In this document: positions 1 through 64,000 of the stretch, piece by piece
How the letters are laid out: every line of letters begins with the position of its first letter
How positions within the stretch are numbered: position 1 is the first letter of the stretch
DNA from: a virus
DNA length: 64,000 bases
Strand: one strand, 5' to 3'
Virus record (IMG/VR): IMGVR_UViG_3300022752_002570
Location: 1 to 64,000 of that record
Translations under genes and position numbers: made by a program
Notes under the pieces: model-generated
Seen by the model: the letters and a program-made list of their open reading frames with translations, nothing else
Told to the model about the DNA's origin: nothing
Databases searched by the model: none

Positions 1-413
1 AAATTTTTAAAGATCTCGAATTACTATTACCTCAATATCAGTTTGTAATTTGTCAAGAAAAGTCTTTGACTAAGGACGAGTACCACAGTTTATTGGGAGA
101 ATCTAAGATTGTATTCTCAGCCAATCTACAGGAAACACTGGGTATAAGTTGTTATGAAGGTGCCTTGTTGGATGCCATACCAGTAGTGCCAGATAGATTG
201 AGTTATAGGGAAATGTATTATGATGGATTCAAATATCCCAGTCATTGGACAGAAAGTTGGGACAATTATATGGACTATAGGCAAGAACTTTGTCACCACA
301 TCATTGTCACTATGACGCACTACGAAAAGCGTATTCCTCAAGTTCAAAAACAAGCAGAAGACTTAACAAAGAATTTCTTTTCATGTCAACCTCTCTTGAA
401 CAACTTAAACTAA
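1..413 (+). CDS. Glycosyltransferase-like protein, C-terminal fragment (5' end outside window)
   Basis: The reading frame is open from base 3 to the TAA at 411-413, so the gene enters from the left edge; the in-frame TTG at 66 is only an internal codon. The visible ~136 residues contain SANLQETLGISCYEGALLDA followed by PVVPDRLSYREMY. This resembles the donor-nucleotide-binding C-terminal lobe of GT-B glycosyltransferases, where a Glu sits in an E-x(6-8)-EA-x(3)-G-x-PV context. If so, it would transfer a sugar to phage DNA, host surface glycan or a virion protein; the acceptor cannot be inferred. It is followed closely by a small gene and then GMP reductase on the same strand. The family call is moderate because only the last part is visible. 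Confidence 0.55.
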   Translation, partial: IFKDLELLLPQYQFVICQEKSLTKDEYHSLLGESKIVFSANLQETLGISCYEGALLDAIPVVPDRLSYREMYYDGFKYPSHWTESWDNYMDYRQELCHHIIVTMTHYEKRIPQVQKQAEDLTKNFFSCQPLLNNLN

Positions 414-454
414 TCTTTGTCATTGAATGACCTTTTATATGTTGAGAGAATAAA

Positions 455-631
455 ATGAAAATAGGCAGTAAGTGGTACAGCAGCAATGGAGACTTATTTG
501 AAGTAGATGACATAAGAGTGATATCAGGTGAAACATGGGTTTTTTATACAAACACATTTACTATGCAAACTTATAGTTGTTTAATAGGCGCATTTACAGA
601 TAGATTTAGGGAGACTATCAATGAGAATTGA
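455..631 (+). CDS. Small protein of unknown function, 58 aa
   Basis: ATG at 455 opens a 58-codon frame ending in TGA at 629-631, which overlaps the start of the GMP reductase gene (ATG 621) by 11 bases. Such overlap is typical of the packed genes here and supports translation. The product begins [20 protein letters not shown] and is rich in aromatic and polar residues, with no membrane segment or cysteine cluster. The spacing suggests a small beta-rich fold (GSKW, GDLFEV, GETWVFY) like many short phage accessory proteins. I do not recognise the family. It fills what would otherwise be a 200-base gap between two real genes. Confidence 0.55.
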
Positions 632-1697
632 AGATGACATTAAAATAGACTTCAAGGACGTTCTCATTCGTCCTAAACGTTCAACACTTTCAAGTCGTAA
701 AGAAGTTGACTTGGTTAAATCTTATCGGTTCAAACATAGTGGTTATGAATACCAAGGTATTCCTATCATGGCCGCTAATATGGATGGTGTAGGCACTATT
801 AAGATGGCTCAGGCCCTACATCGTCATCGCCTATTCACCTGCCTGGTGAAATCATATAACGCAGACATTGAAAATTTATCAGAGTTGCGAGTTGCCAAAG
901 ATAATTATGCTGTCAGCACAGGAACCAGTGATGAAGATTTTCGTAATCTACGGGCAGTAATTACAGGTCTAGGTGCTCAGTTTATCTGTATTGATGTAGC
1001 CAATGGTTACTCAGAACACTTTGGAGATTTTGTCGAACGTGTAAGAAAGCAGTTTCCAGATAAAACAATTATAGCAGGTAATGTGGTTACCGCAGATATG
1101 ACACAGGAGTTAATTTTACGTGGAGCAGATATTGTTAAAGTGGGCATCGGTCCTGGGAGCGTTTGCACAACTCGTATTCAAACTGGCGTTGGGTATCCTC
1201 AGCTTAGTGCTATTATTGAGTGCGCTGATGCTGCTCATGGGCTTGGTGCTCATATTATCGCAGATGGAGGGTGTACCTGTCCTGGTGACATAGCAAAAGC
1301 ATTTGGCGCAGGCGCAGACTTTGTAATGCTAGGCGGTATGTTTGCTGGACATGATGAAGGTGGTGGAAAACCCATCTATAAATCATATCTAACCAATGAA
1401 CTAGATAATAAAACCGGAGAACCCTATGTTGATACACAAGATTTTGTGGAATTCTACGGTATGAGTTCAGACACTGCTATGAGCAAGCACCACGGCGGAG
1501 TTGCTGAATATCGTAGCAGTGAAGGTAGAACTGTGGAAATTCCCTATCGCGGTAGTGTTAATGAAACCGTGCTGAATATACTAGGTGGGCTACGAAGCAC
1601 CTGTACCTATGTTGGCGCAGAAACTCTAAAACAATTGCCAAAATGCACTACCTTCATCCGTGTTAATCGTCAAATCAATGATGTCTTTGTTAAGTAA
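621..1697 (+). CDS. guaC: GMP reductase (IMPDH/GMPR family)
   Basis: A 358-residue TIM-barrel enzyme of the IMP dehydrogenase/GMP reductase family. GMP reductase converts GMP to IMP with NADPH, releasing ammonia. Visible marks are the N-terminal [14 protein letters not shown] segment, the active-site loop GPGSVCTTR with catalytic Cys182, the phosphate-binding [20 protein letters not shown] and [10 protein letters not shown] segments, and no CBS-domain insertion. The length (about 345 aa is usual) and absence of CBS domains favour GMP reductase over IMP dehydrogenase. In a phage it would rebalance guanine and adenine nucleotide pools, in line with queE (using GTP-derived precursor) and thyA nearby. 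It ends 8 bases inside the convergent radical SAM gene. Confidence 0.9.
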
Positions 1698-2571
1698 ATT
1701 TTGTGATTTTTTGATCATTGTCAAAAAAACATACAGTCATTCCACAAGGATGTCCTTCTACGGGTAATCGAAAAGAATCTTTCCATATATTTCCAAGAGG
1801 TCTATCGTTACATTCACTGCCTTTTACCCATCCTTGTGGTGAAATATATAGTTTCTCAATTCCAGCATTACAAATCTTACCAGTATAACTAGGATTATTT
1901 TTAACTATATGAACTATTTTTTCTGCATGAGTTGTATCTTTAAAAAATCTACTATCTTGTATTAAAGAAGATTCCGTCTCATCATATGGATCTAAACCTT
2001 CTAATATTCTTAATTGTTTTTCTGTATAATGAAACATTCCATGTCTGGAATCTGCATTATAGTAGAGTATCTGCTTTGTAACTGGTATCCAAAATTCTTC
2101 TTGTATTTGTTTGGCCCTACTTATGTCATCATCAAAGGCAGTGTTCCTTATAGGTACGAAAATTTCAATTTGTTTTTTAGAGTTAAGAAAAGTTTGTATT
2201 ATGAATTTAATTAAATTATAATTTTGCCAATAATGAAAACTTAGATGTAAATTATCTATATAAGGTTCTATGGCAAACCAGTCTAACCAAATTTTTCCAC
2301 CGTTAGTTGTGAGGTCAATATTTCCTCCATTTTCTTTACATATCTTCAATAAAGATGTAAAATCAGAAAAATCTAAAGGTTCCCCCCCATTAAAATACCA
2401 GTCAACATGTCTATCAAGAGATAAGTAATGTTCAATTATTTTACTAGTGATAGATTTATATTGCTCAATATCTCTAGGTTTATCTCCGTTCCAAAATGTA
2501 CTAGGACAATAAAAACATCTAGATTCGCAATAATCATTCAATGACCAGTATATTTGAGTTTTTTCTGTCAT
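1690..2571 (-). CDS. Radical SAM protein with SPASM-like C-terminus
   Basis: This 293-residue protein has the radical SAM cluster motif CX3CX2C (Cys15, Cys19, Cys22), the SAM-contact segment [10 protein letters not shown] and the following LTTNGG strand. Near the C-terminus lie further cysteines (234, 254, 276, 281) in a [18 protein letters not shown] context, as in SPASM domains that hold auxiliary 4Fe-4S clusters and modify peptides or proteins. The substrate is unknown; no precursor peptide is evident next to it. It lies leftward between two rightward genes, overlapping guaC's end by 8 bases. Hand counts give about 30% GC against about 46% in sampled guaC lines, so it looks like a cassette acquired separately. 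Its start faces the queE promoter region. Confidence 0.85.
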
Positions 2572-2576
2572 TTAGG

Positions 2577-2605
2577 TTGACTTTTCTAAATAATAATGCT
2601 ATATT
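2577..2605 (+). promoter_or_regulatory. Sigma70-type promoter for the queE gene cluster
   Basis: TTGACT at 2577-2582 and TATATT at 2600-2605 are separated by exactly 17 bases in the short divergent gap between the radical SAM gene and queE. The queE start codon is 28 bases beyond the -10 box. T4-type early promoters closely follow this host consensus. Confidence 0.7.
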
Positions 2606-2632
2606 TACTAGTATTCAAAAGGTATCACAATT

Positions 2633-3490
2633 ATGTCAAAGTTAAAGGTTTCTGAGTTGTTTTATAGTGTGCAAGGTGAAGGACGTTATATGGGCGTACC
2701 TTCAGTGTTTCTACGTGTGTTCGGATGTAATTTTACCTGTGATGGATTCGGAATGCCTAGAGGAGAACGATCAAATGAACGAAATATTGTCGCCCAAAAT
2801 ATTACAAACATTAAGCAATACAGAGATTTACCTTTGGTTCATACCGGTTGCGATAGTTATGCTAGTTGGGATCCTAGGTTTAAGGATTTTAGCCCTATGC
2901 TGGAAACGGATGCTATTGCTGATGCTATTATGGACATGCTACCGCACAAAAGATGGATGAGAGAACATCTTGTAATCACAGGTGGGGAACCTTTACTAGG
3001 TTGGCAACGTGCGTATCCAGACTTACTTAATCATCCTAAAATGGATGAACTAAGAGAAATCACTTTTGAAACAAATGGCACCCAAGAACTCACCAACGAC
3101 TTCAAAGCATACCTACAAGAATGGCGTTGGAAGCATGAAGGGTTGATTGACAGGCAAATTACTTTCAGTGTCAGTGCTAAATTACCAGCAAGTGGAGAAA
3201 AGTGGGAAGAAGCAATTAAACCAGATGTTGTCTGTGGCTATGAATCAGTAGGTTGGACCTGTCTTAAACTGGTTGTTGCTACAGAGCAAGATATTGAAGA
3301 TGCACTTAGAGCCATTGAAGAATATCGTAGTGAAGGATTCGAAGGTGAAGTCTACTTAATGCCTGTAGGTGGTGTAGAAAGTGTCTACAGTCTAAATAAC
3401 AAAAATGTTGCTCTTGCCTGTATGAAATATGGATTGCGGTACAGTGATAGACTTCAAGTGCCGCTTTTTAAAAACGAGTGGGGTACATAA
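2633..3490 (+). CDS. queE: 7-carboxy-7-deazaguanine synthase (QueE-like radical SAM)
   Basis: QueE makes 7-carboxy-7-deazaguanine from 6-carboxytetrahydropterin in the preQ0/queuosine pathway. The N-terminus VSELFYSVQGEGRYMGVPSV is the family signature, followed by FLRVFGCNFTC and, after a long insertion, HTGCDSY. The three cluster cysteines are thus Cys32, Cys36 and Cys73 (CX3C-X36-C), rather than a compact CX3CX2C. The SAM-binding ITGGEPLLGWQ and the TFETNGTQ strand are intact. QueE in phages serves deazaguanine DNA modification or disturbs host physiology; no queD, queC or DNA transglycosylase lies in this window, so the pathway must be completed elsewhere or by the host. It has its own promoter and leads a tightly packed operon. 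Confidence 0.88.
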   Translation: MSKLKVSELFYSVQGEGRYMGVPSVFLRVFGCNFTCDGFGMPRGERSNERNIVAQNITNIKQYRDLPLVHTGCDSYASWDPRFKDFSPMLETDAIADAIMDMLPHKRWMREHLVITGGEPLLGWQRAYPDLLNHPKMDELREITFETNGTQELTNDFKAYLQEWRWKHEGLIDRQITFSVSAKLPASGEKWEEAIKPDVVCGYESVGWTCLKLVVATEQDIEDALRAIEEYRSEGFEGEVYLMPVGGVESVYSLNNKNVALACMKYGLRYSDRLQVPLFKNEWGT

Positions 3491-3891
3491 TGAAAGACTT
3501 TCTTAGAAAACTATTTGGCTTTGAAGAGATGGACAGAGCCATAGAAGAAACAAGGGCAGCATCAAAAGCCGCCCAACAACCTCCTGTTATGGAATTAAGT
3601 CCAAAAGAGCAGGCTACTGAAAATAAAGAACCTTGGGTAGGTGTTCTAAATACTCACGTTAACAAAGATAATATTCGAAACGGATTCTTTGAACTTGACT
3701 GGAATGAATACTTTGTGTTAGAGTTAAGAACTGCTGGATACAGAGGTGAATCAGATGAAGAAATTGTAAATCAGTGGTTTACAGAGTTATGTCGCAATGT
3801 AGCCGCAGAAGATGGTATAGACATGAGCCGTAGAGGAACTGGCTATATAAATGTAAATAACTTAGGAAACGGACGTTCAGAGGTCAGTTAA
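3490..3891 (+). CDS. Conserved-looking phage protein of unknown function
   Basis: The ATG at 3490 shares its A with the TAA of queE (TAATG), which I prefer to an in-frame GTG at 3478 that would overlap queE more. The 133-residue product starts MKDFLRKLFGFEEMDRAIEE, an amphipathic helix, followed by a polar Ala/Gln/Pro linker and a compact domain with WVGVLNTHVNKDN and FFELDWNEYFVLELRTAGYRG. The latter, with DEEIVNQWFTELCRNV, looks like a small alpha/beta domain found as a stand-alone protein in T4-like aquatic phages. No catalytic motif is visible. Its last base overlaps the rnh start (TAATG again), so the two are probably translationally coupled. Confidence 0.75.
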   Translation: MKDFLRKLFGFEEMDRAIEETRAASKAAQQPPVMELSPKEQATENKEPWVGVLNTHVNKDNIRNGFFELDWNEYFVLELRTAGYRGESDEEIVNQWFTELCRNVAAEDGIDMSRRGTGYINVNNLGNGRSEVS

Positions 3892-4883
3892 TGACTAAAA
3901 CATACATACTAGTAGACACAGCCAATACATTTTTCCGTGCTCGTCACGTTGTCAGAGGGAATTTAGAAGATAAAGTAGGCATGAGTATACATACCGTCTT
4001 AGGTAGTGTACGAAAGGCTTGGCGAGATTTCAAAGGCAATCACGTGGTCTTTTGTCTAGAAGGACGGTCGTGGCGAAAGGATTATTACGAGCCTTATAAG
4101 CGCCAACGTTCTGAGGCACGTGCTGCTCAAAGTCCACGTGAAGCAGAAGAAGATCGTGTGTTTTGGGAAACATTTGATCAGTTCAAAGACTTTATTATTA
4201 ACAAGACAAACAGTACGGTTCTACATCATCCTAACCTAGAAGCAGATGATTTAATTGCAGGCTGGATTAGGTCTCATCCAAAAGACAGGCATATTATTAT
4301 TAGTACTGACGGAGATTTCGCACAACTTATTTCTCCAAATGTTCAGCAGTATAACGGTGTTATGAGTATGACTATTACTCATGAAGGTTATTTCGACGAA
4401 AAAGGTAAGCCTATAAAAGATAAAAAGACAGGAGAAGCCAAACCTGCCCCAGATCCCGAATGGTTACTTTTTGAAAAATGTATGCGTGGAGATACTTCAG
4501 ACAATATTTTTAGCGCATACCCTGGTGTCAGAGAAAAAGGCACAAAAAATAAGGTAGGTCTTAGAGAAGCCTTTAGTGACAGAAATAGTAAGGGATACAA
4601 TTGGAATAACCTTATGTTACAAAAATGGGTAGACCATGAAGGTGTAGAACATAGAGTTTTAGATGACTACAATAGAAATAAATTGCTCTGTGACCTAAAT
4701 GCACAGCCCAACAACATAAAAGAAATTATCAATTCTGTTATTAAAGATCAAGAACATTCAAATAAAAATATTTTACAGGTTGGCATTAGACTATTAAAAT
4801 TTTGTCAAACTTATGATTTACAGAAAATCAGCGAACAAATTCAAACATACGCTGAACCATTAAATGCGAGGTATGAACAATGA
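3891..4883 (+). CDS. rnh: RNase H / 5'-3' exonuclease of T4 Rnh type
   Basis: A 330-residue FEN/5'-nuclease family protein (T4 RNase H is 305 aa). It would remove RNA primers and flaps during lagging-strand synthesis. Metal-binding acidic residues fall in the expected order: Asp9 in ILVDTANTF, EADD at 117-120, STDGDF at 138-143 and the CMRGDTSDNI segment around residue 200, which belongs to the helix-3-turn-type DNA-binding region. A helical arch rich in Arg (EPYKRQRSEARAA) is present near residues 67-79. It sits in an operon between two unknown genes, with 1-4 base overlaps on both sides. Confidence 0.9.
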   Translation: MTKTYILVDTANTFFRARHVVRGNLEDKVGMSIHTVLGSVRKAWRDFKGNHVVFCLEGRSWRKDYYEPYKRQRSEARAAQSPREAEEDRVFWETFDQFKDFIINKTNSTVLHHPNLEADDLIAGWIRSHPKDRHIIISTDGDFAQLISPNVQQYNGVMSMTITHEGYFDEKGKPIKDKKTGEAKPAPDPEWLLFEKCMRGDTSDNIFSAYPGVREKGTKNKVGLREAFSDRNSKGYNWNNLMLQKWVDHEGVEHRVLDDYNRNKLLCDLNAQPNNIKEIINSVIKDQEHSNKNILQVGIRLLKFCQTYDLQKISEQIQTYAEPLNARYEQ

Positions 4884-5359
4884 GTGCAGTTACTAAAACC
4901 CTAATACCAAATCAAGAATGGATTGTAAAAGATAACGATAGAAAAATTGGCTCAATATATAAGAAAAAAAGAGGCTATGATTTCATAAGAAAAGGTCAAA
5001 AATTAGAATTTAAAAACCTAGAACAGGTAAAGACAGACCTAGGAATAACTATAATCGAAGGCGGTCAATCAAAAAAGTCAATTGCACTAGATGAAAATCA
5101 ACATGTAATTTATGACTTTCCTTGCGGGTCTAAGCCTTTTAACCCACTTTATAATATCAAGAAAAAATTACCTTTATTTGCTAAAAGTTTAAAAAGCCAA
5201 AGTCTGTATTGTGCAGGTTACTATGTGATTAAGTTTAGAAAAGGTTGGGTCAAAAGTTTCTGTCCTAAACTAATCACGTTGGAAAGATATCCCTATTACG
5301 GACCTTTTAAAACAGAATGTGAAATGAAAAATATGTTAAATTTCTTAAATAAATCATGA
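4880..5359 (+). CDS. Unknown phage protein, 159 aa
   Basis: Starts with ATG at 4880 overlapping the rnh stop (ATGA) and ends overlapping the next start (4-base overlap). The product is strongly basic, with a first half of beta-strand character (NQEWIVKDNDRKIGSIYKKK) and a second half carrying YCAGYYVIKFRKGWVKSFCP and LERYPYYGPFKT. This YY-rich C-terminal part looks like a small globular domain; two cysteines flank the central strand. There is no recognised catalytic motif. Its place directly behind rnh suggests a role in nucleic-acid metabolism, but that is only context. Confidence 0.7.
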   Translation: MSAVTKTLIPNQEWIVKDNDRKIGSIYKKKRGYDFIRKGQKLEFKNLEQVKTDLGITIIEGGQSKKSIALDENQHVIYDFPCGSKPFNPLYNIKKKLPLFAKSLKSQSLYCAGYYVIKFRKGWVKSFCPKLITLERYPYYGPFKTECEMKNMLNFLNKS

Positions 5360-5574
5360 AGCAGTTAAACGTAATTCCAATTGAAAACTTTTTACATAAG
5401 GCTAGAATCGCTCTAAAATCCAGCCAAAAAAACCTAGTACTTACTATGGAAGAAGTTACAGAATTATCAAACAGCCTTAGTGTAGTAATGACTAGGTTAG
5501 CAGGAGACTTAGATCAAATAAAAGAAAGTTCTAACCAACCAATCCAAATAAAAGTAGACGGTGGCAGATTCTAA
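5356..5574 (+). CDS. Unknown small helical protein, 72 aa
   Basis: ATG at 5356 overlaps the previous stop by four bases. The product is predicted to be mostly two helices with heptad-like hydrophobics (IENFLHKARIALKSS and MEEVTELSNSLSVVMTRLAG), ending in a charged tail. It resembles small phage accessory or assembly adaptors. No family recognised. It is followed by a 43-base gap that holds a hairpin and a late-type promoter element. Confidence 0.65.
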   Translation: MKQLNVIPIENFLHKARIALKSSQKNLVLTMEEVTELSNSLSVVMTRLAGDLDQIKESSNQPIQIKVDGGRF

Positions 5575-5580
5575 ATTTTG

Positions 5581-5616
5581 AATAAATATATACGCATTTT
5601 TGGAGATGCGTATATA
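5581..5616 (+). promoter_or_regulatory. AATAAATA element and hairpin presenting the ribosome site in its loop
   Basis: AATAAATA (5581-5588) matches the ATAAATA core of T4-type late promoters. It runs into a perfect 11-bp inverted repeat, TATATACGCAT (5587-5597) and ATGCGTATATA (5606-5616), whose 8-base loop TTTTGGAG contains the only Shine-Dalgarno-like GGAG. The start codon of the next gene is two bases after the stem (5618). RNA folding would therefore expose the GGAG in a loop but place it 12 bases from the AUG. Confidence 0.6.
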
Positions 5617-5617
5617 A

Positions 5618-5917
5618 ATGAGTAGACCTAAGCCTCAAATACTTTTAGAAGCAACAAATAAAAAGAATTTTAAAACCGAACAAGTTTTAGAAGCAGAGGC
5701 TATCTGGGCAGTTTTTTATAAGGACTCTCCTATCAATCTCAAAACAATGAGTTATATTGCACAATCGATAGGTCCAAAATATAAAAAAGTTAGTTTTTCA
5801 AATAGTGGACATGCCTTTAATCTAGCAGAAAAACTAAACAAACTTTTCAATAGCACAGACTTTGCCGTTTTTAAATTAACATCGGGCGAGAAAGTCACAT
5901 ATGAATCAGAAGATTGA
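5618..5917 (+). CDS. Unknown phage protein, 99 aa
   Basis: The ATG at 5618 follows the hairpin described above. The protein contains VLEAEAIWAVFYKDSPINLK, then KYKKVSFSNSGHAFNLAEKLNKLF and ends in FAVFKLTSGEKV. The combination of a helix with basic and aromatic residues and a Gly/Ser loop suggests a small DNA- or protein-binding domain; I have the impression of a family common in T4-like aquatic phages, without known function. It overlaps the next gene by 17 bases. The ribosome site in a hairpin loop suggests translational control unlike that of its neighbours. Confidence 0.7.
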   Translation: MSRPKPQILLEATNKKNFKTEQVLEAEAIWAVFYKDSPINLKTMSYIAQSIGPKYKKVSFSNSGHAFNLAEKLNKLFNSTDFAVFKLTSGEKVTYESED

Positions 5918-6299
5918 ATTAACAAAATACGTTCTTAACTTCCTCAATTCTTCTTACACAGAAAAAGAACTCAAAAAAATAATGCACCTCTGGTGGTGGA
6001 ATACAAGAAATAAATCTAAGGGAGGTTGGAGACTAACCGAACTAGGATTTTTTCATTTAAATGCTGCTCAAATAAAATCTTATGAAGTAAAATTTGAAGA
6101 AGAAATTTTCTTTTCTAACGAACTAGTAATTTGGATTGACCAAAATATAGATTGTCCATTTTATATAACAGATAATAGGATTTGGGTTTTCAACGAGAAA
6201 ACTGCTGTCCAATTGGTATTGTTTTCTGGTAACATTCAGCGATATCACAATGCTAAGAAAAGATGGGCTTCTAAAGAAAAACTAGTTGACAAAGCATAA
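5901..6299 (+). CDS. Unknown phage protein, 132 aa
   Basis: Starts inside the end of the preceding gene. The product has a distinctive LWWWNTRNKSKGGWRLTELG segment (about residues 31-50), which reads as a helix leading to a winged-helix-like turn, and then alternating beta strands (FFSNELVIWIDQNIDCPFYI). This may be a small DNA-binding fold, but no assignment is safe. The end of its coding region contains the -35 box of the following perfect promoter, so it closes the queE-led transcription unit. Confidence 0.7.
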   Translation: MNQKIELTKYVLNFLNSSYTEKELKKIMHLWWWNTRNKSKGGWRLTELGFFHLNAAQIKSYEVKFEEEIFFSNELVIWIDQNIDCPFYITDNRIWVFNEKTAVQLVLFSGNIQRYHNAKKRWASKEKLVDKA

Positions 6300-6314
6300 G
6301 ATATTTCATATAAT
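6286..6314 (+). promoter_or_regulatory. Perfect-consensus sigma70 promoter for the MoxR gene
   Basis: TTGACA at 6286-6291 and TATAAT at 6309-6314 with exactly 17 bases between: both hexamers match the bacterial housekeeping consensus completely. The MoxR start codon is at 6358, giving an estimated leader of about 35-40 bases. A promoter this strong implies early, high expression from the host polymerase. Confidence 0.85.
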
Positions 6315-6357
6315 AAACACTGTAGTAACAAAACACCACTTTATTTGAGAGAGTAAT

Positions 6358-7440
6358 ATGTCTAAAGAAATTTCTACTAGCCGCACTGTAACTCCTAATG
6401 AAGCCAAGGCAGCACTTCGTAAGGCCATTATCAAACAGCGCCCAATTTTTATGTGGGGTCCTCCAGGTATTGGTAAGTCAGATATCATCAAGCAACTTGG
6501 CGAGGAACATGATCGGGAAGTTATTGACGTCCGTTTAAGCCTTTGGGAGCCTACTGATATCAAAGGTATTCCCTATTATAATAGCCAGGCCAATACTATG
6601 AGTTGGGCACCACCTGCAGAACTGCCCAGCGATCCAGATAGTACCGCTATTTTATTCCTAGATGAGTTAAACTCTGCGGCGCCTGCTACTCAGGCAGCGG
6701 CTTATCAACTTATTTTGAATCGTCGTGTGGGAACTTATATCCTGCCCAAAGGCGTGGCTATTGTGGCTGCTGGTAACCGCGAGACTGACAAGGGCGTAAC
6801 TTATCGTATGCCTGCTCCGTTGGCTAACCGTTTTGTTCATTTGGAATTGCGAGTAGATTTTGAAGATTGGCTTCAGTGGGCTACCCTTAACAAGGTACAT
6901 GAGCAGGTTGTAGGCTATGTCGGTTTTGCCAAACAAGACCTCTACGACTTTGATCCAAAAGGTTCAAGTCGCGCATTTGCCACACCCCGTTCATGGTCTT
7001 TTGTAAGTGAACTTTTAGAAGATGACGACATCAGCGAAGGTACCCTAACTGATTTAGTTGCAGGTGCTGTAGGTGAAGGTCTTGCTGTTAAGTTCATGGC
7101 TCACCGCAAGGTTGCCAAGCAGATGCCCAAACCTGAACTTATCCTTAAAGGTGAGGTCAAGAAGTTTGATATCAAAGAAATTTCAGCAATGTACTCTCTA
7201 ACTATTAGCCTTTGCTATGAGCTCCAAGAAGCAGATAAGAAAAAGGTTAAAGGCTGGGATGCTATGGCAGACAACTTCTTTGGATTTATGATGGACAATT
7301 TTCCAACTGAGTTGGTTGTTATGGGTGCCAAAGTTGCTCTAACCAATTATGCTTTACCGTTCGATGCCAGCAAGTTAAAGAACTTTGACAAGTTCCATGA
7401 CAAGTATGGAAAATATATCATACAGGCCATGGAAGGTTAA
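6358..7440 (+). CDS. MoxR-type AAA+ ATPase
   Basis: A 360-residue AAA+ protein with Walker A GPPGIGKS (34-41), Walker B ILFLDE (98-103), a sensor-1 VAAGN segment, and the PLANRFVHLEL arginine-finger region. The helix-2 insertion and the overall order fit the MoxR/CobS group, which act as chaperone-like ATPases working with a VWA-domain partner. The partner is the next gene. Such pairs (RavA/ViaA, CobS/CobT) insert metals or remodel complexes; the phage target is unknown. Transcription starts from a perfect sigma70 promoter, and a 20-base palindrome separates it from the VWA gene. Confidence 0.88.
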   Translation: MSKEISTSRTVTPNEAKAALRKAIIKQRPIFMWGPPGIGKSDIIKQLGEEHDREVIDVRLSLWEPTDIKGIPYYNSQANTMSWAPPAELPSDPDSTAILFLDELNSAAPATQAAAYQLILNRRVGTYILPKGVAIVAAGNRETDKGVTYRMPAPLANRFVHLELRVDFEDWLQWATLNKVHEQVVGYVGFAKQDLYDFDPKGSSRAFATPRSWSFVSELLEDDDISEGTLTDLVAGAVGEGLAVKFMAHRKVAKQMPKPELILKGEVKKFDIKEISAMYSLTISLCYELQEADKKKVKGWDAMADNFFGFMMDNFPTELVVMGAKVALTNYALPFDASKLKNFDKFHDKYGKYIIQAMEG

Positions 7441-7442
7441 TT

Positions 7443-7462
7443 TAAGGGCCCTAGGGCCCTTA
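7443..7462. repeat. 20-base perfect palindrome between MoxR and VWA genes
   Basis: Two GGGCCC blocks separated by TA form a fully self-complementary 20-base stretch just after the MoxR stop. As RNA it would form a GC-rich hairpin. It lacks a following U-run, so it may be a weak terminator, an mRNA 3'-end stabiliser or a protein-binding dyad rather than a classical terminator. Confidence 0.6.
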
Positions 7463-7466
7463 TTAG

Positions 7467-7495
7467 TTGACTACGGACTAAAAAGAATATATAAT
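7467..7495 (+). promoter_or_regulatory. Sigma70 promoter for the VWA gene
   Basis: TTGACT (7467-7472), 17-base spacer, TATAAT (7490-7495). The VWA start codon is at 7521 with AAGGAG at 7510-7515 as ribosome site. This gives the VWA gene its own strong early promoter even though it follows its ATPase partner directly. Confidence 0.8.
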
Positions 7496-7520
7496 TGTAT
7501 TATACATTAAGGAGTAAGTT

Positions 7521-8780
7521 ATGACCTCAGTTATAAAACCCGAACGTCAGTCTAAAAAAGATTGGTCTAAACAAGAATTTAGTGCTTCAGAAAAAGCCAA
7601 AATTTTAGATAAATTGATTACAGCACGAGTAGGATTGCTACTTCGTCATCCGTTTTTTGGCAATCTCGCTACTCGTATGAAACTGGTAGATGCCAGCGAC
7701 TGGTGTGCTACTCTTGCCACTGACGGACGTAACTTCTACTTTAATTACGGATTCGTTAATAAACTCAATCCTAAAGAATGTGAGTTTGGGTTTGCACACG
7801 AAGTTCTGCATAATGTATTTGATCATATGGGTCGTCGCGAAGGACGTGATCCTACTCTTTCTAATATTGCGGCAGACTACGCTGTTAACCAAATTCTCAA
7901 GGATGAGAAAATTGGTGCCGTTCCTACGTTCCTTAAGATTTTCCAACATGACAAGTACCGTGGAAAATCTTATGAGGAGATTTATCAGGATCTCTATGCC
8001 AATGCGGAAAAAATTAATATTGGAGAACTAGGAGAACTGCTAGACGAACACTTAGACGACAGTGAAGGGCAAGGGGAAGGGGAAGGGGAAGGTTCTAATA
8101 ATGGTAAAGGTCGTCCTAAACTTACTCCAGAGGAACGTAAACAGATCCGCGACGAGATCAAAGAAGCAATGGTTGCGGCTGCTCAGACTGCAGGTGCAGG
8201 CAAAGTGCCTGCAGGGGTTAGCCGTCTTATCAAAGACTTCACAGAGCCCAAAATGGATTGGCGTCAACTGTTAAGAATGAATATTCAAAGTATCTTAAAA
8301 AGCAATTTTAGTTTTGCTCGTCCGAATCGCAAAAGTCAGCACTCCGGTGCCATATTACCAGGTATGATAAACGAGGAAACTATTGACGTATCAGTTGCTG
8401 TTGACATGAGTGGTAGTATTTCAGATCAACAGGCCAAAATTTTTATCAGTGAAGTAAAAGGTATCATGGAAGAGTACGTTGACTTCAAACTAGACATTTG
8501 GTGTTTTGATACAGAAGTCTACAGTTATGCCAAATTTAGTTTAGAAAACGCAGATGACATTAACCAGTACGAAGTCAAAGGTGGTGGAGGTACAGATTTT
8601 GAAGCCAACTGGACGTTTATGAAGGATAATGATATCACTCCTAAGAAGTTTATTATGTTTACAGATGGATACCCTTGCGGTAGTTGGGGTGACGAGGACT
8701 ACTGTGATACACTGTTCATTATTCACGGTAACGACTCTATTATTGCTCCGTTTGGCCAAACTGCACATTTCAAAGAATGA
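7521..8780 (+). CDS. VWA-domain protein with putative metallopeptidase-like N-domain
   Basis: The N-terminal half has FAHEVLHNVFDH, with His93-Glu94-x-x-His97 as in zincin-type sites, within a region like the putative metallopeptidase domain that precedes VWA-like domains (DUF2201 type). A low-complexity GEGEGEG linker at residues 184-191 is encoded by three GGGGAA units (8073-8090), a slip-prone tract. The C-terminal half begins VAVDMSGSIS (292-301), a MIDAS-type metal site, and continues with GGGGTDF and IMFTDGYP, typical of VWA folds. Together with the upstream MoxR ATPase this forms a two-part remodelling system. The last four bases overlap the next gene. Confidence 0.85.
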   Translation: MTSVIKPERQSKKDWSKQEFSASEKAKILDKLITARVGLLLRHPFFGNLATRMKLVDASDWCATLATDGRNFYFNYGFVNKLNPKECEFGFAHEVLHNVFDHMGRREGRDPTLSNIAADYAVNQILKDEKIGAVPTFLKIFQHDKYRGKSYEEIYQDLYANAEKINIGELGELLDEHLDDSEGQGEGEGEGSNNGKGRPKLTPEERKQIRDEIKEAMVAAAQTAGAGKVPAGVSRLIKDFTEPKMDWRQLLRMNIQSILKSNFSFARPNRKSQHSGAILPGMINEETIDVSVAVDMSGSISDQQAKIFISEVKGIMEEYVDFKLDIWCFDTEVYSYAKFSLENADDINQYEVKGGGGTDFEANWTFMKDNDITPKKFIMFTDGYPCGSWGDEDYCDTLFIIHGNDSIIAPFGQTAHFKE

Positions 8781-9067
8781 GTATTAAAAGAGGACAGATA
8801 AACCCGCTAGGTGTTCTGGGGCTAAGGAAAATTTCCTTTATCCCAGAACATTTTGTTAAATTGAGTGTGCCTAAAAATGTGGATATCAGATCTATAGAGA
8901 GATGGATAGAAACAAACTTAAATAGTCGGTATGCTATACAATCAAATTTTAAGGTTGGTAGTGATAATAAACTAACTAATATTATAGAAATAGGATTAGA
9001 AGATCCTAAAGAATTAACCCTACTAAGTTTAGGGTGCCAATATCTTCACAAAGAGAGGACATTTTAA
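8777..9067 (+). CDS. Unknown phage protein, 96 aa
   Basis: ATGA overlap with the VWA gene, and its TAA overlaps the next ATG (TAATG), so it is translated in a coupled series. The product starts MSIKRGQINPLGVLGLRKI and has alternating strands and one helix (IRSIERWIETNLNSRY), consistent with a small alpha/beta domain. No cysteine cluster or catalytic motif. It may act with the MoxR/VWA pair by virtue of its position, but there is no direct evidence. Confidence 0.65.
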   Translation: MSIKRGQINPLGVLGLRKISFIPEHFVKLSVPKNVDIRSIERWIETNLNSRYAIQSNFKVGSDNKLTNIIEIGLEDPKELTLLSLGCQYLHKERTF

Positions 9068-9270
9068 TGGAAGAGCAAAAGACAGAGCAACAGCCTGAAC
9101 AACCCAGTGTACCGGAATTGACTATCACAGATTTAATTAATCTTAGGACAATTATCGATGTGGCGGTTAAACGAGGTGTATTCGGTGCAGGCGAAGTTGC
9201 AGGTGTAGGTACTGTATATAATAGATTAGATTCATTTATTACAGCAGTCACACCCGCTAAATCAGAATAA
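9067..9270 (+). CDS. Unknown small phage protein, 67 aa
   Basis: I start the gene at ATG 9067, which overlaps the previous stop; an upstream in-frame ATG at 9034 would lie inside the preceding gene. After a polar Glu/Gln/Pro-rich N-terminus it has a helical core, ELTITDLINLRTIIDVAVKR, followed by GVFGAGEVAGVGTVYNRLDS. Small proteins of this look occur in T4-like aquatic phages; function unknown. A good ribosome site for the next gene (AAAGGA) follows. Confidence 0.65.
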   Translation: MEEQKTEQQPEQPSVPELTITDLINLRTIIDVAVKRGVFGAGEVAGVGTVYNRLDSFITAVTPAKSE

Positions 9271-9280
9271 AGGAAACCCT

Positions 9281-9925
9281 ATGAAACATGTAGGTAAGAT
9301 GAAAAGCAACTCTGCTAGAGTAGCAGTAGTTTATAGAACATTGCCAAACGAGCATATGAATGCTCTAGTAGTTGGAACAAACGGTTTGCCAGATGCTTAT
9401 CATGACAGTCTTATGAGTGTAATCGAAAGCGAAGCAGGACAACAGGCAAATGAATTAGCAGACATCCTGGCAACTAGACGTTTCCCAGATGGTGAAGTAA
9501 TGCTTAGTTGGTTACACACAAGGGGTCAGTTGAAAAAAGTTCCAACTAACCTAGTTCTTATGACTCCGAATAATCAAACGCAGATTCCTTTGGATAAACT
9601 AAATGAAATCATCGCAGAACAAAAAGGCGTCAGTGTAGAAGAACTAGCGGTCACAGACGGCAGTCAGAAAAAAGAAAAAACTGCCAAATCAAAAGAAGAA
9701 GTTGTAGTTCCGCCTGCCGATGATCCTGAATACAAACAAATGGTGAACGAAGCGCCTTATCATCCAGGCTATGAAGGTGCCGTGTTTGATAAACCAGTCA
9801 CAGCATCAGACCTACGATCAATGGCTGATAAACTGTTCAAAGAAGCACAGGCTCTGCGTAAGAAAGCAGAAGAGATGGAACCAACGAAGAAAAAAACTAA
9901 AGCAGATAAAGTAGAGGCAGAGTAA
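9281..9925 (+). CDS. Conserved-looking T4-like phage protein of unknown function, 214 aa
   Basis: Two-part protein. The N-terminal ~110 residues (MKHVGKMKSNSARVAVVYRT, LPDAYHDSLMSVIES, RRFPDGEVMLSWLH, VPTNLVLMTPNNQTQIPL) form a likely globular domain that I associate with a family shared among T4-like aquatic phages. The C-terminal half is a charged Lys/Glu-rich linker and a final coiled-coil helix (SDLRSMADKLFKEAQALRKK), suggesting oligomerisation or partner binding. No enzymatic motif. Its final A is shared with the next start codon. Confidence 0.75.
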   Translation: MKHVGKMKSNSARVAVVYRTLPNEHMNALVVGTNGLPDAYHDSLMSVIESEAGQQANELADILATRRFPDGEVMLSWLHTRGQLKKVPTNLVLMTPNNQTQIPLDKLNEIIAEQKGVSVEELAVTDGSQKKEKTAKSKEEVVVPPADDPEYKQMVNEAPYHPGYEGAVFDKPVTASDLRSMADKLFKEAQALRKKAEEMEPTKKKTKADKVEAE

Positions 9926-10098
9926 TGTTTAAGGTAGGCGATAAGGTTCAAAAGGTGTCAGGCTATCTATGGCCTGGCATTGTGGTAAGTGTATTTGATA
10001 CACTAGCAGGCGAACGAAGAGTAGTTGTAGAATGTACAGTACCTGAAATAAAGGGCGCACTGCACATTTACAATGAATCTCAATTGAAACTGCAATAA
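9925..10098 (+). CDS. Small unknown protein, 57 aa
   Basis: ATG at 9925 is embedded in TAATG with the preceding stop, and its own TAA at 10096-10098 is embedded in TAATG with the thyA start. This perfect coupling on both sides is strong evidence that it is translated. The product, starting MFKVGDKVQKVSGYLWPGIV, looks like a small SH3-like beta barrel (VGDKV, PGIVVSVF, RRVVVECT, LHIYNESQL). Function unknown. Confidence 0.75.
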   Translation: MFKVGDKVQKVSGYLWPGIVVSVFDTLAGERRVVVECTVPEIKGALHIYNESQLKLQ

Positions 10099-10979
10099 TG
10101 TCAGAGCGTTCTTATCTAAATTTACTAGAAACTATACTTGCCCAAGGTGAACAACGGGAAGATCGAACAGGTACAGGTACTCTCAGTATATTTGGTCCGC
10201 AACTTCAATTCGATCTTACTCAAGGATTTCCTGCAATAACTACCAAGAAACTGGCATGGAAATCTGTAGTAAGTGAACTCCTATGGTTTATTGAAGGCAG
10301 CAATGACGAAAATAGACTTAGGGAAATACTTCACGGTGAGAGGTATAGCGATAAAAAAACTATTTGGTCAGATAACGCTACTGCTCCTTACTGGACAAAT
10401 AAACGACTGGCACGACATCAAGGTGACTTAGGCAGAATTTACGGTGTACAGTGGCGCAAATGGCGCAAACCTCTAATTAGAATTAATAAAGTAGTACTTC
10501 AAAATCACGATCAGTTATTAGAATTAATTGAAGGAATTAAAAAAGATCCCTATGGTCGCAGGCACATTATAACAGCATGGAATCCAGGTGAATTAGAATT
10601 AATGGCATTACCTCCATGTCACATGATGTCACAATTTTATGTTTCCAAAGACGGTGGACTAAGTTGTCATATGTACCAGAGATCTGCGGATATGTTTTTG
10701 GGAGTGCCTTTCAACATTGCTTCTTATGCCTTGTTCACCCATATGATTGCACAGGTCTGTAATTTACATGCAAAACAGTTAATTATATCATTTGGTGATG
10801 CTCACGTATACTGCAATCATATAGATCAAGTTCGTGAACAACTGACAAGACAGACTCTAGCGATGCCAAGACTAGAACTAAACCCTTCTATTACAGACAT
10901 TAACAAATTTACAATGGAAGATGTTAGTCTTATTAATTATGAAAGTCATCCTGCCATTAAAGCAGATATGGCAGTTTAA
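10098..10979 (+). CDS. thyA: Thymidylate synthase
   Basis: A 293-residue ThyA/Td enzyme that methylates dUMP to dTMP with methylene-tetrahydrofolate. The N-terminal REDRTGTGTLSIFG loop, the KKLAWKSVVSELLWF segment, the catalytic Cys174 in ALPPCHMMSQFY, the QRSADMFLGVPFNIASYA dUMP-binding segment and the FGDAHVYCNHIDQVREQL C-terminal motif are all present. Length is slightly above the bacterial norm (264), as in many phage versions. No intron is present, unlike T4 td. It ends the rightward early block, overlapping the end of the leftward late block by four bases, with no obvious terminator between them. Confidence 0.95.
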   Translation: MSERSYLNLLETILAQGEQREDRTGTGTLSIFGPQLQFDLTQGFPAITTKKLAWKSVVSELLWFIEGSNDENRLREILHGERYSDKKTIWSDNATAPYWTNKRLARHQGDLGRIYGVQWRKWRKPLIRINKVVLQNHDQLLELIEGIKKDPYGRRHIITAWNPGELELMALPPCHMMSQFYVSKDGGLSCHMYQRSADMFLGVPFNIASYALFTHMIAQVCNLHAKQLIISFGDAHVYCNHIDQVREQLTRQTLAMPRLELNPSITDINKFTMEDVSLINYESHPAIKADMAV

Positions 10980-12265
10980 ACCATTACTTCGATTCTATCG
11001 TCATCATCTTTAGAATCTTCTAGGGCTTTTCCTAATACAGCACAAGGATGATCGTTATCAGCAGCCGCTTCTGCATAACCTGGTTTAGAACTTGTTACAA
11101 GCAATTGCCCTTTTTTAACAGGTCCATTAACCTTACACAAAACTCTGCCCTTTAAGGCTACGAACGGATGTGTATTGTTTTCTCCTACATCTTCATTCAT
11201 TCTAAATGCAGGATGTTTAGAAATAATACCAGCAACTGATGTATCTGCTCTTTTATTTGTTACTGTAATTTCTTTTTCTCCACCAATTACAACAACGGTT
11301 CCATATGTATAAAAATTGTCTGCTGCATATCTTTCTGCTAAATCTGCATAGAGAGAACTACTGGCAATAGTGCTTAGAACTCTTGTTACTGGATTGTATT
11401 GCAACCCAGTGTTAGCATATACAACAGCAGAACTTGTGCTTGTGCTTAGAAAAGGAACAAAATACGGCTTGTTAGCACTACCCTGGGACGATAATATTTC
11501 TTGATAGGCCATCGATGAAGCATATGTAGCAGTTGATGCAGTTAATGAATGTAATGCTTCTGCTGCTGTTCCCCAAAAATAACTGTCTGTCGCTAGACCT
11601 GTGACTTCTTTTCTAGTAGATCCTGTAACTGCATCTGCGCCTACTAGGGTTATACCTCTAACCAACCTAGTTGTTGTAGGATATATAGGGTATTCTCCTG
11701 GATCACTTACCGATTCAGACGCAGGAACACTATAGGTTTCCTGGCTAACTATGGCAATAACTTCATTGGCGCTACCAATTACTGCCTTAATATTATATAT
11801 AGGCAAATCTAAAGAGTTAGCATTGTACTCAAAATCACCTCGCCACTGTGCTCGTGTATCAGATCCAATTGGGGGTCCTACGGTTATGTAGTCTGATCCA
11901 TCAAAAACATTAATTTGTTTTTTAGATTTGTTATACCACAAGTCACCTTCACGGGGATTTTTTGTAGAACTTGGTATATTGCTTTCAGTAGCGATTTCTA
12001 AATTTGCAACGCCTTTCCAGTATTGACTGTCATAGGCATACAGTCGTTTTTCCGTAGTATTATACCACAATTGCCCTTCAATTGGCTTACTTGGTGCGGA
12101 TGTGTTTGCAAAATTTTCCAGTAATTTTAAGAAATTTTCATTTTGAATCTCACCGTAACCAGCATAGTTCTTTCCTACAAATAATAAATCGGTTGTTTGA
12201 TCTAGACTTGCATCCTGTACTGTGGATAAAATTGTTCCATTAGTTTTATTAAGTATGTACGGCAT
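10976..12265 (-). CDS. Tail fibre-like virion protein A (paralogue trio)
   Basis: The N-terminal ~130 residues share a module with the next two upstream genes: LNKTNGTILS, a TTDLLFVGKNYAGYGEIQNE segment, FLKLLENFAN and the repeat GQLWYNTTEKRLY / GDLWYNKSKKQINVFDG. The C-terminal part (YADLAERYAADNFYTYGTVV, then VAGIISKHPAF and GRVLCKVNGPVKKGQLL) resembles C-terminal domains of aquatic phage tail fibres. Presumably an adhesin or fibre subunit attached to the baseplate. It is the last gene of the long leftward late block. The paralogues differ mainly in their C-termini, as expected for receptor-binding parts. Confidence 0.75.
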   Translation of the reverse strand: MPYILNKTNGTILSTVQDASLDQTTDLLFVGKNYAGYGEIQNENFLKLLENFANTSAPSKPIEGQLWYNTTEKRLYAYDSQYWKGVANLEIATESNIPSSTKNPREGDLWYNKSKKQINVFDGSDYITVGPPIGSDTRAQWRGDFEYNANSLDLPIYNIKAVIGSANEVIAIVSQETYSVPASESVSDPGEYPIYPTTTRLVRGITLVGADAVTGSTRKEVTGLATDSYFWGTAAEALHSLTASTATYASSMAYQEILSSQGSANKPYFVPFLSTSTSSAVVYANTGLQYNPVTRVLSTIASSSLYADLAERYAADNFYTYGTVVVIGGEKEITVTNKRADTSVAGIISKHPAFRMNEDVGENNTHPFVALKGRVLCKVNGPVKKGQLLVTSSKPGYAEAAADNDHPCAVLGKALEDSKDDDDRIEVMV

Positions 12266-12276
12266 TATCTAAATCC

Positions 12277-13482
12277 TTAAACTATAATATTAGTCATTGT
12301 GAAATTACCTAAATTTACACCTACACTTGTGCCAGTGTAATTTTCTAAAGGAGCCCATCGTACAGAGGGGGTATCTATAATTGTAAAATGTCTTATACTA
12401 GTTGTAACTGTGCTAAATGTTACAATTGTACCAGTTACAATATGACTTATTGTTGCATTGGTTAATGTCATAGCGAACGGGGCAACTGCTGCAACTAAAG
12501 ATTCTGGATATAAACTCCATGATCCATTAACCATTAGACCAGATTGTATAGATGTGGTTGTTGAAATAGCAACAGTTAGTGTGCCTGTGCTGTAAAAGTT
12601 TGTTACTGTAGTTAATGTAACAAATTTTTTAAAATCACAGACCACTTTACAACTTGAACCTACAGGGTATTCATTGGTTCCTGGGGGAAATACCTTAGTA
12701 ATCGCACTTGCTATCGCTAGATTTCCATTATCGTATCTTGTTTTATTTGTGACAGTGTTAGCACCAACATTATCAACTAGACCAAATCTAGTAATATCGT
12801 AGTATGAAGATTCTTGTCTAGGTCTAATCAGTATATCACTGCCATTCTGCCTGATTGTTCCTCTTACATTTAAATCATGAAATATAGTTAACCCTTTCAC
12901 AATATTCAAAGTGGTATTAACACTGTAAAACACTGTTCCAGAATTTGAATCTAAGGTAAAATTATCATCAGATATCATGCCTATGTATTCACCCCTTGAA
13001 TACAGAATACTAGGATAATACTGATCTACAGGCACATTGTAATCATATATATTAAATGTTGCTGTATAAAATCCTATAAGGCCATCTTGCGGAGGCGTAT
13101 GAGGTCCAATCAACCAAAATTGTGTTCCGTCATATGCATATGTTTGCTTAGTAGCGTCGTTAAACCAAAACTCTCCTGTGCCCACATCTGTCGGTTCACT
13201 AGAATCTACATAGGAGCCTAGAGAAGTATCCCAATTAGTACCATCGTAGACCTTTAATCTGCCTGCGGTAGTATCGAACCAAATTTGTCCAACTTGTGGA
13301 CTTACAGGCTGTTGGTTATCTGCAAAATTTGTAAGTAATTTAACAAAGTTATTATTAAAATACTCGCCATAGTTATTAACATTTTTACCCAATAATGTCA
13401 AACTTGTTGTAGTATCATCTATTTCGCCAACATCTATGACAGTTAGAACTTCGTCACCATTTTTATAAATTATGTATGCCAT
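12277..13482 (-). CDS. Tail fibre-like virion protein B (paralogue trio)
   Basis: A 401-residue protein with the same N-terminal module (TTTSLTLLGKNVNNYGEYFN, NFVKLLTNFAD, GQIWFDTTAGRLKVYDG and GEFWFNDATKQTYAYDG). The remaining ~270 residues are Thr/Ser/Val-rich beta structure with no known domain; a Thr-rich stretch near the end (VTGTIVTFSTVTTS) suggests a beta-solenoid or fibre shaft. It lies 11 bases upstream of paralogue A in the direction of transcription. Likely a tail fibre or adhesin component. Confidence 0.7.
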   Translation of the reverse strand: MAYIIYKNGDEVLTVIDVGEIDDTTTSLTLLGKNVNNYGEYFNNNFVKLLTNFADNQQPVSPQVGQIWFDTTAGRLKVYDGTNWDTSLGSYVDSSEPTDVGTGEFWFNDATKQTYAYDGTQFWLIGPHTPPQDGLIGFYTATFNIYDYNVPVDQYYPSILYSRGEYIGMISDDNFTLDSNSGTVFYSVNTTLNIVKGLTIFHDLNVRGTIRQNGSDILIRPRQESSYYDITRFGLVDNVGANTVTNKTRYDNGNLAIASAITKVFPPGTNEYPVGSSCKVVCDFKKFVTLTTVTNFYSTGTLTVAISTTTSIQSGLMVNGSWSLYPESLVAAVAPFAMTLTNATISHIVTGTIVTFSTVTTSIRHFTIIDTPSVRWAPLENYTGTSVGVNLGNFTMTNIIV

Positions 13483-13485
13483 GTT

Positions 13486-15258
13486 TTAAGTCTTTATCAG
13501 ATAGTAAAAAGTTCCTGTGGTTAACGCAGTTGATACATTAGGAACATCAAATGAAGCACCTGCTCCACCATATGAATAACCAATAACATTAAACAGAGCA
13601 AGTTGTGCCGCAGTTGTTGTAGATTGTCCGTTACATAACAGCCAACTAGGTTGTCCGTCCTGTTTATAAATTGCTGGTACCGTAGAAGTAGTCCAAGGAA
13701 CAATCATTCCAGTAGTAAATGAATATTCCCTTGAGTCAGTTAGGAAATGATTTTTACTAATATGCTCCATAGATTGAGACACTGTACCTGTGTTTACTAC
13801 AAGTAAAGACAATGTAGCCGTTGTAGATGTTGTATATGTTGTACCAGTAATTAGTGCTGCATTTGTTGTAGCAGTTAACACTACACTAGCGGTACCATTA
13901 AAGAGCACATTAGTGCTTGTAATTACACCCTCAATTTTAAATGATCGTTGTGTGGTTAATTTTTGTGCAGACTCAACTTCACCATAGATATATACAGATG
14001 TACCAGTTTGTCCTATTCTACTAACATAAATTTGTTCAAAAGGAGTAGATGCAGTACCTATAACTGCTGTAGACGTGTTAGCAACAATATTTTTTGTTGT
14101 TAAAGTGTTAGTAACATTAATAGAATCTCCTACCAATAACGATTGAGTAGTTGACATAACACCAGTTACATTCAATCTTCCGAGAACTTCTACCGCAGTT
14201 TGTGTACTGGCTACAGAAACAGTAATTGTTCCTAAGAAAGAGGCTCCTCCGTTTACAGTTAATGTTCTCGAAGCACCTGTTAACAGTGATGCAGTAGTAT
14301 TAATCCCTACTTTTCTATATTGACCATTAAAAGATATAAAACTTCTATCTTCTATACCTAATTTAAATGTCTGTGCTGTAGCAGTAAATGAAATAGAAGC
14401 CTGTGTTGGCTCTACAATAAATTTAATTTCTGGACTAGAGTTATTTCTTCTTACTGCAAAACCTTGAGGTGACTCTACAATAAAAGTTCCGGTATGTATT
14501 TGTCTAGATGTTGAACCTATCCTTGATCTTAAAACATCAGCAGCACTTACAGTGACTCCACGACTAATCTCTAATGCGCTGGCCCTTGAAGCCAGACCAT
14601 TAAGTACAGCACCGGACTTGCTGGTTAAATTAAGCCCTACCTTGATTTCACCAAATCCATTTATAACAGATCTAGGTGTAAAAGCATAGTAAGAAATTAT
14701 TTCTACTACTTGACCGTCCACCCAGTTCAAAATTACTGGATAAAAGTTTCCAGTACTGCTTTCTAATATAACATTTTCACTACCTGTCTTATTGGCAGAC
14801 GCACTTGTTGTAGGACCAACAACTGTCCATTCAGTTCCATATCTAATTTTAAGTTGATTATTTTGAGTATCTACCCATATATCTCCTTCAGTAACAGACT
14901 GAATATACTGCGTTGAGGGATCAGTGGCCTGCTGATAAATGCCACTTGCTGCTGGCCATCTATCACTGCTTTGATTACCGTTATTGACTCTTAAAATATT
15001 TCTATCTGGATCGCTTGTATCGTACCAAAGTTGCCCTTCAATACTATGTTGAGGGGGATTTGGCCCTGCAAAACTTTCAAGTAACTTGACAAAATTTTGT
15101 TGTAAACTCTGACCGTAAAGTATATACCCTGGCCCTACAAGGTCTAGACTGGTATCGTAGTTGTTGATCCCAGAGCCGTTATTTCCTGTACCAATGACCT
15201 GAATAGGATTTTTAGTAGGATCAGAAAATGTTAAAGTATATATAAACTGAGTTGGCAT
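13486..15258 (-). CDS. Tail fibre-like virion protein C with tail-collar domain
   Basis: A 590-residue member of the paralogue trio. The N-terminal module is recognisable (NYDTSLDLVGPGYILYGQSL, NFVKLLESFAG, GQLWYDTSDPDRN, GDIWVDTQNNQLKIRYG). The middle is a long Thr/Ser/Val-rich beta shaft. The C-terminus, around residues 515-575, carries GMIVPWTTSTVPAIY, QPSWLLCNGQS and YSYGGAG, the hallmark of a phage tail-collar domain (pfam07484 type), as in T4 gp12 and other receptor-binding fibres. Its start is three bases from the end of the upstream gene. Confidence 0.8.
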   Translation of the reverse strand: MPTQFIYTLTFSDPTKNPIQVIGTGNNGSGINNYDTSLDLVGPGYILYGQSLQQNFVKLLESFAGPNPPQHSIEGQLWYDTSDPDRNILRVNNGNQSSDRWPAASGIYQQATDPSTQYIQSVTEGDIWVDTQNNQLKIRYGTEWTVVGPTTSASANKTGSENVILESSTGNFYPVILNWVDGQVVEIISYYAFTPRSVINGFGEIKVGLNLTSKSGAVLNGLASRASALEISRGVTVSAADVLRSRIGSTSRQIHTGTFIVESPQGFAVRRNNSSPEIKFIVEPTQASISFTATAQTFKLGIEDRSFISFNGQYRKVGINTTASLLTGASRTLTVNGGASFLGTITVSVASTQTAVEVLGRLNVTGVMSTTQSLLVGDSINVTNTLTTKNIVANTSTAVIGTASTPFEQIYVSRIGQTGTSVYIYGEVESAQKLTTQRSFKIEGVITSTNVLFNGTASVVLTATTNAALITGTTYTTSTTATLSLLVVNTGTVSQSMEHISKNHFLTDSREYSFTTGMIVPWTTSTVPAIYKQDGQPSWLLCNGQSTTTAAQLALFNVIGYSYGGAGASFDVPNVSTALTTGTFYYLIKT

Positions 15259-15260
15259 AA

Positions 15261-15920
15261 TTATATTCCGTTACTTAAACTCTGTATCCTTATCGTATAA
15301 TCAACTTGAATTAATCTGTTTAAAGATTTTTGCACTGGATGAAAAATAACATGAGTTAATAATAAACCTAAATTTGGGCCACCGGGGTAATAAGAACGTA
15401 GGCCCAATTCATCAAAAACGAAATCACCTTCTGTGGTAGTAGCATTATCAAACGCTTCTTGTCCTGCAGGCTCGCCAAAATCTAATAAACAACTTACTAG
15501 AACATCGCTGTATGCTACACCCGAAATATGTCTCGCTTCCATAAAGTTTCTAGCAGGATCTGTTGAATAAGGACTTCTAGCATCAACCGTTTTATAGTAA
15601 GTTTGATTGTAAAGGGCCGAACCTGTTCCAATAGTATTTGGTGTAAGATAAGTAATTATACCTGTTGCATCAACCAGCGTACCTCCGTTTCCAAAACACA
15701 TTTCAGCAATAGTTCCTTCACCCTGGTTGGCGATACTTTTTGCCAAGGCAATGCTAAAATTTTCGTAATGAATAGCATTTCTTTTATCTACAAAAACTTC
15801 TTTGCTAACAGGATCAAATATTTTAATATGACCTTGTATAGAAATAGGACTAGTTTCATTTGGCTTTGAAACAGGTTTTTGTTCTTTATTGTCAGGTTTT
15901 GAAGGTATAGTTTGATTCAT
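15261..15920 (-). CDS. Virion-associated protein of unknown function, 219 aa
   Basis: Begins with a polar linker of about 35 residues (NKEQKPVSKPNETSP) and continues into HIKIFDPVSKEVFVDKRNAI and HYENFSIALAKSIAN. A middle part rich in Gly/Thr (MCFGNGGTLVDATGIITYL) and a C-terminal VDYTIRIQSL complete it. Position among fibre genes suggests a baseplate or fibre connector. I recognise the pattern from T4-like aquatic phages but not its role. An AATAAATA element lies just upstream on the same strand. Confidence 0.65.
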   Translation of the reverse strand: MNQTIPSKPDNKEQKPVSKPNETSPISIQGHIKIFDPVSKEVFVDKRNAIHYENFSIALAKSIANQGEGTIAEMCFGNGGTLVDATGIITYLTPNTIGTGSALYNQTYYKTVDARSPYSTDPARNFMEARHISGVAYSDVLVSCLLDFGEPAGQEAFDNATTTEGDFVFDELGLRSYYPGGPNLGLLLTHVIFHPVQKSLNRLIQVDYTIRIQSLSNGI

Positions 15921-15925
15921 AATGA

Positions 15926-15933
15926 TATTTATT
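15926..15933 (-). promoter_or_regulatory. Late-promoter-like AATAAATA
   Basis: AATAAATA read on the minus strand, only 5 bases before the start codon of the 219-aa gene. It matches the ATAAATA core of gp55-dependent promoters, but the tight spacing would leave almost no leader, so promoter function is uncertain. Confidence 0.35.
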
Positions 15934-15952
15934 CAATATTTTAAAGTAAATT

Positions 15953-17605
15953 TTATCTACCATATCTAAAAATTTTGCTTCTTGGGTAGACTTGACCTGT
16001 GCTAGGCCTATTTCCATAGTTTTGTACTGGTCCAACTTGTCCATTATCTGGACGTTTTTTTAGAAAGAACAAATATCTATTTGAACTTCCCTGTAATGAT
16101 GTATAGTCAGTAGGTCCTCCACCTGTATCTGTTATTTGACCTACTTTAGAATTGTCTTGAATATACTTTAATGCATCAGCCTGTTTTAGAGTTGGCCAGG
16201 TTTCAGCCAAACAGGCTATCACTCCGCATACTTGAGGACTGCTCATAGAAGTACCAGATTTTTTAGTTTGGTAATAAGAAGCACTTCTAGGATCATTTAC
16301 ATAGGTAACAATAGTAGAATTCACACTACTCATAATTAATCTACCAGGAGCATATACGTCTACTCTAGGACCACAGTTACTAAAATTAACTTTTGAATCG
16401 TTTACTAAACTGTTTATTGCGCCTACACAAATTACATTACTTGCAGCAGTAATCGTTCCTCGGAGATAATAATAAGTAGAACCTGAAACAAAATAATTAT
16501 TATAATCATCACTTGTACTTACATTATAATTTGCAATCTTAGTAAAAGTATTTCCCGCAGCTCCTACCACTATAACACCTGCATTGATCAAATCTTGCAA
16601 ATCCGCTTCAAAGGCTGAATTTCTTGTAGGAGCATAAGCATACGTACCATCATTGAAAATGCCATAACTAGATAGTTGTGCGCTGCTAAATGGACCTGTA
16701 TATACGGTGCCTTGATATCTAACATTGGTTATAGAAGATATAGTTACAGCAGATTCAATCCCGTAACTGTGATTTGTTATGGTAGGATTTTTAACTCCTG
16801 TTACAGGATTTATCTGTTTATTTTGATGCCATACTTTAATATACTGTAAAAAATATGAGGTGTAGGTAGGTGCAGAACCATATGGGTTAATATTAAAAAT
16901 ATTAGAATCTCTGGCCCAACCTTGCAAATTTCCTACAGCAGTTCCAGCAACGTGGCATCCATGATCGTTATCAGTCGTTCTATCAGAATACCCATCACCG
17001 TCATAGTCAGGATAGGTAGCATCTACGTAAGGAGTATACACATAGGTTCCAACGGCGCCACCAGTTACCTGAGGATTGTATGTGTACCAATTGAACTGAT
17101 TTACTCTTGATCCTCCTGTACCGTCCGGATTAACAGCAAATTCTGGGTGAGCAGGATTTATACTACCATCTACAATTACTACATCAACATGTTTTCCGCT
17201 GGCTGTTACATTAACAGTGCCAGATACACTTGTTACACCGTTGCTGCCCCAACCTGCTCTAGTTTGCCCTTCAACGCTTCTAAGGATAGCCCAGTTTCTA
17301 TGTGTATTATTAAGGGTATTACTTTTATTCCATGCTGTACTAGTTTGTGTCCATAACGGTCTAAATACCAATCCCTGTTCTTTGGCACTAAGTTCAACGG
17401 ATTGTACTCTATTATCTCTTCTAATTCTTTCTGCTTCTGAGTCTGTCAGTAGATATGTAGTATTACGACTTATAGGTTGACGTTCGTGAACAGGAATAGC
17501 CCGTCTAGGTATGTAAATTGGCCCTCCTTCATTTTCCATGTCCTCATAAAATCTATCTAAGTCATCGTGGCTATGAAGGGTAATTACATATTCTCTTTGT
17601 GACAT
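15953..17605 (-). CDS. Subtilisin-like serine protease (S8 family), virion-associated
   Basis: A 550-residue protein with the complete subtilase catalytic set: Asp146 in VVIVDGSINPAHPEF, His215 in DNDHGCHVAGT, oxyanion Asn352 in VVGAAGN and Ser453 in GTSMSSPQVCG. The first ~75 residues (YVITLHSHDDLDRFYEDM to RVQSVELSA) resemble an I9-type propeptide that would be cut off on maturation. No signal peptide. It lies between fibre genes, so it probably acts in the virion: processing fibre proteins, or degrading surface protein of the host. Such proteases are unusual in classical T4 but make sense next to a collagen-like fibre. Confidence 0.88.
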   Translation of the reverse strand: MSQREYVITLHSHDDLDRFYEDMENEGGPIYIPRRAIPVHERQPISRNTTYLLTDSEAERIRRDNRVQSVELSAKEQGLVFRPLWTQTSTAWNKSNTLNNTHRNWAILRSVEGQTRAGWGSNGVTSVSGTVNVTASGKHVDVVIVDGSINPAHPEFAVNPDGTGGSRVNQFNWYTYNPQVTGGAVGTYVYTPYVDATYPDYDGDGYSDRTTDNDHGCHVAGTAVGNLQGWARDSNIFNINPYGSAPTYTSYFLQYIKVWHQNKQINPVTGVKNPTITNHSYGIESAVTISSITNVRYQGTVYTGPFSSAQLSSYGIFNDGTYAYAPTRNSAFEADLQDLINAGVIVVGAAGNTFTKIANYNVSTSDDYNNYFVSGSTYYYLRGTITAASNVICVGAINSLVNDSKVNFSNCGPRVDVYAPGRLIMSSVNSTIVTYVNDPRSASYYQTKKSGTSMSSPQVCGVIACLAETWPTLKQADALKYIQDNSKVGQITDTGGGPTDYTSLQGSSNRYLFFLKKRPDNGQVGPVQNYGNRPSTGQVYPRSKIFRYGR

Positions 17606-19201
17606 TTAGGCTTCCAGTTGAAGTAATACTAAAGAAACACTTACTGTGCTCGCACCTGAATGTTTATTCGTTACTTGAAGATAGACTGTGCTAGTAGTAG
17701 GTGCATCGTTATTAAATCCTACAACACCAGGAGTGATTAATTGCGTTAAAGATCCTGCTGTAGTTATTACCTCTGCAAGTATACCTGCTCCAGGGAGTGG
17801 ATCATTACCCTCTGCTCTAGTTAGATCATTAGATCTACTAGTACTATCTGAATAAATTCTTACCCAAGCAGGGACAGATGTGCTGACTTTTGATAATACA
17901 TATGATCTATATCCTACAACATGTGTGGTAGCACTAAACCCTACTGCTAGCGAATTAGTTACAGTCGTGGAGGTGGTCCTTAAGCCTAGGCTTGTTCCAC
18001 CTCCACCGCTGACAATTGTTGTCCAAGTTGAATCATAATTAGTATTACTTGCTTTGACTAGAGCCTGTCCGGTCGTGCCACCTTCTCTTATACCCGGACC
18101 TGTTGGCCCAGACGGTCCTTGAGGTCCAATAGCGCCTGTAGGGCCAATAGCGCCTGTAGGCCCTGTAATCCCTCCAGGCCCAGTTGGCCCAGTCGGCCCA
18201 GTTGGTCCAGTGGGGCCGCTTGGTCCTCCGCTTGGTCCAGTAGGTCCTTCTGGTCCTGTAGGTCCAGTTACACCAGGATCTCCTTGAAAGCCTCTAGGTC
18301 CTTGTGGTCCTTGTGGTCCCTTAGGTCCCTGCGGTCCGCTTGGTCCTCCGCTTGGTCCCGTTGGGCCTACAGGTCCCTGCGGTCCCTGCGGTCCCTCTGG
18401 ATCTCCTTTATCACCCGTTGGCTGAAAAATAAATGCTAAGTCTTGATTTAAACTTGGAAGAGCCCCACTAAGATACGTTACAGGAACCTCTAAATGATTA
18501 CTCTGATTAGTGACTGTTCCTATTACTTTAAAAATGTTTGTCGTAACTGTACTAGTACTTTGAGTATTGTTTATATATAATATACCCTTGCTAGAATCTG
18601 ATGTACTATCGTCCCAACTTAATACCCAATTTGTCTGATTATGCCCTAGAGCGTCAATTTTTGAAATTACTAAAATTGTTGCAGAGGTAATATTACCAGA
18701 ATTATATCTTACATTACCATTACCCGGATTTGATAAAGTAGTTAACACACTAAAATTATAGTAAACACCAGACCTCGGTCCACTTGGGCCTGTGATTCCT
18801 GTAGGACCGGTCGGGCCTTGTGGTCCAGAAGGTCCTTGCGGGCCTCCTGGTGGTCCTGTTATACCTGCTGGTCCGGTTGGTCCTGTTACGCCTACACCAG
18901 TTGGTCCTGTTATACCTGCTGGTCCGGTTGGGCCAGTTGGTCCACTAGGTCCTCCACTTGGACCTGTTGGTCCTAATGCGCCAGTTGGTCCTGTGACTCC
19001 TGCTGGTCCACTGGGACCGGTTGGTCCGCTTACACCTGTAGGACCCACCGTCCCTACATAGCCTAATCCTGCAACAGCACTAAGAATTTGGTTCTTAATC
19101 GTATTGTATGTTACTCTCCGTGTCAACTGATTATCCACAACTATAAAAGTTGTAGATGTAGTTGCTGTAGATAAAATATTCAGTTGTGCAACGTTAGGCA
19201 T
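17606..19201 (-). CDS. Collagen-like tail fibre protein
   Basis: A 531-residue protein with an N-terminal head ([20 protein letters not shown]; residues 1-50), a first Gly-x-y collagen block (about 53-145), a globular domain of ~115 residues, a second Gly-x-y block (about 262-370) and a C-terminal beta domain of ~160 residues. Gly-Pro-Thr, Gly-Pro-Ser and Gly-Pro-Gln triplets dominate. Phage collagen-like blocks form rigid triple-helical rods in trimeric fibres. The gene is flanked by the subtilase and the giant baseplate protein. The repeats could recombine and change rod length. Confidence 0.85.
18092..18418 (-). repeat. Second Gly-x-y repeat block of the collagen-like fibre
   Basis: DNA here is a 9-base-periodic series of triplet repeats (GGTCC/GGACC cores on the plus strand) encoding [11 protein letters not shown]-type tripeptides. 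It gives open frames on the opposite strand that are not genes. Copy-number variation between related phages would be expected. Confidence 0.8.
18767..19045 (-). repeat. First Gly-x-y repeat block of the collagen-like fibre
   Basis: Encodes about 93 residues of Gly-x-y triplets ([13 protein letters not shown] type). The repeat unit TTATACCTGCTGGTCCGGTT on the plus strand occurs twice nearly in full (around 18859-18885 and 18911-18935), showing internal duplication. Confidence 0.75.
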
Positions 19202-19204
19202 ACC

Positions 19205-22200
19205 TTATAATCCTTGTAATAAATCACCATCATCTTCTGTCAATGGGGCGTTAGTTTCATCTGTAAGTTCTAAATTGCCTCCATAGTAGTAAGAACTTGG
19301 TAACTGTGCAGGACCTTTACGTAAGAATTTGGCCTGTGTGCTTGTGCTTACTAGTATAGAAGCAGTTGAAATATCCCATACTCTGCCTTTACGTTGAATA
19401 ACAGTAATTTGAGTTCCTGGAACAATTTCTTCGCTAATATTTAACAATAATGTCTGGCTTGTGTCAACTTCAATGGTATATTCAGGCGGTAAAACATCGT
19501 AACTACTAGTTGTTTCATTATTGTAATATACGCTAGAGGTTGTATCATATGCTCGTTCATTATAGTGTAACTTAAGTTCTGTTTTTCTTAATTTTCTACC
19601 ACCATAATATACATCTACTTGATCTACATATGCAGGTACATACCCATGGGTACTTGTGGTTAATAGACTAATACCACTTCCTGCATGTGTTGTAGTGTTT
19701 ATACTAAATGAACTAGTATTGGTAACTGTGCTGATATTATACAACGTTAAGTATGTAGTTGGAATATTTTGAATGTTTACTGTCTCTTCTGTATAAACAT
19801 TCTGCTTAACACTTTGATCAAATACCAACGTGCCTTCTGCAGAATACCACGGAGTTCCAGTTCCAAAGGTTCCTCTCCTTAGTTGTGTTAGTTCATTACC
19901 GTTCTTAACAAAGTATTCAATTCTTTCACCGTCTATAAAGACTACACCCGGAATATTTTTGCTAGGATTGGGACTAAACAGCATACTTCCATCTTCAACA
20001 TGAATACTGTCATCATAATAGTTTAATGGATGTGCAAGTTTTGTACTAAAGAAATTTGAAACTCTCCTGAATGACTGTCTATCAAAAATATCCTTGAATA
20101 ACCTATAGGCAATAACAGTGTTATCATAATTTGCTGGATTAACTGAAACAATCACTACCTTTGAACCAGTAGTCATCGGAACATCATTACCTATGACAAT
20201 TGTTTGTAGATCTGGCTTTACATAAAAATCGTAGCCTGCAATCAATGCCTTATCATTTGCTGTAACCCAAATATAATTTTCATTTATAACAGGCATATCT
20301 AATGTATACTCATTATTGTGCGTACGATCAAATCTTTCTGTTCTTAGTCCCATTCCGTCATGATCTGTGAAACTTGTTACCTTAATAGCACCACTAGTAA
20401 CAGCATTTTTCAAATATAAAATTCTATTAATGATAACATAATCATAATCTGTTAGATCCATAATTGCAATGACATCATTAAAAGCAACTACATTTTGTAT
20501 TATTGTAATAGTCTCTGTGGCAGCATTTACAACAAAATCGAATCCAGGACGAATCTCGTATCCATTAACATACACCTTGACATTTTGGTTGTTATATGCA
20601 GCACCAGACTTGTTATTATTAATATCAAAGGTTAATTGATTACCTGTAATTTTATAATAACTGGTATCAGGAGGTAACAATCTTGTTCTAGGTGAATAAG
20701 GATTTCCTGTAAGTTTTTCAACTATGACCTGTGTACTGATAGGTTCTAAGTTGAAAGGAACAGGATCTAATGGTATGCTTACAGTTGATGTAGAAATATT
20801 GTAATAAGTTTCTTTAATTCTATTAAAGGTATCAATACGATTTCTAAAGAACCAAGCAGTAACTTCGTTCCTTCCGGCAGCAATTTCGTTTACAGTAATC
20901 TTAGCTCGTTTGTTTACATTGCCGACTGGTTCTAAAACATAGCCAAGTCCAGTTCCTACAGAATAAGGACCTATTTGCTGATTTCCATTTAATTGTACAA
21001 AAACACTTCCCACCCCGTTAAAGGGCATATCACTTATCAATGTAGCGGTTTGTGTAGAAGTTGAATTCACATAGACATATTGGCTATCTAATCCAGTATC
21101 TGAACTTGCCGTTACATATGAATATCCAATTCTACCGCCAACTGTCTGTGCTCCAATGGTAATTCTATTACCTTCTAGAAAATAAACCTGATTGTCTAAA
21201 TCAAAAGGTAATGGATAGTTGTCTACTCTGGAAAGTGGTTTACCGTTAAAAGTTACAATTAGTCCTGCCGGTATTTCATCAGTCACCAATTGAAGAGTAG
21301 CAGTTGTTTCCTGACCTGCGATGTTATAGATTACTCCATTAAACATTATAGGACTAATTCTTTCTGGCCTTGTATACACAGTGATAGACAAACTATCTTT
21401 AGTGTCGCCGGGAACAAATTCTTCAGGTGCATAACTTCTAAATGGATTGATTAAACCGTCTGGATTAAAAGACGCATTAATTTGAGTGCTCTCAGCAGAT
21501 ACTTTAATATTTGCTTCAACTGATTCTAAAGTGTTATTGCCATCTACAATAGTTTGCACCCAGTAATCTAAACCTACCTGATCTGCGTGTCTATACAAGT
21601 ATCTTAGATAATATCTGTCAATAGCGTCGGCATAGTTTGATGCAGTAGAACCAGGAACATTTGTGGTTAGTTTATAACCATAATATTGTCCAACTGGCTT
21701 AATCCAGCCCCCTCCTTGAACAATATTATCTGTAGCAGTTGTGCCCAATGCAGATGTTTTTATACCATTGGTATACTGTCCACCGTCTAAGTTTACAGTC
21801 AATTGGTCTGGACTTAAATTATATTTCCAAAAATCTATATCTGTGTTTCCAAGAATAGTTACCGTTGCTGTTGTACGAACACTAGGATTCAGACCTGAAA
21901 TATTAACTATTGCTCGTTGAACTGTTCCTGAACTAGATGCAATATACCAAGATGGAGATCCTGAACTAAACGAAACTGTGGCTGTGGCTATCTGTGAATA
22001 AAGAGCATATGTGAAAATTTGTAAAGTCGACGTACCTGTTGAACTCTGTACTACCTTGTCAAGCACAGATGTTATGCTTGAAATAGTTGATAAAATGCTG
22101 AGAACACGGGCTGTTGCAGGTGTGCTTAACTGTGTAGTTGTTGAACTCAGTACCTGTGTTGCTGTAGTATAGAACTTATTATTTGTTGTAGTTGAAACAA

Positions 22201-25200
22201 CATATTGTCCATTATACCCTCCTGTTATAATTCCATTTATTAACACAACATCGCCTACTTTAATATCACCTCTAAATTGTTTCTTAGTTGTAAATTCAAT
22301 TAAAGATCCTATTGAGGTATCAGTAGATAACACGGTTTTTAAATCGTATACAGGACTACTAATTGTAATTACGTTAGTAGAAGAATCAATTTCAGTAACA
22401 ATAGTCTCAGGTCTAATCTTAATTGTACTGGTATTTCCGATAATAATACTTTGACCAGTTGTTATACCTGTAGTGGTATTAACAGTAATTGTAGTTGCAG
22501 TTGTATCAATGTCCTGCAATAATTTAACAGTTACCAATTCACTTACAATATCATCCCAAGGTGCAGAGTCATATGTAGTAGTTCCCCAAGGAGCAGTTTG
22601 ATCAAACATCATACCTTCATAAGTTGTTAATGGATAATCTAAACCTGATACTAGATCTGTTAGATTATCTGCTAACATTCCCGGAGTAGGACTATAATAT
22701 TGTTCAATCCTGTCTACTGCATTGAACAATTTAATATTTTTCTTGTAAATAACTTTAAATGTTTGACCTGCTAATGGCACAGATTTAAGAAGTGTTAATC
22801 TTGTAAATTCCTTAGTATATAGACCTTCATAATCTTCTTTATAGTATTCTAGTTTATAATCTGTTGCAAATACAAGTTTACCATCTATAGTTGGCGTAAT
22901 TGTAGATTTATCGGGATTTGCCAACCATGTTAATACAAAACTATTTTGTTCACCTGTGCAATCAAACTTATCTGTAACATAGGTATCGGTGATTTCTACT
23001 CCCTTGCTTATACGATCAAATCGTAAACCTATCTTATTCTTACGAATTGTATCGTTGTCCATAACGACAGATAGAGCAGCGGGAATTACTCCTGCGCCGC
23101 CACCCGTTAATTGTGCCACAGGTGCGAATACATATCCAGATCCAGGATTAGTTACAATAACCTTGTAAACTTTTCCTGCCCTTATAAATGCTTCTGCGGT
23201 TGCCCCTGTACCATAATCACCGTTTACAGTTATTAATTCAACAACAGGTCTTTGAGTATAATTTTGTCCACCATCCGCTACAAGTATTTCCTTAACATAG
23301 TAAGTATAATTGTCTGTCCAATATTTCCAAGGATAAACATTTGTTAATGTGTTTGTCAATGTAAACACTGTGGCAGAAGTAGTACTTAATATAGTAATAG
23401 GTTTGTATTCGTTCAGTGTTTGATCATACACAGTAGGCAAGTCAAAATCAGTTATGTTTCCGTCATAAAATTCTATTGTGTTGTACTTAGAATTATAATT
23501 TCTAATTTTGGTATGATAAGGCTTAATTTCTTTTATATAATCTTCAAAATATTGTTCATTATCTAACTTGTAAACTGGTCGCTGGTCTAATACTCCAAGA
23601 TCAGTAACTACATTTACAAAAGAAGTTTTGAATGCCCAATCTAACAATTTTTGTTCTGTGAGAGCGTATCTCACAGCCACAAAAAATAACAAATTCCAAT
23701 TAACTTTAAGATCGCCAACAAAAAGATCATTTTTTAAGGCTGTTAAAATGTTACGTAATTCAATAGTATTTGATTGATCATATAAATTGTCTGCAAGTCC
23801 TGCTTCATCATAATTGTCAGCGGCCTCTGCATCGTTCCATACTTTATCTAATATTTTAATAGTACCATCTTGTACATAAACTGAATTGAAATACTTTGTG
23901 AAGTTTCCGTTGTCGCTTACCTTTTCAACAATTACGTATTTTCCGTTACCATTGTTATTAATTTTTATATAAGTTCCGTCAGTGGTATCGTTATATAAGG
24001 CAATGTCACTAGGAATACCTACAACATAGGAAAATATCTTATATTGATTGTAGTTACTAGCAGACCAATCTATATAATCCCAATAATCTTCTGTTCTAAA
24101 TTTTTGTGTAGAAACCTTAAACCAGGTTTCGGATGCATTGTTATATTCGTGAACAGTCCACCTGCCTCCGTCATCTGGGTTGCTGGTTAAAATTGCAGTA
24201 AATGGTCTCACTTCTAATAACGGAGCCGTAGCATATTCAGTTCCTGCGTTTGTGATATCCACACGAATTATCTTACCAGACTCGTCTAAAACAGAAACTA
24301 GTTCTGCACTTGTATTAGTATCTTTAATGGTTACTACTGGTGCAAATATATATCCCTTACCGCTATCAATAACATTTACATTATCTATCTTTCCATTATT
24401 GACTGTACATGAAATAACTGCCTGTCTAATATTGGATGTATCTATACTGTCTAACTCTAGAATAGAATCTATGAGAATGTCATATCTCCCTTCAGACTCT
24501 GAAGGAATTTCATCTTTAAGAAGAAGTGTATCTAGTTCATACTTGCCTACTATCTGTTCTTTGCTTAATACATCATTTGAGAATACAACTATATTTCTAA
24601 GGGCTTCTACTCTGTCCTTAAATAATGTCTGCTGCGGTCTGATTCCTAAACCGTATCTATTTCTAAAAGATAAAATAGGATCAGGAACAGGATTACCAGA
24701 AGTATCTTCTCCTAGTAAACTATCAAATAATTTCTTTTCTAATAAGGCATTAGGTACGCTATTTTGATTGCCTTCATTTAACAATAACCACTCTGTGTGC
24801 CTTGGAATAGGATTGTCATAGGTAAAGGACATGTTGGCACTTATTCTATTATCAACCAATAAAGGCTGTACATTTGTAAATGCCACAGAACTAGAACTTA
24901 ATACTTGAACAAATTTAACACCATTGGCCTGCGGATCTGCGATTAGATTAGCGACTTGATAAGAACTTAATCTTCTATTCTTAACATCTGGTAATAAAAG
25001 TTTATTCTTTACCCAGAAATAATAAACATTTTCAAAACTACCTGTAACAGCATTGAATATCTGCTTAACGCTTACTACATCGTTAGCAGGATACTTTGGT
25101 TGACCACTTATACCGTTTGAGGTACCCTGATTAGTATCTGCCTGTGCAGCCCAGGCACTTGGTAAGAGATCTGAACGCACCCATTCGTAGATATCTATAG

Positions 25201-28200
25201 TAGCACCAGGAAATAATTTGCCCCAATTATTCTTCCTAAAGATATCATCGCCTTGTTCATACCAAATGTACTTTAAGGTGCTGAGATCCCACCATAGTTC
25301 ACCAACATGATCATCTAGCCAATTATTTTTATCATCAACAATATTACCTGGTCTACCTATAGAGTAGATGGCAGGATCTGAAGGTGACTTATACTTGATT
25401 TCTTGCTCCGCCAATCCAGAAATTTTGCCCTTTAAAGGATCTATAAGTTCAAGATATTCAGATACTTCCTCTTTGTAAGAATCAATAAGTGCTATTCTTT
25501 CAATACTCGAAATGTCTACTAAATCAGGCTGTTGATGCTTAACTGTCAATATTTCAGGCATATCAAAAACAAATGCCATGCTATTATCTGTTCCTGTAGA
25601 CAATTTATTAAATGGTGCACCAACATAAGAATATTTGTTTGTTGAAACTACATCAAATCCATATTTGCTACCTTCTTGTATGGCAGTATCAACTATTTCA
25701 TTTCCAGGAACAAAATAAGTTCCTAGTCTTTGATAAGCATAAACTGTTCCAGAATCTGGAATTAGATCCTTGAACTTGGTAGTTCCGCCATCGAATGTAG
25801 TGATACCAGATTTTGAATTTTCATCAAATTTAATTTCAATTGATCTATTTGTGCCTAAACCGCTAATTAATAATTTTGTTTCTGCTTTGTTTAATGATAG
25901 GCTATGCCCAAATCTTAAATCACTTCCGGCTATAGGGTTGTCTATGGTCTGTAGCAACGAGTAACGTCTATTCGTTCCTAATTGATAGACCTTAACACTT
26001 CCATAACTTGTATCAAGATTTCTATAATCCGGAGCACTAACTACAAGATATTTTCCTGTATAAGAAATAATTTGATCTTTACCAAAATTACCACTTGTAC
26101 CGTAAGGACTAAAAATAGTTTGGTTGTGATATATTCCGTTATTGATAAATCTAAATATCTGTACCAAACCTGATGAATTTTCGTCTTTGTAACCGGGAGC
26201 ACTGACTGATATATAAGTTCCTGTACTATTACCGCTTACCTTGTAACCCCATTGATCTCCAACCTTTAGTGCTACGCTAGATGTTGATAAAACATTTAGG
26301 CCTGACGCAAAAGCACCAATTTGTAATCCATTATTTTTTCTAATTCTGTAGGCAAATACATTGCCTGTTGTACCTGTACTAATATTTGTGCTTGTTGAAG
26401 AAATCACACTTGCAGTAGACCCTGTACTCATAGCAAAGGTAACTGATGTTGGATATACATAAAGTTGGTTACCAACACCCTCTGTGCCCGGAGCACTTAC
26501 AATCAATAAGGTCGATGCACTAGTCGTTGCTTCATTAATATATATTGAATGGCCAAATCTTACTTTGTTAGATGAGGTTGAGTATTGTCCTAAAGGATTT
26601 GTTAGTACAGCTTCAACTACTTCTGCATCATTATAAGGCCCTATGCTACTGATCTTTACCAATCCTTCATCATCAAAAATTCTTGTAGCACTAGTAAAAG
26701 TTCCGGCGGTAGAATATACAGTGCTAGTAGTAACACCTACTGTCATATTCCATGTGACTTCTTCCGGGCTAGCAATAAAGGCATTAGACCCTACCGCCTC
26801 TCCAGAGGATGAGGTAACTGTAGCAGAATTGCTAACAAGTATGTCTATAGAAAAAGTTACATTAGTAGGTCTAAATTCTAAACTAGATAGTCCTTTGACA
26901 TTACTTGCTCTAGGTGCTCCTATAATTAGATAATTTTTACCAACATCATAGGCCATTGCATAACCAAATTCTGTAGGCTTAGCAGGATTGCAGTATTGAA
27001 TATCGTAGGTGTTTAATGTATACTCAAACAGTTTAGTGATACTTTGATCTATCCTGTCATAGACCTTGACCCTTCCATAACTCTGAGTAGCGGTTGTATT
27101 AAAATTAGGAACCGCTACTAGGAATTTGTCAGTGTTGTCTGCTGCCCATATTGTGTATCCTAACTCCTGTGCAGAAGGACTGTCAACAGACCTTATGTAC
27201 TCAACAGGAAATTGATTGCTTTTTTCATAGACTTGCCATCTATTGTCTATCCCGCTATCAACCCATATAAGTTCACCTTCATCGAGATCGAATAACTGTT
27301 TTTTATTTCGTAGATCACTAAGTCTTGTAAATCTAGCAGATTCAAAAACAAATAAATTTCCATAGGCAAGCTGCTCTTGATTTTGAATACTGGTTAAACT
27401 TGACTGAACTGTAAACTGACTTAATTGAGGGACAGATTCAACAATATAAACTCCATTTACCTGTTCATTGAAATTTACAATAGAAACAATATCACCCACT
27501 GATAGATTGTGATGTAAATTAGTACTAAATGTAATATTAGCACCAGGAGCACTTACATATACACCTGTTACTTTGGCTTTATTTTTAGAATATCTATAAA
27601 CAGACCAATCTCCATTTTCTAAAAATCCTGTCCATATAGTCGATCTATTTTGTATCTGATTGTTCTTTGCTATATCTAGCAGACTATTTTTATTATATGC
27701 TGTAGCAGTAACATCATCTAATCTTACATAACCTGCTGTTGAAAGAATTATTCCTGTTTCATTATAGGTTCCGCCGGGACTATTTGGAGAATCTAAAAAT
27801 GTCCCTCCAGGTACAATTGTAGACTCTGGAGTGATCACTGGAAATACATTACTTGATGAATAGTCTTGTGGAGTCAATAGTAAATCATTAGGTGTTACAT
27901 AGTTTTCCAATGGACCGACATCTGTAGGAACCTGATCAGCAAACTTAACAAGATATGGATTTTCTAAAGTAGTACCTTCTGGGAGAGTAAATTCTATTTC
28001 ATCATAGTTACTGAATCCACCGTAATATCCTGTTCTAAATGCCCATTCTTCTGTAAATGTAACTTCGCCCTTATTAAGATATCTACTGGCCTTTGATAAT
28101 TTGTCAATGGCATTTTTTGTGCCTTTGTCTTTAATGAATCCTTGATAGAATTTATATTGACTGATAGGGTTTGTGAAAATATTATTGAAGTATGTTCTTG

Positions 28201-31200
28201 GGGTATAACCGATAAGATGCTGTGCCAATTTTTGTTGTCCAGCGTCAAAGTTATCAATATCTAAACTGTAAAAGTCTTCAAACTGATTTATTTTATAATC
28301 AAAGTTAGGCAATAGATCAGGTACAGGTTTTTCGTTAAGTAAAGACCATTTCTTGAAATCAAAATTAGTGCTAGGCTCAATTCTTTTGTTTGCCTGATAA
28401 TACGAACCATTATATCTTACAATGTCCCCTATGGTATAATTCTTTAGCGAACTCCAATCAGTTATAATTAGATTATCATAAACGAATCCAGGACTGTAAA
28501 AATCTCCGTTCCAGTTTTTAGTTCTAAATCCTGAAAGTTTGACCCTTCGTTGTTTATATCCTGTTTCAATATCATATATAGTATCATTAAAAACAGTAGT
28601 ATTATTAAAAACTATAGCATGTTCTTTTTGTATAAGAACTAACTTAACAAAAAATATTCCTTCTTCGGTATTTTTTGTTTGTATTCTACAGGCACTGTCT
28701 TCTCTTATTAAACTAAAATTTTCAATAGGGAATGACTTGCCGTCGGCTTTTAATAAGTTGTATGCGAACCGTCCTGTCTTAACATCATCAACTATGCTGT
28801 TATCGTAAAAATACTTGAACGCATTTGCAAAGGGACTCAGTGTAATGATATTTCCGTCAGCCCAGTTTTGTGTACACCAAAATAAAAATTCTTTAGCACT
28901 GTATTTCCAGTCTATATTTTGTTCTAAGTCTGTAGAATAATCATCAAAAATAAAACCTTCTTGCTCTAAAAATTTTCCGTAGCCGGTAATAATATCATAA
29001 ACCTCTTGTATTGTAGGAATTTCAGAACCATAAAAGTATCTAGTTGTTGTAGGGCTAAACTTTCTAGAAGTTTGAACAGTGACACCGCCTTTTAATGGCA
29101 AAGTAGTCAATGAATACCATAAAGATGAATCAAAAGTACTTCCCGGATTATGACCAACTTTAGATCTATAAAATCTATTATTGTATCTAACTATTTGACC
29201 TTCTCTATAAAATCTAGTTGTAGGCGATGCATTTGCTGTAGATGTTTCAGATGCGGTTAATTTTAAATTTTTATTTTGAGTAATACCAGACCATTCTGTA
29301 AAATCTTCACTTATTCCACCAACTGTTAGCGCAGGAGAAGTCGCTTCTTTAAAAGGTAACAGTACATCAAAATAAGGCTTTTCTAAATCATAACCCTTTA
29401 AAACAAATTTGCCATTTTGTTTCTGAATTATCATACCTGATGCAGAAGCAATTTTTACAGGATTACTTACATTGAGAAATACATTGTAATCTTCATAAGG
29501 TACAACTAGTCCCGGACTTGTTGAAACTGGATCAACTGAATCAATATTAATCTGTAGTTTTTCTTTACTGGTAAATCCACCCAGTTTGTAAAATAGGTTG
29601 TAATCTAGATTATCTAAATCTTGTCGCAAACTTTGTAGATAATTTTGATTTTTTAATTTTCCTGCTTCTATAACCATTATACTATAACCAGAACTTTGAT
29701 TATTATTTTCTCCGTCTAAAATAATTTTACGTGGATCTAAATATAAATCATCTTCTGTGTAAGTTACTTGATTTTTTATGTTTAAAGCAATCCTACTCGT
29801 ATCAAATAATGCACTTAGATAATCTGCAGGATTTAATAATAGACTTATAATATTGACAGCGTATGGCCAGTAACTACTATTCTTCCATGCTGTTTCAGAA
29901 GGTGCGCCGTCTCCGTAGATCCATCCTAATATTTTAACATTGTCTGCATTGTTTGAAACTACTGCTAGAGGTCCTACTAAATTTCCAGAACTATCAACAG
30001 GATTAATTGAAGCAAAATTAGGTCTTGCGTATCTTATATTGTATTCATCAGATTCGGTTGGATCAGAAACTTTGCCTTGAACTATAGCGTCAATTAAATC
30101 TGCTCTTTTAACATTATCTACCCACTCATAATGAGTATCCCACCAGTTAGGTTTTATTGCAAATCCCAACATCTCCCAAGGATGACTATGTGGTCTATCA
30201 GTATCAAAGAAATAATTGTAAATTCCTCTCCAATAGGACGGAACTTCCTCAGCAAATATCTTGTCAACAGACTGAGTATAATTATAGGTAAATTCATTAC
30301 CGTAATCAAATGCTGTATTAGTTTTTATATCTACATTGTTGATACCAGCCCAAAAACTAAAATCTACATTAACAATATCTTGTGAAGGTCTAAATAAACT
30401 TCTATTCCTAAATGCTCCAGGAATACCTGCTCTAACATCATAAATGTTAGGTTGGTACTGAACTTTAATATTATTGTAGATTCTTTTCTCAAATTCTAAA
30501 ATAATATCGTCTCTGTAGTCACCATAGGCAACTAACAAACTTCCATCGTGTCCTCTTATTAAATCTACATTTTGATCTATGTAAGTGTCGTCTGTAAATA
30601 TTTCTGGCTCGTACTTAGGATACAGTCCTAATTTTGTAGGAGTCGGCGGAACAAAACACCCTAAGGTGTTTGAATATACAAGTATTTCAATTTCATCATT
30701 TACAGATAAAGACAAATTAAAAGAAACTTCATCGATATTAATAAAATAATCTGTATCATAAATTAATTGATCACCATTTAAGTAAACTAATACTGATTTA
30801 AAAGATAACGCTGATAAACTAAAATCTATACCAATTGGATAATCCGTAACAGCAGGATTAGTTACAGTATAATTTTTAACAGTCTTATTATCTCCATAAC
30901 CTAGCATATCTGATCTATAATATGCAGAATTAAAATCTTTAGTTAAATTAATTTCTTTTAAAATTTGATCAACAGCCTCAGCATGTGTTATGTCAGCACT
31001 AACAAAAAGTAGTTTTCTTAAAAAGTTGTCTTTAAATTGTAGATAACTATTTCCCACTTTTCTTAATGCATCAACTACATTATGTTCTGATTTTCCTAAG
31101 AAAATAGATGCAAACGACAATGGGTTACTGTTAACAATAATACGTGTACCATATTTTGTATAACCTACAACATCTCTCAAATTAGTGCCATCATAGTTAA

Positions 31201-33163
31201 CATCGGTAATGTCATCTAACATGGTAGTAAGATGATCTCTTAATTCGGATAATGTAAAATCTTTTACAGGGCCATTAAGAGGATTATTAACCATACTTAA
31301 AGGAATTTCATAATATCCGTTTAAATTAGGCTCTTGGTCTGTAAAGATCTTAATTGCCACTGTATCATTTGCATCTAACTGATTATCTAAAGTTACAGAT
31401 GACGCGGTAGAAGAGGCAGTAAACGCACTTCTTAATAGTTGATCATTTTTATAAACTGCTATTGACGTAATAGATGCTGCCTCTATTGGAACATCTAAAG
31501 ACTTTATATAAAGAGTACTGGTTGTTTCAGATACAGTTTGTATTTCAACTATTGGCAAATGATATTCAGTTTCTTGTTGCCATACATTGAATAATTCACT
31601 TGTTTCATAATTTTTTAAATAAGTGTTAGCAACAAGTTTAGTAGAACTCTGATTATTTTCTTTAATGTTGAAAGAATCTGTCATAAAATAATTTTTAAAT
31701 AGAAAACTTCCTATGCCCGAACTATTTTGATATTTTAAAGGAAATCCTAGCACAGTATCACTGGCACCTATACCCACGTCATAGCCAAATAATCTTGTGC
31801 CTAAAAAATTAGACTGATATGTTGCAGTATTTGAATAACTTACGCCATCATTATCAAATACATCAAAAAGTGGAAACTGATTTATTGTTGTGTGCTGTTG
31901 TGCTAGTTTCCACGAATCAGATTCTGTATCAAAATACCAACTTGTACCTCCATAGGTATTTCCAAAATTAATTGACACACCTACACTGCTAGTTGTTAAA
32001 GATGTAACTGTAGTTAAAATTATTGTAGATGTTGTTCCTGTCGTATAAGAAACTTGAAAAATTTTATTTTTATTATCAGGATCAGTATTAAAAATTAATC
32101 TATTTCCTGCTTGTATCAATGTTCCGTCAATATAATATCCATAAGAACCATTTACAGTTGCAAACGCATCAGCAGTATTATTATCAATTAAATCTACATT
32201 TTCTAAACCTACTGTACCGTGATTGTACAATTTAAGATTGGGTCTGAATTCTACAATAGGTCTTTTTGCACGTTGGTTAAAATCAAACAATACTGGTGTT
32301 TGATTAATTCCTGCTGTTTTTTCAATAATGTCTTTATGAAACCACCTATTATATCTGGTCCATGAATTATAATCTTTGCTGGCTCTATTAATAGTAATGT
32401 ATTCAGGTACCAATGGTAAACGTTTTCCACCGTCAAAAGGATATTCATCTAATCCATCTGAATCAAATGTCTCGTTGTATACATCTGCTAAGCCTTCATT
32501 ATTTTCTAAATATCTTATGTCAATTAACCTTATACTGTCACCAACTCCCTCAACATAATAAGTATTTTCTCTATAGGTGCTAGGAGTTACCTGAGTACCA
32601 AATACTAATTTCATACCATTTGATAAAGTGTAATTTATTAAATTTCCTTCACCATCAGTATACTGATATGGTAAGGAGTAGGTTGGATTTCCTACGATTT
32701 CAGCATCAACATCTATGCCTAATTCATCAATTACAATAGAATCTGGTCCTTGGGGCAACCAATAATAATCAAAATAATTTACAAGTTTATCCCAATCTAT
32801 ATAAGGATCGTAAGAATAAAACTTAGACCTCATCAATTTATCTAAATTATCTGTATTAGATTGATAAGATTTTAATTCATTTAATAAATCATCAAAGGCA
32901 ATAATATCTGTTATTTCACCAGAAATATTTTTAAGTGTTAGTGCAGGTTCTAAAGAATAATTCTTTTTTGAGCCTTGAGATTCATCAATATAAACATCAA
33001 TGGTAGGATCGTAATTTGGCGTTAACTTTGATCCTACGAATCCGTCTATTCTTTCTACTTCAGGAGTTTGAATAAGATGATCTAATGTACTGGCTAAAAA
33101 TTTTTTATTTTTTTCAGTCTTTAGATATTCGGGTAAAAAATTAACTGATTTCTTTTTAGCCAC
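19205..33163 (-). CDS. Giant baseplate/fibre virion protein, 4652 aa
   Basis: A single open frame of almost 14 kb, lying where T4 has gene 7 (directly downstream of gp6). The N-terminus (VNFLPEYLKTEKNKKFLAST) has no signal peptide. By eye I see: two short modules like chitin-binding CBM5/12 (GQIVRYNNRFYRSKVGHNPG, ~1311-1351; GDIVRYNGSYYQANK, ~1569-1611); a probable FG-GAP-like beta-propeller at ~1990-2535 with recurrent FGHS/YGFDV and LIVSAPG/YVGAPF motifs; GxGYxxxPxV repeats at ~2914-2988 and ~3291-3358; and a DUF4214-like segment (LRYLYRHADQVGLDYWV, ~3841-3888). Most likely a baseplate wedge protein carrying adhesive appendages. The gp7 relation is inferred from synteny only. Confidence 0.8.
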   Translation of the reverse strand: MAKKKSVNFLPEYLKTEKNKKFLASTLDHLIQTPEVERIDGFVGSKLTPNYDPTIDVYIDESQGSKKNYSLEPALTLKNISGEITDIIAFDDLLNELKSYQSNTDNLDKLMRSKFYSYDPYIDWDKLVNYFDYYWLPQGPDSIVIDELGIDVDAEIVGNPTYSLPYQYTDGEGNLINYTLSNGMKLVFGTQVTPSTYRENTYYVEGVGDSIRLIDIRYLENNEGLADVYNETFDSDGLDEYPFDGGKRLPLVPEYITINRASKDYNSWTRYNRWFHKDIIEKTAGINQTPVLFDFNQRAKRPIVEFRPNLKLYNHGTVGLENVDLIDNNTADAFATVNGSYGYYIDGTLIQAGNRLIFNTDPDNKNKIFQVSYTTGTTSTIILTTVTSLTTSSVGVSINFGNTYGGTSWYFDTESDSWKLAQQHTTINQFPLFDVFDNDGVSYSNTATYQSNFLGTRLFGYDVGIGASDTVLGFPLKYQNSSGIGSFLFKNYFMTDSFNIKENNQSSTKLVANTYLKNYETSELFNVWQQETEYHLPIVEIQTVSETTSTLYIKSLDVPIEAASITSIAVYKNDQLLRSAFTASSTASSVTLDNQLDANDTVAIKIFTDQEPNLNGYYEIPLSMVNNPLNGPVKDFTLSELRDHLTTMLDDITDVNYDGTNLRDVVGYTKYGTRIIVNSNPLSFASIFLGKSEHNVVDALRKVGNSYLQFKDNFLRKLLFVSADITHAEAVDQILKEINLTKDFNSAYYRSDMLGYGDNKTVKNYTVTNPAVTDYPIGIDFSLSALSFKSVLVYLNGDQLIYDTDYFINIDEVSFNLSLSVNDEIEILVYSNTLGCFVPPTPTKLGLYPKYEPEIFTDDTYIDQNVDLIRGHDGSLLVAYGDYRDDIILEFEKRIYNNIKVQYQPNIYDVRAGIPGAFRNRSLFRPSQDIVNVDFSFWAGINNVDIKTNTAFDYGNEFTYNYTQSVDKIFAEEVPSYWRGIYNYFFDTDRPHSHPWEMLGFAIKPNWWDTHYEWVDNVKRADLIDAIVQGKVSDPTESDEYNIRYARPNFASINPVDSSGNLVGPLAVVSNNADNVKILGWIYGDGAPSETAWKNSSYWPYAVNIISLLLNPADYLSALFDTSRIALNIKNQVTYTEDDLYLDPRKIILDGENNNQSSGYSIMVIEAGKLKNQNYLQSLRQDLDNLDYNLFYKLGGFTSKEKLQINIDSVDPVSTSPGLVVPYEDYNVFLNVSNPVKIASASGMIIQKQNGKFVLKGYDLEKPYFDVLLPFKEATSPALTVGGISEDFTEWSGITQNKNLKLTASETSTANASPTTRFYREGQIVRYNNRFYRSKVGHNPGSTFDSSLWYSLTTLPLKGGVTVQTSRKFSPTTTRYFYGSEIPTIQEVYDIITGYGKFLEQEGFIFDDYSTDLEQNIDWKYSAKEFLFWCTQNWADGNIITLSPFANAFKYFYDNSIVDDVKTGRFAYNLLKADGKSFPIENFSLIREDSACRIQTKNTEEGIFFVKLVLIQKEHAIVFNNTTVFNDTIYDIETGYKQRRVKLSGFRTKNWNGDFYSPGFVYDNLIITDWSSLKNYTIGDIVRYNGSYYQANKRIEPSTNFDFKKWSLLNEKPVPDLLPNFDYKINQFEDFYSLDIDNFDAGQQKLAQHLIGYTPRTYFNNIFTNPISQYKFYQGFIKDKGTKNAIDKLSKASRYLNKGEVTFTEEWAFRTGYYGGFSNYDEIEFTLPEGTTLENPYLVKFADQVPTDVGPLENYVTPNDLLLTPQDYSSSNVFPVITPESTIVPGGTFLDSPNSPGGTYNETGIILSTAGYVRLDDVTATAYNKNSLLDIAKNNQIQNRSTIWTGFLENGDWSVYRYSKNKAKVTGVYVSAPGANITFSTNLHHNLSVGDIVSIVNFNEQVNGVYIVESVPQLSQFTVQSSLTSIQNQEQLAYGNLFVFESARFTRLSDLRNKKQLFDLDEGELIWVDSGIDNRWQVYEKSNQFPVEYIRSVDSPSAQELGYTIWAADNTDKFLVAVPNFNTTATQSYGRVKVYDRIDQSITKLFEYTLNTYDIQYCNPAKPTEFGYAMAYDVGKNYLIIGAPRASNVKGLSSLEFRPTNVTFSIDILVSNSATVTSSSGEAVGSNAFIASPEEVTWNMTVGVTTSTVYSTAGTFTSATRIFDDEGLVKISSIGPYNDAEVVEAVLTNPLGQYSTSSNKVRFGHSIYINEATTSASTLLIVSAPGTEGVGNQLYVYPTSVTFAMSTGSTASVISSTSTNISTGTTGNVFAYRIRKNNGLQIGAFASGLNVLSTSSVALKVGDQWGYKVSGNSTGTYISVSAPGYKDENSSGLVQIFRFINNGIYHNQTIFSPYGTSGNFGKDQIISYTGKYLVVSAPDYRNLDTSYGSVKVYQLGTNRRYSLLQTIDNPIAGSDLRFGHSLSLNKAETKLLISGLGTNRSIEIKFDENSKSGITTFDGGTTKFKDLIPDSGTVYAYQRLGTYFVPGNEIVDTAIQEGSKYGFDVVSTNKYSYVGAPFNKLSTGTDNSMAFVFDMPEILTVKHQQPDLVDISSIERIALIDSYKEEVSEYLELIDPLKGKISGLAEQEIKYKSPSDPAIYSIGRPGNIVDDKNNWLDDHVGELWWDLSTLKYIWYEQGDDIFRKNNWGKLFPGATIDIYEWVRSDLLPSAWAAQADTNQGTSNGISGQPKYPANDVVSVKQIFNAVTGSFENVYYFWVKNKLLLPDVKNRRLSSYQVANLIADPQANGVKFVQVLSSSSVAFTNVQPLLVDNRISANMSFTYDNPIPRHTEWLLLNEGNQNSVPNALLEKKLFDSLLGEDTSGNPVPDPILSFRNRYGLGIRPQQTLFKDRVEALRNIVVFSNDVLSKEQIVGKYELDTLLLKDEIPSESEGRYDILIDSILELDSIDTSNIRQAVISCTVNNGKIDNVNVIDSGKGYIFAPVVTIKDTNTSAELVSVLDESGKIIRVDITNAGTEYATAPLLEVRPFTAILTSNPDDGGRWTVHEYNNASETWFKVSTQKFRTEDYWDYIDWSASNYNQYKIFSYVVGIPSDIALYNDTTDGTYIKINNNGNGKYVIVEKVSDNGNFTKYFNSVYVQDGTIKILDKVWNDAEAADNYDEAGLADNLYDQSNTIELRNILTALKNDLFVGDLKVNWNLLFFVAVRYALTEQKLLDWAFKTSFVNVVTDLGVLDQRPVYKLDNEQYFEDYIKEIKPYHTKIRNYNSKYNTIEFYDGNITDFDLPTVYDQTLNEYKPITILSTTSATVFTLTNTLTNVYPWKYWTDNYTYYVKEILVADGGQNYTQRPVVELITVNGDYGTGATAEAFIRAGKVYKVIVTNPGSGYVFAPVAQLTGGGAGVIPAALSVVMDNDTIRKNKIGLRFDRISKGVEITDTYVTDKFDCTGEQNSFVLTWLANPDKSTITPTIDGKLVFATDYKLEYYKEDYEGLYTKEFTRLTLLKSVPLAGQTFKVIYKKNIKLFNAVDRIEQYYSPTPGMLADNLTDLVSGLDYPLTTYEGMMFDQTAPWGTTTYDSAPWDDIVSELVTVKLLQDIDTTATTITVNTTTGITTGQSIIIGNTSTIKIRPETIVTEIDSSTNVITISSPVYDLKTVLSTDTSIGSLIEFTTKKQFRGDIKVGDVVLINGIITGGYNGQYVVSTTTNNKFYTTATQVLSSTTTQLSTPATARVLSILSTISSITSVLDKVVQSSTGTSTLQIFTYALYSQIATATVSFSSGSPSWYIASSSGTVQRAIVNISGLNPSVRTTATVTILGNTDIDFWKYNLSPDQLTVNLDGGQYTNGIKTSALGTTATDNIVQGGGWIKPVGQYYGYKLTTNVPGSTASNYADAIDRYYLRYLYRHADQVGLDYWVQTIVDGNNTLESVEANIKVSAESTQINASFNPDGLINPFRSYAPEEFVPGDTKDSLSITVYTRPERISPIMFNGVIYNIAGQETTATLQLVTDEIPAGLIVTFNGKPLSRVDNYPLPFDLDNQVYFLEGNRITIGAQTVGGRIGYSYVTASSDTGLDSQYVYVNSTSTQTATLISDMPFNGVGSVFVQLNGNQQIGPYSVGTGLGYVLEPVGNVNKRAKITVNEIAAGRNEVTAWFFRNRIDTFNRIKETYYNISTSTVSIPLDPVPFNLEPISTQVIVEKLTGNPYSPRTRLLPPDTSYYKITGNQLTFDINNNKSGAAYNNQNVKVYVNGYEIRPGFDFVVNAATETITIIQNVVAFNDVIAIMDLTDYDYVIINRILYLKNAVTSGAIKVTSFTDHDGMGLRTERFDRTHNNEYTLDMPVINENYIWVTANDKALIAGYDFYVKPDLQTIVIGNDVPMTTGSKVVIVSVNPANYDNTVIAYRLFKDIFDRQSFRRVSNFFSTKLAHPLNYYDDSIHVEDGSMLFSPNPSKNIPGVVFIDGERIEYFVKNGNELTQLRRGTFGTGTPWYSAEGTLVFDQSVKQNVYTEETVNIQNIPTTYLTLYNISTVTNTSSFSINTTTHAGSGISLLTTSTHGYVPAYVDQVDVYYGGRKLRKTELKLHYNERAYDTTSSVYYNNETTSSYDVLPPEYTIEVDTSQTLLLNISEEIVPGTQITVIQRKGRVWDISTASILVSTSTQAKFLRKGPAQLPSSYYYGGNLELTDETNAPLTEDDGDLLQGL

Positions 33164-33165
33164 AA

Positions 33166-36100
33166 TTAATTCCCAGTAGAAGTGACTATTGATGAAGTTC
33201 TTAATTGTGATGCAGTAATAGCATCAATAACTTCAATATCATTTACACTAGCACCGCTTATCAATATCTCATTTGATAAACAAGATATTTCATATAAACT
33301 TCCAAAACTACTGTCATTTTTTGGTAAAATTACAAGGTTAACTATACTAGGCGTTAACATATTCATAATATATGTGCTAAGTTCACTAAAATAAAATGAT
33401 TGACCGAAATCCCAATTGTTTAAATCAAAGAAAGAATTAATTGCCTCAATAATTTTAGTTTTTATTTCATTATCAGTAGTTACAATTTTATTGTTCCTTA
33501 CAGCCTTAAATTGTGCCTGTAAGTTAACGTCTGCTTTTTCACCAAATAATATTTTATATTTTACAGGATTAAAAACAATCTCGTCGCTTATTGCCTTAAT
33601 TGATTGTAGATACGGTTTATAATTTTGTTCTAAATCTTGCGATGTTGGAGATAGAGGAGCAGTAGAAGTTACACCTTTTAGATAGTTTCTAAAATCGTTA
33701 TCGTATCCAGTTGTTAACATGTATACATCGATTAGATTAGTTTTACTTGGATCTATTCTTCTTTCTTTTCCGCTATTGTGCAAATAATGAAACTTTAGAT
33801 CACTTCTTCCATTCCTGGCAAAGTATTGATCAGTATAAACAAATGACGCAGTTTGTGAATCAAAGTATTTTACAACATTAATATCTTCGTTATAAAAATA
33901 AAATAAATTTCCATTTACTTTATCTGTTTCTTGTACAAAACTTTCATTTGGTAACGATATAAAAATACTAGCATCTTCTAATTCATATCTTAATCCATCA
34001 GACATTTTTTTAAAATACACAAAGTTTTCTCTATACCCAGACGGACCTATTTCTGAGGGTTTTACAATACTTTCAAAAGATTCAGGATCGTCTAATTGAC
34101 CTGTATTATTAAAATCGTAAAAACTTACCTTTATCTTTTTAGGATTAACATATCCATCTATCTCTATAACAGGTGAATCAATTTGCCAAACTCTATCAAA
34201 TCCTAAACTTCCATCACCTGATGTGTTAATAGATAAGACTTCTATTTTATCTTTTATAACTTTATTTGTGACATAATCAAAATTAATAGAAGTCTCATCA
34301 ATGTGAAACGCTGTTTGTGCAACACTTTCAAATATATAGTCTAGTGTTCTATATCTCACTTTGTAATAACTACCCGTCCATGTAAAAGATATAAGCCAAC
34401 TAGAATCAAACCCCGAGTCGTCAACATTTCCTTGCTTTTCTAAACTAAAATTTTGTGTTAAATTTAAATTTGAACTTAAAATAATATCCCATGCTCTTGT
34501 AGAATTATCAATTGTAAGTCCAAAATTTTTCTGCGTCATACAAATATTTGCGATTTCATTCTCTACAGAAAATCCTAAAAGTTTAGGATATTTTGGAATT
34601 ACTTCTGCCGGTATGCTGCCTTGTGGTACTCTTGTTGAAAATATAACAGGTCCAGTTCCGTCATCTAATTGTCCTATTCCATTATTAGAGCCATCGCCGA
34701 TAACCTGTTGAACTAATGCCCAAATATACGATCTTCCACCTTGAGGAGTAGTTGTCCCTGCTTTTAAATTATTCTTTTTATCATAGTAATAACCCGACGG
34801 AGCAGTAAATTTTACTAAAGAACCAGGCACAATGTATTTCATTTCACTTTGACTAAATTCTCCTACTGCAATAGCAAGATCATTGAATGTGAAATAACCT
34901 CTAGATTGAGTTGCAACTTTATTGACTTCAGTCCATCCTATACCTAATGCACCAAGATTTGGATTAGAAAATTTTTCAATATAGAAATTTTTCATATTTG
35001 GTGAAGCAATCACGTCGCTTAAATTATTTTTAACGAATCCTAAAACCTGATTGCGGTTTGTAAATGTTAACTGTAAAAGTCCCTCTTGTTCTTCCTGATA
35101 TAATATGCCATCATCGGCAAAAATGTTTGTCTTACTGTATGCACCACTGACATCAGCAATATCAAAATATCTGCTAATACCACTTGATATTCTATTAACA
35201 CTTTTTACCTTTAGTATATCACTACCTGCATTCAAAGGCGCTATGTTATAGTCCTCACCAGTAATCATTCTATTTTGTAGATAATAATTTTGCGGGGCTT
35301 TGAGTTGTATGCTGGCATTAGATTCTGGACCGCTGCTATTAGCCACTGTATATAGCAATGAGAGAGTAAGTTGAAGTGTATGACTTTGTCCAAGACTATT
35401 AACATAGGGCAGAGCAACTATGACTCCACTAAAATTCTCAGGCTTTAATACATAGGTATTGGCATTACTCTGTCTATAAAATAATACAAAATCACCTTTT
35501 GGAAGATCGCCAAATACACCGTCACTGAAATTTAAATCTATTTGATCATTTTCTCTAGAAGTCACAGCATAAAATGTTCTAAGATCTTTACTTAGACTAT
35601 TATAAATGACATTGTTATTTTGTGAAGCAGAATTAACCTTGGTCCACAATTGACTGAAATTATTAGCATTATCTTTTTGCCACAACCAAATATCTGTATC
35701 ATTTATATTAGTTGTATTAACACCAATAATTTCATTTGGTACAGGATTGTCAACCGTAAAGTTTGCTACATTTAACTTACCTTGCCTAAAATGCACAAAA
35801 AAACCAGTATTTGCACTACCAGGACCTTGATTATCATTTTTGTAGATATAACTAAACTTGTTAGCAGGTGTAGGAGGTTCTTCATAAATGTAGTCTGTAC
35901 CTGAAAACGTGCAAGGCACGATTTCAAAATTCATTTGAACACCGTTGATATTTTTATTAAAACTGAATAAAGGTACATCTTGGTTGTCACTAGCAAACTT
36001 GTAGTTTTCAGTAGTAACGCCACTAATAACTGCTTTATCTACAGGAGTTCCAAAGTTTGAAGTAGATGCGCTATTAATAATATTAACAAATTGTTGATAC

Positions 36101-36552
36101 CATTCTGGATTGGTAGAATCATTCCAACCTATAACTGTGTTTGCTAAATTTACACCATTACTGTCAAAAACACTATCTGTGGTACTAACTGCTGTAATTT
36201 TTAAAAAACCATTTGACGGGACGTTTCTTTTAGGTGTGTAACCTATTAATTGTGCTAGACGTAAAATGCTATCACGTCGTTGCGCTGTCTCAATAAAGTT
36301 TTCTCTGGCATTTAGATCAATTCTAAAACTTAAATTTTGACCAAGAAATGCAATAAGATCTATTAGTGCAACATACTCGCTACTATCAATGTAGTCATTA
36401 AAATCTTCAGGATAGTTATCACGAAGATAACCAATCATTGTTCTCTTAAGAGTCTCAAAATCATAACTCTTAAAATCTGCGTTCTTAAAAGACTGGTATA
36501 CTTTTTGCCAATCTTCTGTAACAAATAGTTTATTAGTAGTATTCGGTATCAT
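33166..36552 (-). CDS. 6: Baseplate wedge protein gp6
   Basis: The 1128-residue product begins with the highly typical gp6 N-terminus: NADFKSYDFETLKRTMIGYL, YPEDFNDYIDSSEYVALIDL and IAFLGQNLSFRIDLNARENF, followed by RLAQLIGYTPKRNVPSNG. T4 gp6 (660 aa) forms the inner iris of the baseplate as a dimer in each wedge. This version is much longer, with insertions in the middle of the protein. It lies between gp25 and the giant protein, as in T4 order (53, 5, 25, 6, 7). An AATAAATA element precedes it. Confidence 0.92.
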   Translation of the reverse strand: MIPNTTNKLFVTEDWQKVYQSFKNADFKSYDFETLKRTMIGYLRDNYPEDFNDYIDSSEYVALIDLIAFLGQNLSFRIDLNARENFIETAQRRDSILRLAQLIGYTPKRNVPSNGFLKITAVSTTDSVFDSNGVNLANTVIGWNDSTNPEWYQQFVNIINSASTSNFGTPVDKAVISGVTTENYKFASDNQDVPLFSFNKNINGVQMNFEIVPCTFSGTDYIYEEPPTPANKFSYIYKNDNQGPGSANTGFFVHFRQGKLNVANFTVDNPVPNEIIGVNTTNINDTDIWLWQKDNANNFSQLWTKVNSASQNNNVIYNSLSKDLRTFYAVTSRENDQIDLNFSDGVFGDLPKGDFVLFYRQSNANTYVLKPENFSGVIVALPYVNSLGQSHTLQLTLSLLYTVANSSGPESNASIQLKAPQNYYLQNRMITGEDYNIAPLNAGSDILKVKSVNRISSGISRYFDIADVSGAYSKTNIFADDGILYQEEQEGLLQLTFTNRNQVLGFVKNNLSDVIASPNMKNFYIEKFSNPNLGALGIGWTEVNKVATQSRGYFTFNDLAIAVGEFSQSEMKYIVPGSLVKFTAPSGYYYDKKNNLKAGTTTPQGGRSYIWALVQQVIGDGSNNGIGQLDDGTGPVIFSTRVPQGSIPAEVIPKYPKLLGFSVENEIANICMTQKNFGLTIDNSTRAWDIILSSNLNLTQNFSLEKQGNVDDSGFDSSWLISFTWTGSYYKVRYRTLDYIFESVAQTAFHIDETSINFDYVTNKVIKDKIEVLSINTSGDGSLGFDRVWQIDSPVIEIDGYVNPKKIKVSFYDFNNTGQLDDPESFESIVKPSEIGPSGYRENFVYFKKMSDGLRYELEDASIFISLPNESFVQETDKVNGNLFYFYNEDINVVKYFDSQTASFVYTDQYFARNGRSDLKFHYLHNSGKERRIDPSKTNLIDVYMLTTGYDNDFRNYLKGVTSTAPLSPTSQDLEQNYKPYLQSIKAISDEIVFNPVKYKILFGEKADVNLQAQFKAVRNNKIVTTDNEIKTKIIEAINSFFDLNNWDFGQSFYFSELSTYIMNMLTPSIVNLVILPKNDSSFGSLYEISCLSNEILISGASVNDIEVIDAITASQLRTSSIVTSTGN

Positions 36553-36568
36553 ATCTTTATTGTACCAA

Positions 36569-36576
36569 TATTTATT
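36569..36576 (-). promoter_or_regulatory. Late-promoter-like AATAAATA before gp6
   Basis: AATAAATA on the minus strand, 16 bases before the gp6 start codon, in the 44-base gap between gp25 and gp6. The distance leaves room for a very short leader. Confidence 0.45.
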
Positions 36577-36596
36577 TTACAAATTATGTAGGTATT

Positions 36597-37034
36597 TTAT
36601 TGCAGTCTAAGCCCTAGTTGTTGATCAAATGCTAATTTTAATACAGATGTTTGATCAGTTTCTCTTAGGGCTAAGGTTATTTCAATAAGATAACCTTTTT
36701 CATATTCGTTTATTGCTAGTTGAGTAGGGTATACTCTAGGATCAAATGCACAGATAGTCCTAATATCAGAGATCAAAATTTCTTTTGTCTGCTGAGTCAT
36801 AGGTTCCATTAATAAATCCCATATAATTGTTCCAAAATTTGGATTCATTACACGTTCGCCCTTACGAGTATTAAAATGATTTAAAAGATTTTGTTTAATT
36901 AAATCAAAGTCGTATAATTTAGAGGAACGATTGTTAGGATTTAATGTACTAAATCCCTTATAGAAATGTGTTCGCGATACTGTAACCTCAGGTGAATAAG
37001 GAGCAGGATTAAGTTCAATATTCTTGTATGGCAT
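36597..37034 (-). CDS. 25: Baseplate wedge protein gp25
   Basis: A 145-residue gp25/gpW-type wedge protein (T4 gp25 is 132 aa). It shows the family core: DFDLIKQNLLNHFNTRKGER, VMNPNFGTIIWDLLMEPMT and ISDIRTICAFDPRV, the GERxMxPxFG-x-x-WDLL pattern shared with the T4, P2 and type VI secretion sheath initiators. It caps the wedge core and starts sheath assembly. It lies directly downstream of gp5 with seven bases between. Confidence 0.94.
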   Translation of the reverse strand: MPYKNIELNPAPYSPEVTVSRTHFYKGFSTLNPNNRSSKLYDFDLIKQNLLNHFNTRKGERVMNPNFGTIIWDLLMEPMTQQTKEILISDIRTICAFDPRVYPTQLAINEYEKGYLIEITLALRETDQTSVLKLAFDQQLGLRLQ

Positions 37035-37041
37035 CTTATAT

Positions 37042-39348
37042 TTATTGACTGCCTGAACCAGTCTTTATTGGATTCCCACTGCTGTCTGTCACTATACCCC
37101 CTGTGCTGCTGAGTGTGGTTCCTTGTAATTGTCCAAGAAAACATTCATAGTATCCACGTTTTTTAGCCTTGATGTCTGGTGTATTATAACCAACAGCAGA
37201 ACAGGCCGCTTCAAAATATCCTGGATCTGTTTGTGATAATTTACATCTGTCTAACATATACTTTACACTGACTTCGGCGGCAACATCTGATGTGTTTAAT
37301 TTTTTAGGATCAGCAATAAGATCTTGATTAATTAATCCACCGTACTTGGCGTAATTGGCTCTACCTGTTAACTGAATATATCCTCGTCCAATGAACTTAC
37401 CACCATCTCCGGGCTGCGTATTGCCGAGCCCTTTACCTTTAGCAGTTGTTGATCCGTATAAAAATTCAGGTAGACTGTTATTAGGATTGCCTGCGTATTG
37501 TTGCGCCAATGAACGATCTCCCTTAAACACGCTAGGAAAGACCTGTAATAATCTATCTGCGCTGTAGTTAAAGTTTTCTTCAACTAACTTCCAACGGCAT
37601 TCTCCTCCTGCTATTCCTAGTAAAGCAGCCACAGCGTAGGGGCTTGTTAGGCCGTATTTTTTACAGGCCGCTTTTAGTGCTTCAATACCTGGTTGAGCAG
37701 CAGAACTATTGATGTCTTTGGCATATTCTGGACTACAGGTTCCTGCAGGTACATCAGGAGTATTAGCACTCTGTTGAGGCGCTGCACTTCCACCCTCGGC
37801 GGTATTAGGATTAGGAGGTATTCCTGCACCTGCCCTATTCTGTAGTGTAACATCTGTGGCAGCAGGACTAAACTGATTTGGATTTACATTTTCATGTTGT
37901 GGCCAAGGTTCATGAGTAGGCACACGCTGCATAATACTCTTTATAGGTGTACTGTTGTAGAAAGAACCGTTAGCCCATCCTGCACTTATTTTTCTATTTG
38001 GCAGAGAGAAGATCGGAAGGTCTGGTGGTATTTCAGCATTTGTAGCAACTTCAGGCGACGGTGCTGCTGGACCATTTAGGTGAACTTGACTACCACTGAT
38101 CAATACTTGTCCATTGGCTCCTAGACCCAACTGTCCTGCTGTGCCTAGATTAATATTTCCCTCTGCGGCAAGACTTAATGCTCCACCTGCATTTAATATT
38201 ATTTTATCAGAAGCATTAAATGACAGTGTGCCATCTATGGTAAATTTACTTGTGCCGTTTACTGTATGATCATGATTACCCATCACACTAATCTTATGGT
38301 CTTGATCTACTTTTAGAAAATGATAACCTCCAATATTCACTTCATAATTCTTTATGCTTCTTACATTGATATTTCTTCCTGCTTCAAAGTTTATGTCTCT
38401 ATCTGCTCTAAAATTAAAATCCTGTTCTGAATGTATGCTCATACTGTCATGAGCATAGATATCAATCTTACCATTACTGGTCATTTCTATCCAGGCGGTA
38501 CCCTTACTATTTGCTATATAAATTAGATCCTGACTGTTATGCATGAGTATTTGATGACCTGTTCTTGTCCTCAATCTAACTAATTCATTCTGTCCGTTGA
38601 CATCACCATCGTCCATAACAAATTGACTGCCGCCTAAACGACTTACAGGCACAGTGGTACCTGCTCCATAACCAATTTTCCCACGTCTAGCATTTGGCCT
38701 TTCGTCTAAGGGACCAGGAGTGCTTATGCCAAACACGCTACTAGGTACTTCTCTCCTAGCACTAGAACTTGTAACACCTCGTATAGTATCTAACAATAGA
38801 CCCTGTTCTAATAATCGTTCTGCGAACGGATGTACAGGTTTTGCAAATGATTCTACATTAGGATTTTCTAACTTTTTGCTGCTGATATGAAACTCACCCA
38901 CTGGTAAAAAATCTGTACCGTACTTTCTTTTTTGTTCTTCAGTCAGTGCAGTTTGTCTACTAGCAGCAATTCCGGGAACCATGTGATTCTGATAAGTATT
39001 CAACACACAACCAAACCAATAACCTTGATTAGTGTCTCCTTCTATAAAGAATACCATAACAGTAGCACCAATATCAGGAGGAATCATCCACATACCATAA
39101 CTTTTTTGCACATCATTAAAGTCGCTGCTATTATTGCCTTCATATCTTACACTGGTATTTCCTTGAAAAGGACTACAGTATCTAACTACATAAGTTTCTC
39201 CTTCAGCCTTTGTTGACCCAGGTACTCCTTTATAGAGAGCAACTTCTAACATTCCCATATAAGTAGGATCTAGGTGGTTTACCACTTCGGCAAGATAGGG
39301 CCCTGGTTTACCTAAAGGTGATCTTTTTCTAGTTTCTATAAATCTCAT
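37042..39348 (-). CDS. 5: Baseplate spike gp5 with C-terminal GH19 lysozyme-type domain
   Basis: A 768-residue central spike protein. Residues ~10-125 form the gp5/VgrG OB-fold (YLAEVVNHLDPTYMGMLEVA, GYWFGCVLN). Residues ~240-430 are the repetitive triple beta-helix (DIYAHDSMSIHSEQDFNFRA, INLGTAGQLGLGANGQVLIS). A Pro/Ala linker follows, then a GH19 chitinase/lysozyme-like domain from ~555: GGECRWKLVEENFNYSADRL with probable catalytic Glu583 and Glu590/591, and GDGGKFIGRGYIQLTG. It would cut peptidoglycan as the tail tube passes. T4 gp5 instead has a T4-type lysozyme between the OB fold and the helix. Confidence 0.9.
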   Translation of the reverse strand: MRFIETRKRSPLGKPGPYLAEVVNHLDPTYMGMLEVALYKGVPGSTKAEGETYVVRYCSPFQGNTSVRYEGNNSSDFNDVQKSYGMWMIPPDIGATVMVFFIEGDTNQGYWFGCVLNTYQNHMVPGIAASRQTALTEEQKRKYGTDFLPVGEFHISSKKLENPNVESFAKPVHPFAERLLEQGLLLDTIRGVTSSSARREVPSSVFGISTPGPLDERPNARRGKIGYGAGTTVPVSRLGGSQFVMDDGDVNGQNELVRLRTRTGHQILMHNSQDLIYIANSKGTAWIEMTSNGKIDIYAHDSMSIHSEQDFNFRADRDINFEAGRNINVRSIKNYEVNIGGYHFLKVDQDHKISVMGNHDHTVNGTSKFTIDGTLSFNASDKIILNAGGALSLAAEGNINLGTAGQLGLGANGQVLISGSQVHLNGPAAPSPEVATNAEIPPDLPIFSLPNRKISAGWANGSFYNSTPIKSIMQRVPTHEPWPQHENVNPNQFSPAATDVTLQNRAGAGIPPNPNTAEGGSAAPQQSANTPDVPAGTCSPEYAKDINSSAAQPGIEALKAACKKYGLTSPYAVAALLGIAGGECRWKLVEENFNYSADRLLQVFPSVFKGDRSLAQQYAGNPNNSLPEFLYGSTTAKGKGLGNTQPGDGGKFIGRGYIQLTGRANYAKYGGLINQDLIADPKKLNTSDVAAEVSVKYMLDRCKLSQTDPGYFEAACSAVGYNTPDIKAKKRGYYECFLGQLQGTTLSSTGGIVTDSSGNPIKTGSGSQ

Positions 39349-39350
39349 TG

Positions 39351-42300
39351 TTATATGCTCGTTTTACGTATAAGTTTATCTAAGGGACTTTGACCGCTGG
39401 TTAGACTGCCAAACTTCTGCGAGACTGCTCCTTGAATGTTTTGATCTGCAATATTAGGAAATCCCGTAAGTCCGGATAGGCTTTCCCGTGCAGAATTAAA
39501 TCTGTCAGCAGATACCGTACTATCAATCGGCGTACTGGCAGAAATATTTCCTTCACTGTAATAAGGATCATAACCTCCATTGTAAGATTCTCCAGGTTCT
39601 GGTGCAGTATAATTTGGAGGTATAGGAGGAAGGTTAGCAATTTTTGTACTAGGCAAATAGTCTAATATGATACCTTGATTGGCTGCTTTTTCTAGATCTA
39701 AATTCGGTGGTGTGTTTTTCATTAGATCAGAAATTTGTGAATTAACCTTACCAGTGTAGTTAGATAATCCAGATAACTTGGCAGCATCAAGCCCTCCTCG
39801 TGCGGCAATATTAAAAGGATCTGTAGTAGGCGCAGTTAAGCCTTGAAGTTTCTCGCCTACTCCTCCTATTAATCTAGATGCGCCTGCACCTAAACTTACA
39901 ACGTTATCTATCGCTGCGGAACCTATATTTTTCACAGAATCTACAACGTCAGTTAAGGAACCAACAGGGTTAGAAAAGTTATTGATATTCAATCCCTGCT
40001 TGGCCTCATTAGATGTTAAAAGTTCACTTGGTACAAAGTCTTGTGTTAATTTTACAGGAGCATCTATACCTATACCAGTGCCTTGATTGGATTTACTGAG
40101 TGCAGATGAAATAACTGAACCTAACAATCCACCCGCCACAACGCCTGCCGCACGTTTAAGAGGAATATTACCAGTGACCACATTAGCCGCAGCGGCTACG
40201 AGAGCAGCACTACCGAGGCTGGTTTTATTTAAGTCAAACAGTCCACTGGTTTTCAATCTCATGTTACTGGCTATATCTGATGTAGGTAAAGGTTGACCTA
40301 TTACCTGCGAAACTATTGGTACAGGAGTAGGTATTATTGATGCGGGATTATTAATAGCGTTCATTACAAAGCTAGCAGGTGCAGTTCCAGGTGTCTGCAC
40401 TAATAGACTAGGTTCAGCACCCCCAAGTCCTCCTACTGCTCCTGTAAAGTTGCTAGGTTCACCTGGTTCACCAGGTGACGGTGCTCCACGACCTAAGGTT
40501 TCTGCTACTGTTTCGGAACTTACACGTTGACTGGTATTTTCGGCTGTGGAGGTATCAGGAACAGGCTGTGCAGACGGATTCGGTTTACTGATTAATAGAT
40601 CATCAGGATCAGTTATCGGAACTTTCTGATCTAATACTTGACCGTTAAATCGCATGACTTCTAAAACCTGTTTAAAGAAGCCATCTTTAAAACTACTTTT
40701 AGCCTTTATTACTCTATAGACACCACTGAACGGAATACGATTTTCATCAAACTGCATCATTCCTGTATCTGCGTTTATGTCTACAGGATTTCTAAAGTTT
40801 ATCGTTATTAAAACTTCTGAAAATTGGTATGCGGCTTCTCCGTCTTTGGTTTCGTTTTCATTTTTTAAATTAGGATTATAGTTACCCATACCTCCTGTAA
40901 CAAGATAAAATGGATCTCCTACAATTTCAATCTCACCTTTTAGCAGAGCAGATTTAGAATTAATAATGGCTTCATGCATGGCTCTGGCCATATTTGAGTA
41001 AGGATCATGCCTGGGTTGAAGTGCGTTACCACCTGTTGATTGAACATCTACAGAAGTTGCTCTTACCGCAGGTAATGGTACAGTATGTTCTTTCTGCTCA
41101 TTTACAGGGGTTCCTTGTACCTGTACATTACTGTCTCCGCTTTTACTGGCAGTACCTTTACTTGACGGTGATTCCTTATTACCCATAGCAGGAGGAACTG
41201 CTTCGAAAAATAGATAATTAAAGTCTAATTTAAAATTAAGTACCTCTGTATTAAGTCCAGTATAGAGATAATTGTATTCTCTTCGACTAAGTTTCTTTAA
41301 TTTTTTTTCTTTATATGGTAAACTTCCAAACGGTTGTATTCTACTGATATGAACTTTATATGGAGTTACCACATAGGTATACTTTTTATAAGGCTCTTTA
41401 GTTATAGGACTAATTTTTTCTAAATTCTCTACTTGGAGATTAACGCTGAAATAATCCATCATACCATAGTCGTCAATCTTTTCTTTAACTTGAGTTAATA
41501 ATTTTTTAACATAGGCACTATCTCTTATAACAGCAGTAATTAAACTATCAACCATTCCTCCTTCAGGAAATTGCACAACTGTTTTCCCTGGATTATATTT
41601 TATAGAGGAAGAACTAGCAGACTTATTTCCCTTGTACCCATTCTTTTTATTACTTTCTTCGGGTTGAACCATTTTGAATAGATTATTATCTTTGGCAATT
41701 TCAACCAATAGCGATCCTGCTATTTCATTTTCAGGATTATCTACAAATCCTAGTGTAGCATCTCTAGAGGGAAATTTAATATCGTATATGTCGGTTGGTT
41801 CGAAATTATTTGTAAGGAGTCCATTAGGATCTACATCTGGACTAACACTGGCAACCTGTTTAGTAAGGTTGTCCATAAAATCTTTTAATATTTCTTTAAC
41901 TGTAGTACCAGCCATTTTTATAGGCTTTTTAAGTCTATTAGGTTCACCGTAGGCTCTATCATTTACAGGAATGGCCTGAATTTTATAGCGTGTTCCACGT
42001 TCTGTAACTTCAACACCCGCTTTGGTTATAACAATCGGATAGTATCTTACAGAATTAGGTATTGGTTCGGGTTCAGGCAAATCCATATCATCAGGATATC
42101 CAACAAATTCTAACTTTAGAAGGAACGGAGTATTTTGATAAGTTGTATATCCTGCTGCAACCGCGGTAACATGTAATGCTTCTAAGAATCCGTTAATACT
42201 GTAAGGTTCTATCACATCAAATGTAATCTTTGTAGGCTTAGACATATTGCCTTCTTCATTGGCAACCATTATACTTTCGACATATACGTTTTCAATATAC

Positions 42301-42785
42301 ATGTCAAACCTACCGGGACTATTTTTATTAAACCCGCTTATTAGAGCGTTATTATCTGTTTTAAGTTTTTCTACGTTTTTTATATTATTTTCTGTTACGC
42401 CTGAACCAACTGTAGGATCATTTGCTAACACAGTGTCAGATACTGCTGCCGACTGAGCAGAACTTAGTTCAGTAGGAGGTGTAACACCTTGGTACCCTTT
42501 TCCTCCCGATTTTAAAATAACCAAATCTAATTCACCGGCCCTATACTTAGAGGCATCTTTTAAATAATCCTTAGGTAAGCCTGCCAGGGTCCAATTATAA
42601 GTATAGGATCTATAGAAACTAAGAACATTAGATTCTTGCGTACCTACTACACCAGTTTTATCTGTAGATGTATTAAGAAATTGTGTTTTTTGTGCAGATT
42701 CTTCTGCCTGCGTTGACGCAGCCTCTAACGACTTTTCCTGACGTTCTATATCTGAATCACTTTTTTTAGGTGATGCAGTGCTCAT
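39351..42785 (-). CDS. Large virion protein, candidate baseplate hub subunit
   Basis: A 1144-residue protein between gp53 and gp5. The N-terminal part contains FYRSYTYNWTLAGLPKDYL, FDMYIENVYVESIMVANEEG and ITFDVIEPYSINGFLEALHV, a pattern of tail or hub beta-domains that bind neighbouring baseplate proteins. A Pro/Ser-rich linker (about 700-790) leads to an Ala/Gly-rich C-terminal region with coiled-coil and low-complexity character. The position next to gp5 suggests a gp27-like hub role, but I see no clear sequence signature of gp27. The final two bases overlap the upstream gp53 gene. Confidence 0.6.
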   Translation of the reverse strand: MSTASPKKSDSDIERQEKSLEAASTQAEESAQKTQFLNTSTDKTGVVGTQESNVLSFYRSYTYNWTLAGLPKDYLKDASKYRAGELDLVILKSGGKGYQGVTPPTELSSAQSAAVSDTVLANDPTVGSGVTENNIKNVEKLKTDNNALISGFNKNSPGRFDMYIENVYVESIMVANEEGNMSKPTKITFDVIEPYSINGFLEALHVTAVAAGYTTYQNTPFLLKLEFVGYPDDMDLPEPEPIPNSVRYYPIVITKAGVEVTERGTRYKIQAIPVNDRAYGEPNRLKKPIKMAGTTVKEILKDFMDNLTKQVASVSPDVDPNGLLTNNFEPTDIYDIKFPSRDATLGFVDNPENEIAGSLLVEIAKDNNLFKMVQPEESNKKNGYKGNKSASSSSIKYNPGKTVVQFPEGGMVDSLITAVIRDSAYVKKLLTQVKEKIDDYGMMDYFSVNLQVENLEKISPITKEPYKKYTYVVTPYKVHISRIQPFGSLPYKEKKLKKLSRREYNYLYTGLNTEVLNFKLDFNYLFFEAVPPAMGNKESPSSKGTASKSGDSNVQVQGTPVNEQKEHTVPLPAVRATSVDVQSTGGNALQPRHDPYSNMARAMHEAIINSKSALLKGEIEIVGDPFYLVTGGMGNYNPNLKNENETKDGEAAYQFSEVLITINFRNPVDINADTGMMQFDENRIPFSGVYRVIKAKSSFKDGFFKQVLEVMRFNGQVLDQKVPITDPDDLLISKPNPSAQPVPDTSTAENTSQRVSSETVAETLGRGAPSPGEPGEPSNFTGAVGGLGGAEPSLLVQTPGTAPASFVMNAINNPASIIPTPVPIVSQVIGQPLPTSDIASNMRLKTSGLFDLNKTSLGSAALVAAAANVVTGNIPLKRAAGVVAGGLLGSVISSALSKSNQGTGIGIDAPVKLTQDFVPSELLTSNEAKQGLNINNFSNPVGSLTDVVDSVKNIGSAAIDNVVSLGAGASRLIGGVGEKLQGLTAPTTDPFNIAARGGLDAAKLSGLSNYTGKVNSQISDLMKNTPPNLDLEKAANQGIILDYLPSTKIANLPPIPPNYTAPEPGESYNGGYDPYYSEGNISASTPIDSTVSADRFNSARESLSGLTGFPNIADQNIQGAVSQKFGSLTSGQSPLDKLIRKTSI

Positions 42786-43078
42786 TAAACTTCTCTAACT
42801 TTCTTTATGGTTGACATTTTTGGCAGATATATTTTAGTGCCTGCTGTGAAATCAAATACAGGATCTTTAAGGACCTGCTTGTTTCTAACAGCAAATACCC
42901 ACCATAAATTAGAATCTTTATAAAGATCATTTGCCAACAAATCGGGTCTGTTTTCGTATACCTTGGTTATTTCAAATAAAATATCATCAGTCTCTCTAGG
43001 TAAATCAGGAAGATTCAATATATCAAGATAACCATTAACTATAGGAGTGTTATAATATGGACTAGAATTACTGTACAT
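42785..43078 (-). CDS. 53: Baseplate wedge protein gp53
   Basis: A 97-residue protein with the characteristic gp53/LysM-like run ITKVYENRPDLLANDLYKDS, NLWWVFAVRNKQVL and DPVFDFTAGTKIYLPK. T4 gp53 (196 aa) joins wedges into the ring around the hub; this form is shorter, covering mainly the LysM-like core. One-base overlaps link it to both neighbours, so the three are translated together. Confidence 0.88.
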   Translation of the reverse strand: MYSNSSPYYNTPIVNGYLDILNLPDLPRETDDILFEITKVYENRPDLLANDLYKDSNLWWVFAVRNKQVLKDPVFDFTAGTKIYLPKMSTIKKVREV

Positions 43079-43896
43079 TAGATGTATCCTCTACCTTTAA
43101 AGGCATTTCTTAAATAACCTGTTACATTAAATTCTTGCATTTCTGCTCTGCTATACATAGGCACGCAAACAATGTTAATTGTGCTGGAAACTGGTACAGA
43201 AGTAGGTCCATAAGATATACCATCCCCAGGAAATGTAAAATAATCTACATTTTCAGGAAGTTCTATTCTAAATTGAGATACAGCAACAGGTACATTGTCT
43301 AACATCATTTCACCATAGGCATCTAAACGACAAACAGGAGGAGGACTGCCACTGTCCGCATCACCAGTAAGACCACCGAATCTCATCTTAGTAAGTGCTT
43401 TTAACAAAACCTTTGTACTAACATACACCTTTGCATCTTCGATATTTTGCACTGTAAATTTTCCATTAATAGATATGTTGCCTATGGAACTATTTTTATA
43501 AAAATTTATAGGAAAATTGGAATGTGTAGGTGTTTGGGCTGTGTATTCTGCTTTGACCTCATATTGAATTTGTGGGGTATACGGAAAAACAATACCACCT
43601 AACTCAACAAGTTCTTGATTCCTGCCGCCCTGTGTTAACTCAGTAAGATATTTTGGTGGGACCCTTAACTTAACTCGTAGGTCTTCACCTAGGTTATTGC
43701 CAAAAATATCACGTACCAATACTTCCGGAGGCTTTGGACTCTGTGGTTGAGCGCCTTGAGGTACACCGTTTAATCTAATAGATTCCATTCCTGCGTCAAT
43801 TCTTGGTCTAGTCGAAACAGCAGATAACACTGATGCATCACCTGTACCTGGAGTTCCGTAAGAATTATCAGTACTGTCGATGTAATTTTGGCTCAT
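43078..43896 (-). CDS. Tail tube/baseplate structural protein (tube-cap candidate)
   Basis: A 272-residue protein, first gene of the leftward late block. After a flexible N-terminus it contains VLVRDIFGNNLGEDLRVKLR, the beta-rich SSIGNISINGKFTVQNIEDA followed by STKVLLKALTKMRFG, and VAVSQFRIELPENVDYFTFP. This tube-like beta sandwich with an alpha segment fits the tube-initiator proteins gp48 or gp54 of T4, but I cannot decide between them or exclude another baseplate protein. Minus-strand GTTAAATA lies about 20 bases upstream. Confidence 0.55.
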   Translation of the reverse strand: MSQNYIDSTDNSYGTPGTGDASVLSAVSTRPRIDAGMESIRLNGVPQGAQPQSPKPPEVLVRDIFGNNLGEDLRVKLRVPPKYLTELTQGGRNQELVELGGIVFPYTPQIQYEVKAEYTAQTPTHSNFPINFYKNSSIGNISINGKFTVQNIEDAKVYVSTKVLLKALTKMRFGGLTGDADSGSPPPVCRLDAYGEMMLDNVPVAVSQFRIELPENVDYFTFPGDGISYGPTSVPVSSTINIVCVPMYSRAEMQEFNVTGYLRNAFKGRGYI

Positions 43897-43951
43897 ATTG
43901 AAATCCTAATAAAACATATTTAACCAATAAATAAAGCGCCTATCTGCTCGG

Positions 43952-43979
43952 TTGACAACACTGATTCCTGTGTTATACT
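43952..43979 (+). promoter_or_regulatory. Sigma70-type promoter for gp55
   Basis: TTGACA (43952-43957) and TATACT (43974-43979) with a 16-base spacer, 24 bases before the gp55 start codon. AATAAATA also occurs upstream at 43926-43933. A host-type promoter for the late sigma factor is what early or middle expression needs. Confidence 0.75.
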
Positions 43980-44003
43980 AACAATAAAGGAAAAAAATAT
44001 TAT

Positions 44004-44912
44004 ATGACCTCAACTGTAAACCTTGCCGGTAAAAAAGTCAAGTATCTAAATAATAGAGACTTATTATCGGAAATACACAAAAGTAAATGCAGTTTTTCAA
44101 GTTTTAGCAAAAAAGAATACAGCCAACACGACATTATTCTACCTTCTTTGAATAAAATTAATATCAGAACTATCGCTCAGGCCAAAAAAAACCGTGCCAA
44201 AAGATTAGGCCTCGAAACATTTATGGAGGCAAGAAACTCTGGAGATAAAAAAATTAAACTAGCGGATTGCACTGTTGACTATAAAACCATATCAAAATTG
44301 GATCTTGTTTTTAGAATAATGACATTTGAACATGTGCCATTGGCGCCTGGTAGAAAGAAAACTACCAAAACTACAGCAGACAGTCACGACAAAGTAAACT
44401 TTCCACCGTTTCAGCATTGGAAATTTGATGATTCAGAAGAACTAGTATGTGTAGGTAAAAGCCACTGGAAAGGAACTGTAAGTAAAGGAAAATTTTCAAA
44501 GGATCACGGGCGCATAACTGAAAATTTAGGTAGAATGTTTTTAAAACTTTCAGAACGTTATGCCCATCGTTCAAACTGGAGAGGATATACCTATATCGAA
44601 GAAATGAAGGGTCAGGCAATTTTACAATTGAGTCAGATAGGATTACAGTTCGACGAATCCAAATCAGAAAATCCCTTTGCCTATTACACAGCAGCAGTTA
44701 CTAATTCATTTACTCGTATTTTAAATATTGAAAAGAAAAATCAAAATATTCGAGACGACATGTTAGAAGAAGCAGGACTAACTCCTAGCATGACGCGACA
44801 ATATCAACACGAATTTTTGGAAGAAACTGCACGTCAAGCCGAACTGTATAAAAATATCAGATTACCAAAAAGTGAAGATACTCCGGAAGAAGATGCAGAA
44901 GTCGAAGCTTGA
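44004..44912 (+). CDS. 55: Late-transcription sigma factor gp55
   Basis: Residues ~165-275 match the gp55 core: ITENLGRMFLKLSERYAHRS, YIEEMKGQAILQLSQIGLQF, then FDESKSENPFAYYTAAVTNS and FTRILNIEKKNQNIRDDML, which together form the sigma region 2-like helices that bind the beta-prime clamp and open TATAAATA promoters. T4 gp55 is 185 residues; this one has 302, with an extra ~160-residue N-terminal part (VKYLNNRDLLSEIHKSKCSF, QHDIILPSLNKINIRTIAQA) of unknown function. It precedes gp47 and gp46 and has a sigma70-type promoter. The motif it should recognise is widespread in the window. Confidence 0.92.
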   Translation: MTSTVNLAGKKVKYLNNRDLLSEIHKSKCSFSSFSKKEYSQHDIILPSLNKINIRTIAQAKKNRAKRLGLETFMEARNSGDKKIKLADCTVDYKTISKLDLVFRIMTFEHVPLAPGRKKTTKTTADSHDKVNFPPFQHWKFDDSEELVCVGKSHWKGTVSKGKFSKDHGRITENLGRMFLKLSERYAHRSNWRGYTYIEEMKGQAILQLSQIGLQFDESKSENPFAYYTAAVTNSFTRILNIEKKNQNIRDDMLEEAGLTPSMTRQYQHEFLEETARQAELYKNIRLPKSEDTPEEDAEVEA

Positions 44913-44935
44913 CTTTGTCTTTTAAGCAGTATAAA
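44909..44935 (+). promoter_or_regulatory. Possible sigma70 promoter for gp47-gp46
   Basis: TTGACT (44909-44914) overlapping the gp55 stop, and TATAAA (44930-44935). The 15-base spacer is short, so activity is uncertain. The gp47 ribosome site AGGAG follows at 44944-44948. Confidence 0.45.
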
Positions 44936-44957
44936 CTAAACACAGGAGATATTATAT

Positions 44958-45971
44958 ATGAACCTTTTTAAAAAGGTAGCCTGTTTTACCGACATACACT
45001 TTGGTCTAAAATCAAATTCTACCACACATCTTAAAGACTGTGAAGAATTTGTAGACTGGTTTATAGACACTGCAAAAAAAGAAGGTTGTGAAACTGCGAT
45101 CTTTCTAGGTGACTGGAGTCATAATCGCAACAGTCTTAATCTAATAACTCTAGATACCAGTCTACGTTGTTTAGAAAAACTTGGACAATCATTTGAACAG
45201 TTCTTTTGGTTTCCTGGTAACCACGATCTATATTATAAGGACAAACGTGATATACATAGCAGTGCGTTCGGACGTCACATACCCGGCGTAACTATAGTAG
45301 ATTCTGTTACCACTCTAGGCAATGTTACATTAGTTCCATGGCTAGTAGGTGATGAATGGCAGGCAATGAAAAATGTAAAAAGCAAATATGTATTTGGACA
45401 TTTTGAATTGCCACTATTTTACATGAACGCAATGGTTCAAATGCCAGACACTGGCGAACTGAGAGCAGAATACTTTAACGGCCCTGATTACGTATTCAGC
45501 GGTCATTTTCATAAAAGACAAAGTAGAGGTATAGTACATTACATAGGTAATACTTTCCCGCATAATTTCTCAGACACATGGGACGATGAAAGAGGTATGA
45601 TGACTCTAGAGTGGAGTTGTAAACCTCAATATCATAACTGGCCTAATGCTCCAAAGTACAGACATATAAAATTATCTGATCTAATTGATCAAAAAGATAC
45701 TATAATGAAAAGTAAAATGTATCTTAAGGTAAATTTAGACATTGATATTAGTTTTGAAGAAGCTAATTTAATCAAAGAAACATTTACCAATGATTATGAT
45801 ATTAGAGAGATCAGTCTTATACAGGATAAAGTTAACCTTGATGGTACCTATGAGGACAATCCTGATACGCAGTTTGAGTCTGTCGATCAAATTGTTTCGG
45901 AACAATTGATTAACCTCGAAGGTGATCAATACGATAAAAAACTCATGCTTGAAATTTACAACAATCTATGA
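44958..45971 (+). CDS. 47: Recombination nuclease subunit gp47 (Mre11/SbcD family)
   Basis: A 337-residue calcineurin-like phosphoesterase (T4 gp47: 339 aa). Metal-binding motifs are in order: Asp12 and His14 in CFTDIHFGL, Asp52 in FLGDWSHNR, GNHD (87-90), FGHFE and SGHFHKRQ. With gp46 it resects DNA ends for recombination-dependent replication and host DNA breakdown. The stop codon overlaps the gp46 start by four bases, as expected for stoichiometric production. Confidence 0.95.
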   Translation: MNLFKKVACFTDIHFGLKSNSTTHLKDCEEFVDWFIDTAKKEGCETAIFLGDWSHNRNSLNLITLDTSLRCLEKLGQSFEQFFWFPGNHDLYYKDKRDIHSSAFGRHIPGVTIVDSVTTLGNVTLVPWLVGDEWQAMKNVKSKYVFGHFELPLFYMNAMVQMPDTGELRAEYFNGPDYVFSGHFHKRQSRGIVHYIGNTFPHNFSDTWDDERGMMTLEWSCKPQYHNWPNAPKYRHIKLSDLIDQKDTIMKSKMYLKVNLDIDISFEEANLIKETFTNDYDIREISLIQDKVNLDGTYEDNPDTQFESVDQIVSEQLINLEGDQYDKKLMLEIYNNL

Positions 45972-47752
45972 CATTTCGAATAAAAAATCTAACCGTAAAA
46001 AACTTTATGAGCGTGGGTAATCAAACCCAGGCCGTTGATTTTAACAAGGCTAATCTAACTTTAGTGCTAGGATCTAATCTCGACCTAGGTGGTGATGATA
46101 CTGGCAGTAGAAACGGTACTGGTAAAACTACTATCATAAATGCTCTCAGTTATGCACTTTACGGGCAGGCATTAACTAACATTAGAAAAGAAAATCTTAT
46201 CAATAAGATAAATGGTAAGAATATGTTGGTCACTGTTGAATTCGAAAAAAATGGTCTCCAATATAAAATTGAGCGAGGTCGCAAGCCTAACATACTTAAA
46301 TTCTTTGTTAATAATCAAGAAATACAAAACACACATAATGAAGATGAAAGCCAAGGAGATAGCAGAGAGACACAAAAGTATATTGAAGAAATGCTGAACA
46401 TGAGCCATACCATGTTCAAACATCTGCTAGCCCTTAATACCTATACTGAACCTTTTTTGGCCATGAAGGCCGCAGATCAAAGAGAAGTTATTGAACAACT
46501 TCTAGGTATCACAATCTTATCAACCAAGGCAGAAGCACTCAAGAACGTTGTAAAAGAAACTCGAGATTCAATACAACAGGAAACCTTTAAAATAGAAAGC
46601 ATTAAAACTGCTAACGAAAATGTTCAAAAGAGCATTGACAGCCTGCATATCAAAAGTTCTGCTTGGGAAAATAAACATCAAACTGAATTAGAAAATCTAG
46701 GTCGTGCCATTGTTAATCTTGAATCTGTTGATATTGAAGCAGAATTACAGGCACACAAAGATCTAGCCATATGGTTAGAGAATGATCGCAAACTGACTCA
46801 ACTTAGAAAACAAATGGCTACATTAGAAACTGCGGTCATGCAGTCGGCTAAAAGTGTAGACAAATATTCTAAAGACTACAACATGCTGATGGGAAAAACG
46901 TGTCCGTCATGTAAACAAGGTTTACAAGATCATGACCACGAAGACATGATTAAAGAAGTTTCAAAGAATCTAGCAGACGCTAGCGAATATGCAGGCAAGG
47001 TAACATATGAGTACGGTCTAGTGGTCAATGAAGTTGAAGCAATCGTTAAACAGCCTAGGAAACCAGATACCTTTTATGAAACAGAAGCAGAAGCATTAGG
47101 TCATAAAAATAATTTAAGTAATCTAGAAAAGGCTCTTATAGAAAAAGACAACGAAGGAAACCCTTACCAAGAACAGATTGAAGAACTACAACGCACAGCC
47201 ATTCAAGAAATTGATTGGACCAAGGTAAATGAACTAACTAGGTTGCGGGATCATCAAGAGTATCTATACAAATTATTGACAAATAAAGATAGTTTTATTA
47301 GAAAAAAGATTATTGATCAAAATTTAACATATCTTAACAAACGTCTAACATATTATATCGATAAACTTGGCTTGCCTCATAAGGTAGTTTTTCAAAATGA
47401 TCTCAATGTAGAAATCACTCAGTTAGGACAAGAACTAGACTTTGACAATCTAAGTCGAGGTGAACGTAATAGATTAATTTTATCTATGAGTTTTGCATTT
47501 CGAGATGTATGGGAAGGCCTATATCAAAGTATTAATCTATTGTTTATTGATGAACTTGTTGATGCAGGTATGGATAGTGCCGGTGTGGAAGCAGCACTAG
47601 CAGTTCTAAAGAAAATGAGTAGAGAAAGAAATAAAAATATCTATCTAATTAGTCACAAAGATGAACTTGTTGGCCGTGTTAACAATGTTCTTAGGGTGAT
47701 TAAAGAAAACGGCTTTACCAGTTATTCAAATGATCTAGAGTATGTTGACTGA
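45968..47752 (+). CDS. 46: Recombination nuclease subunit gp46 (Rad50/SbcC family)
   Basis: A 594-residue SMC-like ATPase (T4 gp46: 560 aa). The Walker A motif GSRNGTGKTT lies at 46-55, the zinc hook CPSC at 312-315 in the middle of the coiled coil, the ABC signature LSRGERNRLILSMSF and Walker B LLFIDELVDAGMD near the C-terminus, followed by the His switch ISHKDE. It powers the gp47 nuclease. Its end overlaps the next gene by 11 bases. Confidence 0.95.
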   Translation: MTFRIKNLTVKNFMSVGNQTQAVDFNKANLTLVLGSNLDLGGDDTGSRNGTGKTTIINALSYALYGQALTNIRKENLINKINGKNMLVTVEFEKNGLQYKIERGRKPNILKFFVNNQEIQNTHNEDESQGDSRETQKYIEEMLNMSHTMFKHLLALNTYTEPFLAMKAADQREVIEQLLGITILSTKAEALKNVVKETRDSIQQETFKIESIKTANENVQKSIDSLHIKSSAWENKHQTELENLGRAIVNLESVDIEAELQAHKDLAIWLENDRKLTQLRKQMATLETAVMQSAKSVDKYSKDYNMLMGKTCPSCKQGLQDHDHEDMIKEVSKNLADASEYAGKVTYEYGLVVNEVEAIVKQPRKPDTFYETEAEALGHKNNLSNLEKALIEKDNEGNPYQEQIEELQRTAIQEIDWTKVNELTRLRDHQEYLYKLLTNKDSFIRKKIIDQNLTYLNKRLTYYIDKLGLPHKVVFQNDLNVEITQLGQELDFDNLSRGERNRLILSMSFAFRDVWEGLYQSINLLFIDELVDAGMDSAGVEAALAVLKKMSRERNKNIYLISHKDELVGRVNNVLRVIKENGFTSYSNDLEYVD

Positions 47753-48047
47753 AGAATTAGAAAAATACAATGAAATGTATCGCAAAATGATTGATCATTT
47801 AGTGACATTGCATAATGCAAATATTACTTTCCAAAAGTTTCAAGGTAGAGATCGTGCTAACGATGTTAAACGACAGTTTAGAGGCATTATGAAATTAAGT
47901 CGCGAATTGATAAAGCAATGCAGCAAAGTCAGTCGAGAGGGTTCTGATCGAAGAAAACTTATAAGTACTCAAAGGAAAGAAGCCAAACGACTAAGGCAAC
48001 AACAAAGACAAAAAAATGTGGCTGTATCAGGGGGAAACAATCAATGA
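47742..48047 (+). CDS. Basic coiled-coil protein of unknown function
   Basis: A 101-residue protein starting inside gp46 and ending inside the following GIY-YIG gene. It is almost entirely helical: MLTEELEKYNEMYRKMIDHL, then FQKFQGRDRANDVKRQFRGI, and a very basic C-terminus (RKEAKRLRQQQRQKN). The charge pattern suggests DNA or RNA binding, or an adaptor of the gp46/47 complex, but this is inference from neighbourhood. I recall similar proteins in T4-like aquatic phages. Confidence 0.7.
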   Translation: MLTEELEKYNEMYRKMIDHLVTLHNANITFQKFQGRDRANDVKRQFRGIMKLSRELIKQCSKVSREGSDRRKLISTQRKEAKRLRQQQRQKNVAVSGGNNQ

Positions 48048-48447
48048 ACTACCAGAAACTTGCGTAGGATTCGTGTATATTATAACTAATACAGTAACAG
48101 GCAAGATGTACATAGGCAAAAAACTTAGTAAATTTTCAAAAACAACTTATAAAACTGTTAAATTAAAAAACGGCACTAAGAAAAAGAAACGAATTAAATC
48201 TAAAATATCCTCAGACTGGCAGACATATTACGGCTCAAACGATCATCTCAATCAAGACGTACTAAATTTAGGCACAGATAAATTTGTAAGAGAAATATTA
48301 TACTTTTGTAATTCAAAGGCAGAATGTTCCTATATTGAGGCACGTGAACAATTTACTCGCAAAGTACTAGAATCAGACGAATACTATAACGGACAGATAT
48401 CTGTTCGTGTCCATGGCTCACACATCAAAGGCAAACTAAACGGTTAA
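48016..48447 (+). CDS. GIY-YIG-type nuclease-domain protein
   Basis: A 143-residue protein with GFVYIITNTVTGKMYIGKK (18-36), i.e. the GIY and YIG strands (here VYI and YIG), then a basic linker (KLKNGTKKKKRIKSK), WQTYYGSNDHL and a Glu-containing helix (CSYIEAREQF). This fits a minimal GIY-YIG endonuclease. It could be a structural part of phage DNA metabolism or a degenerate homing endonuclease; absence of a DNA-binding extension favours the first. It overlaps the preceding gene by 32 bases and is followed immediately by the structured non-coding region. Confidence 0.75.
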   Translation: MWLYQGETINELPETCVGFVYIITNTVTGKMYIGKKLSKFSKTTYKTVKLKNGTKKKKRIKSKISSDWQTYYGSNDHLNQDVLNLGTDKFVREILYFCNSKAECSYIEAREQFTRKVLESDEYYNGQISVRVHGSHIKGKLNG

Positions 48448-48860
48448 CGGCTAGCGCAGGCTAATATCATGCGCCCTAGACCTGGATCTCAGATCGCAGG
48501 GACGGAATGCTCACCGCCGTAGTGAGAACTCAACCACTACCCGAAAGGATGACGATCACTTAACTGCTGTGATTTGGTTGTTTGAAGTAGAAGGAGCAAA
48601 AAGACGCAGAAGTGATTCTGCACGTTCATATGATGAGGTAGTGTTCGTTATATGAGCCGCCGTTGTAATAAAGCCTGAACGAGTAGGTACCGGACAACCG
48701 CCTACGCTAAACTAGTTCTAACACTATGTGACTATGCTACTCAGATGATGCATACCTTTGCCCGCCCTGGGCAAAGAGTGACCACTTAATCTAGATGATA
48801 CTAAAAGACAAAAAATGCTTCGAGTCTCGTAGACGAAGAAGCAAACGAACGTAGTTCGTT
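48448..48860 (+). ncRNA. Candidate large structured non-coding RNA
   Basis: The only gap above 300 bases in the window. No frame is open for long on either strand. Hand counting gives ~46% GC over 48481-48840 against ~35% in the preceding 180 coding bases. Stable helices occur throughout: 48451-48479; CTCAC/GTGAG 48510-48526; CAACCA/TGGTTG (48531-48580) enclosing ATCAC/GTGAT; GCAGAA-GTGA-TTCTGC 48606-48621, a GNRA tetraloop; 8 bp at 48624-48657; GTAGG..CGG-ACAA-CCG..CCTAC 48683-48705; TATGC/GCATA 48733-48754; CTTTGCCC/GGGCAAAG 48756-48776; 48816-48843; AACGAAC/GTTCGTT 48844-48860. GTTGT at 48662 could pair with the ACAAC loop at 48694 as a pseudoknot. Strand is inferred from neighbours. No tRNA, tmRNA, RNase P or group I intron core is recognisable. 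Confidence 0.65.
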
Positions 48861-48871
48861 ACTAAATATTG

Positions 48872-48887
48872 ATTATTCCGGAATAAT
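48872..48887. promoter_or_regulatory. 16-base palindrome before the internal-protein gene
   Basis: ATTATTCCGGAATAAT is a perfect dyad ending three bases before the ATG at 48890. The only ribosome-site-like bases (GGA) lie inside it. CTAAATAT at 48862-48869 may be a late-promoter variant. The dyad could be an operator or an RNA hairpin sequestering the translation start. Confidence 0.45.
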
Positions 48888-48889
48888 TT

Positions 48890-50200
48890 ATGCGATTACA
48901 TCAAGCACTAGGTCAACAGACTATCTTTGAAAGTATAGGAGGAACTGATCCCTACTTCAAAACATGGCAACGAGACATACATCCCGTATTATGTGAAGTT
49001 GCTCTAAACCCTGATCAGATAAATCAATTATTCAAATCTATAGAGAAGGGTGGAGGAAGATCTCTTCTAGGTAAAGCCAAAGATGCTATAAGTGGTGCTA
49101 CAAATAAAATTAGTGATGTATGGTTTAATAAGTTTGGAGGAATGTTGCAGAGCAGTGGACCTGTTCAAGCATTTGATCAAAAATTTGAAGAAATTAAATC
49201 CAGTATTGCAGCGAAGAATCCTAAATTGGCCGCAAAGTTAGCCAAATATGGAGAGTTTGCTAAGAACAATCCTAAATTACATAAGTTTTTATTAGCCATT
49301 GGAGGATCTGTAGCCGCTGCTGTAGGTGTTACTGTTGCGGGTGGAGTAGGCGCAGGTGCTCTAGCAGTGGGCACAGGTGCCGGTGTTGCTACTGGTATCA
49401 TTAACATTGCTGATCGTTTATTACAAGGGCAAAAAGCATCAACTGCTATTGGACGTGGAGCCACTACAGGACTAGTAACAGGAATAACTGCTGCTGCCGC
49501 TACTAAAATTCTTAGTGGTGTGGCCAACAGTTTTAAGGCAGAATATGTTAATACAGTTCGAGGTGAGCGATTAATGAACGGAACATTTGACATCAATGGT
49601 CAGTGGACTTTTGTTACTGGCAGACCGGAAGATGTTAGGGCTCTCGGACAAGCCATGGATGCAGAAAACTATCAGTTATTCTACAGTCTTGTAGAAAAAA
49701 TGAGGTCACCTGAATATGTAAAAGGTTTAGAAGCATCTCAAGAAATTATAAAACAGGCCACTCAAAACTATCAATCCACGGCAGGTGTAATTAAAACTCT
49801 AGCACAGGCTGCAACAGCAGCCGCAGGTGGTGCAGCCAGTGCGGCTACAAATCAACAACCTAAAGAAAGTTTATCAGAAAATAAAATTTATGAATTATTT
49901 GGCATAACCGGTAACAAGATAGATGCTAGTAAATTAGAAAAGGCATGGAAGAAGGCAGGAAGTCCTACGGACAGTGATGAGATTGCGAAAATCTTACAGG
50001 GTGCTGGTGTGGATCCTACAATTATTTCACAGGCATTTAAGGAAATAGGAGCACCTACACCTCAAGGCCGTGTAGAACCAACACTAGGAACAGACACCAA
50101 TACAACAGCCCAGCCAATAAATACAAAAGATATTGTAGCCAGGATAAAAAAATTACCTCCTGATCAACAAAAAATCTTAATACAACTATTAAAAGCATAG
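48890..50200 (+). CDS. Candidate internal (capsid-packaged) virion protein, 436 aa
   Basis: The N-terminus MRLHQALGQQTIFE is followed by SIGG; I-F-E fits the (I/L)-x-E cleavage rule of the prohead protease gp21, and the length (14 residues) fits the capsid-targeting peptides of T4 internal proteins. A Gly/Ala-rich hydrophobic stretch at residues 133-172 (KFLLAIGGSVAAAVGVTVAG) and a second at 185-207 could insert into membranes. The C-terminal part is helical and ends in KKLPPDQQKILIQLLKA. The gene follows the structured non-coding region and precedes a second protein of similar N-terminus. Proposed role, by inference: packaged protein ejected with DNA. Confidence 0.55.
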   Translation: MRLHQALGQQTIFESIGGTDPYFKTWQRDIHPVLCEVALNPDQINQLFKSIEKGGGRSLLGKAKDAISGATNKISDVWFNKFGGMLQSSGPVQAFDQKFEEIKSSIAAKNPKLAAKLAKYGEFAKNNPKLHKFLLAIGGSVAAAVGVTVAGGVGAGALAVGTGAGVATGIINIADRLLQGQKASTAIGRGATTGLVTGITAAAATKILSGVANSFKAEYVNTVRGERLMNGTFDINGQWTFVTGRPEDVRALGQAMDAENYQLFYSLVEKMRSPEYVKGLEASQEIIKQATQNYQSTAGVIKTLAQAATAAAGGAASAATNQQPKESLSENKIYELFGITGNKIDASKLEKAWKKAGSPTDSDEIAKILQGAGVDPTIISQAFKEIGAPTPQGRVEPTLGTDTNTTAQPINTKDIVARIKKLPPDQQKILIQLLKA

Positions 50201-50208
50201 GAACTACA

Positions 50209-51186
50209 ATGAGAATACATGAAGTTATTGTTTTAGACCCGCAGATAAATGAAATTAGCGCCTTTGGTGCAGGATCAGGAATAGGCAAAGTTGCGGGAAA
50301 CGTTGTAGGAGGTGTAAAAGATTTTTGGGCAGGCGCTAAACAGGGCTATAAAGATGCAAGAGCGGGATTTGTAACAGGACAAGGAGCAGGCACTACTGCG
50401 GCAACAACTGGCACCAATACACCCCAAGCCTCTGCTTCTACGGCTGGAACTGCTGCTCCAACATCTGGCGCAGCATCAGCACCTAGTGGACAGGCAGCGT
50501 CTGCTGCACCACAACAGGCACCTACACAACAGGCACCTGCACCTCAAACTACACCGGATGAACTAGACGATTTAAAGGCAACTATTGCAAAACTAAATCC
50601 CGAGCAGAAACAAGAAATTGCCTCACAACTACAGCAACCTGAAATAGAACAACCGTCAGCGCCTGCGGCAGGTGCAAAAACAGAACCTTTTGTTGATCCA
50701 CGCAGTGCAGCGGCAAGAGGTCAGAAAGATCAAGGATTTGGATTTAATAGAGACACTGGTGTGGCGTTTAAATCACAAGCAGAAAAAGATGCTTACAATG
50801 CATCTAATCAGCAAGATGATGATGATTTTGAACCTGATTGGAATTTTGGTAAAGATTCTAATGCTCCGTCTCCTGGAACTGCGGTTAATATAGGACAGGT
50901 TAAACAGCAAAGCGCCCAACAAGCACAGGCAGCACAGGCAGATAAACAAACTGCCCAACAACAGATAGCAGCCACACAGGCCGCTAACGCAGCCAAGGCT
51001 AAACAAGATGCTGCTATCAAGGCCGCTAAAGATGCTGCTATGGCCAAGCCTGCGTTTCAACAGACTGCATCAGATAGGTTAGCAATCAAACAAGCCAAGG
51101 ACAGAGGTATTAGAGAATCTAAAAAATCCAAGAAGAAAAAAGTCGTTGCAGAATTTAATAGTAAGTTTCTAGGAATAACAATTTAA
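50209..51186 (+). CDS. Ala/Gln-rich virion-type protein with capsid-targeting-like N-terminus
   Basis: The 325-residue product starts MRIHEVIVLDPQINE then ISAFGAG: again M-R-(I/L)-H and an I-N-E site after 15 residues. The rest is low complexity: Ala/Thr/Gly/Pro/Gln runs, a GFGFNRDTGVAF segment, an acidic DDDDFEPDWNFG stretch, an Ala/Gln/Lys helix and a very basic tail (ESKKSKKKKVVAE). Such a mostly disordered, basic-ended protein fits a DNA-associated internal capsid protein. It converges with the leftward gp26 region, sharing its last bases with the end of the -1-frame extension. No function known. Confidence 0.55.
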   Translation: MRIHEVIVLDPQINEISAFGAGSGIGKVAGNVVGGVKDFWAGAKQGYKDARAGFVTGQGAGTTAATTGTNTPQASASTAGTAAPTSGAASAPSGQAASAAPQQAPTQQAPAPQTTPDELDDLKATIAKLNPEQKQEIASQLQQPEIEQPSAPAAGAKTEPFVDPRSAAARGQKDQGFGFNRDTGVAFKSQAEKDAYNASNQQDDDDFEPDWNFGKDSNAPSPGTAVNIGQVKQQSAQQAQAAQADKQTAQQQIAATQAANAAKAKQDAAIKAAKDAAMAKPAFQQTASDRLAIKQAKDRGIRESKKSKKKKVVAEFNSKFLGITI

Positions 51187-51413
51187 AAGAACGGCAAACC
51201 AGTCTTTTGGGCAGTTTCTAAATTTTCCTCAATAATTTTACTAAGGATTTCTCTATCTTCCTGGGTAAGTTGGTATGCTTCATTTACAGTAATACTGCCT
51301 CGCATGTACCAACAAATTTTAAATAATTCTCGTTTTATGGCTTTTACATCTTGGTCATAATGATCAACTAGTGTCTTTATTTCCTCAAGATCTAGATATA
51401 AAAGCCTTACACG
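51183..51413 (-). CDS. -1-frame extension of gp26 (tail chaperone T-domain, gp51-like)
   Basis: An open frame without its own start: it has no ATG until deep inside. It is reached from gp26 by a -1 shift on the heptamer at 51413-51419, five codons or fewer before the gp26 stop. It adds 76 residues (RVRLLYLDLEEIKTLVDHYD ... LTQEDREILSKIIEENLETA ... GLPFF) to give a ~363-residue fusion. The sequence is helical and charged, with an ELFKICWYMRGSITVNEAYQ segment resembling small gp51-type proteins of T4-like phages. In lambda (G/GT) and P2 (E/E') the same arrangement makes the two tail assembly chaperones beside the tape measure. Confidence 0.75.
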   Translation of the reverse strand, partial: RVRLLYLDLEEIKTLVDHYDQDVKAIKRELFKICWYMRGSITVNEAYQLTQEDREILSKIIEENLETAQKTGLPFF

Positions 51414-52273
51414 AAAAAAGTTGAAGGATCAAAAACTAGAGGAATGGTTATTGTGTCTTGAGTATAACCTTGCATTTTGATATTTTCAGGAGTATCGATA
51501 GTTATAGGTTTAATTAGATTGTTATCTTTTAGTTTATCCAAATGATTCTGTATAATATTGAACATGTCCTTGTCAATGTTATCAATAAATTCTCTTATGT
51601 GTACTATATTTTCTGTACTGCCCGTAGGTGAGTCTATTCTAAATACACTTTCTTTTACAACACCAATAGTGACATCAGTAAGTTTACTAAATGTCTTTTG
51701 AAACATTTCTAATTTTTGCTCTTGACTTAGGCTTTCATCATTGGCCAAATTAAGAATCTTTTGTGTTTCAAAACTTTTTATACTGCTATCACTAATCTGT
51801 TTATAGTTAAGCGGTTTCACATAGACTGTTAAATCATCATTTATTGGAATCACTGGATCCCAATCTATCGTTTGGTATAGATTGTCCATTACAAGACGTA
51901 GATCAACTTCATATTCTAAATTAATATCTCCGGGTAGATTCAACGGAGTACTCATCTTTTCACCGTAGGTAGCAATTCTGATAGCAATTAGAATTGCATC
52001 AAGATCTATACTTGGCGTCATCCATGCATTTTTAATATTCGGCATACAATTTTGTATTGCATCTACTACTGCTTGCCCGTTCATAATAGCGTCTGGAACT
52101 TTTAGCAAGAGTTCATCCTTAGCAGTCATAGAAAAAACAGGATATTCATTGTTTTCTGATTTTTCCAAACTACCTGGAGGCCAGTATTCTCCATTACTGG
52201 GTAACCTAATATAAATCTTTGGTTGCCTCATATAATTCATTAAAGGGTTTTGATTTTTTGGGGATGATATCAC
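51407..52273 (-). CDS. 26: Tail/baseplate hub protein gp26 (tail assembly chaperone candidate)
   Basis: A 288-residue protein with the gp26 N-terminus: MRQPKIYIRLPSNGEYWPPG, FSMTAKDELLLKVPDAIMNG, QAVVDAIQNCMPNIKNAWMT and IDLDAILIAIRIATYGEKM. T4 gp26 (208 aa) is needed for hub assembly. It is encoded leftward, directly before and divergent from the rightward tape-measure gene. The end of the frame, ...STFFV, runs over a slippery U UUU UUC heptamer, so a minority of ribosomes should make the longer -1 fusion. A perfect late promoter TATAAATA lies upstream. Confidence 0.88.
   Translation of the reverse strand: MISSPKNQNPLMNYMRQPKIYIRLPSNGEYWPPGSLEKSENNEYPVFSMTAKDELLLKVPDAIMNGQAVVDAIQNCMPNIKNAWMTPSIDLDAILIAIRIATYGEKMSTPLNLPGDINLEYEVDLRLVMDNLYQTIDWDPVIPINDDLTVYVKPLNYKQISDSSIKSFETQKILNLANDESLSQEQKLEMFQKTFSKLTDVTIGVVKESVFRIDSPTGSTENIVHIREFIDNIDKDMFNIIQNHLDKLKDNNLIKPITIDTPENIKMQGYTQDTITIPLVFDPSTFFV
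51413..51419 (-). promoter_or_regulatory. Programmed -1 frameshift heptamer (T TTT TTC)
   Basis: Read leftward, the gp26 frame is ACT TTT TTC GTG TAA, giving T TTT TTC exactly in the X-XXY-YYZ register. A -1 shift continues CGT GTA AGG CTT into a 76-codon open frame. Within 70 bases downstream, ATCTTG and CAAGAT could form a stimulatory stem, although the loop is long. Confidence 0.75.
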
Positions 52274-52285
52274 AGTTTTTACTCC

Positions 52286-52293
52286 GATAAATA
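52286..52293 (+). promoter_or_regulatory. Late-promoter-like GATAAATA before the tape measure
   Basis: GATAAATA on the plus strand, one mismatch from TATAAATA, 53 bases before the tape-measure start. It overlaps the leader of the divergent gp26 gene, so the two late promoters are back to back. Confidence 0.5.
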
Positions 52294-52313
52294 AAAGATC
52301 AATTTAAGTGAAG

Positions 52314-52321
52314 TATTTATA
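52314..52321 (-). promoter_or_regulatory. Perfect T4-type late promoter TATAAATA for gp26
   Basis: The complement of TATTTATA at 52314-52321 is TATAAATA, identical to the T4 late consensus. It lies 40 bases upstream of the gp26 start codon, leaving about 30 bases of leader. gp55 is encoded in this window. Confidence 0.75.
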
Positions 52322-52346
52322 TACCAATATTATTGCATGAAAACTA

Positions 52347-54629
52347 ATGGCTGACGTAACAGGATCAATAGGTAATCAACCGGTAGAACTTAACAATGCT
52401 GCTACTGAAGCAACGTTACGGCAACTTCTTGCGGCGGTTCAAGGTAGAGGCGGTGCCGCTAATGTTGCAGGACTGGCAGGACAAACTCTTAATCCACAAA
52501 CTGTAACACAGGTCAATAATTCGCTATCCACTATGCATCGAGTGGGTACAAGTGTTGGACAGGGATTTGGTACACTTGTTAACGCACTGGCAGCGAATAA
52601 AGAAGGACTACAAAATTTTATATCCAAGATAAATCAGGGCACAGCACAGTCTAGTGATTTATTTGGCGCATTTACAAAACTTCCAGGTCCTGCAGGAGCA
52701 GTAGCCAGAGGTTTTCAATTACTGGCACAATATCAAGAAAAGAATTTCGAAGCATACCAAAAGACAACAGCAGCAGGTGTCAGTTTTGGAGGAAGTTTAA
52801 CTGACCTGCGTGTAGCGGCTGCACAGGCCAGTATGACTCTAGATAGTTTTGCCAGTCTTATAAAAGAAAACAATAAAACATTTTTACTGTTAGGCGGCAG
52901 TGTAAACGAAGGTGCTAAGAACTTTGTCATGTTTAGCCAAAGCCTTACACAAGGACAAACTGGTAGAGAACTTCGTGCTCTAGGATTTACAACAGAACAA
53001 ATTAACAGCGGCTTTGCTGCTATGTTAGCATCACAAGGGGGCTTGAGTAGGCAAGAGCAAGCAAACATGGGAATAGTAACTGCGGGAGCAAAACAGTTAT
53101 TCATGCAAATGGATGCTCTAGCACAGTTGACCGGAGAACAGAGAGAAGAACAAGAACGCATCATGAAGGAGCGTGCTGCTAATGAAGCCATACAGAATTA
53201 TCTATCAACACTAGGAGTAGAAGAACGCAACAAGGCAGAAGCAGCACTTAATGAAGCACGAATGAGAGGCGGTAAAGGTGCGGAAGAAGCATTGGCCAGT
53301 AAATTAATGGGAATCCCTCCCCTAACAGATCGTGCTCAACAATTTGAAACAGTGATACAAGGTGGCAGTCAGGCATTAGGTAATCTGGCCAAGGATGTTA
53401 ATGATTCAAGTAAGACTGTTCAGGACATACAAAAAACAGGAGCACAGGTAACAAGATCTCTTGCAGAATCAGGCAGAGACAACAAAGAATTGTTTAGAGC
53501 GATGATTATGGGCAATGATGCTCAGTTTAGAGAAACTGCTGGCGCCGCTTTACGTGCTGACACACAGGCAAGAAAACAAGGTATAGAAAATCTAAACGAC
53601 GAAGAACAAAGATTAGCAGCAACTAAAGAAGATCAAGATAAGAGAATGAGAGAAAGCCAAGCGAAGTCTATGGCAGATGCTAAAGCAGGACTTGATGAAC
53701 TTACTCTTGCATTCCAACAGATGCTGGCACCTATTGTAGGTGCCCTAACCCCTGTGCTAAAATTAGTAGTAGATGTTTTATCAGCAGTTCTAGTGCCAAC
53801 CTTTACCAAAGTAGGGGAAGTAAGTAAAGGCCTCCTTGACAGTTTTCAAGGCGTAAAGGAAAAGTTAGGAGACAATGCCACAGGAGTAGTAGGGGGATTG
53901 GCTGCTGCTGGAGTAGGTGCTTATCTTCTTAGTAGGAAAATGGGAGGTAGAGGTACACCTGGATCTGGCGGAGCACCTGGAGGTGGTGGTGGCGTAGCCG
54001 GTGTGCTAGGAGGTATAATGGGCAGTGGTATGGGAGCACCTGGCTCTAGTCCTGCTAATCCTTTATTTGTTTCTATCGTGCCAGGAGATGTGAGTTCGAT
54101 TCTTGCAGGTATGATGGGTGGAGGTGGTCCTAGTTTACCGTCGTCGGGTGGAGGCGGAGGTGGTGGCAAATTTAAATTAGGTAAACTTGGCGGATTAGGA
54201 TTGGGCATGGTTGGTGGAATGGCAGGAGACCTTGCAGCAGATTACTTTGGTAGAGATTCAACCGCAGGTAAAACCGCAGACATGCTAGGAACCGCAGCCA
54301 GTTTTGCAGGTATGGGAGCAATGTTAGGACCATTAGGTGCCGCACTAGGTGGGGTTGCGGGACTAGGTTATGGAGCCTATAAAAACTTCTTTGCTGACAA
54401 GCCGCCTGAAATGGCAGCAGGTGGAGTTATCACAAGACCTACAGCTGTTATGGCAGGGGAAGCAGGTAAAGAAGCAATTATTCCGCTGTCTGATGAAAAT
54501 GCTCTTCCAGGTATCAATGAGTTAAATAAGACTATGAACGAAATTCTCCGTTATATGAAGGATACTGCTGAAAATACTAAGAAAAATGCAGAAGCCACTC
54601 AGGCTCTTAGCGGTGACTTATTTGCTTAA
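52347..54629 (+). CDS. 29: Tail tape-measure protein (gp29 counterpart)
   Basis: A 760-residue, mostly helical protein (T4 gp29: 590). It has Ala/Gln-rich helices, a hydrophobic segment (QMLAPIVGALTPVLKLVVDV, ~450-475), Gly-rich linkers including a GGGG run near residues 600-610, and the end characteristic of tape measures: MAAGGVITRPTAVMAGEAGK then EAIIPLSDEN. It sets tail length and is threaded through the tube; the divergent gp26 with its frameshift product fits its chaperones. Ribosome site is weak. Followed by gp20 after 15 bases. Confidence 0.85.
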   Translation: MADVTGSIGNQPVELNNAATEATLRQLLAAVQGRGGAANVAGLAGQTLNPQTVTQVNNSLSTMHRVGTSVGQGFGTLVNALAANKEGLQNFISKINQGTAQSSDLFGAFTKLPGPAGAVARGFQLLAQYQEKNFEAYQKTTAAGVSFGGSLTDLRVAAAQASMTLDSFASLIKENNKTFLLLGGSVNEGAKNFVMFSQSLTQGQTGRELRALGFTTEQINSGFAAMLASQGGLSRQEQANMGIVTAGAKQLFMQMDALAQLTGEQREEQERIMKERAANEAIQNYLSTLGVEERNKAEAALNEARMRGGKGAEEALASKLMGIPPLTDRAQQFETVIQGGSQALGNLAKDVNDSSKTVQDIQKTGAQVTRSLAESGRDNKELFRAMIMGNDAQFRETAGAALRADTQARKQGIENLNDEEQRLAATKEDQDKRMRESQAKSMADAKAGLDELTLAFQQMLAPIVGALTPVLKLVVDVLSAVLVPTFTKVGEVSKGLLDSFQGVKEKLGDNATGVVGGLAAAGVGAYLLSRKMGGRGTPGSGGAPGGGGGVAGVLGGIMGSGMGAPGSSPANPLFVSIVPGDVSSILAGMMGGGGPSLPSSGGGGGGGKFKLGKLGGLGLGMVGGMAGDLAADYFGRDSTAGKTADMLGTAASFAGMGAMLGPLGAALGGVAGLGYGAYKNFFADKPPEMAAGGVITRPTAVMAGEAGKEAIIPLSDENALPGINELNKTMNEILRYMKDTAENTKKNAEATQALSGDLFA

Positions 54630-54644
54630 AGGATCTATTTTTTA

Positions 54645-56363
54645 ATGTCTTGGAAAAAATATTTTACTCCAGTTAATACATCTGGAGCACTAAGTCCTAT
54701 CAGTGGAGCGTTAACAGCAGATTCCAGGGCAAATCCTACTCACAGAAATTATTCAAGTTATCTTCCAGATGTATATTCAGGACATCCAAACCGTCTAGAA
54801 CGTTATGGACAATATGATACAATGGACAGCGACAGCGAAGTTAACGCTGCACTAGATATTTTAGCAGAGTTTTGTACACAACAAAACGAAGAAAACGGTA
54901 CACCGTTCCGTGTATTTTTTAAAGAACAGGCTACATCAACAGAAGTAAAAATTATTAGACAGTTGATGCAGCAATGGTGTAAACTAAACAAGTTTAATAT
55001 TCGCATACATAAAATTGTTCGTAATGCATTTAAGTATGGCGATGTATTTTTTGTAAGAGACCCTGAACTACAGTCTTGGATGTATGTTGATCCTGCTAAA
55101 GTTGATAGAATTATTGTAAATGAATCTGAAGGTAAGAAACCCGAACAGTATCACATAAGAGACTTTAATCCAAATTTAGAATCTCTTGCTACAACTCAAA
55201 TTAACCCTAGTAATGTAGCAGGTGGTGGCAGTCAATATGCCAGTGGATATGCAGGTAACAATGCAGGCGTTGGAATGAGTCGAGGTATGACAGGTTCCTA
55301 TCCTACAAATTTAACAGCGACAAGATTTCAAAAGACAGAAAACCAATGGGCTATTGATGCCAAGCATGTTATACATATTAGTATGAGTGAAGGATTAGAT
55401 AACAATTATCCTTTCGGTACAAGTTTACTAGAAAGTATCTTCAAGGTTTATAAGCAAAAAGAACTACTAGAAGATGCTATTATCATTTATCGTATTCAAC
55501 GTGCTCCTGAACGCCGTGTTTTTTACATTGATGTAGGTAATATGCCAAGCCACTTGGCAATGAGTTTTGTAGAACGTGTTAAAAATGAAGTAAATCAAAG
55601 AAGAATTCCCAGTGTCACTGGCGGGAGCCAGAGCGTAATAGACGCAGGATATAATCCCTTATCTATTAATGAAGATTATTTTTTCCCACAGACAGCGGAA
55701 GGCAGAGGAAGTAAGGTAGAAGTTTTACCAGGCGGAACTAATTTAGGAGAAATTGATGACCTTAAGTACTTTACTAATAAACTTTTTCGTGCTCTACGTA
55801 TCCCTAGTAGCTATCTACCTACTGGTCCCGACGACGGAGGAAGTAATTTTAATGATGGAAGGGTCGGAACCGCTTATATTCAGGAACTTAGATTTAATAA
55901 ATATTGTGAAAGACTACAATCATTAATGAATGAGCAATTTGATAATGAGTTTAAGGCCTATTTGCATAATAAAGGCATTAATGTTGATTCTACAATATTT
56001 GAAATAAAATTTAATCCACCTCAAAACTTTGCCAGTTATAGACAGGCTGAAATGGATGGTGTTAGAATGAATGTGTTTTCTAATATCAGTCAAGTACCTT
56101 TCTTGTCTAAGCGATTTGCCCTAAAGAGATTTTTAGGATTAACCGCAGAGGAAATGGCAGAAAATGAAAAGTTATGGAGAGAAGAAAATATAGACGATGA
56201 TGTAGATCTAACTGCTAATGCAGAACTTAGGGGAGCAGGTATTACATCAGCAGGAATGAATGCTGACATGAGTGCAATTGGTAGTGCAACCACGCCGCCG
56301 GCACCTCAACCTGGAGCGGAACCTGCTGCTACTGCACCTCCAGGATCTCCACCACCTGCATAA
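54645..56363 (+). CDS. 20: Portal vertex protein gp20
   Basis: A 572-residue portal (T4 gp20: 524). Recognisable segments are YDTMDSDSEVNAALDILAEF, then IVRNAFKYGDVFFVRDPELQ, HISMSEGLDNNYPFGTSLLE, IIYRIQRAPERRVFYIDVGN and the LPGGTNLGEIDDLKYFTNKL stretch with PSSYLPTGPDDG, all typical of gp20. The C-terminus ends in a Pro/Ala-rich tail. It forms the dodecameric DNA gate and nucleates prohead assembly. First gene of the head block; a CATAAATA element overlaps its stop and precedes the next gene. Confidence 0.95.
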   Translation: MSWKKYFTPVNTSGALSPISGALTADSRANPTHRNYSSYLPDVYSGHPNRLERYGQYDTMDSDSEVNAALDILAEFCTQQNEENGTPFRVFFKEQATSTEVKIIRQLMQQWCKLNKFNIRIHKIVRNAFKYGDVFFVRDPELQSWMYVDPAKVDRIIVNESEGKKPEQYHIRDFNPNLESLATTQINPSNVAGGGSQYASGYAGNNAGVGMSRGMTGSYPTNLTATRFQKTENQWAIDAKHVIHISMSEGLDNNYPFGTSLLESIFKVYKQKELLEDAIIIYRIQRAPERRVFYIDVGNMPSHLAMSFVERVKNEVNQRRIPSVTGGSQSVIDAGYNPLSINEDYFFPQTAEGRGSKVEVLPGGTNLGEIDDLKYFTNKLFRALRIPSSYLPTGPDDGGSNFNDGRVGTAYIQELRFNKYCERLQSLMNEQFDNEFKAYLHNKGINVDSTIFEIKFNPPQNFASYRQAEMDGVRMNVFSNISQVPFLSKRFALKRFLGLTAEEMAENEKLWREENIDDDVDLTANAELRGAGITSAGMNADMSAIGSATTPPAPQPGAEPAATAPPGSPPPA

Positions 56364-56366
56364 ATA
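56359..56366 (+). promoter_or_regulatory. Late-promoter-like CATAAATA
   Basis: CATAAATA overlaps the gp20 stop codon and lies 6 bases before the next ATG. As in other places here the spacing is too short for a normal leader, so it may serve genes further on or simply reflect base composition. Confidence 0.3.
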
Positions 56367-56371
56367 TTTCT

Positions 56372-56620
56372 ATGTTACTTAAAGAATTTATATATTTTGA
56401 TCGTAAGCATCTTGAAATGAAAGATGATCAACGTTATGATTCTGACAGAGATGTTGGGGTTATGTATCCTGACGATGTTAGAAAGCATAGTAGATTAACC
56501 TTAGGAATGATCAATAATGTTCGTAAGGCCACAGAGGCTCGTATGAAAGAGCGTAAAGAAGATTTAGCATTAGTTAGAAAAATGTATGCCGCTCCTCCTC
56601 CTGAAGCAGCACCTACCTAA
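56372..56620 (+). CDS. Small head-region protein of unknown function, 82 aa
   Basis: Starts eight bases after gp20. The product begins MLLKEFIYFDRKHLEMKDDQ, with a DSDRDVGVMYPDDVRKHSRL segment and a charged helix (INNVRKATEARMKERKEDLA), ending in a Pro-rich tail. This lies where T4 has the small core genes between 20 and 21, and similar proteins occur behind gp20 in aquatic T4-like phages. Possible prohead core component; no direct evidence. Confidence 0.7.
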   Translation: MLLKEFIYFDRKHLEMKDDQRYDSDRDVGVMYPDDVRKHSRLTLGMINNVRKATEARMKERKEDLALVRKMYAAPPPEAAPT

Positions 56621-57249
56621 GGTTTGTAGACAGCGTAAGAGCTAAATTTACCATCTTCTGGATCTACTAAATCTGATTTCCTTAGAAAAGTTTCGTAATC
56701 TGTTCTATCTTTAAAAAATTCATCTACTGCTTTTCGAGCGCCCAGACATCCTGCTCCGCTATAGTCGTCAAATATTAAAATGGCGCCAGGGACTAGTTTA
56801 TCCTGAACCCAATTCAATATAAGTTTATAACTTTCATAAACATCTACATCTATATGTACAAGAGAGATCATAGATGTAGATACTTGCTCACTAGTTTCTA
56901 AAGGAAAAATCCCTTCAATTAAATTAAATTTTGTAATTTGATTACTAACCAGCAAATTGTAAACATGTTCTTTTGAAGTATTTGAAAAATCACCATCTTT
57001 ATGATGATTGTCGTTAGGACCTGCAAGTACAATACCCTTAAAAGTATCGCATAGATAGACATTAGATTCTGGTTTATATATTTTTGATGCACCTGCAATT
57101 ACTAAAGATGAGCCACCTCTCCAGCAACCTATTTCTATAATATCTCCTTTAGGACAACTTTCTACAGCATTCCATAAAAAGTCTAATTTCCAAGGAGGGA
57201 TTACTGTATTTCCGTTACTTGCAATCTGAATGGCTAAATTTTTATCCAT
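56617..57249 (-). CDS. SAM-dependent methyltransferase (TylF/MycF-like)
   Basis: A 210-residue class I methyltransferase. Motif I is DIIEIGCWRGGSS (36-48), Asp68 in VYLCDTFKG follows as the ribose contact, and VHIDVDVYESYK (131-142) plus LIFDDYSGAG (158-167) and GARKAVDEFF resemble the TylF/MycF sugar O-methyltransferases, where the acidic residues bind Mg. Probable substrate: a sugar or glycan. It is an antisense cassette inside the head block, with its own sigma70-type promoter, and it converges by four bases with the 82-aa gene. Likely an acquired accessory gene expressed early. Confidence 0.82.
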   Translation of the reverse strand: MDKNLAIQIASNGNTVIPPWKLDFLWNAVESCPKGDIIEIGCWRGGSSLVIAGASKIYKPESNVYLCDTFKGIVLAGPNDNHHKDGDFSNTSKEHVYNLLVSNQITKFNLIEGIFPLETSEQVSTSMISLVHIDVDVYESYKLILNWVQDKLVPGAILIFDDYSGAGCLGARKAVDEFFKDRTDYETFLRKSDLVDPEDGKFSSYAVYKP

Positions 57250-57266
57250 AAACTATCCTTTTTTTT

Positions 57267-57296
57267 ATTATATATTATTATTAGTTTCATTGTCAA
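57267..57296 (-). promoter_or_regulatory. Sigma70-type promoter for the methyltransferase
   Basis: On the minus strand TTGACA (57291-57296) and TATAAT (57267-57272) are perfect hexamers with an 18-base spacer, 18 bases before the start codon (57249). AAAGGAT serves as ribosome site. Confidence 0.75.
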
Positions 57297-57330
57297 GCAT
57301 TAAATAATCTAGTATTAACATTTCTTTAAT

Positions 57331-57439
57331 CTATTTTCGTACTCAAATAGATTAAATTCACACACATTAGGTCATAAAACAGACCGTTTTTGGCCTATTT
57401 CGTACGCCTTTGAAAAAACCCAATTAAATAACACACATT
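57331..57439 (+). repeat. Imperfect direct repeat in the gp67-like leader
   Basis: Two related segments, 57331-57368 and 57395-57439, each open with CTATTT(T)CGTAC and close with ACACACATT; their interiors differ. Between them lies GGTC-ataaaaca-GACC, a short hairpin. No gene is seen in 57250-57474. The region could hold control elements for the capsid block or be a remnant of the methyltransferase insertion. Confidence 0.5.
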
Positions 57440-57474
57440 GCCTTGCCGCGAACAGATTAAGGAGATAACCCGAC

Positions 57475-58443
57475 ATGACAAAGTTTGAACAATTATTAGA
57501 CTATATTGTCAATGAGGAGCATGATAAAGCTAACGAACTTTTTCATGAAATCGTTGTAGAAAAGTCTAGAGAAATTTATGAGAATTTAGTTGCTGAAGAA
57601 GAAACAGAAGAAGACGTTGAAGAAGCCATGCACGACGATGATGTTGAAGAGTCAATGGACGATGATGATGTTGAAGAAGCCATGGATGATGAAGCAGATG
57701 AATCTGTTGACTTAGAAGATTCATATATGATGGATGGTGATGATGAAATGCCAGAACCAGGTGGTTTAGAAAAAACTGACGACCTAGAAGGCGATATTGA
57801 GTTTGGTGGTGAAGAAGAAGAAGCGGAAGACAAAATCAAAGACGCTATCGCCCAACTAGAAGCCGCACTTGCTGCCATTGGAGGTGGTGACATGGGCGAC
57901 GAAATGGACGACCTAGGCGACGAAATGCCTGATGATGAAATGCCTAAAGAAGATGATATGATGGGCGTTCCTGCATTTGAAGGTCGTCGTATGACCCGTG
58001 AGTATCGTGAAAAAGTTGGTAACGATTGGGATAAAAATTCTATGAAAACACAGGGCCAGTACGTAGGTAGTGGTTCAGGTGACAAAGATGGAGCCCCAGT
58101 AGAAGGTCGTAGTCCAATTGCTAGCGGTTCAAACAAACCAGGTCCAGCAGGTGTTAATGCTAAAAATCTAAATCAAAGTCATCATGAGGGCCAAAACAAT
58201 ACAGGCACAAGCCCAGGTAAAGTTAATCATGGTATCACAGGCACCAAAGGTGACAAGATGGGATCAGGTATGAACAATGTTGATGGTAAGCAAACTGGTG
58301 TAAAGACATTGAGCAAGCAACCAGGTCATGGTCCTGAGAAGAAAGGTGGCGCTCCTGGCCCAGTAGGTAGTGGTTCAGGTGACAAAGCTGGTCAGACCAG
58401 TATTGGTAATCAACAATCTTTACTAAAGAGTTACGGTAAGTAA
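57475..58443 (+). CDS. 67: Prohead core protein, gp67-like
   Basis: The N-terminal 40 residues (MTKFEQLLDYIVNEEHDKAN, ELFHEIVVEKSREIYENL) match the helical start of T4 gp67, and are followed by an extremely acidic section with DDDVEE-type repeats. The 322 residues greatly exceed T4 gp67 (80), with an added Gly/Asn/Lys-rich C-terminal half holding two VGSGSGDK repeats. In T4, gp67 is a scaffold component of the prohead core cleaved by gp21. Here it directly precedes gp21. The Gly-rich half might be a late addition. Ribosome site AAGGAGA. Confidence 0.75.
   Translation: MTKFEQLLDYIVNEEHDKANELFHEIVVEKSREIYENLVAEEETEEDVEEAMHDDDVEESMDDDDVEEAMDDEADESVDLEDSYMMDGDDEMPEPGGLEKTDDLEGDIEFGGEEEEAEDKIKDAIAQLEAALAAIGGGDMGDEMDDLGDEMPDDEMPKEDDMMGVPAFEGRRMTREYREKVGNDWDKNSMKTQGQYVGSGSGDKDGAPVEGRSPIASGSNKPGPAGVNAKNLNQSHHEGQNNTGTSPGKVNHGITGTKGDKMGSGMNNVDGKQTGVKTLSKQPGHGPEKKGGAPGPVGSGSGDKAGQTSIGNQQSLLKSYGK
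58063..58387 (+). repeat. 25-base direct repeat pair within the gp67-like gene
   Basis: An identical 25-base sequence beginning GTAGGTAGTGGTTCAGG occurs at 58063-58087 and 58363-58387, exactly 300 bases apart and in frame, encoding VGSGSGDK twice. Recombination between the copies would delete 100 codons without shifting frame. Confidence 0.75.
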
Positions 58444-58455
58444 TCTGAGAAGTGG

Positions 58456-59085
58456 ATGAAATTAACCTATTTAAAAGAAACTCTATCATTTGATCAGGCT
58501 CAAGCAGTGCTTGAGTCTGATGATAAAGATGGACGTAATCTACACCTAAAAGGTATTGCTATTCAAGGCGGGATTAGAAACGCTAATCAGCGTGTCTATC
58601 CTGTTGATGAAATAGAACGTGCTGTAAAAACCCTTAATGATCAAATTCAAAACGGTTATTCAGTTCTTGGAGAAGTTGATCATCCAGATGATTTAAAAGT
58701 AAATTTGGACCGTGTCAGTCACATGATCACTAACATGTGGATGGAAGGTCCTAATGGTTATGGTAAGTTTAAAATCCTACCTACCCCAATGGGCAACCTT
58801 ATTCGCACAATGCTTGAAAGCGGTGTAAAACTTGGTGTCAGTTCAAGAGGCAGCGGCAACGTTGACGATATGAGTGGCAAAGTATCTGATTTTGAGATTA
58901 TAACTGTGGATATAGTTGCACAACCTAGCGCACCTGGTGCCTATCCTACTCCGGTTTATGAGCATTTGATGAACGTAAGAGGTGGAAACCGTGCTTTTAA
59001 GGTCGCACAAGAAGTAAGAGAAGATCCAAAGGCCCAGAAATATTTGAAGGAATCGCTCCTTCAGATCATCAAAGGTCTAAAATAA
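58456..59085 (+). CDS. 21: Prohead core protease gp21
   Basis: A 209-residue T4-type prohead protease (T4: 212). The family signatures HLKGIAIQGGIRNANQRVYP, GEVDHPDD with His76, and KLGVSSRGSG with Ser129/130 are present; these form the Ser-His site of the herpesvirus-like protease fold, and TVDIVAQPSAPGA follows. It cuts core and capsid proteins after (I/L)-x-E. Candidate targets here are gp23 (after Glu41), and two N-terminally marked proteins upstream. ATG follows the gp67-like stop by 12 bases. Confidence 0.95.
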   Translation: MKLTYLKETLSFDQAQAVLESDDKDGRNLHLKGIAIQGGIRNANQRVYPVDEIERAVKTLNDQIQNGYSVLGEVDHPDDLKVNLDRVSHMITNMWMEGPNGYGKFKILPTPMGNLIRTMLESGVKLGVSSRGSGNVDDMSGKVSDFEIITVDIVAQPSAPGAYPTPVYEHLMNVRGGNRAFKVAQEVREDPKAQKYLKESLLQIIKGLK

Positions 59086-59103
59086 GCCCGAGGAGAAAAA
59101 CTA

Positions 59104-60189
59104 ATGTTGGACGCATTCAAAAAATTAGTAGAGAGTGGTGTAATTTCAGAAGATGTTGGATCTGAATTAGAAACCGCCTTGGCTACTAAAATTCAAGAGA
59201 ATCGCGACCAAGTTACCGCTGAACTTCGTGAAGAATTTGCACAGAAGTACAATCATGACAAGTCAGTTATGGTTGAAGCAATTGACAAGATGTTAAGCGA
59301 GAGATTGGCCGCAGAAATGGCCGAACTGCATGAAGATAAAAAGGCACTAGCAGAAGCAAAAGCACGATACGCACAACGTATTAGTGAAGATGCTCAAAAA
59401 CTAGAAGGCTTTGTTATTCAACAGTTAGGCAAAGAGTTAGTAGAATTTCAAAGTGATCGCAAGAAAGTTAGCGAAAACTTTGCTAAATTAGAGCAATTTG
59501 TTGTACATGCTCTTGCTAAAGAAATTCAAGAGTTTGCTACAGACAAGCGCGACTTGGCAGAAACAAAAGTGAAGTTAGTTCGTGAGGCTAAGGCAAAATT
59601 TGAAGAAATAAAAGGTACCTTTATAAAGCGTTCTGCTAAGGCCGTTGAAGAGACAGTCAGTAAAAAACTTACAACTGAGATTCGTCAGTTAAAAGAAGAC
59701 ATTGACGGTGCTCGTAACAATGACTTTGGTCGTCGTCTGTATGAAGCCTTTGCACAAGAATATGCTAGTTCATTCCTAAATGAAAAATCTGAAACAGCAA
59801 AATTGTTAAAGATTATTCAAAAGAAAGATCAAGAATTAGCAGAAGCAAAAAATGCTGTTACTGAAAAAGAAAGTTTAGTTGAATCTGCACAGCGCGAAAT
59901 TCGTGTTACTAAAGATTTAATGGAACGCAAACAGGTAATGGCAGAACTGTTATCACCATTAAGTGGAGATAAGAGAGTAGTGATGCAGGAATTGTTAGAA
60001 AGTGTGCAAACACAGAAACTACGTACTGCATTTGACAAATACCTACCCGCAGTAATGGAAGGCGAAAAGAAAAAAGTAGAAAAAACTACTTTAACTGAAG
60101 GAACTGCTGTAACAGGCAATCGTGAAACCAAGCCCGAGGTAGGCTTAGACAACATCTTAGATATCCGCAAACTTGCGGGTCTAAAATAA
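59104..60189 (+). CDS. 22: Prohead core scaffold protein gp22
   Basis: A 361-residue, nearly all-helical scaffolding protein (T4 gp22: 269). It starts MLDAFKKLVESGVISEDVGS, continues in long Glu/Lys/Ala heptads (MAELHEDKKALAEAKARYAQ, EFATDKRDLAETKVKLVREA) and ends with LDNILDIRKLAGLK, a typical gp22 C-terminus. It forms the core around which gp23 assembles and is then degraded by gp21. Strong ribosome site (CGAGGAG). It leads directly to gp23. Confidence 0.94.
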   Translation: MLDAFKKLVESGVISEDVGSELETALATKIQENRDQVTAELREEFAQKYNHDKSVMVEAIDKMLSERLAAEMAELHEDKKALAEAKARYAQRISEDAQKLEGFVIQQLGKELVEFQSDRKKVSENFAKLEQFVVHALAKEIQEFATDKRDLAETKVKLVREAKAKFEEIKGTFIKRSAKAVEETVSKKLTTEIRQLKEDIDGARNNDFGRRLYEAFAQEYASSFLNEKSETAKLLKIIQKKDQELAEAKNAVTEKESLVESAQREIRVTKDLMERKQVMAELLSPLSGDKRVVMQELLESVQTQKLRTAFDKYLPAVMEGEKKKVEKTTLTEGTAVTGNRETKPEVGLDNILDIRKLAGLK

Positions 60190-60208
60190 TTCAAGGAGAC
60201 AATAGGAA

Positions 60209-61390
60209 ATGTCACAACTTTTAAATGAAAGATGGTCAGAGACCAAAGAAGCTCTGCTTGAAGGCCTACAAGGTAACCGTCGTGCTTCTATGGGCGTATG
60301 CTTAGAAAATACACGTCGTTATTTGGCAGAAGCCGCAACAGCAGGTGCAACAAGCACTGGAAATATTGCAACATTAAACCGTGTAATTCTTCCAGTTATT
60401 CGTCGTGTTATGCCAACAGTTATCGCTAACGAAATCATCGGCGTTCAGCCAATGACAGGACCTGTAGCACAGATCCACACTCTACGTGTTCGTTATGCTG
60501 ATGGTGTTGCATCTGGCGACACAGTAACAGCAGGCGAAGAGGCATTAAGCCCCTTCAAGATTGCTCAAGCCTATTCTGGTAGTACACTTTCAGGTGGCGG
60601 CGCTGCTACAACAGCCGCTCTAGAAGGTACACCAGGAAAGCGTATGAGCATTCAGATCTTAAAGACACCAGTTGAAGCTAAGAGCCGTAAGTTATCAGCT
60701 CGCTGGACCTTTGAGGCTGCACAAGATGCACAGGCACAACAGGGTATCGACATCGAAGCAGAAATCATGGCTGCTCTAGCACAAGAAATTACTGCTGAAA
60801 TCGATCAAGAGATTCTAAGTTCACTACGTTCATTAGCCAGTGTTGAAGAAACATATGACCAGGCTCTAGTTTCTGGTACAGCAACATTCGTTGGTGATGA
60901 GCACGCTGCTCTTGCTATTCAGATCAACCGTGTAAGCAACTTAATTGCTCAGCGTACACGTCGTGGTTCTGCTAACTGGGCAGTTGTTAGTAACCAGGCT
61001 CTAACAATTCTACAAAGCGCAACAACTTCTGCTTTTGCTCGCACAACAGAAGGCACATTTGAAGCACCTACAAATACTAAATTTGTTGGTACATTGAACG
61101 GTGCAATGCGTGTTTATGTAGATGCATACCTAAGCGACACAACAGACAATAACCAGGTTCTAGTTGGTTATAAGGGAACAAGCGAAGCTGATGCTGCTGC
61201 TTTCTATTGCCCATATATTCCTCTAATGAGTTCTGGTGTTGTTCTAGATCCAGCAACATTTGAGCCAGTAGTTGGCTTTATGACACGTTACGGATATGTT
61301 GAGTTAACCAACACAGCATCATCTCTAGGTAACGCTGCTGACTATCTAGGTAAGGTTGCAATTACTTCTGCTAATGTAAGTTTCAAATAA
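60209..61390 (+). CDS. 23: Major capsid protein gp23
   Basis: A 393-residue HK97-fold capsid protein, shorter than T4 gp23 (521) and than usual relatives, so some insertion regions must be absent. Typical segments: ERWSETKEALLEGLQGNRRA, NIATLNRVILPVIRRVMPTV, IANEIIGVQPMTGPVAQIHT, SRKLSARWTFEAAQDAQAQQ and VVSNQALTILQSA. A likely gp21 cleavage site is after Glu41 in RRYLAE-AATAG. The codon pattern is more GC-rich and regular than in most genes here, as expected of the most abundant product. A strong terminator follows. Confidence 0.97.
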   Translation: MSQLLNERWSETKEALLEGLQGNRRASMGVCLENTRRYLAEAATAGATSTGNIATLNRVILPVIRRVMPTVIANEIIGVQPMTGPVAQIHTLRVRYADGVASGDTVTAGEEALSPFKIAQAYSGSTLSGGGAATTAALEGTPGKRMSIQILKTPVEAKSRKLSARWTFEAAQDAQAQQGIDIEAEIMAALAQEITAEIDQEILSSLRSLASVEETYDQALVSGTATFVGDEHAALAIQINRVSNLIAQRTRRGSANWAVVSNQALTILQSATTSAFARTTEGTFEAPTNTKFVGTLNGAMRVYVDAYLSDTTDNNQVLVGYKGTSEADAAAFYCPYIPLMSSGVVLDPATFEPVVGFMTRYGYVELTNTASSLGNAADYLGKVAITSANVSFK

Positions 61391-61412
61391 TAACTTATAT
61401 ACAGACGACATT

Positions 61413-61440
61413 AAGCCCGCAGTTGCGGGCTTTTTGTTTT
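61413..61440 (+). terminator. Rho-independent terminator after gp23
   Basis: AAGCCCGCA (61413-61421) pairs with TGCGGGCTT (61424-61432), a 9-bp stem on a 2-base turn, followed by a T-run interrupted by one G. It closes the capsid transcription unit. Confidence 0.9.
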
Positions 61441-61446
61441 TAATAA

Positions 61447-61454
61447 AATAAATA
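61447..61454 (+). promoter_or_regulatory. Late-promoter-like AATAAATA after the gp23 terminator
   Basis: AATAAATA directly behind the terminator and 66 bases before the ATG at 61520 gives a plausible leader length. It would restart late transcription for the following virion gene. Confidence 0.55.
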
Positions 61455-61519
61455 ATGAGTCTAGACAAATTATGCGGGACCCACCGCGTAGACCTAGAAC
61501 GTCAATCAGGAGAAAACAA

Positions 61520-62188
61520 ATGGGACGTCCGATTAAATCAAAATATTTTGGTATTCGTAAAGGTGTAGGCACAGGTGGTGAAGGTGTAACAGCAGTCACT
61601 ATCGGTGGAACAGCGCCTGTATCTACATTAACTGTAACAGTTGTTCTTGGGGCACCTAACATTGCAGGTGGTACACAGGCAACTGCTACAGCAGTTAAAA
61701 CAGGTAACACGGTTACAAGTGTGACTATCACCAACCAAGGTTCTGGTTATACATCTGCACCAACAGTGGTGTTTACCGGTACAAACATGACCACACAAGG
61801 TACAGGTCATACTGCCACAATTAGCGTGAATACAGTAAGCAATGTAATTCTAGTTGAAGCATATGTTCCTGCGGCAAACGGTGGTTCAAGTGGTGTTACA
61901 GGAGATATACTTGAGCAAGTAGCCAGTAAAAAATATCGTGTGCAAACCGCACAAGGTACAGGAACATGCTTATTAACAACTGCTACAGGTGCATTAACAG
62001 CAGGCAAGGTTAGAATAGTAGCAGAAGATACAAATGGTAGCACATATTTTATTAAGAAACTTACAGCACGTAGAGCAGTCTTAAGTCGTTCAACTGTGAG
62101 TACTGCATTTATATTTGACAACAGTGGATCAGTAGGTTGGAATTTAAGTGCAGCATCAGCAACTTCTGTTAAAATACGCAGTCATTAA
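61520..62188 (+). CDS. Virion structural protein, 222 aa
   Basis: I begin at ATG 61520, preceded by AGGAGA at 61508-61513; an in-frame ATG at 61472 lacks a ribosome site. The product starts MGRPIKSKYFGIRKG, a start I associate with structural proteins of aquatic phages, and is Thr/Val/Gly-rich beta structure. A GSGYTSAPTVVF motif lies at about residues 76-87, similar to repeats in the giant baseplate protein. The C-terminal part has FIKKLTARRAVLSRS. It may be a capsid decoration or fibre-associated protein. Terminators lie on both sides, so it is probably a single-gene transcript, as for an abundant virion protein. Confidence 0.75.
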   Translation: MGRPIKSKYFGIRKGVGTGGEGVTAVTIGGTAPVSTLTVTVVLGAPNIAGGTQATATAVKTGNTVTSVTITNQGSGYTSAPTVVFTGTNMTTQGTGHTATISVNTVSNVILVEAYVPAANGGSSGVTGDILEQVASKKYRVQTAQGTGTCLLTTATGALTAGKVRIVAEDTNGSTYFIKKLTARRAVLSRSTVSTAFIFDNSGSVGWNLSAASATSVKIRSH

Positions 62189-62206
62189 GATTTAAAATAT
62201 CGATGT

Positions 62207-62236
62207 AAAAAATGGGGGACTAGTTCCCCCATTTTT
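62207..62236 (+). terminator. Rho-independent terminator
   Basis: ATGGGGGA and TCCCCCAT form a strong stem (62212-62232), extended by A/T pairs to a T-run at 62232-62236, with the CTAGT loop between. It is nearly symmetrical in A and T runs, so could work in both directions. Confidence 0.9.
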
Positions 62237-62241
62237 ATATT

Positions 62242-62249
62242 GGTAAATA
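62242..62249 (+). promoter_or_regulatory. Weak late-promoter-like GGTAAATA
   Basis: GGTAAATA 7 bases before the ATG at 62256 keeps the TAAATA part of the late core. Close spacing makes it doubtful. Confidence 0.25.
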
Positions 62250-62255
62250 TCAATT

Positions 62256-62780
62256 ATGAGTTCACCTTGGGCACTTCCTAGACAAATCACGCAATATTCT
62301 GAAGCAGATGCAGGAAACATCCATGTTTCTTGGATAGAAAACGAAAACTTTTATAGTTTAAAATTTCGAGATGGTAAGCATGTAAGAACACAAAGAGATC
62401 TCATTCACATAGCAAGAGACCCTAAACACGACATTCTTGAAAAGACATACTATCTTAAATTAACAGATTTTAATTTTTCAGACTTGCCTCAAGGTCTTTC
62501 CGGTATTGAAGCCAAACTAATTATGAATAGAGGGGGCAGAATAACAGACGATACGATTCAACTTTGTTTAAATGCCGATCTTCTAGGAGAAAATCAATCA
62601 ACAACTGATTTGAATCCAATAAAATCTTATGGTGGTGAATCAAATTTATGGGGAACAAGTTTAACTATTAACGATATTAAAAGTTCATCGTTTGGAATAG
62701 TTTTAAGATTTAAAAGTCATCCTAAATTTCCTCACAGGACAAGCCCTTTGATTGATACCGTTGAGCTAAGGATTTATTAA
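62256..62780 (+). CDS. Virion-type beta-rich protein of unknown function, 174 aa
   Basis: The product begins MSSPWALPRQITQYSEADAG and has features of a jelly-roll-like beta-sandwich: YYLKLTDFNFSDLPQGLSGI, EAKLIMNRGGRITDDTIQLC, GESNLWGTSLTINDIKSSSF and GIVLRFKSHPKFPHRTSPLI, ending VELRIY. I have the impression of a module repeated among aquatic phage structural and fibre proteins. Location between structural genes supports a virion role. No catalytic motif visible. Confidence 0.65.
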   Translation: MSSPWALPRQITQYSEADAGNIHVSWIENENFYSLKFRDGKHVRTQRDLIHIARDPKHDILEKTYYLKLTDFNFSDLPQGLSGIEAKLIMNRGGRITDDTIQLCLNADLLGENQSTTDLNPIKSYGGESNLWGTSLTINDIKSSSFGIVLRFKSHPKFPHRTSPLIDTVELRIY

Positions 62781-62783
62781 AAA

Positions 62784-62791
62784 AATAAATA
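62784..62791 (+). promoter_or_regulatory. Late-promoter-like AATAAATA
   Basis: AATAAATA 17 bases before the ATG at 62809, followed by CGAGGA as ribosome site at 62796-62801. Confidence 0.45.
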
Positions 62792-62808
62792 CATTCGAGG
62801 AACGTTGA

Positions 62809-64000
62809 ATGGCCAAGACATATTTTTCAAATACACCACCATCATATACTGGTACACCCATATCCGCTACACTATCAAATGGAAGCACGGTTCTAGACCT
62901 ACCCGGTGATTACGACATTAATGTCAGCAAAGGTTATACAAAAATAACCACAGATAATCTTTATCACGAAGTACAGAATAATTTTGAAGGTAATATAGGC
63001 GGTGATTATTTATTAGATGTTGGCGATAATTATACTGCTAATATTGTAGGTGACTACACAACAGAAATTACCGGTGAAACACTTATTGAAGGTGTTGGCA
63101 ATGTAAAAATTTGGACCCCAAGAATAGAACTCGGAACCGTGGACGGGTCTCAAGATATTGCTGTGTACTCTAAGGTTATCACCGACATACTTCCTAAGGT
63201 AGACGATGATGTTGCATTAGGAAGTGAAGCTCTTAGTTGGTCATATCTATGGACGCAAGAATTAGATGTTAAAGATGAAACAAATGTAGGAAATCCTTTT
63301 GGCTATGCCTACGACCCCAACAATAGATTTGGCATGGAGTGGGGGCAGACAGAACAAGAGTCAATCGATTCGAGAAAAGAAGCTTCTGCGTATTTTGCGG
63401 GCGGGGTCGGTATTGAAAAAGATTTAAACGTAGGTGGATTTATCTACGGTCGAGTATTAATTTCAGTAACTACTACAAACATTGTTATAACTGCAACCAA
63501 TAATAATCTTGAATACTACCCAATTTTTGCATTGAATACAGGAAATCAATTTTTGTATGTAGATAACCAAGGAATTATTAACGGATTTAGATATAATCCA
63601 TTTTTAGGACGTTTAAGAACTGACAGAATTATAGTTGTAGAAACTGACGTTGCAGATGCATCTCAAGGAGCACTTAGAGTTGAAGGAGGTGCTAGCATTG
63701 GGGATAACTTGTGGGTAGCAAACGTTAATGCTGCTACCTCAGCCGATGGTTCAATTAGAACAGATGGCGGACTCAGTGTAGAAAAAAATCTCTGGGTAAA
63801 TGATGATGCTTATGTAGAAAACGCAGTAGAAGCAGATGAAGTCGTTCCTCATGCTAACGATGATGGTAATATAGGCACAACCAGTACATTCTGGCACGAA
63901 GCATACATCAATAATATCTATACAAAACTTATTCAAAGCACCACAGGCACTATACAGATTAAACCTAAAGATCCTGTAACTGAAATAATTGGTGATATTA
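62809..64000 (+). CDS. Tail fibre-like protein, N-terminal part (continues past right edge)
   Basis: An open frame of 397 codons with no stop before the window end. ATG at 62809 follows CGAGGA. The product starts MAKTYFSNTPPSYTGTPISA, contains strand repeats such as NNFEGNIGGDYLLDVGDNYT and fibre-type motifs with a recurring pattern: GALRVEGGASIGDNLWV and GSIRTDGGLSVEKNLWV, and DDVALGSEALSWSYLW and DDGNIGTTSTFWHEAY. Such repeats make up the shaft of long fibres in T4-like aquatic phages. Its C-terminal tip, which would decide receptor use, lies outside the window. Confidence 0.75.
   Translation, partial: MAKTYFSNTPPSYTGTPISATLSNGSTVLDLPGDYDINVSKGYTKITTDNLYHEVQNNFEGNIGGDYLLDVGDNYTANIVGDYTTEITGETLIEGVGNVKIWTPRIELGTVDGSQDIAVYSKVITDILPKVDDDVALGSEALSWSYLWTQELDVKDETNVGNPFGYAYDPNNRFGMEWGQTEQESIDSRKEASAYFAGGVGIEKDLNVGGFIYGRVLISVTTTNIVITATNNNLEYYPIFALNTGNQFLYVDNQGIINGFRYNPFLGRLRTDRIIVVETDVADASQGALRVEGGASIGDNLWVANVNAATSADGSIRTDGGLSVEKNLWVNDDAYVENAVEADEVVPHANDDGNIGTTSTFWHEAYINNIYTKLIQSTTGTIQIKPKDPVTEIIGDI

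What the first reader, a model, noticed from the sequence alone, without database searches (positions are those of the whole stretch)
48448..48860. Large, GC-rich, hairpin-dense non-coding region: candidate new phage RNA
This is the only sizeable gap in a genome that otherwise overlaps its genes. GC is about 46% against 35% in the preceding coding bases, a classic sign of structured RNA in AT-rich genomes. I find ten or more helices, several perfect: an 8-bp stem at 48756-48776, a 7-bp stem at 48844-48860, a GNRA tetraloop hairpin at 48606-48621, a nested helix 48531-48580 and a loop-upstream pseudoknot option (GTTGT 48662 with ACAAC 48694). Size and ornate form recall phage-borne classes such as GOLLD and ROOL, but I cannot show homology. 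It sits between DNA metabolism genes and putative packaged proteins.
Basis: partly seen in the sequence, partly recalled or inferred. Interest (0 to 1): 0.8.

Follow-up and report, generated by a model that had tools for sequence, protein, structure and literature searches.

The report
Large structured RNA with matched repeats
The gap encodes a real, intricately folded RNA of about 420 bases that freshwater T4-like viruses and mobile elements of freshwater bacteria share; only its first third was known before, and two identical seven-base sites in it change together during evolution in a way that ordinary base pairing does not explain.

Summary
48449-48866 (+) is a structured non-coding RNA. 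Its 5' third is a known Rfam family, RF01718 Polynucleobacter-1 (117.9 bits, cut-off 37). The other two thirds match no Rfam family, yet are conserved and covary across 142 non-redundant full-length relatives from viral contigs. It is not GOLLD or ROOL by Rfam model. In phages it follows a SegE-like GIY-YIG gene (120/120 loci), before unrelated genes, which argues against a leader or riboswitch. A second RNA class, without Rfam match, fills the same slot in other phages; it has a different 5' part and the same 3' module. Chromosomal copies, apparently in Polynucleobacter, lie between a DUF6641 gene and a short tyrosine recombinase. The strangest feature is two 7-nt sites about 50 nt apart. They are identical in 142/142 relatives and in 90/91 of class 2, although the sequence differs between lineages and changes in both copies on the same branches. 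My best reading is a trans-acting, module-built RNA whose twin sites engage one common partner; that mechanism is inferred, not shown.

The parts
48449..48866 (+). full-length structured ncRNA (3' end approximate)
   Evidence: full-length homology in 215 viral loci, 142 non-redundant; covariation over the whole length
48449..48583 (+). 5' domain = Rfam RF01718 Polynucleobacter-1
   Evidence: cmscan 117.9 bits, model 1-141 of 141
48454..48474 (+). helix P1 (48454-58/48470-74)
   Evidence: significant covariation, 138-142 of 142 paired
48482..48499 (+). helix P2
   Evidence: 48487/48493 TA 74, CG 51
48508..48527 (+). helix P3
   Evidence: two significant pairs
48531..48580 (+). helix P4, closes a multiloop holding P5 and P6
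   Evidence: three significant pairs, 139-140 of 142 paired
48539..48550 (+). hairpin P5 with strict C/U swap at 48540 and 48550
   Evidence: CT 64, TC 78, none mixed
48554..48574 (+). helix P6
   Evidence: two significant pairs; UG/UA/CG at 48556/48572 points to the + strand
48606..48621 (+). P7, GNRA-loop (GTGA) hairpin
   Evidence: significant pair 48607/48620; inner pairs variable
48627..48654 (+). P8 hairpin
   Evidence: significant pairs 48632/48649 and 48636/48645
48662..48698 (+). pseudoknot 48662-66 with 48694-98
   Evidence: significant 48664/48696; crosses P10 and P11
48677..48718 (+). helix P10 (48677-80/48715-18), encloses P11
   Evidence: three significant pairs, 142/142 paired
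48684..48704 (+). helix P11 (48684-87/48701-04), loop holds the 3' pseudoknot strand
   Evidence: 48685/48703 AT 104, TA 38
48743..48749 (+). matched site X, copy 1 (preceded by ACTC)
   Evidence: identical to copy 2 in 142/142 relatives
48756..48776 (+). hairpin P12 between the two copies
   Evidence: 94% of cells paired in 29 sequences
48793..48799 (+). matched site X, copy 2 (preceded by AATCT)
   Evidence: identical to copy 1 in 142/142 relatives
48817..48842 (+). P14 hairpin; GAGC..AGCGA-like core in relatives
   Evidence: significant pairs 48820/48839 and 48821/48838; also in class 2 and bacterial copies
48844..48860 (+). P15 terminal hairpin
   Evidence: six significant pairs
48016..48447 (+). 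SegE-like GIY-YIG gene, conserved upstream neighbour
   Evidence: PF19835 E 8.6e-32; upstream in 120/120 relatives
48890..50200 (+). downstream ORF, 436 aa, not conserved as neighbour
   Evidence: no PHROG match; first downstream ORFs fall in 35 clusters

Best explanation
48449-48866 is the full-length form of the RNA of which Rfam holds only the 5' third (RF01718). It is a trans-acting structured RNA carried by freshwater T4-like phages and by integrative elements of freshwater bacteria. It is modular: exchangeable 5' domains are joined to one common 3' module made of an element A-CUC-X7, a hairpin, A-UCU-X7, then hairpins P14 and P15. Shown here: RNA-level selection over the whole length, the pseudoknot, no conserved coding frame, exchange of 5' domains at one genomic slot, and the matched X7 sites. 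Inferred: it acts as a free-standing RNA during infection, and the two X7 copies are twin docking sites that must meet the same partner (another copy of the RNA, or one protein or nucleic acid), so that only their sameness and not their sequence is held. Confidence: real full-length RNA 0.97; trans-acting rather than a leader 0.8; twin docking to one partner 0.35.
For: RF01718 match. Of 115 viral loci fetched by a 17-mer outside the Rfam model, 112 hold the RNA, most of them full length. Sequence-only alignment of 142 relatives: 32 pairs at E<=0.05 against a tree-based null, 26 of them Watson-Crick, with helices in and beyond the Rfam domain. Independent count on 29 sequences: 89.2% of cells paired against 76.9 +/- 0.5 shuffled and 38-43% when slid; 246 double-change cells against 69 +/- 7.5. 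Matched sites: zero mismatch in 142/142, and 29+10+12 changes all on the same branches in both copies. A model of the 3' module trained on this class alone finds all class 2 loci tested and 6 of 7 bacterial loci at E<=0.006 (the seventh at 0.18), and none of the four cultured phages. Downstream genes vary, 91 ORFs in 35 clusters.
Against: No expression data. No partner is known. X identity is not absolute in bacteria: about 19 of 24 loci. Tight linkage to one gene (GIY-YIG in phages) could mean a function tied to that gene. No clear promoter or U-rich terminator was seen.
Confidence: 0.5

Rival explanations
1. Cis-regulatory leader (riboswitch-like) of the downstream gene, as the 2010 authors thought probable for the 5' motif.
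For: Weinberg et al. 2010 list Polynucleobacter-1 as probably cis-regulatory (PMC2864571); in the window the next gene starts 24 nt after the RNA.
Against: 91 first downstream ORFs fall in 35 clusters. In bacteria the tyrosine recombinase lies hundreds of bases downstream. No expression platform was recognised.
Confidence: 0.12
2. A self-splicing or mobile RNA (intron-like) propagated by the adjacent GIY-YIG homing endonuclease.
For: A SegE-like GIY-YIG gene is upstream in 120/120 class 1 loci and was found upstream in 62 of 72 class 2 loci; GIY-YIG enzymes are homing endonucleases (general knowledge).
Against: No group I/II intron match. The RNA lies between genes and interrupts none. Bacterial copies have no GIY-YIG match. 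GIY-YIG genes occur without the RNA in other contigs and cultured phages.
Confidence: 0.06
3. Identity of the X copies reflects a copying or jumping step (template switch, slippage or recombination between short identical sites) rather than docking.
For: Only sameness is conserved; flanking YYY is CUC in one copy and UCU in the other (identity 0.00 against 1.00 for X); chromosomal copies lie beside a tyrosine recombinase.
Against: No reverse transcriptase or tyrosine recombinase match in the 82-kb viral record. No relative was seen with the segment between the copies deleted.
Confidence: 0.15
4. A member of the GOLLD/ROOL kind of cage-forming phage RNA.
For: Large, ornate and phage-borne. In ROOL some quaternary contacts join the same sequences of different chains, and OLE dimers use A-A pairs (PMC12286853).
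Against: No match to those Rfam models. No tRNA in the window, while ROOL and GOLLD are often near tRNA islands. Sequence and structure are distinct.
Confidence: 0.15

Closest known systems
Rfam RF01718 Polynucleobacter-1 RNA (Weinberg et al. 2010, PMC2864571)
   Same: 5' domain 48449-48583 matches the whole model at 117.9 bits; freshwater and Burkholderiales setting.
   Different: The unit here is about 420 nt, three times the model. The pseudoknot domain, matched repeats and terminal hairpins are not in Rfam. Phage association and a free-standing role are not in the main text of that paper.
GOLLD and ROOL RNAs
   Same: Large ornate phage-borne RNAs without known function.
   Different: No covariance-model match, no tRNA neighbour in the window, shorter, different architecture.
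IS110-type bridge RNA (from general knowledge)
   Same: An RNA linked to DNA-mobility enzymes with two sites that share a sequence.
   Different: No IS110 transposase here. Neighbours are GIY-YIG (phage) or a tyrosine recombinase (bacteria). No target site was found.

Membership tests
RF01718 Polynucleobacter-1 | covariance-model score at or above the gathering cut-off | tested here: met
   117.9 against 37 bits, full model
RF01718 Polynucleobacter-1 | complete unit of about 141 nt | tested here: not met
   conserved and covarying unit is about 420 nt in phages; bacterial copies also carry the 3' module. This is an extension of the family, not an exclusion from it.
RF01718 Polynucleobacter-1 | cis-regulatory position before a conserved gene (authors' guess, not a model criterion) | tested here: not met
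   35 clusters of downstream ORFs
GOLLD / ROOL | Rfam model match | tested here: not met
   only RF01718 better than E = 1 in the region
GOLLD / ROOL | tRNA neighbourhood | tested here: not met
   no tRNA or tmRNA in 64 kb
GOLLD / ROOL | homo-oligomeric cage | not testable with these tools
   needs cryo-EM or mass photometry
group I/II intron, HEARO, tmRNA | Rfam or ARAGORN match | tested here: not met
RNA-guided GIY-YIG nuclease | nuclease gene always beside the RNA | tested here: not met
   120/120 in class 1 phages but none in 28 bacterial loci
bispecific guide RNA of a recombinase | target sites that match X | tested here: inconclusive
   phages: direct and reverse-complement copies of X within 3 kb of the RNA, or within it, not clearly above permuted controls; bacteria: 19 direct against 11.6 +/- 2.9, partly a conserved AGCGAAACC inside the RNA

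The most novel reading that the evidence does not exclude
The RNA is the nucleic-acid partner of DNA-mobility enzymes (a GIY-YIG nuclease in phages, a short tyrosine recombinase that is little more than the catalytic domain on chromosomes). Its two identical 7-nt sites would be paired guides for two DNA sites whose crossover sequences must match: a bispecific guide unrelated to IS110 bridge RNA.
Probability: 0.05. Interest if true: 0.97.

Novelty: new variant of a known kind. Interest (0 to 1): 0.72.

Why it matters
A short curated RNA family turns out to be the front end of a larger modular RNA shared by abundant freshwater viruses and bacterial mobile elements. The exchange of 5' domains over one 3' module, and the strict matching of two 7-nt sites without complementarity, are unusual and directly testable. 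A corrected Rfam model would reveal many more copies.

Tried and rejected
Protein-coding gap: rejected. Other Rfam families: none. Pairing of X with a third site: no reverse-complement or third copy clearly above permuted controls in the RNA or within 3 kb. Pairing of X copy 1 with the ATCT before copy 2: nearly perfect in this class (138-142 of 142) but broken in class 2 and bacteria, so not the general rule. Late promoter CTAAATA after P15: below chance frequency in the window and not conserved in relatives (alignment). GAACGTAGTTC hairpin as a repeated genome element: the exact sequence occurs once. Reverse transcriptase or integrase in the same viral record: none. Named phages: no nucleotide match to either RNA class. 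A genome scan with the 17-mer gave only chance matches. One plasmid search was empty.

Full report
What was checked. The gap at 48448-48889 is the largest in the window. Its + strand folds better than shuffled sequence. Rfam gives one match, RF01718, over 48449-48583 with the complete 141-position model. That family comes from Weinberg et al. 2010, who list it as a probable RNA, probably cis-regulatory, from Burkholderiales and fresh water or estuary (PMC2864571). It is the only paper in the searched library with that name or accession.

The RNA is three times longer than the family. A profile of the whole gap matched loci found through the GIY-YIG protein or a 15-mer, mostly over query positions 2-425. 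A 17-mer from the middle of the RNA, outside the Rfam model, retrieved 115 viral loci, of which 112 hold the RNA. Position 48696 was left free in the 17-mer.

Structure. 142 relatives below 94% identity were aligned by sequence only. A G-test with average-product correction, against 20 null alignments evolved on the tree, gave 32 pairs at E<=0.05 (the test is my own script, resolution 0.05). 26 are Watson-Crick and lie both inside the Rfam domain and beyond it. The pair 48664/48696 crosses 48677-79/48716-18 and 48685/48703, so a pseudoknot is supported. A separate count on 29 sequences agrees: 45 of 74 pairs show changes on both sides, 89.2% of cells pair, and sliding the partners drops this to 38-43%. 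G-U forms at 48556/48572 fit the + strand.

Matched sites. The significant pairs that are not Watson-Crick include three where the same base appears in both columns: 48743/48793 (AA 65, GG 77), 48747/48797 (AA 80, GG 62), 48749/48799 (AA 23, GG 6, TT 113), with no mixed case. Without an alignment, the two 7-mers that follow CTC and [TC]CT are identical in 142/142 relatives with ten variants; the same search on shuffled sequence gives identity once in 710. By parsimony 29, 10 and 12 changes occurred, each on the same branch in both copies. The three bases before X are always opposite (CUC against UCU) and identity ends at X. No third site was found. At 48540/48550 another strict rule, C-U or U-C only, fits a 4-bp hairpin P5 that always keeps exactly one A-C wobble (my reading).

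Relatives. In class 1 phages a SegE-like GIY-YIG gene (PF19835) lies upstream in 120/120 loci, within 60 nt in 110. In other phages the same slot holds a different RNA without Rfam match: 72 non-redundant copies, 7 Watson-Crick pairs supported, 90 of 91 copies with identical X. In yet others a membrane-protein-like ORF follows directly. A model of the 3' module built from class 1 alone finds class 2 and most bacterial copies. In bacteria it occurs in 27 of 151 genomes of one genus and 2 of 399 across the phylum, both of those also in that genus set. The bacterial copies usually lie beside DUF6641 and a tyrosine recombinase of 188-190 aa. They have at least three kinds of 5' domain, of which RF01718 is one. 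X is identical in about 19 of 24 of them.

Mechanism. The variable downstream genes argue against a leader. The shared 3' module argues for a common function with exchangeable front ends. What forces the two X copies to be the same is not shown. Docking of twin sites to one partner is my first choice, because precedents exist for same-sequence contacts in large RNAs (PMC12286853); a copying or jumping step comes next.

Noticed in passing
L067:1448-1916, L076:3428-3892, L081:3517-3986 and about 120 loci: A second large RNA class without Rfam match in the same genomic slot, with its own covariation and the same 3' module.
   Followed up: partly
L566-L569 and L574-L594: Conserved bacterial mobile-element core: divergent DUF6641 gene, the RNA, a short tyrosine recombinase. 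One copy (L567) sits beside EH_Signature and SNF2-Mrr genes that look like a Zorya defence system.
   Followed up: partly
48540 and 48550: Strict C/U swap: 64 CT, 78 TC, none mixed in 142 relatives.
   Followed up: partly
L010:2404, L011:3423, L023:3423 and similar: In other T4-like contigs the GIY-YIG gene is followed directly by a conserved membrane-protein-like ORF instead of an RNA.
   Followed up: no
19205-33163 (-) and 17606-19201 (-): A 4652-aa ORF and a collagen-like GPTGPTG-repeat ORF in the structural region (by eye).
   Followed up: no
2633-3490 and 10098-10979: ORFs that by eye resemble QueE (7-deazaguanine synthesis) and thymidylate synthase ThyA.
   Followed up: no
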